Below, one piece after another: positions 1-39,700 of a stretch of DNA of 39,700 nt. The notes below the pieces were generated by a model. That model was not told the DNA's origin. It searched no databases and saw only the letters and a list, made by a program, of their open reading frames with translations. The stretch is from a virus. The translations under genes were made by a program, and so were the position numbers. How positions within the stretch are numbered: the stretch's first letter is position 1; each line of letters opens with the position of its first letter. The DNA is taken from positions 1 to 39,700 of the IMG/VR virus record IMGVR_UViG_3300047553_000688; one strand, 5' to 3'.

Positions 1-198
1 AAATCTATCAATAAAGAATTGTTTATCTACTTTAGAATTTTCCCAATCAAATAAGTAATCTGATACTGAAAATGAAATGTAAAATTCGTAATTATTTCCA
101 TCTACAAATTTAGATGTTTTATTTAAATCAACCAACACTCTTTCTAAATCATCCAACTCATGTGGCATTACGAATGATGTAATAACTATTTTTTTCAT
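1..198 (-). CDS. Putative phage glycosyltransferase-like protein (partial, C-terminus off window)
   Basis: The start codon and first 66 codons are inside the window, and the gene continues past base 1. The protein begins MKKIVITSFVMPHELDDLER, a hydrophobic strand followed by an acidic helix, as in the nucleotide-binding half of small phage glycosyltransferases. The ATG overlaps the TGA of the upstream gene in an ATGA arrangement, so the two are probably translationally coupled. It lies at the end of a long run of glycosyltransferases, which favours the same function, but no catalytic motif is visible in the part present. The function is inferred from the N-terminus and the neighbours. Confidence 0.55.
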   Translation of the reverse strand, partial: MKKIVITSFVMPHELDDLERVLVDLNKTSKFVDGNNYEFYISFSVSDYLFDWENSKVDKQFFIDRF

Positions 199-971
199 TT
201 GTATTTATTTTCTATTAAATTATTCAATTCCTCATTTCTATCGTATTGATGAACTAAAACATATGGAGTTTCTCCGTTCATAACAATTCCGTTTTGGATA
301 GAATATGTTTTCTTTTCAAATCTAGCATCTTTTGTTAATGTATCTACTTGCAATGCGAAATCAGAATTAACTTCAATTTTATCTTTAATTAAACTATTAT
401 TTATAATCAGATTTAATGAACTTTGGTCTGTAAAGTGTCTAACATCACCTGCTTGCGATACTAACCAATTTATCATTAATAAATCCATTACCGATTTACC
501 TTTACCTGCGATAACTCCAACATTTCCAATTGTATGTGGTTTAACCCAATCCCAAAATATAGGCCCATATCCTTCGTGGATATTTTTATGTGCCCAAGGT
601 TCATCTTCATTTTTAATACATTCGGATGCTACTATGATTTCTGATTTTAGATTTTGCGATAACCATTCCGTTGGATTCAACTGCCAAACAATATCTCTAA
701 CATCTGTTGTAATTATATGATTCCATTCTCTTTCATCATTTTGTAAGAACCACCACATATCAATTAATCGTTTCATATGAGGATGTCCTTGCAATTCTGC
801 ACCATAACACTCCCAACCCTTCAAAGTAAGATATTCAATTGTTTCCGATGGTAAATTATAGCATATCATTATTTTATCACCATTGAATCCACTATCGTTT
901 AGAGATTCTACATATATTTTAATCTTTTCTGGCAAATAGTTTGCTATTGCAGATATAACTAAATCTTTCAT
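195..971 (-). CDS. Putative glycosyltransferase (TDVRD motif)
   Basis: The 258-residue protein has an N-terminal alternating strand/helix pattern. A TTDVRDIVWQ segment lies at residues 88-97, resembling the TDxRDxxFQ metal/nucleotide-sugar site of several bacterial and eukaryotic GT-A-like families. Farther on come a GNVGVIAG segment near 149 and a DQSSLN segment near 182, also typical of that group. It probably transfers a sugar from a nucleotide donor in the cytoplasm; the acceptor is unknown. It overlaps the next gene by 4 bases (ATGA) and is 3 bases downstream of another glycosyltransferase. The glycosyltransferase class is fairly secure, the exact family is not. Confidence 0.65.
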   Translation of the reverse strand: MKDLVISAIANYLPEKIKIYVESLNDSGFNGDKIMICYNLPSETIEYLTLKGWECYGAELQGHPHMKRLIDMWWFLQNDEREWNHIITTDVRDIVWQLNPTEWLSQNLKSEIIVASECIKNEDEPWAHKNIHEGYGPIFWDWVKPHTIGNVGVIAGKGKSVMDLLMINWLVSQAGDVRHFTDQSSLNLIINNSLIKDKIEVNSDFALQVDTLTKDARFEKKTYSIQNGIVMNGETPYVLVHQYDRNEELNNLIENKYK

Positions 972-974
972 CGT

Positions 975-1727
975 TTATAGATTTTTGTATTTTCCGTATT
1001 TTTGCCAATCATTATGCATAAATAAACCTTCTCCGTGTGCTACTCCATAATTTTGCTGAACCCACCATTTTCCAATGTTGCCTTCCAATGCGATTCCATC
1101 CCCTGCAAATTGATTAACTGTATCTAAATAAAATTGTTTTTTATATAAACATGGATTGTTTGTCCAATTACCATATCGAGAATTTGTTAAAAAGTATTCA
1201 CCGAATTTTCCAATATATTCTGAAAATTCTTTATCGGCTTCACACCAATGTATTGAATCCAAAAGATGTGGTGATGTTGCTCCAATTTCATCATCATAGT
1301 AAGTCAGTTCGTGTCCCATATGTCTAAATGAAAAATGTGGAAAACCTGGATTCTTTCTGTGTCTATATCTAACTACATCAACACTACCATCCAACATTTC
1401 TAAACCAGATGATAATCTATCATATGTGGTTTCTTTATTTTCAATTAAATTCCAATCATGTTCTAAAACTAATACATTATCAGTTTCAGCATTTTCGGTT
1501 AATTTAATAAATGCTTTACCTATTCCAATATTTTGGGTCAACCCAATAAAATCTAATCCAAAATGTTTTGCTATTTGATAGTCTTGCTCATTAAATTCCT
1601 GAAACAATATAGTAACATCATTCACTATATCAAATAATCCATTTTCATAATAAGTAGTTAGGGTATCAACTAATACCTGTCCACTATGCCAAGCTAACAT
1701 TCCAATACTAATTGGTAATTTTTGCAT
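975..1727 (-). CDS. Putative glycosyltransferase, GT-A fold
   Basis: The 250-residue protein begins with a strand (LPISIGMLAWHSG) like the first nucleotide-binding strand of family 2 glycosyltransferases. An LVLEHDW segment at residues 86-92 stands where the DxD metal site is expected, with EHD replacing the usual DxD. The segment NIGIGKAF near residue 66 matches the conserved N-x-G region of GT2 enzymes. It overlaps the upstream glycosyltransferase by 20 bases. A cytoplasmic sugar transferase acting in the glycan island is likely; donor and acceptor are unknown. Confidence 0.6.
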   Translation of the reverse strand: MQKLPISIGMLAWHSGQVLVDTLTTYYENGLFDIVNDVTILFQEFNEQDYQIAKHFGLDFIGLTQNIGIGKAFIKLTENAETDNVLVLEHDWNLIENKETTYDRLSSGLEMLDGSVDVVRYRHRKNPGFPHFSFRHMGHELTYYDDEIGATSPHLLDSIHWCEADKEFSEYIGKFGEYFLTNSRYGNWTNNPCLYKKQFYLDTVNQFAGDGIALEGNIGKWWVQQNYGVAHGEGLFMHNDWQKYGKYKNL

Positions 1728-2358
1728 TTCTTAAATAATTTATAAAGTTATTGTAATCTTCTTTTTTTCTTTCATCCCAAACAGGTTCATCGGATGTTGT
1801 ACTCATTTCGGTTTCTACTTTAAAGTTTCTCAAACATGCTTTAGGTGATGGATTTACATCTTTAATGAAATTATCACCATACCATATTTTTATATTATCT
1901 GGGATATCAATCCAATTTTTTCTATTTAGCATAATAAAACATCCCCAACCCCAATCGTTCACACCAGGTTGCCAAACATCTAAATATGGTCCTGTTTCTT
2001 CATCAATTGGTTCTTTATAATTTCCTTCACCCATTCCGATGATACCAAATTGATTTAATAGATTTTCATCTATTGCACCAAATATATTTGGATTAAAGTT
2101 TATATCATCATTTAATAATGCAATTAAATTATTTTCGGCTATTTTAATTCCTAAATTCCATGCTGGATTGACATAAATGTTTTCTTCAACTTGAACCAAT
2201 TTTACTTTATCTAATGCTTCAAAATATTCAAAGAATTTATTACCATTATCTATCAATATTATTTCATCTACAAATTCGCATTTTATTAAATCAAATAATA
2301 ACTTTCCAATTCTATTGGATTTCCAAAGTGTTGGAATTACTATACTGTATTTATTCAT
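1708..2358 (-). CDS. Glycosyltransferase family 2-like protein
   Basis: The 216-residue protein starts MNKYSIVIPTLWKSNRIGKL, the typical first strand of family 2 glycosyltransferases. It continues with EIILIDNGN at residues 32-40 (nucleotide-binding strand), NPAWNLGI at 64-71 and LLNDDINF at 81-88, where NDD occupies the DxD metal-binding position. All the main GT-A landmarks are therefore in the expected order, although the protein is short. It sits between a methyltransferase gene (4-base overlap) and another glycosyltransferase (20-base overlap). Confidence 0.75.
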   Translation of the reverse strand: MNKYSIVIPTLWKSNRIGKLLFDLIKCEFVDEIILIDNGNKFFEYFEALDKVKLVQVEENIYVNPAWNLGIKIAENNLIALLNDDINFNPNIFGAIDENLLNQFGIIGMGEGNYKEPIDEETGPYLDVWQPGVNDWGWGCFIMLNRKNWIDIPDNIKIWYGDNFIKDVNPSPKACLRNFKVETEMSTTSDEPVWDERKKEDYNNFINYLRNAKITN

Positions 2359-2924
2359 AATAATTTTTTGAATATTAGAAGAACATCATCATATCTACCT
2401 TTATTGGCTCTCAAATCTATTACTTCATATGTAATACCCAATGTAGAACATAAACTATCTATTTTTTCCTTATCCGTATCGAAATTTTGTATATCTTCAA
2501 TAACCATAGTACCACCTTTTTTTACTTTTGGAAACCAATATTCTATTGCAAATAATTGAGAATCCAATGTATGTGGCCCATCATCTATTAAATAATCAAT
2601 TGAATTATCTTCAAACATATCCAATACTTTTTCTGTATATGCATCATTTTGAATAATGGTTATATCTCCCATTTTTCTAATATCATCTGCAATATCTTCC
2701 GACAATCCATCTCCAAATGGGTCTATGCCTGTTATTTCAGAATTAATAAACCAATCACGTAATAGTTTCATAGAAGTTCCTCTATGTACTCCTATTTCTA
2801 ATATTTTTAATTTATCATTTCTTTTAGGTGTAAATTCATCCGAATACCAACCATTTATATAATCATGCGTTGTACCCTTATCACTTTTGAAATCGGAAGC
2901 TTCGTAAAATTCTGAAAATGTCAT
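2355..2924 (-). CDS. Class I SAM-dependent methyltransferase (sugar O-methyltransferase-like)
   Basis: The 189-residue protein has the glycine-rich SAM loop ILEIGVHRGTS at 41-51, an acidic end of strand 2 at ITGIDPFG (64-71) and a YLIDDGPHT segment at 111-119 with acidic and His residues. VIEDIQ follows at 141-146. The KSDKGTTHDY stretch near residue 13 and the overall layout resemble macrocin/mycinose-type sugar O-methyltransferases and related stand-alone methyltransferases of glycan clusters. Being embedded among glycosyltransferases (end-to-start overlaps on both sides), methylation of a sugar is the most likely role. This is inferred; the acceptor could also be a small molecule. Confidence 0.75.
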   Translation of the reverse strand: MTFSEFYEASDFKSDKGTTHDYINGWYSDEFTPKRNDKLKILEIGVHRGTSMKLLRDWFINSEITGIDPFGDGLSEDIADDIRKMGDITIIQNDAYTEKVLDMFEDNSIDYLIDDGPHTLDSQLFAIEYWFPKVKKGGTMVIEDIQNFDTDKEKIDSLCSTLGITYEVIDLRANKGRYDDVLLIFKKLL

Positions 2925-3787
2925 TATTTGTGTTTTTTAAATTGTTCTATTATTTTATCTACTACCTGAATTTGAGTATAATTGTGTAATACTTTTATCA
3001 TTCCATTGTGTGCTATTCTTTCTCTCTCCTCTGCATTTTCATTGTAGTAGTTCATCTTTTCTATACAATCAAACATCTCATCGTAGTACACAATATCCTC
3101 ACCATCTATAAACATTTCAGAAAGACCTGTTTCTTCTGGCAACCTATCGGTTAAAACCATTTTACCGCAAGCCATTCCTTCAAATATTCTACGAGTAATT
3201 TCTTTCCATCTACTATTTTGAACAACCATCATACCACTATTCAAAAATTCAGTATGCTCTTTTGGTCCTAACCCATTTCTATTTCCAACTGCTCCCTCTG
3301 CCCAATGAGTTAAATAATCTAAAAATGCTGAGTTTCCGATTCCTCTACTCGTAACAGCAACATGCTTTGGTTCTAAATTCATAGGAAATTGAACTTTAGT
3401 ATCTGCAAAATGGTTTATCCAATCCGCATTTATTCCTCTATTTTTATATTCTTCGGCACATCGCTTATCAGGCGTTATCGTATAATGAAATCTATCCGCT
3501 TTTGGCGAATTTCTTTCAAAGTTTTGTGGGTCATCTCCACTTTCTTGTATCCAAAATGCAGGTACTAAATCTTTATTAAGATATTGTGAATCAAATCTAC
3601 CCCAATCCATAAACAATACAATATCAGTTTGTGGTTTAGAATCTACCCAATTCTTTAAGTCGGTATCGTTAGTTTTAACTATTTGAGTTTCCCAACCTCT
3701 TTCTTTAAATTCATTTACCAAAGCCATTGGAGTTGACCAAACCTCACCATCTCTATAATCGTATATGAATGTTATTTTATTTTGCAT
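2924..3787 (-). CDS. Glycosyltransferase, GT-B fold (CgeB-like)
   Basis: The 287-residue protein has an N-terminal Rossmann half with VLFMDWGRF near 57-65 and FWIQESGDDPQ at 78-88, a pattern common in CgeB-like glycosyltransferases. The C-terminal half carries SRWKEITRRIFEGMACGKM (192-210), where E203 is the probable donor-contacting Glu of the E-x7-E-like region. The protein is shorter than the usual 350-400 residues because the N-terminal domain is reduced. It overlaps the upstream gene by 11 bases and meets the methyltransferase at a single shared base. Confidence 0.75.
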   Translation of the reverse strand: MQNKITFIYDYRDGEVWSTPMALVNEFKERGWETQIVKTNDTDLKNWVDSKPQTDIVLFMDWGRFDSQYLNKDLVPAFWIQESGDDPQNFERNSPKADRFHYTITPDKRCAEEYKNRGINADWINHFADTKVQFPMNLEPKHVAVTSRGIGNSAFLDYLTHWAEGAVGNRNGLGPKEHTEFLNSGMMVVQNSRWKEITRRIFEGMACGKMVLTDRLPEETGLSEMFIDGEDIVYYDEMFDCIEKMNYYNENAEERERIAHNGMIKVLHNYTQIQVVDKIIEQFKKHK

Positions 3788-4409
3788 ATTCTTCTCTTTT
3801 AAAATTTATAGAATAATTATCCACACCATCCATATTATATGGAGAATATGGTTTCCAATTTTTACCAGATTGAATGAATTTTATTTCTGCATTAAATCTG
3901 TTTTTCTTAACATTTGTTAAATCAATACTTTTAGCGTATTCACTTGTCATCCACCAAAAATTGCCTGAATAAAAATATCCATAATAAAGTATTCCGTATG
4001 TATTGAAATCGCTTCTTTCGAATAATTTGAATACATCTTTCACTTTTTCTATATTAAAATAATTCATAACCTGTCTCCAAGTTATTATATTTTTATATTT
4101 TGGGTCATTTTGCTTAGATGCTCCTTTCGTATGAAGATACAAAATATAATCGGAATCTCCAAATTTTTTCATATCATTTTCTATCAAATCCAATGTTACA
4201 AATTCATGTCCTTTAGCTCTAACATCTCTTAGATTTGATACATCTATCATATCCAATATTTTTACTATTGAAGTATTTTCATCTGCTATTGAAATTCCAA
4301 CATTTAATTTATATGGAAAATTAAAATACTTTTTAATTAGATTTAATTGCTCATCTATTATGGATTCAACTCCATCAATTGCATATATGTGATAATATAT
4401 GTGAACCAT
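3777..4409 (-). CDS. Putative glycosyltransferase (HTKG motif)
   Basis: The 210-residue protein contains DYILYLHTKGASKQND at 87-102. The LHTKGxS motif is characteristic of a group of bacterial and viral glycosyltransferase-like proteins related to the rhamnan-synthesis F group. It has no membrane segment. It overlaps both neighbours (11 bases downstream, 1 base upstream), so it belongs to the same operon as the other sugar genes. The family call is tentative because the rest of the protein is divergent. Confidence 0.55.
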   Translation of the reverse strand: MVHIYYHIYAIDGVESIIDEQLNLIKKYFNFPYKLNVGISIADENTSIVKILDMIDVSNLRDVRAKGHEFVTLDLIENDMKKFGDSDYILYLHTKGASKQNDPKYKNIITWRQVMNYFNIEKVKDVFKLFERSDFNTYGILYYGYFYSGNFWWMTSEYAKSIDLTNVKKNRFNAEIKFIQSGKNWKPYSPYNMDGVDNYSINFKREEYAK

Positions 4410-5035
4410 TATAAAGTATCGTAGTAGTTATTTTGTTTTTCTTGTCTTTCTATTGTTTTTGGATGTTTAATACAATAAATTTCTTCTAATGGAAAATTTG
4501 TATAATTTTCGAATCCACCAATTCTTTCGTGCACTTTACCACTCCATCCAATTTGCTCTGGTTTGTTTTTGTAAATACGAGTCTGAACATCGGGAAAATT
4601 TACCCATCCTTTTTCATTTACGTTCCATCTCCATTTTTGGATATGGGATTCGGTCAATCCTTCTACTGTATTTATACGAGGAACTAAGATAAGGTCTTTA
4701 TCACTATTTGCTTCCAACAATGCTTCCATATTTACAATTAAATCCGGCGTAAGATATTCATCAGCATCTAATTGGAATATCCACTCACCTTTACATTGTG
4801 AATTTAATAGATTTTTCCATTGTGCAAAATCGTTATCAAATTCCGATTCGATAAGTGTAATATGGTCTGCATTTGCTTGTAACTCCAAATACTCTACCAA
4901 TTCGGTAGGAGCTTTTGGTGTATCCAATAGAACTACTATTTCAGAATTTTCTTCTTTGTAGTTTAATAACTGATTAACCAAACGAATGGTTTCATCGACT
5001 TCATTACAAGCCGTTATTGCGTAACTTAATTTCAT
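4409..5035 (-). CDS. Glycosyltransferase family 2
   Basis: The 208-residue protein is a clear GT-A enzyme. It has LSYAITACNEVDETIRLV at 3-20, a nucleotide-binding strand with EIVVLLDT at 32-39, and GEWIFQLDADEYLTPDL at 83-99 containing the DxD metal site D90-A-D92. This resembles LPS core and capsule glucosyltransferases of the WaaE/LpsA type. The start codon lies 32 bases inside the 3' end of the epimerase gene, an unusually long overlap, but the first strand begins right at this Met, so a later start would destroy the fold. Confidence 0.85.
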   Translation of the reverse strand: MKLSYAITACNEVDETIRLVNQLLNYKEENSEIVVLLDTPKAPTELVEYLELQANADHITLIESEFDNDFAQWKNLLNSQCKGEWIFQLDADEYLTPDLIVNMEALLEANSDKDLILVPRINTVEGLTESHIQKWRWNVNEKGWVNFPDVQTRIYKNKPEQIGWSGKVHERIGGFENYTNFPLEEIYCIKHPKTIERQEKQNNYYDTL

Positions 5036-5867
5036 TTATATATTCTTTTAATTGGTCTTTTGGTTGCCATCCCAATCTATTTAAGGCATCATCATTAATT
5101 CTTATAGTTTCTCTATAATTACCTTTTACATCATCCACATATTTAATTGGATGTGGTGCAAATAAACTAGCTATTTCATTTAAAGAGTAATTGCGACCTG
5201 TACCTAATTCCCAAGCATCTTCATGCTTTTCATCACTTTCTGCGATTCGTATTAATCCATCTACAATATCATTGATATGTGTAAAATCTCGTTTTTGCTT
5301 ACCATCTCCGTGAATTAGAATAGGAGTACCATTTTTTACAGCTGCCCTCCATAATCCAATTACAGCCGCCATATGAGAGTCTACCAATTCACCAGGTCCA
5401 TACACATTATAAAATCTTACTATCTCCGCATTCAATCCATATACCCCTTTAAACATCTTTATCCATTCCTCTCCCATATGTTTACTCATAGCATATGGTG
5501 ATAACATTGGATTATGATGCCTGGATGATGAACCTGCGTAAATTAATTTTGATTTTGTATGATATGCATATTCAACAACTTGCTTTGTACCATCTACATT
5601 TACTGAAAATGTCAATGTTGGATTTTGAAATGATGGTTGAATTCTACTTAATGCTGCCAAATGAAAAATGTAATCGTATTGAGTGTTTTGTATATTATCC
5701 ATTGCTCTAATATCTCCACCTAAAAACTTTACATATGGAGAAACTTTAGCTTCACTACCAATTGATAAATTATCAATTACATGAACTTCGTAACTTCTTT
5801 TAAGTAATTCGGATGAAAGAGCATATCCAACAAATCCTGCTCCACCCGTAACTAATACTTTTTTCAT
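5004..5867 (-). CDS. NAD-dependent sugar-nucleotide epimerase/dehydratase (GalE-like)
   Basis: The 287-residue extended short-chain dehydrogenase carries the NAD-binding GGAGFVG loop at 8-14, an acidic residue after strand 2 (VIDNLS, 30-35), GDIRAMD near 51, AGSSS at 111-115 and the catalytic Y125-x3-K129 pair (SPYAMSKHMGE). FYNVYGPG follows near 188. These are hallmarks of UDP-glucose 4-epimerase/GDP-mannose dehydratase-type enzymes, which convert nucleotide sugars in the cytosol. It probably supplies a donor for the neighbouring transferases. The exact substrate cannot be read from the sequence. Confidence 0.88.
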   Translation of the reverse strand: MKKVLVTGGAGFVGYALSSELLKRSYEVHVIDNLSIGSEAKVSPYVKFLGGDIRAMDNIQNTQYDYIFHLAALSRIQPSFQNPTLTFSVNVDGTKQVVEYAYHTKSKLIYAGSSSRHHNPMLSPYAMSKHMGEEWIKMFKGVYGLNAEIVRFYNVYGPGELVDSHMAAVIGLWRAAVKNGTPILIHGDGKQKRDFTHINDIVDGLIRIAESDEKHEDAWELGTGRNYSLNEIASLFAPHPIKYVDDVKGNYRETIRINDDALNRLGWQPKDQLKEYINEIKLRNNGL

Positions 5868-5868
5868 A

Positions 5869-6285
5869 CTATTCTTTTATATCTTTATTTCCACCATTTG
5901 TATAATGCCATGCTGAACCACTTGGGTATGTGTATGTAGTTGATGTTGAAAGTGAACCACTACCCCACGATACTAAATTAGGATTTGCTATTGTAATAGT
6001 TCCACTAACTCCAGGTGTTGTTGTAATCTTTGTACCATTTGTATCCGGTTGTTGGCAAGTTATCTTATATGGATTATATGGGTCTGTCAATGGACCCGGT
6101 GTAATATGTGGTAATGTTACAAATGGTGCTGAATTTGGAACTCCAAATGGAAATGATGGGGTTGAATCATCCTTAACTTCTGCTAATTTATCTTTTAACG
6201 CATCCCATTGTTTTGGCGTTGGTGCGTATTCGTGGCAGGCTTCTACAAAACCTTTTAACCATATAACGTATTCTTTTGATGTCAT
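5869..6285 (-). CDS. Conserved phage hypothetical protein with Ser/Thr/Gly-rich tail
   Basis: The 138-residue protein has two parts. The first 37 residues (MTSKEYVIWLKGFVEACHEY and onward, through PTPKQWDALKDKLAEV) look like a small helical domain found in many T4-like phages, whose function I do not know. The rest is Pro-, Thr-, Ser- and Gly-rich, with NPNLVSWGSGSLSTSTTYTY near residue 102, and is probably extended or beta-structured. Such a composition is compatible with a virion-exposed or glycan-accepting tail, but this is speculation. It overlaps the SGNH gene by 4 bases and is 1 base from the epimerase. Confidence 0.7.
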   Translation of the reverse strand: MTSKEYVIWLKGFVEACHEYAPTPKQWDALKDKLAEVKDDSTPSFPFGVPNSAPFVTLPHITPGPLTDPYNPYKITCQQPDTNGTKITTTPGVSGTITIANPNLVSWGSGSLSTSTTYTYPSGSAWHYTNGGNKDIKE

Positions 6286-7061
6286 AACAATTTATTTTTA
6301 ATTATGTATTCTTCTATTTTTTTTGCCACAATTATATTACCGTGTTTACTTATGTGATTATCGGGCACTAAACCATTAGTTTCAGCTTCTATTTGTAATC
6401 CTTCTTTTATACAAAAATGTTTTAAAGATAATCCATTAAATAATAATGTATTTTCAGCTGATTTAGATATAGTTTCTAAATGCATTTCATCATCTCCAAA
6501 ATCCCACCCACTCCATATTATTTTTGAACCTTTTGATTTTGCAAATGAATCAAATAGTTTTATATTTCTATTTAATGAATTTAATTCTGTTTCCAAATCA
6601 AATACATATTGTAAATAATTGGTAAAAAGTGTATGTAATGGTTTATGCGATTCTCTATTATCAAATGGATTTCCCGAAAATTCTAACATATTAAGATTAT
6701 ACTTTTGCTTATCCACTTCATAATACCAATATCTACGATGTAATAATGATAATATTACAAAGTAAACATCATTATTATTCTCATTGATTTGATTGAATAC
6801 GTTTTCAAATATATAATCATTTGAAGCTTGGGATTTTGCTAAATTGATTATTGGCGTTTTTAGTGAACTTTCTAATACAGATGTAAATCTATGTTGCTCT
6901 TTATATGAATCTAAAAATTCAACTACTTTAACTCTATCCTCTGGCGTAGAACCTTTTGGCCAATATTCTAATATTGGTGTTGGCGATTCTATGAAATTAT
7001 AATAATCGATATTATTTAATCCACCACCTTCTGTAAAACTACATCCAAAAAATTTTATCAT
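6282..7061 (-). CDS. SGNH/GDSL-like hydrolase-fold protein
   Basis: The 259-residue protein opens with IKFFGCSFTEGGGLN; Ser8 in GCSFTEG occupies the nucleophile position of block I in this SGNH-like group. Near the C-terminus VPDNHISKHGN (233-242) supplies an Asp and His pair in the position of the DxH block V. It is probably an esterase or acetyl-transferring enzyme that trims or adds acyl groups on glycans, as suggested by the sugar genes around it; this is inferred. A second protein of the same type is at 11322-12179. The start follows TAATAAGTT directly, where TAA is the upstream stop. Confidence 0.65.
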   Translation of the reverse strand: MIKFFGCSFTEGGGLNNIDYYNFIESPTPILEYWPKGSTPEDRVKVVEFLDSYKEQHRFTSVLESSLKTPIINLAKSQASNDYIFENVFNQINENNNDVYFVILSLLHRRYWYYEVDKQKYNLNMLEFSGNPFDNRESHKPLHTLFTNYLQYVFDLETELNSLNRNIKLFDSFAKSKGSKIIWSGWDFGDDEMHLETISKSAENTLLFNGLSLKHFCIKEGLQIEAETNGLVPDNHISKHGNIIVAKKIEEYIIKNKLL

Positions 7062-7067
7062 AACTTA

Positions 7068-7541
7068 TTATATGTTTCCTTTTTGAGATTTTTTATCAAT
7101 CCCAATAACATTCATATTTTTAGGAGTCAATTCATTTACATCCATATTAAGTTCTATCATTTTTCCAAATCCACTTATCTTATAAGTTCTATATGATTCA
7201 TTTGTAATAATTGGAACTTTGGAAACTACACTTGAATAAAATTTCTTAGCTCCACCTCTCATTTCCAATCTCTCTTCATCTTCATTTACAAACTTACCAA
7301 AGAATCTTTTAATTAAATTTGGATTTACATTTGATACTTTTATAGCATGAACTATATCTTTTGATTTGGATACAAATAATGTATAAATGATTGGGGCAGT
7401 TGTTTCTGTAAATCTACCCTTAGTTCCATCCACATATTCATATTCTTTTATTAGATAAAATTTAGCTCTAACCATTTTGGAAGCTGGAATATATTTCCTT
7501 TCATCTATGAATTTACGATATATGGGATTATAATTACTCAT
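7068..7541 (-). CDS. Hypothetical protein
   Basis: The 157-residue protein is rich in Lys and aromatic residues, with no signal peptide, membrane helix or recognised catalytic motif. The order of short strands (RAKFYLIKEYEYVDG, PIIYTLFVSKSKDIVHAI) followed by NPNLIKRFFGKFVNEDEE suggests a small alpha/beta domain. It sits between a GT4 glycosyltransferase (1-base overlap) and the SGNH gene (6-base gap) and is probably co-translated with them. No function can be assigned from the sequence. Confidence 0.75.
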   Translation of the reverse strand: MSNYNPIYRKFIDERKYIPASKMVRAKFYLIKEYEYVDGTKGRFTETTAPIIYTLFVSKSKDIVHAIKVSNVNPNLIKRFFGKFVNEDEERLEMRGGAKKFYSSVVSKVPIITNESYRTYKISGFGKMIELNMDVNELTPKNMNVIGIDKKSQKGNI

Positions 7542-8809
7542 TATTTGTTAAGAGGTTTTAACTTTGGTAATTGTAGTTGCTGAAACTTAGGTTGTACTTT
7601 AGTATAAATACCATAGTGATTTAAAATTCCATCAAACAATTTAGTCATTTTTTCTAAACCAAAATTTTGTTTATTTTGCTTACCTAATTGAAATGCTGCC
7701 ACTTTGTATTTATCATAGTTTTTATAAACATCTTTAATAACGGGCAATGCTTTTGAAACATTTACATTAAACCATTGTGCTTCTTTTAATAAGAATTGGT
7801 CTGCAGCTGATTCGTGTACCTCTTTCAATTCACCTTCCAATAAAACTGCTCCACTCTTTAGGAAATCCAAATGCCCACTCCAATTGGAAACAATTACAGG
7901 CTTACCTGTTAAACTGAATTCTAATAATGGTCTACCAAATCCCTCACCTTTTGTAAAGTTCAACATTGCTTTTACTTTTGAATGCTCATATAAACCATTC
8001 ATTTGAGATGGTGTTAAATCTCCATGTAATAAATAAATTGGAACTGATTTGTAATCTGAACCCAATGCTGATTTTATTTTTTTGATTGTAGTTTCTCTAT
8101 CAATAACGCTAAATCCTGCTGATGATGTTTTTAAAATTAATGCTGGCTTTTTCTTTTCATTTTTGAATGCCATTGCAAATGTCTTAATCATCATTCCCAC
8201 ATTCTTTCTATCCTCACCTAAATCACCTCTTAACCAATGTCCTACGAATAGAAATGCAAAATCTTCTTTGATTTCATCCAATTCAGTTATGTGTGCTACA
8301 TGTTCTGTTCCAAAATCCGATTCATCAAATCCTTCAAACAATACTTCGACAGGCTTATTAATTTTATGTTGACCAATCAATCTACCAGTTTGTTTATCTT
8401 GCTCATTATAAATCGTATCTATCAAACTTTTCTTTGAATGCTCGGATGGAACAATAATTAAATCCATTCTATTACAACCATGCACCCAATCTAATGCACA
8501 ATGAGTAGTTTCAATTGCCGCTGTGATTCCAATGTTATAAAATCCTAATGGTTGGAATTCGTTTGGAACAGTTACCTGAATGTAAATATCTGGCTTTTGT
8601 TGAATGCCTGGAATAATATTTTCAATTATCCATTTGTGAAATTCGTTATCATAATTAAGTGTATCCATTGGAGTTGAACCCCATCTTGTACTGATTACTT
8701 TAATATCAAATTTATCCAATTTATAAAGAGAATGTAATAAATCTCTTGCGTGGTCACCATATCCACTTCTCGTTGCTACCGGTGCCTGAAATATTAATGT
8801 TGGTTTCAT
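7541..8809 (-). CDS. Glycosyltransferase, GT-B fold, GT4-like
   Basis: The 422-residue protein has the two-domain layout of GT4 enzymes. The N-terminal domain has APVATRSGYGDHARDLL at 9-25, a glycine-rich loop for the acceptor side. The C-terminal domain has AFLFVGHWLRG at 185-195 and the donor-binding KGEGFGRPLLEFSLTGKPVI at 287-306, with E289 and E297 as the conserved E-x7-E pair. It is cytoplasmic and probably uses a nucleotide-sugar donor. It follows another GT4 gene with a 1-base gap and precedes a hypothetical with a 1-base overlap. Confidence 0.85.
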   Translation of the reverse strand: MKPTLIFQAPVATRSGYGDHARDLLHSLYKLDKFDIKVISTRWGSTPMDTLNYDNEFHKWIIENIIPGIQQKPDIYIQVTVPNEFQPLGFYNIGITAAIETTHCALDWVHGCNRMDLIIVPSEHSKKSLIDTIYNEQDKQTGRLIGQHKINKPVEVLFEGFDESDFGTEHVAHITELDEIKEDFAFLFVGHWLRGDLGEDRKNVGMMIKTFAMAFKNEKKKPALILKTSSAGFSVIDRETTIKKIKSALGSDYKSVPIYLLHGDLTPSQMNGLYEHSKVKAMLNFTKGEGFGRPLLEFSLTGKPVIVSNWSGHLDFLKSGAVLLEGELKEVHESAADQFLLKEAQWFNVNVSKALPVIKDVYKNYDKYKVAAFQLGKQNKQNFGLEKMTKLFDGILNHYGIYTKVQPKFQQLQLPKLKPLNK

Positions 8810-8810
8810 A

Positions 8811-10190
8811 TTATAACTCTATTAACTTAAATTTTTGTTTTGGTTTCCAATTTGCAAATGCACCTTCCATTCCCTCAACTAATGCATCACACATTGCTTC
8901 TTTACTTAATTTACCTTCTCCTAAGAAATGTTTTCTACCCTTTAATCCAGCTGCTTTTCTTTCTTCTCTACCCATTTTGTAGAAATCCATAATCAAAGGT
9001 GCTACATCTTCAAAATCAATTCTATCATCAAAGATATATGGAGTAGGAACTGAACCTGTTGTTGAGCGAACTGGCCAAATTGGTTTAACCCAATCTCCCC
9101 AAACTACACCGGCTTTTTTGTGCCTATCATGCAATGAACCAATCTCTACATAATCTTCGGCAGTTAATAATTTGCCCGTACCATTTTCTCTAAATCCGCA
9201 TTGGTCTTGCAATCCACCCGTTACCGTTACAATAATTGGAGTTCCAGCCATTACCGATTCTGCAGTTGCTAAACCAAATCCTTCGTTAGATGCTACATTA
9301 ATTGTTACATCCGCTAAATTGTAAAGATAGTTTAATTGTTCTTCGGTATATTTGTTTGGTGCAAATATTACATTTGTTTCAGGCATACAATGCTCAATAA
9401 AAGTTGGTAAATCAGTACCATGCTCTTGTACAGGTTCGGTGTGCATTAGCATACAAACCTTATCCCATTTATCTTTAGGCAATGCTTCTCTGAATTTATC
9501 AAATGCTAACATCGCATCCATAGGTTGCTTTCTACGAATATTTCTGTTATTCCAATAAAGAACAAATTCATATTCTTTATCACCAAAGATACTTTTCTTA
9601 AAATCAGCAGGTACATCTACCGGCTTATACAAATCCGAATTAATACCATGTGGTACATAACTTACTTGCCAATCTTCTGGCTTAGTCCAATGTTTTTCTT
9701 TATCCCAAGCATATACTCTTTTAGTAATACCATAAGTTTGCTTTGAGATACATCCAATCCAATCACAACTTTCGTAGTAATCTCTATTGTATTTTGGGTC
9801 TGGCAAATCATCCCAAATGTGATAAAAGAAAAGCGGAACTGATTGGCGAATTTCATGCTCAATATCATACAACCAAATCCAATAACGAGGGTCTGTAAAG
9901 TGTAAGATAGCGTCGGGCTGCTCTCTCATCAATAATTGTCTAATGATATCGGCATTACCATACCCATCGGATGGATATATTTTTACCTCCGCATCGGCAA
10001 CACCTGTTTGCTCTCTAACACTTTGATTTAAATCTAAAATTTTCCCTGCTTCGGGATGTTTAATTGCTGCACCTAATTGAACCCAATCGTATTTATCAAC
10101 TGTTCCCAATACTAATTGTTTGGATACGTTGGCAATACCACTAGTCATTCTAAGGTCATCAGAAAGTAACAGAATCTTTTTCTTTGCCAT
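8811..10190 (-). CDS. Glycosyltransferase, GT-B fold, GT4-like
   Basis: The 459-residue protein opens with a Rossmann strand and glycine loop (KKILLLSDDLRMTSGIANVS, 4-23). It carries VSYVPHGINSDLYKP at 176-190, the usual hinge segment of GT4 enzymes. The donor site ASNEGFGLATAESVMAGTPI lies at 300-319, with the E303/E311 pair. GHxE-type aromatic segments (HFTDPRYWIWLY, 97-108) may contact the acceptor. It is probably the first gene of the glycan operon, immediately downstream of the small ribbon-helix-helix gene. The start is preceded by AAAATAAGTT rather than a Shine-Dalgarno. Confidence 0.88.
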   Translation of the reverse strand: MAKKKILLLSDDLRMTSGIANVSKQLVLGTVDKYDWVQLGAAIKHPEAGKILDLNQSVREQTGVADAEVKIYPSDGYGNADIIRQLLMREQPDAILHFTDPRYWIWLYDIEHEIRQSVPLFFYHIWDDLPDPKYNRDYYESCDWIGCISKQTYGITKRVYAWDKEKHWTKPEDWQVSYVPHGINSDLYKPVDVPADFKKSIFGDKEYEFVLYWNNRNIRRKQPMDAMLAFDKFREALPKDKWDKVCMLMHTEPVQEHGTDLPTFIEHCMPETNVIFAPNKYTEEQLNYLYNLADVTINVASNEGFGLATAESVMAGTPIIVTVTGGLQDQCGFRENGTGKLLTAEDYVEIGSLHDRHKKAGVVWGDWVKPIWPVRSTTGSVPTPYIFDDRIDFEDVAPLIMDFYKMGREERKAAGLKGRKHFLGEGKLSKEAMCDALVEGMEGAFANWKPKQKFKLIEL

Positions 10191-10206
10191 AACTTATTTT
10201 GTTCTC

Positions 10207-10404
10207 TTAAAATTGTGAACCACTAATTTGTAATGTAGTGTATTCGTTTAATTGTTTTCTAAATTCTTCGTTTTTCGTGTAAAGGTCTAATGTTCTATTA
10301 ACAAGTCTTTGAAAATTCAATCCACCTTGAATTGTGGTTATTTTAAAATCCTCATCATATAACTTTTTTATAACCTTAACCGTAGTTAATTTTAAATCCG
10401 CCAT
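10207..10404 (-). CDS. Small ribbon-helix-helix-like protein, possible regulator
   Basis: I place the start at the ATG at 10404, giving 65 residues (MADLKLTTVKVIKKLYDEDF...). An in-frame ATG at 10458 would add 18 hydrophobic, poorly coding residues over the palindrome and the end of the upstream gene, so it is rejected. The order is a short strand (LKLTTVKVIKKLY, 4-16), a helix, a turn with GGLNFQRLVNRTLDLYTK and a basic/acidic helix (NEEFRKQL). This is the layout of Arc/MetJ-type ribbon-helix-helix DNA-binding proteins. A perfect 10-bp inverted repeat just upstream (10416-10439) would be a natural operator, suggesting autoregulation. The fold is inferred from the pattern only. Confidence 0.6.
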   Translation of the reverse strand: MADLKLTTVKVIKKLYDEDFKITTIQGGLNFQRLVNRTLDLYTKNEEFRKQLNEYTTLQISGSQF

Positions 10405-10415
10405 AGTTAATAATA

Positions 10416-10439
10416 TTTGTATATACATATATATACAAA
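10416..10439. repeat. Perfect inverted repeat, possible operator
   Basis: TTTGTATATA (10416-10425) and TATATACAAA (10430-10439) are perfect reverse complements separated by CATA. The site fills the gap between the nuclease gene stop (10443) and the start of the small ribbon-helix-helix-like gene (10404). The stem is A/T only apart from one G/C pair per arm, and no run of T follows it in the direction of transcription, so a protein-binding site is more likely than a terminator. Confidence 0.6.
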
Positions 10440-10442
10440 AAA

Positions 10443-11303
10443 TTATTTTCCATCGCAATGTGTTCCATAAAACTCACACCATCCACATAATTTTGATGGC
10501 TTCTTAGGATATTCAACATCCGTTCTATATGTACCATCTTCATTAAATACACTATTTACAAATTCAGTAAATCCTTTCCATGCTTTATTAATAGATGGCT
10601 TACCACTTGCGGGTACGTGTCTACTAATACGTGGAATATGAAAATCCGCATTTTCCGATACTTTACGTTTTAATATGATGAATTCAACTTCAATCATATC
10701 TTCGGAAATCTTTAGCATCTCTGCATAGAATTTCTTATACAAAAGTATTTGTGTATTTTTAATTGGGTCTGATTTTTGATACTTACTCCAACCTTTTGTA
10801 GATGTTTTGAAATCGGTAATACGATATTTGCCAGTTTTCTTACTTCTAACAATAAAGTCAATAAATCCCAAAAAGTTTACATTTTCTGAAATTTTTGTAT
10901 TGATGGGTTGCTCAATAGCAACCAACTCATCATCTTTTAAAGAAAAGAAATTATTGAAGTTTTTTGGCTTTTGAAAGTAGTCTAAAATGAGATTTCCATC
11001 TTCTAAAAACTCTACCAATTCTTCCTTAGAACATATAGGGTCTTTACCTTCGTTGGATTCTTTGAGAAAGAATTCTCTCATTTTTTCTTTAAGAAATGCC
11101 TTCGTATCCATTCCTTTATCAGCTTGTGATTTGGAGATACGAAGACATCTGCTTAAATATTCCTGCAATGTTTCGTGCATTGCTGAACCAAATACAGAAT
11201 GTATATTGGATGATGATTCTCTTAAATCATCTATGTAACTTAGTTTATATTGATGTGGGCAACTGCTCCACATACTATATTGTGAAAATGATACTCTAGC
11301 CAT
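10443..11303 (-). CDS. PD-(D/E)XK nuclease, RecB/Cas4/AddB-like, with predicted Fe-S cluster
   Basis: The 286-residue protein has the Cas4/RecB-nuclease layout. It has an early Cys (SSCPHQYKLSY, C15), FGSAMHE with His43, D149 in LGFIDFIV, and the catalytic D164-F-K166 in YRITDFKTS. The C-terminal cysteine group is C273-x2-C276-x6-C283. C15 plus the last three cysteines match the 4Fe-4S staple of AddB and Cas4 nucleases. It probably degrades or processes DNA ends during recombination or host-DNA breakdown. A host-type promoter lies immediately upstream (11308-11339), with the -7 box only 4 bases from the ATG, so the mRNA may be leaderless. Confidence 0.85.
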   Translation of the reverse strand: MARVSFSQYSMWSSCPHQYKLSYIDDLRESSSNIHSVFGSAMHETLQEYLSRCLRISKSQADKGMDTKAFLKEKMREFFLKESNEGKDPICSKEELVEFLEDGNLILDYFQKPKNFNNFFSLKDDELVAIEQPINTKISENVNFLGFIDFIVRSKKTGKYRITDFKTSTKGWSKYQKSDPIKNTQILLYKKFYAEMLKISEDMIEVEFIILKRKVSENADFHIPRISRHVPASGKPSINKAWKGFTEFVNSVFNEDGTYRTDVEYPKKPSKLCGWCEFYGTHCDGK

Positions 11304-11307
11304 ATTA

Positions 11308-11339
11308 CAAATATAATCAATTTATTCGGATTTACCAAA
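11308..11339 (-). promoter_or_regulatory. Bacteroidota-type promoter for the PD-(D/E)XK nuclease gene
   Basis: Read on the minus strand, TTTG (11339-11336) is followed by 20 bases and TATATTTG (11315-11308). This matches TTTG-N19-21-TAnnTTTG, the known Bacteroidota primary sigma consensus. Then come TAAT and the ATG at 11303. The -33 box lies inside the 3' end of the SGNH gene. The predicted transcription start is at or within a few bases of the start codon. Confidence 0.75.
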
Positions 11340-12179
11340 GGTTTCATCGATTATTTTTGTAAGTTTTTCAGCCCAAATTTTAGACCCCAATTCATTAGGG
11401 TGTCCATCATTTTTTATGTTGTAAGATTCATCACTTTTTATGAAATCATTCAAAGTCATTTCATTATAGTAAAATGGATTTGATTTCATAAGTTCTATTA
11501 ATTTTGAATTAATGGTAGGATAGTGTGCTTTATAAAAAAATTCCGCATCATTTATTGAATTTGTTACTTCAATTTTATAAGCCGGCTTACCAGTTGAATC
11601 TTTTAAATACCAATCTTTTCCAAACTTAACAGGTATGTGATTGTTTAATCCATCGAATATAAGATATGGATATCCATTTGCTTTACAAAAATTAACAAAA
11701 TTAATAATATTATTGTAGGTTTTCCACAATGAAAATGTTATATTTGTGTACAATTGTGCAATCTGAAATCTATTATCTACTATCCATCTATTCAATTCAA
11801 ATGTGGTATCCCAATTCTTAAATCCATCTGCTGTAATTTTTCTACTATCCTTTGGGTCTAAAAATTGTAATGGAGTTATATGCCAATATAACGAATGTAA
11901 ATCCGTATTTTCTCTAAAATCCTCCCAACAAATTAAAAATCTTAAACATTCCGATAATTGAATAATAAAAAAACTATCTTTAGCTATTTCGGGGTTTAAA
12001 GTAGAATAATTAATAACATTTTGTGTAATTATTTCATTACCTATCCCACCCTTAGCTAAATTTATTAAATCCATATTATGATGATTTGCTAAATGTTTAG
12101 CCCAAGATGCATCAGCTCCTATCAAATGACCTTCGGTAAATGAACAACCAGAGGTTACTAAATATTGTTTATCTAACAT
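11322..12179 (-). CDS. SGNH/GDSL-like hydrolase-fold protein
   Basis: The 285-residue protein carries LVTSGCSFTEGHLIG at 7-21, with Ser13 in the nucleophile position. INLAKGGIGNEI (39-50) has the Gly/Asn oxyanion residues expected of blocks II/III. NDGHPNELGSKIW near 257-269 contains D258 and H260 of the catalytic DxH block. The set is more complete than in the paralogue at 6282-7061. It probably deacylates or esterifies a small carbohydrate or lipid-linked substrate. It sits at the end of the clamp-loader operon (1-base overlap with gene 62), which is odd for a glycan enzyme. Confidence 0.75.
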   Translation of the reverse strand: MLDKQYLVTSGCSFTEGHLIGADASWAKHLANHHNMDLINLAKGGIGNEIITQNVINYSTLNPEIAKDSFFIIQLSECLRFLICWEDFRENTDLHSLYWHITPLQFLDPKDSRKITADGFKNWDTTFELNRWIVDNRFQIAQLYTNITFSLWKTYNNIINFVNFCKANGYPYLIFDGLNNHIPVKFGKDWYLKDSTGKPAYKIEVTNSINDAEFFYKAHYPTINSKLIELMKSNPFYYNEMTLNDFIKSDESYNIKNDGHPNELGSKIWAEKLTKIIDETFGKSE

Positions 12180-12631
12180 TAGATTTTTAATTTCAACTTT
12201 GTAATTTGTTTTTTATCTATACCATATTTTTCACAAATATATTTTATATTTTCTCTACCTTCTCTAGTTGAATAAAGAATATCAATATATTCCAATGCTT
12301 GTGATTCAGGCACTCCAAAATCTCTTTTAATTAATTCTACCAAAAATTCTTCGTACTTATCTTCCGATTTACCTTTTGTATATTTTAGATATTGCTTACC
12401 TTTTGGTAAAACACTAATATACAATTTATACATTTCTTTTGGTTGAAGAGTTTGAGTTAATGGTAATAATGATGCAATTAGTTCAATCCATTCCGGCTTC
12501 ATAGAAAGGAATCGATTAATCATAAAGTTACTCCACGATTTTAAATCCTCTTCCGATAAGGTATCGAAATAGTTCGGGTCTTGCTCTGCCGTAATTGCAT
12601 TAAGATGGTCGAATAACTTTTTAGCTGCCAT
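12179..12631 (-). CDS. 62: Clamp loader small subunit (T4 gp62-like)
   Basis: The 150-residue protein starts MAAKKLFDHLNAITAEQDPN and continues with YFDTLSEEDLKSWSNFMINRFL and a helical C-terminal half. It matches the T4 gp62 type seen in marine T4-like phages, though T4 gp62 is 187 residues. With gp44 it forms the 4:1 clamp-loader complex that places the gp45 ring on primed DNA. The genetic context supports this: the gene 44 equivalent is two genes upstream, and 45 and 43 follow in the same cluster. It has no ATPase motifs, as expected for this subunit. Confidence 0.82.
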   Translation of the reverse strand: MAAKKLFDHLNAITAEQDPNYFDTLSEEDLKSWSNFMINRFLSMKPEWIELIASLLPLTQTLQPKEMYKLYISVLPKGKQYLKYTKGKSEDKYEEFLVELIKRDFGVPESQALEYIDILYSTREGRENIKYICEKYGIDKKQITKLKLKI

Positions 12632-12867
12632 TAGTTTTCTTCTTTTGGAGTTTTTAATTCTTCAGGTAAAAACTCATCAAATGGTTTACCACAATTTGTA
12701 CATAATGGAACTTCGAATGGCATAACGCTATCTCTATCTCCACCTGTTAATAATTTGGAAGCTTTACGAAATCTATAACCCATCATAAAGAGTAAATTAC
12801 CACATTCGCACGCCATATCACGTGTATCTTTTAAATCGATTTGTGGTTGGTTAAATTGGTCTATCAT
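12631..12867 (-). CDS. Small zinc-ribbon protein between clamp-loader genes
   Basis: The 78-residue protein has two cysteine pairs, C20-E-C22 (MACECGNLL) and C56-x2-C59 (PLCTNCGKPF), enough to bind one zinc ion in a ribbon. The ends are acidic. It overlaps gene 44 by 4 bases and gene 62 by 1 base, so it is translated with the two clamp-loader subunits. A role in replication or as a transcription-coupling factor is suggested by this position, but nothing in the sequence shows the partner. Confidence 0.75.
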   Translation of the reverse strand: MIDQFNQPQIDLKDTRDMACECGNLLFMMGYRFRKASKLLTGGDRDSVMPFEVPLCTNCGKPFDEFLPEELKTPKEEN

Positions 12868-13811
12868 TTTATAATATTTAAAATTTGAATAATTGTGCTC
12901 ATAAACACTATTTCTTTATCTACTACTAACGCATCTTTGGATAATCCATCTGCAATAGTAAGTATAACGTTTGCTGTATTTCCAGCAGCGTACTCATCTA
13001 CCTTATCATATAGCATAGTGTACATTTCTGAATAATCATTTAATCGATTATCTGCTACCGCTTGTCTGATATTTAAGAATAAGTTTCTCTTATCATTAGA
13101 TGATTTAAGAAGTTCAATCAATTTGGTTTGAAAATTAGATTCAACCATGATTGCATGGTCTACTTTCAATTCACCTTTAGCCGATTGTAATTGGCAGGTA
13201 TTTAAAATTCTACGAATATCTGGATAATATGAACTAATAATATCAGCAACATTTTTTAAATCATATTTGATATTTTCTTTATCCAAAATCTTACTAACCT
13301 GAACTGCTACATCCTTTTTAGTTGGAGGTGTGATTGCAAACGATTGACATCTACTTTGAATCGGGTCAATGATTTTCTCAATGTAGTTACAAGTCAAAAT
13401 AAATCTACAATGTTTACTGAATGTTTCCATTAAGTTACGGAGAATTGCTTGTGCGTTGGGAGTCATATAATCAAACTCATCCAAAATCACAACTTTAAAT
13501 CCTGCGAATCCAACCGATGATGCGAAGTTCTTTACTTTGTTACGAACTGTATCCACATTGTTTTCATCGGATGCGTTGATAATCATATGGTCACATTTGA
13601 TTGTGTTTATGATTAACTTTGCTAATGTAGTTTTACCCGTACCCGCCTTACCATAAAGTAGTAAGTGAGGGATATCGTTGTTATCCAAATATTGTTGGAT
13701 AGTTTCTTTGATGGTTTCATTACCAACATAATCAGCAAGCGTTTGTGGGCGGTATTTCTCCACCCACAAGCTATGCTCTCTTTTACTAATATCGTTTGCG
13801 AAAAAGCTCAT
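12864..13811 (-). CDS. 44: Clamp loader ATPase subunit (T4 gp44-like, AAA+)
   Basis: The 315-residue AAA+ protein is close in length to T4 gp44 (319). WVEKYRPQTLADYVGN (16-31) is the RFC-box region. Walker A is GKAGTGKT at 54-61, Walker B VVILDEFD at 107-114, sensor 1 is ILTCN at 138-142, and the arginine-finger SRC motif lies at 153-155. It hydrolyses ATP to open and close the sliding clamp. It is the first of the three overlapping clamp-loader genes and follows the MazG-like gene after 3 bases. Confidence 0.93.
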   Translation of the reverse strand: MSFFANDISKREHSLWVEKYRPQTLADYVGNETIKETIQQYLDNNDIPHLLLYGKAGTGKTTLAKLIINTIKCDHMIINASDENNVDTVRNKVKNFASSVGFAGFKVVILDEFDYMTPNAQAILRNLMETFSKHCRFILTCNYIEKIIDPIQSRCQSFAITPPTKKDVAVQVSKILDKENIKYDLKNVADIISSYYPDIRRILNTCQLQSAKGELKVDHAIMVESNFQTKLIELLKSSNDKRNLFLNIRQAVADNRLNDYSEMYTMLYDKVDEYAAGNTANVILTIADGLSKDALVVDKEIVFMSTIIQILNIIK

Positions 13812-13814
13812 AAA

Positions 13815-14114
13815 TTAATTTTTTACAAATACTCCGTTTACAGTTTTGCCGGTTCTATCTTTTATCTCATTCCAAGCAGCTTCTAAACAATCTGCAGGTT
13901 CTAAACCTAATTGTTTAGAGAGGATGATAAGTGTTACAAATGAGTCACCAATACCATCTTTGATTTCTTCATCTTTTGATTTTAATAATGCTCCAGCAGT
14001 TTCACCTACTTCTTCTAAAACTTTTAATAATTGCTTTGGTGCATTTTCCTTCTTTAAGATATCTTTATCGGCTGCCCATTGAGATACGTTCTCTATTAAA
14101 TTATCAAATGTCAT
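13815..14114 (-). CDS. MazG-like nucleotide pyrophosphohydrolase
   Basis: The 99-residue all-helical protein carries LEEVGETAGALL (33-44) with the E34-E35-x2-E38 metal-binding cluster and GIGDSFVTLIILSKQLG (55-70) with D57 as the distal acidic ligand. D53 lies nearby. This is the single-domain MazG/RS21-C6 layout. Such phage enzymes hydrolyse (d)NTPs or alarmones to monophosphates plus pyrophosphate, either cleaning the nucleotide pool or damping the host stringent response. It lies within the replisome operon between a hypothetical and gene 44. Confidence 0.85.
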   Translation of the reverse strand: MTFDNLIENVSQWAADKDILKKENAPKQLLKVLEEVGETAGALLKSKDEEIKDGIGDSFVTLIILSKQLGLEPADCLEAAWNEIKDRTGKTVNGVFVKN

Positions 14115-14115
14115 A

Positions 14116-14406
14116 TTATTGTTGGTTTTCTTTTGCTCTTTCTAATTTTGTTTCTTCTGAAATTTGGCGAGGGAATATGGTAAATACCATTCCATTTTGT
14201 TTAAATGTTAATCCTTCTCCTTCAATTGGGTTAATTTGTAAAGTCAATGTACTAGCTTCTTCTCCTTCATTTGAATAAGCAAACACAATTGGTTCATTAT
14301 TAAAAAATTGAAAACACCATTCAGCATCTAAGATTTTCTTTTTTTCTTTTGTTTCAACACTACCTTTCGGTTCTAATTCCGAAGATAATTCTAATTGCTC
14401 TGCCAT
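14116..14406 (-). CDS. Hypothetical protein in the clamp operon
   Basis: The 96-residue protein has a charged N-terminal region (about 25 residues rich in Glu and Lys), then a compact strand-rich core (AEWCFQFFNNEPIVFAYSNE, TLTLQINPIE, GMVFTIFPRQI), then a charged helical tail. It resembles small phage proteins often found near the clamp genes, but I do not recognise a family. It is translated between gene 45 (4-base gap) and the MazG-like gene (1-base gap). Confidence 0.72.
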   Translation of the reverse strand: MAEQLELSSELEPKGSVETKEKKKILDAEWCFQFFNNEPIVFAYSNEGEEASTLTLQINPIEGEGLTFKQNGMVFTIFPRQISEETKLERAKENQQ

Positions 14407-14410
14407 TTTA

Positions 14411-15124
14411 TTAATTTGAGATTTCTACTAAATAATATTTACAAACGAACTCATCGATAATGAATTCAACGTGTGCCAATCCGTCAGCTGATACTTTAAG
14501 TTTAGCAGCGGTTGCTTCTTTGTTAGCCGTTAAGATTTCTTTAAGATACTTAGCGGAGAAAGAGATTGGTTTAACTTCACCATCGTATCCTTTCTGGCAA
14601 GTGAATGTTACTCTATTTGTGGAAATAGTTGAATAACCGATAGCCATTTTTAAATCACCACCTTCGGTAAATACAGTGAATGTATCGATATCACTCAATG
14701 CACCCTTTGCTTTGATAAACTTATCAATCATAGTAGATGCCATTTCAATTGAGATACCAAATTCTGGTAATACTTTTAAATCAGGTACTGCGGGAATTAC
14801 ACCCAAATCAGCTAATTGATAAGAAGTTTCTGTCTCATCCGAAACTAATTTCAATACAGTTGCTTTATCGCCAACCATATCAACATTTAAAGATAAATCA
14901 TTATCTAAAATGCCTAATAAATTTTTTAACAATGATGTAGTGTAAATACCAACATTGAATGGTTTTGATGTAAAACCATTAAAATCCACTTCACCTAGCA
15001 TTGTTTTGTCATCTGAAATGAAACGTACAGATAGTTTGTTTCCTTCTGCGTTCCATGCTACTGATTCAATTACTCCACCTAGTGAATACTTTTGAATGAA
15101 TCGTTGTAAATTGTTTTTGTTCAT
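14411..15124 (-). CDS. 45: Sliding clamp, DNA polymerase processivity factor (T4 gp45-like)
   Basis: The 237-residue protein is close in length to T4 gp45 (228) and has the repeated strand-helix-strand pattern of PCNA-like clamps. LSVRFISDDKTMLGEVDF occurs early, VGIYTTSLLKNLLGILD near 77-93, and a second domain contains FTVFTEGGDLKMAIGYST. As a trimeric ring it tethers gp43 to DNA and, in T4, also activates late transcription. It has its own host-type promoter (15156-15187) with a 31-base leader before the ATG and lies between polymerase and clamp loader. Confidence 0.88.
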   Translation of the reverse strand: MNKNNLQRFIQKYSLGGVIESVAWNAEGNKLSVRFISDDKTMLGEVDFNGFTSKPFNVGIYTTSLLKNLLGILDNDLSLNVDMVGDKATVLKLVSDETETSYQLADLGVIPAVPDLKVLPEFGISIEMASTMIDKFIKAKGALSDIDTFTVFTEGGDLKMAIGYSTISTNRVTFTCQKGYDGEVKPISFSAKYLKEILTANKEATAAKLKVSADGLAHVEFIIDEFVCKYYLVEISN

Positions 15125-15155
15125 AATCTAATTTTTAAATTTTATTTTATTGTTA

Positions 15156-15187
15156 CAAATATAAGAAAATATTTTGAATGTTCCAAA
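15156..15187 (-). promoter_or_regulatory. 45: Bacteroidota-type promoter for the sliding-clamp operon
   Basis: On the minus strand TTTG (15187-15184), 20 bases, then TATATTTG (15163-15156). The site sits exactly between the polymerase stop codon and the clamp ATG (15124), leaving a leader of about 25-30 A/T-rich bases without a Shine-Dalgarno. It would drive clamp, MazG-like, clamp-loader and downstream genes separately from the polymerase. Confidence 0.8.
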
Positions 15188-17749
15188 TTAAAATGAGAAA
15201 AACTTTTTAGCAGTTTGAGCTTCGGTTGAAGCCTTTTGCCATTTAAGTGCGGTATAGAAATCATCCACTTTATTTTCCATATCCGAAACATATAATTTAT
15301 CTCTATCAATATATTGTTCTACGAAATCCATAATTTCCTTTGGGTCATTATAATCTTTAAATGCTACTGTATCCAATCCTAATGGATTATTTTTAAGATA
15401 TACCCATTTAACTTTATCACCATCTCTAATCGGTTCGTGCTTATATGGGCAATTGAAGAATTTTAATAAACGATTATATGTGATTCCAGCTTTAACGTGT
15501 GCCGGAGTTCCTTTCTCAAATGATGCAATAGATTCTCCACCATCCTTTCTCCAACTACCATTATCGTATTTACTTAATTCTTTAATCGCTCCACCTTTAG
15601 CTATTTTATTAACTGGCAACGTAGCCATACTCTTTTTAAAAGTAAGAATTGCTTCATCCATAAATGCGTTGTCCTTACCCATTAGAATATCTTTTAACAT
15701 CTTAGCCATAAAGTCCTGAAATGCTTTGGGGAACGAAGAACGAACTACATCTAATCCCTTCACATCTAACTTATCACAAGGAATGCCATTCTTTAAAATC
15801 ATCCATTGTGCATATCTCTTCTTTGCTACCCAAAATCCTGCTTTAGAAATATATTCTTTCTTAATCTCAAATCTATGTTTATCTTTTGGAATAAAAAAGA
15901 ATCTTTCTGCCAACATATCATAGAACGAATTTAAGAATGTTTGAGTTTCTTCGGCAATTGTATTTACTTCCTCTGCCATTCGAGTTTGGTCAAATTCTTT
16001 GTAATTTGGATAACGATGTTTTACTAATGGTTCAGCCATCATATAAATGGAATCAGTATCGATGTACACATTATAATCCTCTTTAGTTCCGAGCTCTTTC
16101 CAATATTTGATGTTTGCCATTTCTGCTGTTTTCTTAATAACAGTTTGGCCTGTAATCGTAACCGCCTCAGCATTATCAATATCATAAAACCGAAAGGCAG
16201 GAAGACCAAGCACACCATACATAGAATTAAGAAGAATCTTCTGAACCAACTGCCTTTTAGCATAAAATTCATACTTTTCCGTATCTTTCGCTTCACCATA
16301 TTTTTTTTCTAATTTTCTAAACTCAACACGCTTTTGAAACCAATCATTTAAAATATCTGCGATTAGACCCGGCTTATCTTGTGTATAAAGGACTCCATTT
16401 GCAGCAACACCTAAATTACTATCTTTAATTACTTCTTTTAATTCTTGTGTATTATATTCGTAAGTATCGCCATCTTTACCTACTAATTTATATACTTTCT
16501 CAACTCCTCTAATATTTTCTTCTGCATCCCAATTCTCAATCTTACCAATCTTTGTTTCGGGACTGATATTTAGAGTCATAATAATCGATGGATATAGAGA
16601 TGTTAAGTCCAAATCGTAAATCCAATCGTATTTACCAACAATAGGTTCTTTCACATATGCCCCAATAAACTTCTCTTCGTTATTATCACGAAGTGCTTGC
16701 ATTCTTTCTTTTCTATCTTTCGGTTTATTAGTTGCCACCAAACCTTTCTTTTTAAGATATCCTAAACAAGCTCCTTCTAACCATTTTGATGAATAGATGT
16801 AATCTTCATATGGTACATATCCAGCGTGGCAAACGGCTCTGCATAATTCAATGAATTGAAGTTTTTCATCCATTGCTACAACTAAGTCCACATCGACAAT
16901 ATTATACTCAATGAATTTCTCCAAATCGTTTTCGAATAAATCATCCAAACTTCCCTCATATTCTACCTTACCTCTACCTAATTCTTTAGTAGCAATGTAA
17001 TTTAATGTATAAGATGCTTCTAATGTATATGTGTATGTTTTATATAGATTAATATAATCCAAAATACTTACACCACCAAAACTAAACTTCTCTCTATATG
17101 GTGACCAGAATGCCTGTCCGATTGGTGATAATCTTTTAGCGTTACCTTCTCCACATACGTTCTTCAATCGGTTGTACAAATATGGAATATCAAAGAAATC
17201 TATATTCCAACCAGTTAGAATCGTTGGATTAATTTCCTCATAGTAATTAAGGAAAGCATATAATAAATTTTTCTCATTGTCAAAAATGTGAACGTTAACT
17301 TCTCTACCATCTTTGTTAAAGTTTTTGGCATTGTTTTTTACTTTTCTTTCTTTATCTAATACAAATACATCGTACAATTTAGTTGCTCCATCGTGTGCAG
17401 CAATTGCAGTAATTTCGTTTTTTGCTTCTCGTGTGTTTGGTAGACCTGATATCATTTCTACCTCAATATCAAATGTTAAAACTCTATGCCCATTTGATGG
17501 TAAATCGTTATCGTAGATATCAACTAATACTCTTGTAGTTTCAGGTACATCCGATTCAAATAAATCTTCAGCTTCTTCCTTTTCCCACTTACCAATTTTA
17601 GTTAGCTTATCACCATACATAGAACGATATTCACCATATGGGTCTTTCTTATATGCATATTTTCGATATGGAAATGTTTGATATCCACTCTTATCATCCC
17701 ATAAGTGAATTAGATTTTTCTGTCTTTCGTAATAAATGTTTTGATACAT
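15188..17749 (-). CDS. 43: DNA polymerase, family B (T4 gp43-like)
   Basis: The 853-residue protein (T4 gp43: 898) has a complete 3'-5' exonuclease: Exo I TFDIEVEM at 92-99, Exo II GWNIDFFDIPYL near 180-191, Exo III YNIVDVDL near 282-289. Polymerase motifs follow: motif A DLDLTSLYPSII at 379-390 (D381 catalytic), motif B KRQLVQKILLNSMYG at 498-512 and motif C YIDTDSIY at 562-569 (D564, D566). All catalytic Asp residues are present. The last residues (TAKKFFSF) could be the clamp-binding tail. It overlaps the upstream glycosyltransferase gene by one base (TAATG). Confidence 0.96.
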   Translation of the reverse strand: MYQNIYYERQKNLIHLWDDKSGYQTFPYRKYAYKKDPYGEYRSMYGDKLTKIGKWEKEEAEDLFESDVPETTRVLVDIYDNDLPSNGHRVLTFDIEVEMISGLPNTREAKNEITAIAAHDGATKLYDVFVLDKERKVKNNAKNFNKDGREVNVHIFDNEKNLLYAFLNYYEEINPTILTGWNIDFFDIPYLYNRLKNVCGEGNAKRLSPIGQAFWSPYREKFSFGGVSILDYINLYKTYTYTLEASYTLNYIATKELGRGKVEYEGSLDDLFENDLEKFIEYNIVDVDLVVAMDEKLQFIELCRAVCHAGYVPYEDYIYSSKWLEGACLGYLKKKGLVATNKPKDRKERMQALRDNNEEKFIGAYVKEPIVGKYDWIYDLDLTSLYPSIIMTLNISPETKIGKIENWDAEENIRGVEKVYKLVGKDGDTYEYNTQELKEVIKDSNLGVAANGVLYTQDKPGLIADILNDWFQKRVEFRKLEKKYGEAKDTEKYEFYAKRQLVQKILLNSMYGVLGLPAFRFYDIDNAEAVTITGQTVIKKTAEMANIKYWKELGTKEDYNVYIDTDSIYMMAEPLVKHRYPNYKEFDQTRMAEEVNTIAEETQTFLNSFYDMLAERFFFIPKDKHRFEIKKEYISKAGFWVAKKRYAQWMILKNGIPCDKLDVKGLDVVRSSFPKAFQDFMAKMLKDILMGKDNAFMDEAILTFKKSMATLPVNKIAKGGAIKELSKYDNGSWRKDGGESIASFEKGTPAHVKAGITYNRLLKFFNCPYKHEPIRDGDKVKWVYLKNNPLGLDTVAFKDYNDPKEIMDFVEQYIDRDKLYVSDMENKVDDFYTALKWQKASTEAQTAKKFFSF

Positions 17750-18861
17750 TAAGCTCTTAGTTTTTCGTTTAATATTTTAATCATCTTACTATCGTTTTCA
17801 GATAGTTCCTTTGCTCTTTCAATTGCTTTTGTTGATAATTCTAATCTATGATTTTCATCATCTAATATTTTATCAAGCATATCAAACAAATCTTTTTTAT
17901 ATTTAAAGAATAACCCATTCGGGTCTATTTCTTTGTAACAATCTGATTCCTGAAATATCATCGGAGTTCCATTCATCATACAATCAGTAGCTGCTACGCT
18001 CCAACCATAATTAGTCTGCCTCATTTGAATTCCAACGGAGCAAGATTGTAGTTTTTTATAGTAATCGTGCTTAGCTACTTTAGTATTATCAATCCATCCA
18101 AATTCAGGCTTACCATCCAATTGTGGCACCCATACTTTGAAATCTTGCCTACGTTCTCTATATTCCTCCATCAATTTAATAAACGATGGATAACCTTTAT
18201 ACGCAGCTGCTCTATGATTGAATACAATAACCTTTTCCTTTGGCCTCGGTGCATCGATAATTTTAGTATCATCTATTCCCAAATTCCAAACCACTAATAT
18301 ACTATTTAATTTTTGAATAAACAAATCATTGAACCATAATTTTGCTTCCTCCAAAACTCTATCCTTTTGTTCTTGTGTATTTAGAAAGCAAGTATCCATT
18401 TGAGATACACCTAAAAGTTCAATTGGCATCCACCTCCATTTGTTTTTTCTATCTTCAGCATTGCACGTTTTCATTTCCCACCAATGGCAATATCCAATGA
18501 TGTTTGTTTTGAAATCGTTTTTATATCTACCAACTTGCGGCCAGTCTGGCAAATGTGAATAGATTACATCATATTCCAATGTTTCCAACAAACGATTCAT
18601 ATCAGGTGGATATGTTCTCATCTTAATCATATCGCCTGAAAATGGTAATATGTGTTGCTTTACATTGATTAGATTTAGCTTCTTAACAGGCTGTGGTAGT
18701 ATGATATTCCAAAAAAATTCACCATGTGATTCCAATGCCTTTATGTGATTGTAGATAACATCTACAAATGAATCCTTTTCAATATTAGAAGAGTTGGTGA
18801 TATTAGGTATCACCAACACTTTCTTTGATTTATTGTAATCTATTGTTTCCCAAAAACTCAT
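17749..18861 (-). CDS. GT-B glycosyltransferase-like protein next to DNA polymerase
   Basis: The 370-residue protein has a GT-B layout. In the C-terminal half KEKVIVFNHRAAAYKGYPSF (about 213-232) is the hinge strand and helix, followed by FKVWVPQLDG. The donor region SCSVGIQMRQTNYGWSVAAT (about 283-302) has the acidic partner residues altered, followed by DCMMNGTPMIFQ. It is co-translated with the DNA polymerase (1-base overlap) and lies between it and a DUF262-HNH gene rather than in the glycan island. It could therefore glycosylate a modified base, as T4 alpha/beta-glucosyltransferases do, or be an ordinary glycan enzyme. The substrate is unknown. Confidence 0.72.
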   Translation of the reverse strand: MSFWETIDYNKSKKVLVIPNITNSSNIEKDSFVDVIYNHIKALESHGEFFWNIILPQPVKKLNLINVKQHILPFSGDMIKMRTYPPDMNRLLETLEYDVIYSHLPDWPQVGRYKNDFKTNIIGYCHWWEMKTCNAEDRKNKWRWMPIELLGVSQMDTCFLNTQEQKDRVLEEAKLWFNDLFIQKLNSILVVWNLGIDDTKIIDAPRPKEKVIVFNHRAAAYKGYPSFIKLMEEYRERRQDFKVWVPQLDGKPEFGWIDNTKVAKHDYYKKLQSCSVGIQMRQTNYGWSVAATDCMMNGTPMIFQESDCYKEIDPNGLFFKYKKDLFDMLDKILDDENHRLELSTKAIERAKELSENDSKMIKILNEKLRA

Positions 18862-18864
18862 TAA

Positions 18865-20406
18865 TTATTTATTTAATTCTGCTAAAAATTCATCACCATG
18901 TCTAGCGCCTTTCTTTGAATTTAAAGATTTTGAAGTTACACGTAAATTATTATATTCGGTAACACCTCCTTTAGCTATTCCCCAACTTCTAGGAATATAA
19001 TGGTCTCCAGCTAATTCATTTCTTTCAAGCTCTTCACCTGTGTAAAAACACTTACCTTCCTGCTCTTCCCATTTTTGTAAAATTTGAGCTTCACTAAATG
19101 TTTCTCTCGGGTCCAATGCTAATAATCCAAATGATTCAACATCTCCAAATTCGTTTTTATTTGCATCTTTTTCTTTATTAAGAACATAGCAAATTGTACC
19201 AATTGCGTTTTTATTTTTCCCACCAAACAATTCGTTGAATGGTTGCATTTGATTACCATTTAACATCGTTTCAGTCATATATAGTTTATTGTTCGTATCA
19301 GACCATTTTCTATATATTTCAAAAAATTTCTTTGTATATTTTTTCTCATCAATTGAATACGATTGTTGTGTTCTTAAAGAATCCGCATATAATACAAGTA
19401 TCATAGATAACCAAGGTGTTAATTTATCTTTATGTACTTTATCAACCGATGTGATAATTTTATATGAAAAATCTAATAATTCATCTATTTCTTTTTTAAT
19501 CTTATTAAATTTTACTTTATTTGTAAAATCACCATTACCTCTTTGTATATCTTTAACCCATTTTGTAAGTGCGGCAGGAGTTACACCATTTTCAAATCCA
19601 TGCTTTTTCAAAAATATGATTTCCGAAAGCCATTCATCAACTTCCATTCTACCTTTTAAAGCAAATGATGGAGAAAAATGTTTAAGAACATCTTTCGTTT
19701 TATTTCCTCTTTTATCGATTATAATAGTTTGTCTTTCAAACAAATTATGTATATCTTCAAATCTAGCAGTATTACGAATATATGTTGATAAATACCCACG
19801 TACAGCGTTTCTAATTTCCTGTTCCTTCATATCATTAACATTATTTAAAACATTAACAAATAAATCTGAAACCATATCATCTTCTAAATTTTCATACCAT
19901 AAACACGATATACGATATTCCATTATTTTAGAATATAATTTAGGAAATTTATTTTTAATTTCTCTAATACCCAAACCACGACAATCCATTCCATCTATAA
20001 TATAGGCATCGTTGTCTGTTGGTAATTTAAATTTTCCATCGATGAAATCTAACACAGTACTGGTACGTTGTTGTCCATCTACAATTTCAAATCTAAATCC
20101 ACCACCTTCAGTTGGTATTACTCTAATGTGAATTTGTGGAATACGAGCATAACTTTTTGAAAGAATTGTAAGAATAATTGCTTGTTTCCAATCTAATCTT
20201 GCAACTTTCTCTCTTTGATACTCTCTGGCGCCTGTTTCTAATGAAACACCCTGTGCATCTTTTAAAAATTGAACCGAAATATCACCATTATGAGATATTG
20301 GTTCTTGTGTTTGTCCGAATTGTTTTTCGGCACTTTCGCAGTTTAAATACATATTATATGTTTTAATGTGAAAGTATTGGTCAATTGAGTAATCGTAACC
20401 CAACAT
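18865..20406 (-). CDS. DUF262 (ParB-like) plus HNH endonuclease protein, GmrSD-like
   Basis: The 513-residue protein starts with a DUF262 domain: REYQREKVARLDWKQAIILT near 61-80, then FEIVDGQQRTSTVLDFIDG near 106-124 with the diagnostic DGQQR at 110-114. A long helical middle follows. The C-terminus has an HNH nuclease: CFYTGEEL at 453-460, D468-H469 in GDHYIPRSWG, and NNLRVTSKSLNSKKG near 486-500 with the distal Asn and Lys. GmrS/GmrD (DUF262/DUF1524) type IV enzymes cut modified DNA with NTP hydrolysis; this is a single-chain variant with a classical HNH. Promoter and terminator are at 20436-20482. Attack on competing or host DNA is inferred. Confidence 0.82.
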   Translation of the reverse strand: MLGYDYSIDQYFHIKTYNMYLNCESAEKQFGQTQEPISHNGDISVQFLKDAQGVSLETGAREYQREKVARLDWKQAIILTILSKSYARIPQIHIRVIPTEGGGFRFEIVDGQQRTSTVLDFIDGKFKLPTDNDAYIIDGMDCRGLGIREIKNKFPKLYSKIMEYRISCLWYENLEDDMVSDLFVNVLNNVNDMKEQEIRNAVRGYLSTYIRNTARFEDIHNLFERQTIIIDKRGNKTKDVLKHFSPSFALKGRMEVDEWLSEIIFLKKHGFENGVTPAALTKWVKDIQRGNGDFTNKVKFNKIKKEIDELLDFSYKIITSVDKVHKDKLTPWLSMILVLYADSLRTQQSYSIDEKKYTKKFFEIYRKWSDTNNKLYMTETMLNGNQMQPFNELFGGKNKNAIGTICYVLNKEKDANKNEFGDVESFGLLALDPRETFSEAQILQKWEEQEGKCFYTGEELERNELAGDHYIPRSWGIAKGGVTEYNNLRVTSKSLNSKKGARHGDEFLAELNK

Positions 20407-20435
20407 TTAGCAATACTTATAAATTGTTTACTATG

Positions 20436-20467
20436 TAAAGATACAAAAAATATCCCAAATTACCAAA
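20436..20467 (-). promoter_or_regulatory. Bacteroidota-type promoter for the DUF262-HNH gene
   Basis: Minus strand: TTTG (20467-20464), 20 bases, TATCTTTA (20443-20436), matching TTTG-N20-TAnnTTT with A for the last G. The -33 box is in the loop of the hairpin at 20447-20482, so promoter and terminator overlap. The ATG is at 20406, leaving about 25-30 bases of leader. Confidence 0.65.
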
Positions 20468-20482
20468 TAATTGGGATATTTT
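20445..20482 (-). terminator. Rho-independent terminator after the DruA-like gene
   Basis: A 12-bp perfect stem (20447-20458 paired with 20471-20482, containing CCCAA/TTGGG) with a 12-base loop is followed, on the minus strand, by a run of six T at 20450-20445. It lies 25 bases downstream of the stop of the 20508-21734 gene. The structure would also form on the opposite strand. Confidence 0.75.
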
Positions 20483-20507
20483 ATATAATTCATTGATTAT
20501 CAATGAG

Positions 20508-21734
20508 TTATCTGCCTACTTCTTTTAAATAATGGTCTTTCATTTGTTCCCATGTCATACCAATGGCATCAACATAGAACAATACTTCGGGTTTAATTCT
20601 ACCTTCTTCGTGTAGTTTTGTATATCTTTTAATGGCTTTATCTTTCCACCATTTTGTAGTATATTCGTTTCCTTTGGCAAATTTATCTTTTAAAATCAAA
20701 TCTTTTTCTTCTATTTTTGATTGTAAAAATTCATTACCATTTTCATACATTTGTGCAAAATACACACCTCGTTGGAAGCCGTGGTCATAAGCGTTACCTT
20801 TGATTCCTAATTCTTTGAAAATCGCCTGAATAATCTTTTGTTTAATTCCACTTACAGGTCCATTTTTTTCGTACCCCATATTTGCACCATTTCGTTCTCT
20901 TTCATCCATAATGTTTTTCTTATACCACTCTGAACGATTTTCTTTTAACCATTGATGCCATGGGTCATAAACTGAATCATCTGGCTTTGTAGAAATTTTA
21001 CCTTTAGATTCTCCCAATGTTTTGAAGTGTGGAATACCATTATATTGCGAATGAATACCATATAAAGATGTTGTACCTACTCCAACTAACGGATTATCAT
21101 ATTTGGTTTTCCAATATGCTCTAATTTCTGGTGCAGTTGCTAATGCGGCAATTAATTTACCACCTAAAAAGTTATATCCAAATGGTTGAGTTGATACAAT
21201 CGTTGTAGCAATAGATGTACAATTTAATTTACCTTTCTCAAACTTATCTTCTTTACTCCATCCGATAAATTCATCTCTAACACCTAACGATGTAATATCA
21301 GAACCTAAACAAATTTGTCCCAATATTTTTCCGCTTGTTCTATCTTTTACATAAATTTTTACATTTCTGCCAGGATTAGCAGCAAATTCCATTGTATGAA
21401 TTAGCTTACGAATTTCTGTCCAACGAGTAGATTCCTTTGGGTCATCTTCTACAATTTCCACATAAGGGTCTATCGCTTCTATTTCTGAAATAGTTAATTC
21501 TTTGTTAGTGATATCAGTTGGCTTCCATAATGAATCGTAATATGATTGCAATACTGGCAGACGTTTCATATGCGAAACTCTATCTTCATTCCACTCAATC
21601 CACTTCTTATATAGAGTTTGTTCCTCTACTGACATTTCTTTAAGATAGTCCAAATTCTCAATGAACTTCTTTTTCATCACATCGTAATCGAATGTGGCTG
21701 TGTTTGTTTCTTCTCCTGTATCCCAAAATTTCAT
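20508..21734 (-). CDS. DUF4338/DruA-like protein
   Basis: The 408-residue protein has an N-terminal helical region (1-100) followed by a core at about 105-250. The core includes GRNVKIYVKD, KILGQICLGSD (136-146), VRDEFIGWS (152-160) and FGYNFLGGKLIAALA (185-199), then LVGVGTTSLYGIH. The LGxxxxGSD...RDxFIGWS...NxLGGKLIA pattern is that of DUF4338, the family of DruA from the Druantia anti-phage system. DruA's biochemical role is not established. The C-terminal third (YDHGFQRGVYFAQMYENGNE, about 318-337) is a phage-specific extension. It has its own promoter with almost no leader and lies directly downstream of two Mom-like genes. The family call is from memory of motifs. Confidence 0.68.
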   Translation of the reverse strand: MKFWDTGEETNTATFDYDVMKKKFIENLDYLKEMSVEEQTLYKKWIEWNEDRVSHMKRLPVLQSYYDSLWKPTDITNKELTISEIEAIDPYVEIVEDDPKESTRWTEIRKLIHTMEFAANPGRNVKIYVKDRTSGKILGQICLGSDITSLGVRDEFIGWSKEDKFEKGKLNCTSIATTIVSTQPFGYNFLGGKLIAALATAPEIRAYWKTKYDNPLVGVGTTSLYGIHSQYNGIPHFKTLGESKGKISTKPDDSVYDPWHQWLKENRSEWYKKNIMDERERNGANMGYEKNGPVSGIKQKIIQAIFKELGIKGNAYDHGFQRGVYFAQMYENGNEFLQSKIEEKDLILKDKFAKGNEYTTKWWKDKAIKRYTKLHEEGRIKPEVLFYVDAIGMTWEQMKDHYLKEVGR

Positions 21735-21738
21735 ATTA

Positions 21739-21770
21739 CAAATATAACAAATTAATTTTAAATTACCAAA
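21739..21770 (-). promoter_or_regulatory. Bacteroidota-type promoter for the DruA-like gene
   Basis: Minus strand: TTTG (21770-21767), 20 bases, TATATTTG (21746-21739), then TAAT and the ATG at 21734. The -7 box and spacing to the start codon are identical to the promoter at 11308-11339. The -33 box falls in the last codons of the upstream Mom-like gene. A leaderless or near-leaderless mRNA is predicted. Confidence 0.78.
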
Positions 21771-22566
21771 ATTTAGTATCTATTTCGGTTTCTGGTGCGA
21801 TTGTTGTCCAATGTTGGATATCTTTATTATAAGCACGTGCATCTTTTGGATAAGGTCTAATTTCGTGCTTAAAGGATTTCATAATTGCTTTCTTTTCCTT
21901 CTTATCAGCGGTGATAATTTGTAAGTATCTATGTTTTGGTGGTTCTTCTCTTCTCCAAAACTCTTTATAACCCTGCTTACCAATTTCTCTTCTAAGGTGT
22001 TCTAAGTTACCACTACCCCACTTAGTAAACACAGTCCTACTATGAATCCATTTATAAGGGTCATTTGATAGAGAGATACCATAATTTGGCATTAGAGCGA
22101 TATCAGTATTTAAACCCTGATAAATCCAATTCGTTGCCTGATAAATGCCACCTAAATGTTCTTGTCCATTATCTGCATAAGAAATTAGAGCTTTGATAGC
22201 CGAATCATTTTCTCTGAACCACTTAAATGATTGTCCCATTGCGTATGATTCTATGTTAGAGCCATAACCATCATCACAATATAAACGAGTCAATTCTAAT
22301 ACATTATCTTTTGTAAGTAAATCGGAAATAGAAGTTGCTGCTCTTGCTCCTACGGGAAATCCATAAACCAAACATCCAATCAATTTATCAGTTTCACCAA
22401 CTGCATTTGCTTCATCCATTTTATAGAATATACCTAATGCATATCTACACGCAGTCCAAGCGTGAGTGTAGTGTTTCTTTACAATGATATCTTTTGCTAC
22501 ATCCTTACCTATTGGTGAAATGTAAACTCTCGATGTATCGCAATAATTTTTACCTTCTTCTTTCAT
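21763..22566 (-). CDS. Mom-like DNA modification protein (first of tandem pair)
   Basis: The 267-residue protein contains VKKHYTHAWTACRYALGIFY at 29-48, LIGCLVYGFPVG (62-73), VLELTRLYCDDGYGSNIES (89-107), LISYADNGQEHLGGIYQATN (127-146) and WIYQG. This set (xHY...ELTRL...SYAD...GxIYQATNWxYxG) is typical of the phage Mu Mom family, GNAT-fold enzymes that convert adenine in DNA to N6-methylcarbamoyl adenine and protect from restriction. About 100 extra C-terminal residues include PPKHRYLQII and a basic tail. The tandem neighbour is a paralogue. The modification made here is not readable from sequence. Confidence 0.75.
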   Translation of the reverse strand: MKEEGKNYCDTSRVYISPIGKDVAKDIIVKKHYTHAWTACRYALGIFYKMDEANAVGETDKLIGCLVYGFPVGARAATSISDLLTKDNVLELTRLYCDDGYGSNIESYAMGQSFKWFRENDSAIKALISYADNGQEHLGGIYQATNWIYQGLNTDIALMPNYGISLSNDPYKWIHSRTVFTKWGSGNLEHLRREIGKQGYKEFWRREEPPKHRYLQIITADKKEKKAIMKSFKHEIRPYPKDARAYNKDIQHWTTIAPETEIDTKFW

Positions 22567-22570
22567 AACT

Positions 22571-23326
22571 TTAATTTACTGGCTCTAATTTAATTATCTC
22601 CTCCACAAACTCTGTATTAAGTTTTGGATATGGTAGGGATGGGTATTTTAATGATTTTAATAATTTTTTTCTTTCTCTACCACTCAATAATATATAAACA
22701 TATCTATGTTTTCGTGGTTCTTTTTTAATCCAAAATGGTGATGTTACCATTGTTTGAATTATCTTTGGGTCATTAGTTCCATATTTCACATATGAAGTTC
22801 TACTATGGTGCCATTCATCAATCTCACTCCATTTAAAACTCCAACTATCGTTTGGTCTAATTTTATTTCCCTGATATATCCAATTGGTAGCTTGATAAAC
22901 AGTTCCTAAGTGTCCAACTTTTGGGTCTGAATATGATACCAATGCTTTGATATGTGGTGCATTTTCTCTTAACCATTCGAATGTTTTACCAACAAACCAA
23001 CTTTCAATATTACTACCATATCCATCAAATACAAATAAACGGGTCAGCTCTAAAACCTCCGTTCTATCTAATAGTTCCGAAATAGATGCGCCGGAGTGTC
23101 TACCAATTGGGTCACCATAACAAGCTATACCAATCAGTTTTTCATTTACTCCACCAAAGAATTTGTGTTCATCATTCGATATATAAAATAAACCGATAGC
23201 ATAAGATACCTTCGTCCATATACCACTATAATGGTTATTAACGATGATATCTTTTGCTATATCTTTACTTACTAATCTTATTGAAAGTTTGGATATATCA
23301 CAATATTCTTTTCCTTCTACTTTCAT
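22571..23326 (-). CDS. Mom-like DNA modification protein (second of tandem pair)
   Basis: This 251-residue paralogue of the adjacent gene starts with the same MKxEGKxYCD. It keeps IIVNNHYSGIWTKVSYAIGL (27-46), LIGIACYGDPIG (64-75), VLELTRLFVFDGYGSNIES (91-109) and SYSDPKVGHLGTVYQATNWI (131-150) followed by YQG. KHRYVYILLSGRERKK is near the C-terminus. The two copies are clearly diverged (for example SYAD against SYSD), so this is an old duplication and the copies may differ in sequence preference or partner. Mom-family membership rests on motif order; catalysis is inferred from Mu Mom. Confidence 0.75.
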   Translation of the reverse strand: MKVEGKEYCDISKLSIRLVSKDIAKDIIVNNHYSGIWTKVSYAIGLFYISNDEHKFFGGVNEKLIGIACYGDPIGRHSGASISELLDRTEVLELTRLFVFDGYGSNIESWFVGKTFEWLRENAPHIKALVSYSDPKVGHLGTVYQATNWIYQGNKIRPNDSWSFKWSEIDEWHHSRTSYVKYGTNDPKIIQTMVTSPFWIKKEPRKHRYVYILLSGRERKKLLKSLKYPSLPYPKLNTEFVEEIIKLEPVN

Positions 23327-23330
23327 ATAA

Positions 23331-23489
23331 CTATTTTACCCATTCGTTGAATGCTTCTTCAAATGCGGATACTCTATCTCGTTTTGGGTCTTTAGCCATA
23401 ATAGAGCTGGCTGTATCTAACACTTCTTTCCACAATCCATATGCATGAGCTTCTAATAAAATCTCTTCAATTTGTTCTTCGGAAGTCAT
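23331..23489 (-). CDS. Small hypothetical protein (52 aa)
   Basis: The ATG at 23489 and TAG at 23331 give a 52-residue acidic helical protein (MTSEEQIEEILLEAHAYGLW... ending FEEAFNEWVK). It fills the 163-base space between the Mom-like gene (4-base gap) and the helix-turn-helix gene (6-base gap). It uses the same TAATAAGTT-ATG start context as the SGNH gene at 7061. The EAHAYGLxxEV pattern recurs in small proteins of T4-like phages. Function unknown. Confidence 0.72.
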   Translation of the reverse strand: MTSEEQIEEILLEAHAYGLWKEVLDTASSIMAKDPKRDRVSAFEEAFNEWVK

Positions 23490-23495
23490 AACTTA

Positions 23496-23690
23496 TTACT
23501 TTTCGTATGGCCACTTAATCATATGTGTCCACGTTTGGTTAGTAACTATTTTTTTAATGTTAGCAGGTGAAACCCCATTGTTTCTAGCCAATACTTTGAC
23601 ATTACGATGACCTACTTTCCAAAGTTCTCTAATTTGAGATACTTGCTTTTCAGTCAATTTGTGCATTGGATGCGCTTCTCCTTTTAACAT
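23496..23690 (-). CDS. Stand-alone helix-turn-helix fragment of a homing-endonuclease type
   Basis: I place the start at the ATG at 23690, giving 64 residues; an upstream in-frame GTG at 23723 would add 11. The sequence MLKGEAHPMHKLTEKQVSQI, then RELWKVG, VKVLARNNGVSPANIKKIV and NQTWTHM, is the C-terminal DNA-binding helix-turn-helix that normally follows the HNH domain in phage HNH/NUMOD-type homing endonucleases (GExHPxxKLTExQV...). No HNH motif is present, so it is either a remnant of a homing endonuclease or a domesticated DNA-binding protein. Confidence 0.65.
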   Translation of the reverse strand: MLKGEAHPMHKLTEKQVSQIRELWKVGHRNVKVLARNNGVSPANIKKIVTNQTWTHMIKWPYEK

Positions 23691-23730
23691 ACGTCTAATA
23701 TAACACTTTTTTTTGAGAATCACAAATATT

Positions 23731-23994
23731 TTACTTTAAATTTTCATTTATAGCATTAACATATGCCATTTTTGATGATGTTCCTGTAAATCTCTCTACT
23801 TCTTTACCATCTTTTTCAATGATTACCGTTGGAACTGAACGGATTCCGTATTTCGTAGCTTCATCATATGCTACATCTACATCATAATCTTCAAATATTA
23901 CATTTGAAAATTGAGTCTTTACTTCATTCATTACCGGTGCTAATGCTCTACATGGTCCACACCACGCTGCACTAAATTTCTTAACTGTTACCAT
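23731..23994 (-). CDS. Thioredoxin/glutaredoxin-like protein
   Basis: With the start at 23994 the protein is 87 residues, beginning MVTVKKFSAAWCGPCRALAP, with the redox motif W11-C-G-P-C15 and the cis-Pro segment SVPTVIIEKDGKEV. An ATG at 24024 would add 10 residues overlapping the phoH gene and is less likely, since MVTVKK starts the first strand. It is shorter than E. coli thioredoxin (about 108) but has the core fold. It is the probable reductant for the ribonucleotide reductase encoded two genes upstream. Confidence 0.88.
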   Translation of the reverse strand: MVTVKKFSAAWCGPCRALAPVMNEVKTQFSNVIFEDYDVDVAYDEATKYGIRSVPTVIIEKDGKEVERFTGTSSKMAYVNAINENLK

Positions 23995-24706
23995 TTTGTC
24001 TTTCTTTAAATTCATCATACGCATCCAATAAGGAGTCTACAACTGGATGTCTATGATTGGTTAATAATGTTTGTGAATCCATATCTTTAATCTTCTTTGC
24101 TGTTGATAATAAGAATTTAAATCCACTATCTCCTTTGTATTTTAAATCCACTTGCTGCGTATCACCACACACAACCATCTTACTTCGTAATCCCAAACGA
24201 GATGTAATCATTTCCATTTGGTCGTTTGTGCAGTTTTGTGCTTCATCCACAATAATAAATGAATCTAAAAATGTTCTACCTCTCATAAATGCAAGAGGTA
24301 CGATTTCTACTTGTCCGCTTTCCAAAATCTTATCGATTTTTTCTTTATTGTAAAGTTGATAAAAGTTGGAATAAATTGGTTGCATCCAAGGTTCCATCTT
24401 TTCTCTCAAATCACCCGGTAAAAATCCAATCTCTTCTTTACTTACAGTAGGACGAGTTATGATAATTTTATTTACAGTCTTTTTAAATAACATATCTAAT
24501 GCTACCTGGCATGCTAAGAGTGTTTTACCACTTCCGGCTTTACCACTTAGGATTGTTATGGCGTTATTTAAAATCTTTTCTTTAGCTTCTTTTTGTTCTT
24601 CATTTAACTGAATTTGGAACTTAATAGGTCCTTTTGGTTTATCAGTTTTCTCTTCTCTAATTTTCTCCGTCAATTCTTTAAATTTTGCTGATTGATTTTC
24701 TGCCAT
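23981..24706 (-). CDS. phoH: PhoH-like ATPase
   Basis: The 241-residue protein carries Walker A SGKAGSGKTLLACQVA at 54-69, PTVSKEEIGFLPGD near 86-99, the conserved RGRTF at 142-146, and Walker B FIIVDEAQNCT at 150-160. VCGDTQQVDL follows. This is the compact PhoH core common in marine and T4-like phages; members of the family are ATPases linked to RNA metabolism, and the phage role is not settled. It overlaps the thioredoxin start by 14 bases. Confidence 0.92.
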   Translation of the reverse strand: MAENQSAKFKELTEKIREEKTDKPKGPIKFQIQLNEEQKEAKEKILNNAITILSGKAGSGKTLLACQVALDMLFKKTVNKIIITRPTVSKEEIGFLPGDLREKMEPWMQPIYSNFYQLYNKEKIDKILESGQVEIVPLAFMRGRTFLDSFIIVDEAQNCTNDQMEMITSRLGLRSKMVVCGDTQQVDLKYKGDSGFKFLLSTAKKIKDMDSQTLLTNHRHPVVDSLLDAYDEFKERQNGNS

Positions 24707-24718
24707 AAAAATTTTTAT

Positions 24719-26500
24719 TTATCCTTCACAACTTACACACGTTTCATCCATTGCTCTTGCTGCTATATCGCCTCTTAATACTGATTCGGTTCTCATATAG
24801 TAAAGAGTTTTAACACCTTGCTTCCACGCTTCCATATGAATTTGATTAATCCACTTTGGTTCTGCGGTTGCAGGGAATGCTAAGTTTAGAGAAACTGCTT
24901 GGTCTATATATTGTTGTCTTACTCCGGCTTGTCTTACCAAATCTAATTGATTTATTTCTTTAAATGTTTTGAATACATCCTTAACCGAACTACATTTGTG
25001 TTGATGTTCTTCAGCAGTTACTTCGTTACATTGAACTAATTTACCATCTAAGAAACACCACTCATCTAAGAAATCTAAATCTTGTACTGAGCCACCATCT
25101 GCTAAAATCTTATCCCAAACTTCTTTGGTATTCTTACCAATCTTTTTAAATACTCTTTCTAATTCAGGGTTCTTTCTGATGAATGTACCTTTTGATGTTT
25201 GTTCGGTAAATACATTAGCTGCCCAAGGTTCAATACCACTACTAACATTACCACTTAATTTAGAATTAGAAACTGTTGGTGCTACTGCTCTTAGATGAGT
25301 ATTTCTGAATCCACTCTCTTTACACCATAATGGTTCACCATATTCGTTTGCCAAATCTCTACTTGCTCTTTCGGATTCAATCTTTAATTGAGAGAAAATC
25401 TTACGAGTTTCAAATTGAGCTTGTAAGCCTTCGAATGGCAATCCTTTTTGTTGTAAGTAAGTATGCCATCCTAATACACCCAATCCTAATGCTCTACCTC
25501 TTTCTGCTGAACGAACCGAATTTTCGAACCCTTTCATATTTTTGGCTCTTTGAATGAACTCTTCTAATACACCATCTAAAAAGATTGTAGATGTATAAAC
25601 CAAGTCAGTATCTTTCCACTCATCGTATTTTGCTAAGTTCAAAGAACTCAAACAACAAACGAATGAATGTTGCTCATCGGTATGTAAAACGATTTCAGAA
25701 CAAATGTTAGTCATATGAACTTTCAATCCATTCTTTTTGTACATTTCAGGGTTTTGTTTGTTCACATTACCCTTATACATAATGTATGGTTCGCCGGTTG
25801 CCTTTCGCTTCTGAAGTAATTTACCCCATTTTCTACGAGCTTCTGAATCACCTTCTTCAACTTTCTTCATAAATCTATCACTAACTACAACACATTGATG
25901 TAAGTTAAGTGATTGACGATTCACATCACCTTTAGGTTCTCTAATTTCTAAGAAATCCTCAAAGTCTTTATGTTCGATTTTAATGTTCACCGATGCTGCT
26001 CCTCTACGAACACTACCCTGATTCGTTGCAAGTATCGTAGAATCGTAGATTTTAGCAAATGGTACAATACCATCACTTGTTCCATTGCCGGTGATTTTAG
26101 AACCTGCAGGTCGTATCATATTGATTCCAATACCAACACCACCACCATGCTTTGCTAACAACATTAGTTCTAAATTCTTTGAACCAATTTCATAAACACT
26201 ATCACCCACATCAATACCGAAGCAAGAGATTGGTAAACCTCTATCAGTACCTGTGTTTGATAATACAGGCGTTGCTAAACACAACCACCCTTTCCAAATG
26301 TAATCAAAGAATTTTGTTGCTAATTGTGGTTTATCCAACCTCTTAGCAACTGCCGTAGCAACTCTCCAATATGCATCCTTTGGCTTTTCGCCGGCTTGTA
26401 AATATGTTTTGGATATAGTTTTTACATATATCTCATTGTTACCCCAAGAAGGAAAGTCAACATCCACTTCCCATCCGTATTCTTCTCCGAAATTTTTCAT
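24719..26500 (-). CDS. nrdA: Ribonucleoside-diphosphate reductase large subunit, class I
   Basis: The 593-residue catalytic subunit converts NDPs to dNDPs. Active-site residues are in place. C93 in LPISCFG and C282 or C283 in FVCCLSSLNL form the redox pair. The radical site N265-x-C267-x-E269 is in MTNICSEIVLH, the Tyr-Tyr radical relay is in TLYYMRTES near 565-573, and the C-terminal C-x2-C (ETCVSCEG) accepts electrons from thioredoxin. The protein begins directly in the R1 N-domain; the roughly 90-residue ATP-cone of E. coli NrdA (761 residues) is absent, so dATP feedback inhibition of the usual kind is unlikely. Confidence 0.95.
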   Translation of the reverse strand: MKNFGEEYGWEVDVDFPSWGNNEIYVKTISKTYLQAGEKPKDAYWRVATAVAKRLDKPQLATKFFDYIWKGWLCLATPVLSNTGTDRGLPISCFGIDVGDSVYEIGSKNLELMLLAKHGGGVGIGINMIRPAGSKITGNGTSDGIVPFAKIYDSTILATNQGSVRRGAASVNIKIEHKDFEDFLEIREPKGDVNRQSLNLHQCVVVSDRFMKKVEEGDSEARRKWGKLLQKRKATGEPYIMYKGNVNKQNPEMYKKNGLKVHMTNICSEIVLHTDEQHSFVCCLSSLNLAKYDEWKDTDLVYTSTIFLDGVLEEFIQRAKNMKGFENSVRSAERGRALGLGVLGWHTYLQQKGLPFEGLQAQFETRKIFSQLKIESERASRDLANEYGEPLWCKESGFRNTHLRAVAPTVSNSKLSGNVSSGIEPWAANVFTEQTSKGTFIRKNPELERVFKKIGKNTKEVWDKILADGGSVQDLDFLDEWCFLDGKLVQCNEVTAEEHQHKCSSVKDVFKTFKEINQLDLVRQAGVRQQYIDQAVSLNLAFPATAEPKWINQIHMEAWKQGVKTLYYMRTESVLRGDIAARAMDETCVSCEG

Positions 26501-26510
26501 AAATTATTTT

Positions 26511-27524
26511 TTAAAATATATCATCCCAATTTTCACCTTCTCCTGCTTTTGAATAATCTGTTGGTCTCATTGCGAAGAAATCGGTGTGTGTAACTCCTCC
26601 TGTAAGATGATAGAACCAATCTAATTGAGATGCCTTTTCTTCATCGAAATTAAAATAATCATCTCCTCCCGGTATTGGATTATAACCTAACTCTGCTAAC
26701 TTCTCATTAACTCGTTTTGTAATGAATTCTTTTAAGTCATCTTTTTTAAGATTCTCTAAATCACCCATTTCAAAAATCTTATCAATGAATTTATGTTCTA
26801 AATCAATAATGATTTTAGCTGCTTTGTAAATATCTTCCTTTGCTTCCTCTAACAATTCAGGAAACTCATCACACATATGTCTAAATAACTGGCAACCCAT
26901 TTTGGAATGTAGAGATTCATCTCTAACACTCCACTTCATTTGTTGTCCAATACCTTTTAATAGGTTTCTCATTTGGAATGAGTAAAGAACTGCGAATGAA
27001 GAATACAATGCTACACCTTCCGCAAATGCTGAAAAGATAGCTAATGAACGAGCAACCTCAATTCTAGCTTTTGGATTAGTATCCAAATCTTTTGGTGTCC
27101 AATCGGCAGTTGTACCCGTTAATAACTCAAATCTCTCTTTCATTGCTTCATCGTGTAAGAATCCTTCAAAGTCATCTAATCCCAATGTTTCATTAAGATA
27201 TGAATATGCAATAGAGTGAATTGTTTCTTGTGAACCAAATGCCATAGCCATCTGTCTAATCTCATGCTTTGGAAACCATTTGGTAACCATACCAGTCCAA
27301 TAATCAGAAACTGCGCATTCGGTTTGTGCAAATCCTAAAAGAATGTTTCCAACCAAATGCTTTTCGGATGGTGAAAGATTTTCATTCCAATCCTTAACAT
27401 CGCCTTGCATCGGAATCTCTGTATGTAACCAAAATGCTTGCATTTGCTTCAACCACCCTTCATTATAATAATCCGGATATTCAAATGGTTTGAAGGGGAT
27501 TCTTTCTGTAAATAATTTGCTCAT
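26511..27524 (-). CDS. nrdB: Ribonucleoside-diphosphate reductase small subunit, class I
   Basis: The 337-residue radical subunit has metal ligands in the expected order: E69 (FAQTECAVSDYW), E100 and H103 (SQETIHSIAY), E169 (FAEGVALY), E203 and H206 (RDESLHSKMG). Tyr107 lies 7 residues after E100, the position of the stable tyrosyl radical (Y122) of E. coli NrdB. The first ligand is Glu rather than the Asp of E. coli. It precedes nrdA by 10 bases and is co-transcribed with it. Confidence 0.94.
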   Translation of the reverse strand: MSKLFTERIPFKPFEYPDYYNEGWLKQMQAFWLHTEIPMQGDVKDWNENLSPSEKHLVGNILLGFAQTECAVSDYWTGMVTKWFPKHEIRQMAMAFGSQETIHSIAYSYLNETLGLDDFEGFLHDEAMKERFELLTGTTADWTPKDLDTNPKARIEVARSLAIFSAFAEGVALYSSFAVLYSFQMRNLLKGIGQQMKWSVRDESLHSKMGCQLFRHMCDEFPELLEEAKEDIYKAAKIIIDLEHKFIDKIFEMGDLENLKKDDLKEFITKRVNEKLAELGYNPIPGGDDYFNFDEEKASQLDWFYHLTGGVTHTDFFAMRPTDYSKAGEGENWDDIF

Positions 27525-27568
27525 CTTATGTAAATTTTTTATTAGAGTTGTAGGTATAACTATTCATC

Positions 27569-27604
27569 AAAAATTAAAATTTTCCCTTTTCTTTAGAAAA
27601 TTTT
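27569..27604 (-). terminator. Possible weak intrinsic terminator after the helicase gene
   Basis: AAAATTTTC (27576-27584) and GAAAATTTT (27596-27604) form a perfect 9-bp inverted repeat with an 11-base loop. On the minus strand it is followed by AATTTTTG. The stem has only one G/C pair, so it may be an attenuator or simply A/T-rich spacer. The 97-base gap (27525-27621) holds no gene and no consensus promoter. Confidence 0.35.
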
Positions 27605-27621
27605 AGGTGACAATTTTTCAG

Positions 27622-28977
27622 TTATCCCATATTCTCTACATACTTTTTATGTAATAATTTTTTCTCCAAATTCTCTCCGTTTTTAGAGTCTTTGGTAGCT
27701 ATAACACCATCCGCCGAATTAGCAGCGAATACATCCATAACACCGTGAAAAGTATCAATCTTAGCTGGGAAAGTCATTCCATCAGGTCCAAATCGATTCT
27801 TAACGATGTGAATACGACCTGTGTTTGACAACTTATCTTTTGTTTTTCTACTTACACTCATAATAAAGTCAGCTGTTTGTACTTTCTTATAAGAATCACC
27901 TACACTATCAGCTTGAATAACTTCGTGGTCAATTGCTGCTCGATTGGTTTGAGTTGCTGTCCAAATTGGTATTTGTGTTTCACCACTTAATCCTCTAAGT
28001 TCTTCGTATATACCACCCAATTCAGCATATAATCCATCTCTACTATTAGAGGATTTTAATAAATCAGCGTAATCTATGATTATTAGATTTGGATTGAATC
28101 CACTAGCTTTTAATTTTTCAATATGAGCTGATAATGTTTTTGCAGATGCAAATTGTGGTGGATAGTATTTAATACGAACTCTACCTGGAGTGTTTTTAAT
28201 TTTACGAACGATTTCTTCTTTACGTTCCTTATGTTCGGATGTTTGAATACCTGTTAGAATTGTTGTGTATCTTTGTCCTACATAACTTTCAGATAATTCC
28301 AAAGTGTAATGTAAAACATTCATACCTTTTTGAACTGCTGAACAAGCTATTTTGGATAAGAACCAACTCTTACCAATACCCGATGGCGCCATTACAACTC
28401 CTAATTCACCTGGCCCTAATCCACCATCCATTAATTCATCGATTACTTCCCAACCTGTGGATACGGAATTACGTTTAACATCTTCCATAATCAATTCGAA
28501 ATTGTCAATGTAATCTAATCCCAAATCGTTTTCTACACCGACTTTGGATGCTGCCATCATTGTATCTATAATCTTATCGTAGTTTCCTGCTTTGAGTAAA
28601 TCTACCGATTTTAGAAGGGCATCTTTAACTTTTTGATTTTTAGCAAATGTAAGATACTCTTTTTTTACATATGGTAAATCTTCTGAACCAACTTGTAAAT
28701 AAACTGATTTTAATTGCTCAACAACAGTTTGCTTTAAAACTTTATCCTCAATATCGCCAACTTTAATTTTAAACACTTCCATTGTAGGAACTGCACGGAA
28801 TTCGTTGAAGTAAGTTTGAACTTCTCCAATAATCCATTGGTTGGCTTGTGATTCAAAAAAAGCTGGTTTAGTTATTTCAGTTACCTGTTCTAAGAACTTT
28901 ACATCTGATATAAGTGAAGCTACAACTTTAGATTGATACGATTGGCCATATTTGGTTAATGTATCTACTGCTTCCAT
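27622..28977 (-). CDS. 41: Replicative DNA helicase, DnaB/gp41-like
   Basis: The 451-residue protein (T4 gp41: 475) has an N-terminal helical domain (1-150). The RecA-like motor follows, with Walker A APSGIGKSW at 197-205, HYTLELSESYVGQRY near 225-239 (motif H1a/H2 region), Walker B LIIIDYADLL near 297-306 and the H3/H4 segment WTATQTNRAA. It unwinds DNA 5'-3' ahead of the polymerase as a hexamer. No primase gene is visible in the window. It overlaps the next upstream gene by one base. Confidence 0.92.
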   Translation of the reverse strand: MEAVDTLTKYGQSYQSKVVASLISDVKFLEQVTEITKPAFFESQANQWIIGEVQTYFNEFRAVPTMEVFKIKVGDIEDKVLKQTVVEQLKSVYLQVGSEDLPYVKKEYLTFAKNQKVKDALLKSVDLLKAGNYDKIIDTMMAASKVGVENDLGLDYIDNFELIMEDVKRNSVSTGWEVIDELMDGGLGPGELGVVMAPSGIGKSWFLSKIACSAVQKGMNVLHYTLELSESYVGQRYTTILTGIQTSEHKERKEEIVRKIKNTPGRVRIKYYPPQFASAKTLSAHIEKLKASGFNPNLIIIDYADLLKSSNSRDGLYAELGGIYEELRGLSGETQIPIWTATQTNRAAIDHEVIQADSVGDSYKKVQTADFIMSVSRKTKDKLSNTGRIHIVKNRFGPDGMTFPAKIDTFHGVMDVFAANSADGVIATKDSKNGENLEKKLLHKKYVENMG

Positions 28978-29216
28978 TATGCTTCAGCTTTTTGTTTCTT
29001 TAATTGTTTTTTTGATTTAACTCTTTCAACCTGGTCGGTTGCTTGGTCGGTAGCTTGGTCGTTCTTTGGTTTACGAGTTGCAAGTTTCCATTCTGATTTT
29101 GGACAAAATGCCCAATAACCCGTACTTACTTTAACATCCGCTTCTGCATTATCTACTCTACGGATATCACCTAATTCATAGGATTTTGCTGCTTTAATTA
29201 CTTTAATACACTTCAT
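28977..29216 (-). CDS. Small basic hypothetical protein
   Basis: The 79-residue protein has a small N-terminal domain (KCIKVIKAAKSYELGDIRRV, then GYWAFCPKSEWKLATRK) found near replication genes of other phages. Its tail is low-complexity and very basic, with the short tandem ATDQATDQ and ending KSKKQLKKQKAEA. A nucleic-acid-binding role is possible from the charge, but no family is recognised. It overlaps the helicase gene by one base, suggesting translational coupling. Confidence 0.72.
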   Translation of the reverse strand: MKCIKVIKAAKSYELGDIRRVDNAEADVKVSTGYWAFCPKSEWKLATRKPKNDQATDQATDQVERVKSKKQLKKQKAEA

Positions 29217-29243
29217 AGTTTTTCTCCATGTTTAATTTAAAAA

Positions 29244-29549
29244 TTATTTTAATACCATTAAAATTTCTGATTCTCTTAATAAGGTATATTTTTCTCCGTT
29301 AATTTTAACTTCATTACCCTGATGGTATGGTGGTAAAATTACTTCATCGCCTTCTTTTACACTCATAGGAATTAATGTTCCACTTTGTGTATAAATGCCC
29401 GGTCCTACTTTAATAACTTCTGCACGCTTTACATCTTCCAATTTTGCACTATCTGGAATAATGATACCACCTGCAGTTCTATCATTTTGTTGTTCTACTT
29501 CTTTTAGGAGAACTCTATCTCCAATTGGTTGTGCTACTTTGTCTGCCAT
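29244..29549 (-). CDS. groES: GroES-like co-chaperonin
   Basis: The 101-residue protein is a canonical GroES: GDRVLLKEVEQQNDRTAGGI near 11-30 with the mobile loop (QQNDRTAGGIIIPDSAK), VIKVGPGIYTQSG, VKEGDEVILPPYHQG and the C-terminal LLRESEILMVL. It caps the host GroEL ring, in the role of T4 gp31, which is needed for folding of the major capsid protein. No GroEL partner is in the window. The start follows AAAATAAGTT, one of several such contexts in this phage. Confidence 0.93.
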   Translation of the reverse strand: MADKVAQPIGDRVLLKEVEQQNDRTAGGIIIPDSAKLEDVKRAEVIKVGPGIYTQSGTLIPMSVKEGDEVILPPYHQGNEVKINGEKYTLLRESEILMVLK

Positions 29550-29559
29550 AACTTATTTT

Positions 29560-30618
29560 TTAAAATTTACTTATATGTGAAAATGTTGATTGTAACCAAT
29601 CGTTTATATTTGGAAATGAATCTAACATACGATGTTTCAATCCCAATTTTAAAAACGAATGCTTATCAAATTTTGGAGTTGGTTCATCAAATCTATCCAT
29701 TATTTTCAAACGTAGATTACCACTAAACTCTGGCTCCGATAATTGCATCAATTTACGATTTCTTTTTAAGATTTCCAAATTATTCTGAAATAAATCATGC
29801 GCTTTGGATTTCTTTGGTAGAGTTTCAATATACTCTAACATAGATTCGGTTGTATGCGTAGTTTCTTCGGTTAATATTGGAAATGCTTTAATAATCGTTT
29901 TTGCTCCTAAGCCTGTAATACCTTCTACATTATCAGATTTATCACCATCAATCATTCTGAAATTAATAAAATTATGTGGATGAAATCCATACTCTTCTTT
30001 TACTTCATCAATTGTGTAAATCTTTTTCTTAGATGGGGAATATGCACTTACATCTTTGTTTACTAATTGTAAGAAATCTTTATCCGAACTCATTATCACT
30101 ACTTTCTCATTTTCTTTCTTTAAAGTAGTAGCAATGTATGCCATAACATCATCGGCTTCAATTCCATCGTAAATCATAATGGTTACAGGTAGAGCAGACA
30201 AAAGTTCTCCCAATGCTGTCATTTGACGTTTCATTGAGATACTCTCTTCTTCGGGATTCATTTCAACGGTAGCGGCACGATTCAATCTCATTTTGATTTT
30301 GTTCTTACCTCTTTCGGATTTATATCCTGCGTATATTTCTTTTCTGCTATTTGAACCCCCTTTACCATCAAATACGATTACAACTCGTGTGGGGTTAATT
30401 AAACGGATGGCGTAGCCGATACTTTTTAAAGTACCGACTATTCCTCCAATGTGGTCACCATTATCGTTTAGATTAGGTGCGGTTGACCAAGAACGTATGA
30501 AGGTATTAAGACCATCAATTACTAAGGTTTTTGAATTACGATGTAAATCACCGAAACCTTTATGTTCTTCATCTATTTGTTTTAGTATATCTAAATACTT
30601 CTTATTAATCTGACTCAT
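29560..30618 (-). CDS. rnh: RNase H / 5'-3' flap exonuclease (T4 Rnh-like)
   Basis: The start at 30618 (MSQINKKYLD) gives 352 residues; an ATG at 30690 would lie deep in the uvsX gene. The FEN family acidic clusters are present: VIDGLNTF (D35) at the N-terminus, the arch region FDGKGGSNSRKEIYAGYKSE, IEADDVMAYIA, SSDKDFLQLV and MIDGDKSDNVEGITGLGAKT containing the helix-hairpin-helix. It removes RNA primers from Okazaki fragments. T4 RNase H is 305 residues. The start overlaps the end of uvsX by 14 bases. Confidence 0.9.
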   Translation of the reverse strand: MSQINKKYLDILKQIDEEHKGFGDLHRNSKTLVIDGLNTFIRSWSTAPNLNDNGDHIGGIVGTLKSIGYAIRLINPTRVVIVFDGKGGSNSRKEIYAGYKSERGKNKIKMRLNRAATVEMNPEEESISMKRQMTALGELLSALPVTIMIYDGIEADDVMAYIATTLKKENEKVVIMSSDKDFLQLVNKDVSAYSPSKKKIYTIDEVKEEYGFHPHNFINFRMIDGDKSDNVEGITGLGAKTIIKAFPILTEETTHTTESMLEYIETLPKKSKAHDLFQNNLEILKRNRKLMQLSEPEFSGNLRLKIMDRFDEPTPKFDKHSFLKLGLKHRMLDSFPNINDWLQSTFSHISKF

Positions 30619-31711
30619 TTGCTCCGTCCGTTGTAACTTCAACTTCTTCCGAATTCGAATTGTTTTTGTATAATAAAATTGTTGCCTCACAAATCCTACG
30701 ATAGATTTGGTCTTTTAGTTCCTCATTCTCCAACATCTTAGCGAAGTCTTTGGATTGGAATTTAGAAATTTCACCCGTATCGATATCGATGTATTCGTAC
30801 CAAGCTCCAGCTTGCTTTACGATTTTAGCATCTTTCATTACGGCTAACCAACCTCCGTAGTTATCAATACCTCTATCAAAGTAGATATCGAAATCTGCGT
30901 GTCTTAATGGTGGCCCCATTCTATTTTTAATAACCTGTGTACGAACTTTGATACCAACGATTCTATCACCAACTTTTAATTGCCCCATACTCTTTAATCT
31001 CAATCTAACAGATGCATGGAATGCTAATGCTTTACCACCCGATGTTGTCCACGGGTCTCCAAACATTGCGTTCATTTTCTGTCTTAACTGATTTGTGAAT
31101 ATAAGTGCAATTGATTGTCTACCAATCATATTGGTAATTTTTCTCATTGCTTTCGAAATGATAATTGCTTTATCAGTTGCATAACCATCTTTATCGTAAT
31201 CAGCTTCCATCTCTTTCTTAGAAGATGCTGCTGCTACTGAATCAACTACGATTGTAACTAATCTATCTTTATCACCCGTTCTTACTTTCTCAATAATTGT
31301 TTCACACGCTTCAAAGATACCTTCAACAGTATCAACTGAAACATAAAGTAGTTTTGAGATATCTACTCCGATTGCTTCTAAAAATTCTCTACTTACTGCG
31401 GTTTCCGTATCAATTAGTACTGCAACACCACCCTTCTTTTGGGTTTCTGCTAAGAGATGGGCGGAGAGCAGAGATTTTCCACTCTGCTCTAAACCCGTAA
31501 TCTCACTAATACGGCCAACCGGCAAACCACCATAAGGGCGATTCGAAATTGCTACGTCTAACATTGCGTTACCCGTAGATAACCAATCCTTAACGTTGGT
31601 AGGAGCATCTCCCCCATCATCATCTAAGAAGTAGGCAATCTTACCATCCTTATTTTGTTTGTTTAGAGAATCGGCGAGGATACTCGCTAAATCTTCTTCT
31701 CTTTTGGCCAT
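30605..31711 (-). CDS. uvsX: RecA-like recombinase (UvsX)
   Basis: The 368-residue protein has Walker A TGLEQSGKS at 72-80, a Walker B-like TIVVDSVAAASSKKEME near 145-165 and the DNA-binding loop region LIFTNQLRQKMNAMFGDPWT followed by TSGGKALAFHASVRLRLK, which is closer to bacterial RecA than T4 UvsX is. It promotes strand exchange in recombination-dependent replication and repair. The C-terminus is acidic (NSNSEEVEVTTDGANESD). It lies directly downstream of gene 32 (12-base gap), as expected for partner proteins. Confidence 0.93.
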   Translation of the reverse strand: MAKREEDLASILADSLNKQNKDGKIAYFLDDDGGDAPTNVKDWLSTGNAMLDVAISNRPYGGLPVGRISEITGLEQSGKSLLSAHLLAETQKKGGVAVLIDTETAVSREFLEAIGVDISKLLYVSVDTVEGIFEACETIIEKVRTGDKDRLVTIVVDSVAAASSKKEMEADYDKDGYATDKAIIISKAMRKITNMIGRQSIALIFTNQLRQKMNAMFGDPWTTSGGKALAFHASVRLRLKSMGQLKVGDRIVGIKVRTQVIKNRMGPPLRHADFDIYFDRGIDNYGGWLAVMKDAKIVKQAGAWYEYIDIDTGEISKFQSKDFAKMLENEELKDQIYRRICEATILLYKNNSNSEEVEVTTDGANESD

Positions 31712-31723
31712 TGTAACCTAATT

Positions 31724-32575
31724 TTAGTTGTTGAATAAATCATCGAATGCCGATGCTACATCATCTTTTGGTGCTGCTGCTTTTGGTGCCGCAGGTGCTT
31801 CAGTTTCCCAAGGTAAATCTCCGATTTCGGTAGTTCCACCTAAGTCAGCCGATGGTTGTGGTTGTGCTTTAGGAGCCTGTTTAGGAGCTTCTAATTCTTC
31901 AACTACATCATCAGTTGATACTGCTGCTGATGGGTTTAACCAATTTTCCAATACACCTTTTAATTCATTGTAAGATAACTCCGAATATAATTCGGTAATA
32001 TCTTTTTGGTTTTCCAAAATACTCTGAATTGCTTCAGACGTATCAGCCACTTTTGATTGAGAAGGTTTAACACGAATTGTAGTTGTTGGATAAGCTGCGT
32101 TTGATTCTTCAGCTGATACAATTTCTAATACGATATCTCTACCATTCATTGGGTCGGTGATATCTCCGTAATCCGGGTCAGCGATGTAACCTAAAATATC
32201 TTGGTAAACAGTCTTACCAAATCCCCAAAATTTAACACCTTCGTTTTCTTTACCTCTTACGATAACTGGTGCGAATGTTCTTAATTTTGGCTCCATTTTC
32301 TTACCTGCTTTCCAATCATCGGTATCGCCTGTACGTTTAAGTTTTTCAGCGAATTCAACAATAGGGTCAGGTCTACCAAATGAAATTGGAGATAGATACG
32401 TTTTGTTGTTAATGTTGTAGTGAAAGAATAATTCAATGAAAGGAATATCTTTATTGAATTTGTAGGGAACTAATCTGATTTGATGTTTTCCCGGTGTTGG
32501 CTTCCAAAGTGAATCTGATTTTTTGGAAGTGTTTTGTAACGAGTTGAATCTCGATAGGGCAAGTTTAATGTCCAT
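31724..32575 (-). CDS. 32: Single-stranded DNA-binding protein (T4 gp32-like)
   Basis: The 283-residue protein (T4 gp32: 301) has the basic N-terminal self-association segment (LALSRFNSLQNTSKKSD). The OB-type core includes KHQIRLVPYKFNKDIPFIEL, KLRTFAPVIVRG and KFWGFGKTVYQDILGYI. A long Ala/Pro linker then leads to the acidic C-terminal tip DDVASAFDDLFNN that recruits partners in T4. It contains no cysteine, so the zinc subdomain of T4 gp32 (three Cys and one His) is missing. It has its own promoter and a long leader of roughly 95 bases. Confidence 0.92.
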   Translation of the reverse strand: MDIKLALSRFNSLQNTSKKSDSLWKPTPGKHQIRLVPYKFNKDIPFIELFFHYNINNKTYLSPISFGRPDPIVEFAEKLKRTGDTDDWKAGKKMEPKLRTFAPVIVRGKENEGVKFWGFGKTVYQDILGYIADPDYGDITDPMNGRDIVLEIVSAEESNAAYPTTTIRVKPSQSKVADTSEAIQSILENQKDITELYSELSYNELKGVLENWLNPSAAVSTDDVVEELEAPKQAPKAQPQPSADLGGTTEIGDLPWETEAPAAPKAAAPKDDVASAFDDLFNN

Positions 32576-32615
32576 TTTGTTTTTGTTTTAAAGTTAATAA
32601 TTGTTTTTAAAGTTG

Positions 32616-32636
32616 AGGTTTATATCGATATTACCT
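32616..32636. repeat. Imperfect inverted repeat in the gene 32 leader
   Basis: AGGT (32616-32619) and ACCT (32633-32636) flank the near-palindromic core ATATCGATAT in the untranslated leader of gene 32. The 10-base sequence AACTTTAAAA also occurs twice on the minus strand between this repeat and the ATG. T4 gene 32 is autoregulated through a leader pseudoknot and an unstructured A/U-rich operator; an analogous element here is possible but unproven. Confidence 0.4.
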
Positions 32637-32671
32637 ATATCTAAATATAACCTTTTTATCTTTTTGTTCTA

Positions 32672-32703
32672 CAAATATACAATATTTTTTGGTATTTTCC
32701 AAA
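32672..32703 (-). promoter_or_regulatory. 32: Bacteroidota-type promoter for gene 32
   Basis: Minus strand: TTTG (32703-32700), 20 bases, TATATTTG (32679-32672). It is in the 129-base gap between the Nmad1-like gene and gene 32. The predicted start of transcription near 32667 leaves a leader of about 90-95 A/T-rich bases before the ATG at 32575, the longest leader in the window. Confidence 0.8.
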
Positions 32704-32704
32704 T

Positions 32705-33049
32705 TTATTTTGCCCATTTTCCTCTTTGTACTAATTGAGCAATAATCCCATATACTGATAAATCTTCATATGTATCTTGTACTGATTCTCCTACTTCATC
32801 TGGCTGTCCTAATACTACCAATTGCTTTAATCTTTGAACCTTATCATTGATTCTGAACCAAAGACCTGTAAGTGATAATTTAACATCTTCTTTGGATTGT
32901 AATGCCGTACCTACTGAAATATTGCCTGGTCCGTAGTTTCTTTGTTTCTTACAAAATGTTTCATACATTTCATTTTGAATTTTTGCAAACTCTGCCATCA
33001 TTTCAGGATACATTCGTTCACAATGTTCTCTTGCTGTTTCTTCTTTCAT
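32705..33049 (-). CDS. Probable Nmad1/DUF1599 (nucleotide modification associated domain 1) protein
   Basis: The 114-residue all-helical protein contains FCKKQRNYGPGNISVGTALQ near 32-51, LTGLWFRINDKVQRLKQLVV (80s) and a final ESVQDTYEDLSVYGIIAQLV segment with acidic residues spaced for metal or nucleotide contact. This K-x-YGPxNIS...RxxDKxxRL...DTxxDLxxYG order resembles DUF1599/Nmad1, proposed in comparative genomics to accompany DNA base modification. I recall the family from motifs only. It ends immediately before the gene 32 promoter and follows the methyltransferase gene after 5 bases. Confidence 0.6.
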   Translation of the reverse strand: MKEETAREHCERMYPEMMAEFAKIQNEMYETFCKKQRNYGPGNISVGTALQSKEDVKLSLTGLWFRINDKVQRLKQLVVLGQPDEVGESVQDTYEDLSVYGIIAQLVQRGKWAK

Positions 33050-33054
33050 ATAAC

Positions 33055-33705
33055 TTATTTATCTAAATTTAAATTGTCTGCTTCTACTCTTTGTAAGATT
33101 ATAATAGAACCTACATTTTCTCTAATATTTGAAAATGAATGAATCCTATATTCTGGGTTTTGTCTTACAAAATCCAATACTGCATTTTGTAATTCTTTTT
33201 GTGTCCAAAAATCATCAATCATAATAAACTTAGCCTGTAATGATTTTGTTAGCATCATTTCTTCTAACAACATATCATATGTATGCGTACTATCTAACCA
33301 AGCTAAATCAACTCTGATTCCCGTATTATTTAATTGAGTAAGAAGTTGAATACTATTGATATTCTGATAAAAAACTTTATTATCATCATAATATTCGTTA
33401 ATGAAATTTACACATCGCATCGATTGATTATCGGAATGTGCATCGCATGTGAATAGTTTGAAATCATTTAATGTTTCATACAAAACATAACTAAAAGAAC
33501 CATAATTAGTTCCCGTTTCTAAAATTGTAAATGGTTTTTGTTCAATGAGAAATTCTCTCATAAATGTAGTACCACGTCTAGAATTGTTTAAGTCGTAATC
33601 CGAAATACCATCAATACTTCCGGCATTACCACCCCAACCCATCCTATTGTTAAGGCTTTCATTTATAAGGAATTCGTAAACTGGTCCTTGGTAAATATCC
33701 TTCAT
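33055..33705 (-). CDS. Class I SAM-dependent methyltransferase
   Basis: The 216-residue protein has the SAM-binding loop TILETGTNYGSFSYVL at 60-75, an acidic strand-2 end at LFTCDAHSDN (83-92), LAWLDSTHTYDMLLEEMM near 132-149 with an acidic/His catalytic-type site, and FIMIDDFW near 160-167. It resembles stand-alone methyltransferases of the Methyltransf_24 kind that act on small molecules or sugars; protein or nucleic acid targets cannot be excluded. It starts a transcription unit from its own promoter, with the Nmad1-like gene next. Confidence 0.72.
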   Translation of the reverse strand: MKDIYQGPVYEFLINESLNNRMGWGGNAGSIDGISDYDLNNSRRGTTFMREFLIEQKPFTILETGTNYGSFSYVLYETLNDFKLFTCDAHSDNQSMRCVNFINEYYDDNKVFYQNINSIQLLTQLNNTGIRVDLAWLDSTHTYDMLLEEMMLTKSLQAKFIMIDDFWTQKELQNAVLDFVRQNPEYRIHSFSNIRENVGSIIILQRVEADNLNLDK

Positions 33706-33729
33706 AATTTATTAAATTGTTTATTTCAA

Positions 33730-33761
33730 CAAATATAATAAATTAATTTTGAATTTCCAAA
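33730..33761 (-). promoter_or_regulatory. Bacteroidota-type promoter for the methyltransferase gene
   Basis: Minus strand: TTTG (33761-33758), 20 bases, TATATTTG (33737-33730). It occupies the 56-base gap between the stop of the 33762-34163 gene and the methyltransferase ATG at 33705, leaving about 20 bases of leader. Confidence 0.8.
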
Positions 33762-34163
33762 TTACAAATCTGATAAATTTAAATTTTTGAAAACTTTAGT
33801 AGGTATTTTTTTATATCCGTAATTTGAAGTAGTAATTATACAATTTCTATATTCATTCCAATCCAACTGATATGTGGTATCCAATTGACCACCTGTCTTA
33901 GATTTGATAACTTCATTTAAAGCATTGATTGTATAAATTGTATTTGATTGCTTCTTTCTATGAACTAAAATAGTTTTCCATTGAGAATCTATTGGCGCAG
34001 AACCTTTCTCTACATTATATGTTATAAATAAATCGTTTTCAGCAATTTTACTTTCTAATACAAAAATATTAGGATTAATAAGTGTATAATTCTTTAATAC
34101 AAATTGTAACGATGTATCTAATTCATTTCTATATGTAAACAAACATAAAAGTTGTGTATTCAT
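33762..34163 (-). CDS. Conserved T4-like phage hypothetical protein
   Basis: The 133-residue protein alternates strands and helices: LLCLFTYRNELDTSLQFVLK, NIFVLESKI, LFITYNVEKG, WKTILVHRKKQSNTIYTINA and a terminal NCIITTSNYGYKKIPTKVF. The HRKKxxNTIYTINALN block recurs in many T4-like marine phages, in my recollection without known function. It follows the large 713-residue gene after 7 bases and is the last gene before a promoter, so it probably ends that transcription unit. Confidence 0.75.
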   Translation of the reverse strand: MNTQLLCLFTYRNELDTSLQFVLKNYTLINPNIFVLESKIAENDLFITYNVEKGSAPIDSQWKTILVHRKKQSNTIYTINALNEVIKSKTGGQLDTTYQLDWNEYRNCIITTSNYGYKKIPTKVFKNLNLSDL

Positions 34164-34170
34164 TTTTTAT

Positions 34171-36312
34171 TTATCTTCTTTTTTTATCACACGACACTAT
34201 ATGTGATGGATTAACGTTATTTGGTGTCATCCATTTTTTACCACCAAATGAACTAAATTTGAAACCTGGGTTATAAGACCATCCCATACAACATTTTTTA
34301 ATAATACCATCTAACTCTTCATTAACAACTACTCCCGTTTTTTCGTTAACTTTACTTCTTTCATTTGAAAAATAGTTAAAGTCTGTATCATTGTTATTTA
34401 TAGATTGGACAGATGCTCCAGATAATGTATGTAATCTTAGTAATTTTTTATATTCAGCTTTTTCTGATTCTGAAAAAGGACCTACTCCATTTCTCATAGC
34501 AGTTTGGAATGCGTTTTCGGCTTGTCTATCTGCCATATCCACAATGCTTTTATATTCATCTTTTGAGATGATGTTATTCTTCACTGCCCAATCCAAATGA
34601 AACATTATTTGCTTTTCTCTTTTTGCAACATCTTGAGTAGATGGTGGGTATTTACCATCTTTACTTTTTCCATATACAAATTGATGCGTACTTAATAAAT
34701 TTTGTAATACTACTTTTGTTTCAGGATGTTTATATTCAGTTTGTTCTACTTTAGAATCACTCTGACCTGCTCCACCTTCAGCAAATTTAACACTCTGTCC
34801 ACCAACTAACACCATTGAGGTTTTAATCATTTTAAAATTATCGGCAATTGATTTTGCAACATTACCACCTTTAGATAATTTTAAATTAGGTTCTTTAAAT
34901 GCTATTACATCTGATACTTTAAATGTTTCCGATGATGGTAAAAATGCATGATATCCTCTACCTAACATTTTTGCAAATACCAATACTTCCAATAAATCGG
35001 GTACAGCCGTTCTAAAATCTTTATTAAGAGTCATTGCACCTAACACATCATCCACTTCTTTTTCAAAATTTGGATTACTTCCATTTTGGTTAAACTTAAT
35101 GTTATTAAATTTATCTAAAATAGCCTTTTGTTCTTTAGTAACAGCTCCATTTCTTTGAAATAATTCTGAAAACTTATTTGTATAAAGTTTTTTAACATTG
35201 TCAAATGTTTTGGCTCTACCTTCAGGTGTAGATGTATCACCAAAATCAACTACCTCGAATTTTCCGGCAGTCGTCATCATTTCCAATTGTTTGTTATATC
35301 TTCTTAAAGCAGCAATGGCTGTTTTGGCTTCGATTTGAGCATTTGGAATTCCTAATTTATTAAGTTCTAATGCCAAATCTTTTTCTTTTGGTATGGAAAT
35401 TGGTTTATGTACAACTCCTTCCAATGTAATAGAACCATCTTTGCCTTTATCAGCACTAATGGTTTTTCTAGCTTTTGTTATCTTATTTGCTACAACCTCT
35501 TTTTTACCCAATGCACCTTCTTGTGCTTTTGTAGATTGTAATCCAAATGATTGAGTAAGTTGTTTTAATGCTTCTCTTTTTGTAGCACCAAATTCAACCT
35601 TCTTATGTTTCTTAAACTCACCAGGCGTTACATTTGCTATATATAATGTAGCTTCACCTTCTTTATCTTTGAATGCTACAAATTTTTGCAATAAATCCTT
35701 TTCTTGTGCATTAACTTTTTGGCCCGATATCATTTTTTCAAATCCACCAACTAAAGTTTTTATTCCCTTATCTCCTAAACTCTTCTTTAATTCGGGTGTA
35801 AAATCCTTTTGAATAACGTGTGATAACGCAGCTGTTCGTTTTGATACTTCTTCTGGCTTTAAATTCAAACCATTTGTAGTAATTGGCGCTGGTTTTGTAC
35901 TAACCTTTGGTTGTGGTTTAGATGGAAACACATCAGCTCCTTTACCTTTACCAAACACATTAGGTTTTTCTTCATCATCGGGACCAGCATCAACTGTTTC
36001 TAAATCATCTTCACTATATCCACTCTTATCAAGCATACCATTAGCTATCTTATATGCTTGTGATGATTTTTTATATCTTAACGCACTATCTACTTTTACT
36101 AAATTTCCCGTTTCAGGGTTTTTAAATGTTGTAGCTAATAATTTTTCTAAACTCTTTTTAGCTTCCAATGCCAATTCTTTAGCATTTGAAACGCCATTCT
36201 CTTCTAATATACTGATGAGTTCGTTTAGATGTTCTTCGTTTGTTAAATCAACTATTCCTTGCGGAGTCCTATAACTTAATTCCAATAATATTTCTTCAAA
36301 ATTTGGAGTCAT
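34171..36312 (-). CDS. Large lysine-rich phage protein, probable virion-internal or structural
   Basis: The 713-residue protein starts MTPNFEEILLELSYRTPQGI, followed by VDLTNEEHLNELISILEENG. This N-terminal helical module is shared by several structural proteins of T4-like phages. A Pro/Lys-rich linker (about 110-150) follows, then a basic middle with many KE/KK pairs (200-330). A helical region with RRYNKQLEMM comes next, and the C-terminal part contains KKCCMGWSYNPGFKFSSFGG. There is no signal peptide, transmembrane helix or enzyme motif. Position next to tail genes suggests a virion protein, perhaps DNA-associated; this is inference. Confidence 0.7.
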   Translation of the reverse strand: MTPNFEEILLELSYRTPQGIVDLTNEEHLNELISILEENGVSNAKELALEAKKSLEKLLATTFKNPETGNLVKVDSALRYKKSSQAYKIANGMLDKSGYSEDDLETVDAGPDDEEKPNVFGKGKGADVFPSKPQPKVSTKPAPITTNGLNLKPEEVSKRTAALSHVIQKDFTPELKKSLGDKGIKTLVGGFEKMISGQKVNAQEKDLLQKFVAFKDKEGEATLYIANVTPGEFKKHKKVEFGATKREALKQLTQSFGLQSTKAQEGALGKKEVVANKITKARKTISADKGKDGSITLEGVVHKPISIPKEKDLALELNKLGIPNAQIEAKTAIAALRRYNKQLEMMTTAGKFEVVDFGDTSTPEGRAKTFDNVKKLYTNKFSELFQRNGAVTKEQKAILDKFNNIKFNQNGSNPNFEKEVDDVLGAMTLNKDFRTAVPDLLEVLVFAKMLGRGYHAFLPSSETFKVSDVIAFKEPNLKLSKGGNVAKSIADNFKMIKTSMVLVGGQSVKFAEGGAGQSDSKVEQTEYKHPETKVVLQNLLSTHQFVYGKSKDGKYPPSTQDVAKREKQIMFHLDWAVKNNIISKDEYKSIVDMADRQAENAFQTAMRNGVGPFSESEKAEYKKLLRLHTLSGASVQSINNNDTDFNYFSNERSKVNEKTGVVVNEELDGIIKKCCMGWSYNPGFKFSSFGGKKWMTPNNVNPSHIVSCDKKRR

Positions 36313-36363
36313 TATTTATTGCGTGTTTATTCCTATATAATTATATGATATAAATATAAAGTT

Positions 36364-37629
36364 TTATTTAATAACCTCTAAATTATCATAATTTGTTCCT
36401 TCGTATGATTTGACAGGAAACCCACCTTTCTCCAATATCTTCTTTAAATTCTTTAATACTGAATTTCTTTCCGATGGATGTACATCAATTAAGAACGCAT
36501 CGTATGTATATAGAATCATTTTTGACCTTACCCCATCCAAATTTACCAACACTTCTTCAATTTTCTTATAATTGATTTCAGTTTCCAATGCCTGTAACAA
36601 ATAGTTAAATACCTTTTGTTCAGTCGCACCTTCGATTCGTTGGAATGGAATTTCCCTCTTATAAAGAGGAGTCGTTAAACGGCCCGAAATTACGAACTTT
36701 TGGTAAACCGATTTGATGTATTCATCCACCTTTTGAAAGAACGGAATCCCTTTAGCAAAATCATCTAACCCACCATAAAGATATCGGAACGATAAAGCTT
36801 TGGATTCTTCGGTCGTAACCCCATAATATTTTGCTAAATGTTCGTGCGCAGTTTCACCTTCGGGAAATTCGTATCCAACCATCTTACCAATAATACGAAT
36901 GTGGTAGGACTCGTAATCGAATTGTAATAGAGTACCCCCCTTAAATCTACTCACTATATTCCCCCTACTACCATCGGATTTATTCATAGCAGCCCAATTC
37001 ACCCCTAAGTGTCTATTACTCGGTCTGCCCGTTACCGTATATGGATTGTATTTTGTAAAGGCAAATCCATTGGGAAGATATTCTTTATTAAAATGAAATC
37101 TATCAATAAATTTTTCTTCTTCGACTTTCACCCCAGCCCCCTCCAGCCTCCCCAATGTTTTGATGGAATCTGAATATAATCTATACCAAGGTTTAATTTC
37201 TGATATGATTGGAATTTGTCTTAGAACTTCGTACCATCTCATTATAGGTACACAATCATTTAGGTATTTAAAATCGCTTCTGTACCCCTTATAAACCTCT
37301 TCAGCGAACTCATTGAGTATGAATGGTTTACCATACTCTTCAAAATAAACCCACTCATAATCGAGTCCTTTGGTATCTAAATAACGATTACCAAAAACCA
37401 ATGTATCTTTTGAAATAATTTTATCAAATTTAATCAAATTGCATCGTTGTGCATCTATATGATTAAAGTTTATAATGTAATCCGAATTGTTTGTTCTAAG
37501 ATATAAAAATGATACGGATGTATCGTATTCATGTGCTTTGGGAGAACTCCATATAGGAACAGCCAATAACACCCTATGATTGGCGTTATAAAATGATAAT
37601 AGGGCATTATTTGTTTCTATTAGATTCAT
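36364..37629 (-). CDS. Divergent family A DNA polymerase-like protein
   Basis: The 421-residue protein has the pol I palm/fingers order: TVTGRPSN at 198-205 (TATGRLSS equivalent), motif A LLQFDYESYHIR at 234-245 (D238; the DYSQIELR Glu is His), motif B SKALSFRYLYGG at 276-287 (K277, F281, Y285 aligned to K758, F762, Y766 of Klenow), EQKVFNYLLQ at 337-346 (N342 and Q346 matching N845 and Q849), and motif C LYTYDAFLID at 373-382, where HDE is YDA (D377 kept, H and E lost). The first 190 residues have no intact exonuclease motif. It coexists with a complete family B polymerase. Activity is doubtful; primer/DNA binding or a specialised polymerase is possible. Confidence 0.78.
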   Translation of the reverse strand: MNLIETNNALLSFYNANHRVLLAVPIWSSPKAHEYDTSVSFLYLRTNNSDYIINFNHIDAQRCNLIKFDKIISKDTLVFGNRYLDTKGLDYEWVYFEEYGKPFILNEFAEEVYKGYRSDFKYLNDCVPIMRWYEVLRQIPIISEIKPWYRLYSDSIKTLGRLEGAGVKVEEEKFIDRFHFNKEYLPNGFAFTKYNPYTVTGRPSNRHLGVNWAAMNKSDGSRGNIVSRFKGGTLLQFDYESYHIRIIGKMVGYEFPEGETAHEHLAKYYGVTTEESKALSFRYLYGGLDDFAKGIPFFQKVDEYIKSVYQKFVISGRLTTPLYKREIPFQRIEGATEQKVFNYLLQALETEINYKKIEEVLVNLDGVRSKMILYTYDAFLIDVHPSERNSVLKNLKKILEKGGFPVKSYEGTNYDNLEVIK

Positions 37630-37635
37630 ACCCTA

Positions 37636-37666
37636 CAAAGATAATAAAATTTTTTGAAATTACAAA
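37636..37666 (-). promoter_or_regulatory. Bacteroidota-type promoter for the family A polymerase-like gene
   Basis: Minus strand: TTTG (37666-37663), 19 bases, TATCTTTG (37643-37636), then TAGGGT and the ATG at 37629. The whole 38-base gap upstream of the gene is taken up by the promoter, and the predicted transcription start is within a few bases of the start codon. Confidence 0.75.
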
Positions 37667-37667
37667 A

Positions 37668-38429
37668 CTATTCTCCCCAATATTTTTGTCTTAATTCATA
37701 AACATCTATTGGTTCTCTTTTCATATGCTCACCTTGTCTAAGAAATCCACCTTTAACCATATATCCACTTAAAATGGAATATCTCGATGTTGTACCATTA
37801 TTTGTATCAGACCCATGCACTAAGTGAGAATGAATTAAAAAAGCTTGTCCTTTTTTTAATGTAGCATATACTTTTGGAAAATTATGTCCTTCCGGCATTT
37901 TAGATGCTTTACCTCTTTCGTTTCTCCAATTACCTGGGTTTGTTTTAACTCTTTCCTCATCCACTTCAATATCCAATAATGGTAAATAATGAGAACCTTC
38001 GTAAGCCCATAATCCACCATTGGTTTCATCCGATGGGTCTAATGATATTGATATATTTGCAATCTTATTCCAACCCGCTTGTGAATAGAATCCATCTTGA
38101 TGTGCATCTCTACCTAACTCACCAACTGGCTTAAAATATGCCCAGGTTTGTACACCTTGCACTTCCGAATCAAATAGTAGCTCCATCATTTCTATTGCTT
38201 TTGGATGTGCTAATATTTTATTTACCAATTCAGATTCTTTATGAGGATGCATATATGGTTCATACTCTCCCCACTTTGAATCTGAATTATTTCTATTAAT
38301 TCTTAATGTATCCAATTCATTGATTATTTCATCAACTTCGGATTCGGTAAGAAAATCCACAATTGCATATCCTTTATATTTCCAATCGTGTAATAAATTT
38401 TCAGCTTCAGTTTGTGTAACGTGTTTCAT
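37668..38429 (-). CDS. Phytanoyl-CoA dioxygenase (PhyH)-like 2OG-Fe(II) oxygenase
   Basis: The 253-residue protein carries the iron-binding H110-x-D112 (GRDAHQDGFY) and distal H205 (HSHLVHGSDTN), with R216 as the 2-oxoglutarate-binding Arg (TTSRYSILSGY). NGGLWAYEGSHYLP near 137-150 is typical of PhyH-family jelly-roll enzymes. These enzymes hydroxylate small molecules, or in some phage systems modified bases; PhyH-like genes are common in T4-like marine phages with unknown substrates. It shares one base with the upstream gene and ends just before the polymerase-like gene promoter. Confidence 0.85.
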   Translation of the reverse strand: MKHVTQTEAENLLHDWKYKGYAIVDFLTESEVDEIINELDTLRINRNNSDSKWGEYEPYMHPHKESELVNKILAHPKAIEMMELLFDSEVQGVQTWAYFKPVGELGRDAHQDGFYSQAGWNKIANISISLDPSDETNGGLWAYEGSHYLPLLDIEVDEERVKTNPGNWRNERGKASKMPEGHNFPKVYATLKKGQAFLIHSHLVHGSDTNNGTTSRYSILSGYMVKGGFLRQGEHMKREPIDVYELRQKYWGE

Positions 38430-38803
38430 TATTTATGAAATTGTTTTAAGTTTGGTAAATATAACGAAATATTTTTAATTTTCAAAGAAGTTATTGATAA
38501 AGATGCTTTATTTGATTCAATCACCCCCTTATCTATTAAATTACCATTAGAATCATATACCACATTTAATGGACCAGATATTCTCCATCTCATACTCACA
38601 GCTATCCAATATGGATTACTAAAATATTCTTCATATTCTGGCAATCCCACTTCGTAAACAAATCCATTATTATCGCTCACTCTTTGTACAAAATATCTAA
38701 CCAAATATGCATCAGCATAATCATTAGCAGATGGAATTGGTACAATCGTTTTAGGCGTTTGTAATGAAAATGTTTCTCTACCTTTTACTAAATCCTTATA
38801 CAT
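38429..38803 (-). CDS. Conserved hypothetical protein, probably virion-associated
   Basis: The 124-residue protein is strand-rich (YADAYLVRYFVQRVSDNNGF, YEVGLPEYEEYFSNPYWIAV and SMRWRISGPLNVVYDSNG), with no signal peptide or enzyme motif. It lies 2 bases downstream of a probable baseplate protein and overlaps the PhyH gene by 1 base. It is co-translated with the structural gene and a small baseplate or tail component is plausible, but no family is recognised. Confidence 0.68.
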   Translation of the reverse strand: MYKDLVKGRETFSLQTPKTIVPIPSANDYADAYLVRYFVQRVSDNNGFVYEVGLPEYEEYFSNPYWIAVSMRWRISGPLNVVYDSNGNLIDKGVIESNKASLSITSLKIKNISLYLPNLKQFHK

Positions 38804-38805
38804 AA

Positions 38806-39700
38806 TTATGTTTTTGGTATAACTGCTTCTATATTTACCCTATATCCAGCTTCTATTGTGGTTTTCCAACCATTTTCATCAATACCCTGTTTTACGTTTG
38901 TAATTTGAAATATACCATTTTTATTATATATTTCTGGTATACCATCTATTTGAAAATATTCACCACAACTTAATCCAGCCATACCATCTATTGCAAATGA
39001 AATATCCAAATAAGTTAGTGCTGAACCTTTTGTTTCTTTATTAATTTTGTTTTTAATTACACCTGTATCTAAAAATATTAATGTTTTATTTTCTTTACCT
39101 ACTTTAAATTTAATAGATTTCTTTTTAACAACATCTTGTAAATTTTCAACCTCTTTATCAGCTTCAGTTTTTTTAGCAGCAGGCTGTACATTGTGAGTTA
39201 TAGTTTTTTGCTTATTATTTTTAGCAGTCAATAATACAACTTCTTTTTCTACTTCATTAATTGAAAAATATCCATCAGAATTTTGAGCAAAAGACATATC
39301 AAATAATGTATATGCTTCATTATTAGTAAATGAATTTGAAGAATTATCAAATGTTTCTCCAGCATTTATACTATTCAAATTCAATTGAGATTGATACAAA
39401 GCTTGAGCTTGCGCCAATTCACCCAATTCCATTGAAAAACTAAATTCCTTTACAATACTTCCACTTGGTCCAATTTTAAATCTATATGCTTTTTGTAATT
39501 CAGATTGTTCTGGTGGTTTTGTAAATAGTTTATAATCGATTATTTGTAATGATTTTCCGGTATAACTTGGATTATCGTTTGCAGTCATTATTTCTAATTT
39601 AGCTAATCCATATGTATTTTCATTTACTAAACCAATTATTCCATTTATAAAATCTATTTGAGTATATGATTGATTGTATATATTTAAAACCGTATCATAT
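38806..39700 (-). CDS. Probable baseplate/tail protein (partial, N-terminus off window)
   Basis: The reading frame stays open from the stop at 38806 to the window edge at 39700. The ATG at 39588 is therefore probably internal, since 37 further in-frame codons precede it (YDTVLNIYNQSYTQIDFING and onward), in a LysM-like or tail-assembly-like pattern with D-x-hydrophobic repeats. The remaining residues include AKNNKQKTITHNVQPAAKKT and a final GEYFQIDGIPEIYNKNGIFQ segment plus DENGWKTTIEAGYRV, resembling hub or baseplate proteins with a GWxTxIEA ending. The structural role is inferred from these patterns. Confidence 0.6.
   Translation of the reverse strand, partial: YDTVLNIYNQSYTQIDFINGIIGLVNENTYGLAKLEIMTANDNPSYTGKSLQIIDYKLFTKPPEQSELQKAYRFKIGPSGSIVKEFSFSMELGELAQAQALYQSQLNLNSINAGETFDNSSNSFTNNEAYTLFDMSFAQNSDGYFSINEVEKEVVLLTAKNNKQKTITHNVQPAAKKTEADKEVENLQDVVKKKSIKFKVGKENKTLIFLDTGVIKNKINKETKGSALTYLDISFAIDGMAGLSCGEYFQIDGIPEIYNKNGIFQITNVKQGIDENGWKTTIEAGYRVNIEAVIPKT

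Follow-up and report, generated by a model that had tools for sequence, protein, structure and literature searches.

A phage operon rich in glycosyltransferases was found to combine a fixed head, made up of a nuclease and three glycosyltransferases, with a tail of sugar enzymes that is exchanged from one phage to another. Such islands are already known from phages, and the usual view is of a variable cargo whose target is not known. What is new here is the fixed-head, swapped-tail architecture common to phage groups, and we found no description of a fixed head in the open-licence literature. Since no locus checked had lost the head, and its rate of evolution is about as low as that of replication proteins, part of the island appears to do an essential, constant job.

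Our preferred, still tentative reading is that the operon encodes the cytoplasmic synthesis of a glycan whose stem is conserved and whose outer sugars are specific to each type; its most likely carrier is a virion protein. Within the cytoplasm of its host, a member of the Bacteroidota, the phage would make this glycan of its own from a single operon. The three head transferases would build a common stem on an acceptor, and the tail enzymes would add outer sugars differing from phage to phage. The acceptor would be a virion protein, a point less certain than the stem and outer roles. Each phage would then bear its own sugar coat, which may hide it from host defences or tune its binding. The three head genes, together with the cultured Flavobacterium phage immuto, make the question of the island's target directly testable.

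Operon extent and gene content

The window, that is, the whole stretch of DNA analysed, comes from IMG/VR, where it is a virus record 39,700 bases long. Base 1 falls inside the operon, which is cut there; from its promoter at 11339 down to this end the operon exceeds 11 kb. All genes in positions 1-10190 are on the minus strand, as are all other features located below, and they are tightly packed, with intergenic spacing of -32 to +16 bases. The real operon start lies beyond this piece, with a promoter at 11308-11339 and a PD-(D/E)XK nuclease as the first gene. An earlier note on positions 1-10190 had described about nine close-packed glycosyltransferases, an epimerase, a methyltransferase and an SGNH protein. 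Pfam, PHROG, AlphaFold and motif evidence bore this out, with the last protein as SGNH-like: four of the nine transferases exceeded Pfam cut-offs, PHROG assigned a fifth, two more have a predicted GT-A fold, and for the remaining two the evidence is weak or limited to DxD-like motifs. There is good support for the capacity of such an island to put together or remodel a chain of several sugars. The earlier description left out two ORFs, at 7068-7541 and at 5869-6285, as well as the start of the operon at 11339.

The nuclease gene (W32, 10443-11303; PF12705, 69.5 bits) is followed by an 83-aa ORF with no assigned function (W33, 10207-10458), which had a match in 36 of 83 loci. GT4a (W34, 8811-10190) is a GT-B type glycosyltransferase (PF00534, 39.6 bits, cut-off 26.4; phrog_2170); its best PDB sequence match was the chlorovirus protein B736L (E 4.2e-11), covering residues 200-330 only. 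GT4b (W35, 7541-8809), a second GT-B type enzyme, was recognised by phrog_2170 'glycosyltransferase' (E 6.9e-23). It scored 23.3 bits against PF00534, under the cut-off, and gave a single row (E 0.066) in the PDB sequence search. The third head transferase, GT2 (W40, 4409-5035), matched PF00535 with 43.8 bits.

W36 (7068-7541), a 157-aa protein with no assigned function, sits between GT4b and GT2 in 31/31 loci and evolves fast (median dN/dS 0.39). It had no Pfam or PHROG match and only chance-level rows in the PDB sequence search; a 152-aa immuto protein considered as its homologue was dropped at 16% identity on alignment. W37 (6282-7061) is a putative SGNH-like hydrolase or acyl-transfer protein, accessory and present in 5 of 31 loci. 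Its GCSF and D-x-H blocks, which we take to be the SGNH blocks, were invariant across 9 homologues, while Pfam gave no match and the PDB sequence search chance-level rows only. W38 (5869-6285) has 138 aa, with a conserved 38-aa N-terminus and a mosaic Ser/Thr-rich tail. Two accessory enzymes complete this set: an NAD-dependent nucleotide-sugar epimerase/dehydratase (W39, 5004-5867; PF01370, 158.3 bits), located in the head in 12 of 31 loci, and a methyltransferase of the Methyltransf_24 family (W43, 2355-2924; PF13578, 42.5 bits).

Among the tail transferases, W42 (2924-3787) matched Glyco_trans_1_2 (PF13524, 79.2 bits), with no row in the PDB sequence search, and W44 (1708-2358) is a GT2 enzyme (PF00535, 28.1 bits). 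No Pfam family matched W41 (3777-4409) or W45 (975-1727). Their AlphaFold models grouped with GT-A enzymes, at a best Z of 10.7 over 156 residues (3.3 A) for W41, which has no DxD motif, and of 16.6 over 194 residues (3.9 A) for W45; by predicted fold, both are GT-A type glycosyltransferases. W46 (195-971) is a probable glycosyltransferase with a weak Nucleotid_trans match (15.1 bits against PF03407, where the cut-off is 22) and with D90 and D93 invariant in 19 homologues. W47 (1-198), cut by the contig end, is the start of another probable glycosyltransferase, with 20 homologous loci; full-length members have ~299 aa, with D111 and D113 (DTD) invariant. The W47 family and W45 did not match in a profile comparison, and neither that family nor W46 had any match (0 each) in PDB sequence searches.

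The operon has clamp, clamp loader and polymerase genes as neighbours, which places it in a replication-side region, and virion genes are absent from the window. No Rfam match and no tRNA was found. A gp23-type capsid gene was present in 5/5 related records, and the island, which groups several transferases with sugar-nucleotide enzymes in a T4-like phage, has the make-up of a phage glycosyltransferase island. The virus infects aquatic bacteria, and on the preferred reading its host is one of the Bacteroidota.

Fixed head and swapped tail

For comparison, 80 + 80 IMG/VR loci were retrieved by GT4a: the best 80 of 443 candidates for the window's group and the best 80 of 130 for the immuto group, both leaning to close relatives. 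Because of the retrieval by GT4a, only its neighbours serve as a test of conservation. The order nuclease, GT4a, GT4b, GT2 was repeated in every sufficiently long locus of both groups. The nuclease lay upstream of GT4a in 78/78 loci of the window's group and 74/74 of the immuto group, GT4b adjoined GT4a in 62/62 and 59/59, and GT2 was in the head in 42/42 and 44/44, respectively. Metagenome-bin contigs carried GT4a and GT4b in 11/12 cases, and GT2 as well in 9/12. RM378 had GT4a and two weak GT2 matches, with GT4b lacking a match at the threshold. The DNA polymerase is of family B in the window and annotated as family A in the immuto record; since the polymerase families differ, the head is older than these groups or was exchanged across them.

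Tail content varied between related phages, as in known islands, and the head was invariant. The tails of 31 loci held 23 distinct gene sets and 36 families, 26 of which occurred in at most 20% of loci. Among these families are DegT aminotransferases, RmlD, HAD + nucleotidyltransferase, hexapeptide acyltransferase, and C- and O-methyltransferases. Median dN/dS values, which are rough because the pairs used differed at as many as 60% of synonymous sites, were 0.119, 0.115 and 0.077 for the head transferases versus 0.069 for the clamp loader, and 0.15-0.26 for the tail transferases. The head transferases come close to the clamp loader in their slow rate of evolution. Ordinary variable cargo as the sole account was therefore rejected for the head, its neighbours being constant and slow-evolving. 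Conserved core enzymes are joined to variable outer enzymes, at the level of genes rather than sugars.

Promoter and expression class

The operon starts with a Bacteroidota-type promoter (11308-11339, minus strand; TTTG-N20-TATATTTG). A match stood at the equivalent place in 35 of the 72 window-group relatives with enough upstream DNA, and the consensus was found upstream of the operon in 0/64 immuto-group loci. In two large relatives, the stretches of 109 kb and 75 kb that include the major capsid gene contained no promoter of this class, which argues that the operon is not of the late class. Early or middle timing is no less suited to modification of DNA or of the host surface than to a virion target, and the operon's company of non-late genes gives the virion reading no help. 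The T4 late-type motif TATAAATA was of no use (6 matches in the window versus 10.7 expected). A late motif guessed from three structural-gene upstream sequences was dropped, being absent from the window and too rare in relatives. Inside the islands of the window's group, antisense promoter matches (67) outnumbered sense ones (10); one antisense match in the window lies within the GT4b coding sequence.

Candidate acceptors of the proposed glycan

The earlier note had proposed virion, host surface and DNA as targets and made no choice among them; the first two stayed open, and DNA was weakened, as no hydroxymethyl-pyrimidine-making enzyme was found in the records searched, which may be fragments and in which divergent enzymes may be missed. 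On a rival reading, the enzymes would act early in infection on intermediates of host LPS or capsule and thereby keep competing phages from attaching. The non-late promoter class fits such a role, a swapped tail suits arms races over receptors, and authors on pelagimyophages (PMC7029224) and jumbo cyanophages (PMC7824862) prefer it for the glycosyltransferase islands of those phages. However, none of the 14 island ORFs of the window was predicted to encode a membrane protein (the best hydropathy was 1.41, against 2.0 for a holin control), so that a flippase or polymerase of an exported polysaccharide is lacking, and an exported-polysaccharide role of the island was rejected. No flippase, polymerase or lipid-phosphate sugar transferase, the membrane proteins typical of O-antigen or capsule conversion, was seen among these ORFs, none of which reached hydropathy 1.6. 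This value was reached by 14/627 and 7/567 ORFs of relatives, 12 of those 14 belonging to one HAD-nucleotidyltransferase family. Slow head evolution would also suit a fixed, phage-made acceptor better than a variable host surface, and we consider host-surface modification unlikely.

DNA glycosylation appears more improbable still. The head transferases would sugar a modified genome base, the tail would vary the sugars against restriction, and the linked PD-(D/E)XK nuclease would act on unmodified DNA. The operon's place beside clamp, clamp loader and polymerase genes, the nuclease linkage in every locus scored in both groups and the non-late promoter all agree with this. There are also precedents: T4 has its DNA glucosyltransferase genes next to replication genes and a nuclease, and Pyle (2024, as cited in PMC12619734) is said to have described multi-sugar DNA modification by phage pathways. 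Yet a Tet/JBP dioxygenase match was found in 0/12 long records (possibly fragments, and divergent base hydroxylases would escape), and a cytosine-5 methylase exceeded the cut-off in 1/12. Thymidylate-synthase family members, in 4/12 records, all had the ordinary PFNIASY motif, within which a hydroxymethylase carries Asp. Other DNA-modification genes, moreover, differ between groups while the head stays: G001 and G002, two of these phages, carry a Mom-like pair, and immuto has DpdA and QueF.

W38 could itself be the acceptor, a mucin-like protein both encoded and decorated by the operon. Its tail has 28% Ser+Thr versus 11% in window proteins, and the 11 most Ser/Thr-rich of 1473 ORFs were all W38 members. 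The gene is single-copy and inside the operon in 9/9 records, with a mosaic tail and a dN/dS of 0.42. However, it is missing or short in some loci (a form of at least 100 aa in 24/31) and nearly absent from the immuto group (two matches, both 73-aa forms), and its N-terminal domain occurs in Pseudomonas phages without a glycosyltransferase annotated nearby. We consider W38 as the acceptor very unlikely. Returning to a stem with outer sugars on a virion protein, a broader version is conceivable, if doubtful. In Bacteroidota phages, an old three-transferase stem module, vertically kept or exchanged, would prime a protein-bound cytoplasmic glycan, and a plug-in outer module would set a glycotype for each phage. 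Prokaryotic viruses would then have an equivalent of the glycan with a conserved core known from chloroviruses, and in the window's group W38 would serve as its dedicated acceptor or as a further one.

Relation to known systems

The operon resembles the chlorovirus capsid N-glycan machinery in its virus-coded soluble enzymes, and the best solved match of GT4a is B736L of NY-2A. In contrast to the window's operon, chlorovirus glycan genes are scattered rather than held in one operon. Chloroviruses also infect eukaryotes, and the likeness of GT4a to B736L is partial. With enzymes of their own, chloroviruses make capsid glycans in which the core is conserved and the outer part differs with the virus (PMC9614988, PMC7826918), which speaks for the virion reading. 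B736L is a virus-coded GT-B enzyme whose activity and acceptor are unproven, any action on the core included (PMC9614988). This, the lack of mannose in NY-2A capsid glycans (PMC9614988) and the partial match of GT4a count against the virion reading.

Mycobacteriophage glycosyltransferases decorate capsid and tail (Freeman 2023, as cited in PMC12619734, section 12); the window's system likewise has phage-coded glycosyltransferases. The variable islands of pelagimyophages and cyanophages (PMC7029224, PMC7824862) likewise belong to T4-like aquatic phages and hold many glycosyltransferases and sugar enzymes. They lie in the structural region with tail fibres, whereas the window's island is replication-side, and the available sections describe no fixed transferase head. 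For moraphages, PMC12619734 gives no gene order, head/tail division or promoter and leaves the target unsettled. These phages are likewise large, aquatic and T4-related, with predicted Flavobacteriia hosts, at 200-307 kb (PMC12619734); two relatives of the window are contigs of 198 and 245 kb. Four glycosyltransferase orthogroups are among those common to at least 80% of moraphage genomes (PMC12619734, section 12).

Gene content of the window

Across its 39,700 bases, the window, an IMG/VR virus record from a T4-related phage, carries genes for a family B DNA polymerase, clamp loader subunits, UvsX and a single-strand binding protein, as well as a DnaB-type helicase, ribonucleotide reductase and PhoH. 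Starting at 10190, the glycan genes occupy the minus strand down to base 1, where a gene is truncated by the end of the record, with spacings of −32 to +16 bases among the island ORFs. The count of about nine glycosyltransferases made in the earlier note was correct, being the sum of four over Pfam cut-offs (W34, W40, W42 and W44; ORFs numbered in transcription order), one by PHROG name (W35), two with a GT-A fold in predicted structures (W45 and W41, the latter without a DxD motif in its sequence) and two assigned on weak or motif evidence (W46 and W47). On the replication side, four minus-strand ORFs (34171-36312, 33055-33705, 37668-38429 and 38806-39588), one of them of 713 aa, had no PHROG match at E 0.01. 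Another (36364-37629, minus strand) weakly matched family A type phage DNA polymerases and adjoins the complete family B polymerase.

A fixed head and a variable tail

The island begins with a head of four genes, a PD-(D/E)XK nuclease (W32), GT4a (W34), GT4b (W35) and GT2 (W40), which was fixed across two phage groups: the best 80 of 443 IMG/VR candidate relatives of the window GT4a (window's group) and the best 80 of 130 relatives of the GT4a of Flavobacterium phage immuto (immuto group). Among loci long enough to show the respective gene, the nuclease was upstream of GT4a in 78/78 and 74/74, GT4b followed GT4a in 62/62 and 59/59, and a W40-homologous GT2 lay within seven ORFs in 42/42 and 44/44, respectively. 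The DNA polymerase is of family B in the window, versus an annotated family A in immuto.

In Microcystis phage Mel-JY01 (PP395634.1), GT4a is divided into two ORFs, followed by GT4b and GT2; in phage RM378, two weak GT2 matches come after GT4a. Judged by GT4a and by polymerase alike, the closest cultured relative is Mel-JY01, although the remaining relatives suggest hosts in the Bacteroidota. Twelve metagenome-bin contigs from the genome collection, presumably phage contigs in bins, had mixed bin names (Flavobacteriales or Flavobacteriaceae in three). GT4a and GT4b were found in 11 of them and GT2 too in nine; one contig had none of the three by profile.

The genes after W40 form a variable tail. 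All 31 window-group loci with at least 8.5 kb downstream had W35, W40 and, between them, the 157-aa protein W36, and their post-W40 genes came in 23 distinct sets drawn from 36 families. Only W41, W42 and W45 reached 80% of these loci, and 26 of the families occurred in at most 20%. A Pfam scan of 20 family representatives revealed aminotransferases, epimerase/dehydratases, methyltransferases, an acyltransferase, a nucleotidyltransferase and more transferases.

Purifying selection on the head is strong: median dN/dS was 0.119 (GT4a), 0.115 (GT4b) and 0.077 (GT2), next to 0.069 for the clamp loader, which served as reference. Tail transferases had medians of 0.15-0.26. The small proteins W36 (0.39) and W38 (0.42) are less conserved than the head.

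Moraphages, aquatic phages of large size whose predicted hosts are Flavobacteriia, have four glycosyltransferase orthogroups common to at least 80% of them (PMC12619734); the window may be a member. Glycosyltransferase islands of pelagimyophages and cyanophages are described as host-recognition or surface-changing (PMC7029224, PMC7824862). No account of a head fixed across groups, of its promoter or of its contrast with the tail was found in the open-licence literature searched.

Promoters and operon extent

The Bacteroidota promoter consensus, as quoted in PMC2483708, is TTTG / TAnnTTTG. It matched nine times in the window, versus 2.8 expected, and none of 100 shuffles reached nine. Six matches were on the coding strand, each ending 4-96 bases ahead of a start codon, with Bacteroidota-type promoters located on the minus strand at 37636, 33730, 32672, 21739, 15156 and 11308, directly before start codons. 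The match at 11308-11339 precedes the nuclease W32, and no further sense match was found between 11308 and base 1. The motif was upstream in 35 of 72 window-group loci with sufficient upstream DNA, always at −1137 to −899 from GT4a, and upstream of the operon in 0/64 of the immuto group.

The strict motif occurred 15 times, on a single strand, in the 245-kb relative G001 and 13 times in the 198-kb relative G002 (reversed-pattern control 0). It may mark non-late genes, because it is missing from a long stretch holding the major capsid gene in each (G001 55,283-164,748; G002 79,224-154,034). By arithmetic on locus ranges, the operon is bounded by motifs at 194,001 and 210,983 in G001, and at 52,142 and 34,351 in G002. 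From these flanking positions and the motif-free capsid stretches, the operon therefore looks about 16 kb long and appears to belong among the non-late genes of a phage using host-type Bacteroidota promoters.

Candidate glycan acceptors

Four acceptors were graded by the evidence weighed for each. The virion is a plausible one, at a little under even chances. Its best architectural precedent is the capsid glycans of chloroviruses, a comparison made here at the level of genes for the fixed head and swapped tail. Chloroviruses have a conserved core, virus-specific outer sugars and their own soluble enzymes (PMC9614988, PMC5408694, PMC7826918), and the best solved relative of GT4a is a chlorovirus enzyme. 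The non-late promoter gives the virion no support. For modification of the host surface, which we consider rather unlikely, no membrane component was seen among the island ORFs of the window, but early expression would suit it.

Glycosylation of DNA is improbable, given that the base-modifying enzymes necessary for it were not found in the records searched, which may be fragments: Tet/JBP was in 0/12, a cytosine-5 methylase over cut-off in 1/12, and thymidylate synthase family members in 4/12, all four with the ordinary motif (this last count resting partly on a different set of 12 records). Further DNA-modification genes also differed between the window's and immuto groups.

Least probable, and quite doubtful, is the small protein W38 (5869-6285) as acceptor. 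It is single-copy and inside the operon in 9/9 records. Its sequence is conserved through residue 38 (residues 1-40 have a median identity of 82%), and the remainder is a mosaic (58% identity, 31% gaps) with 28% Ser + Thr and 24% Gly + Pro. Its linker and end types combine in many ways, e.g. each of three linker types is paired with two or three kinds of end, a pattern suggestive of recombination, by which the mosaic has apparently been reshuffled. However, W38 turns up only rarely in the immuto group, and Pseudomonas phages have its N-terminal domain with no transferases annotated close by.

A neighbouring pair of Mom-like genes for DNA modification (phrog_1384; 21763-22566 and 22571-23326, minus strand) is present in the window, G001 and G002, and absent from the immuto-group records and Mel-JY01. 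Just upstream of the operon, a second ORF (11322-12179, minus strand) starts with GCSFTEG, like the SGNH protein at 6282-7061, and was found in 18 of the 80 window-group loci (best 80 of 443).
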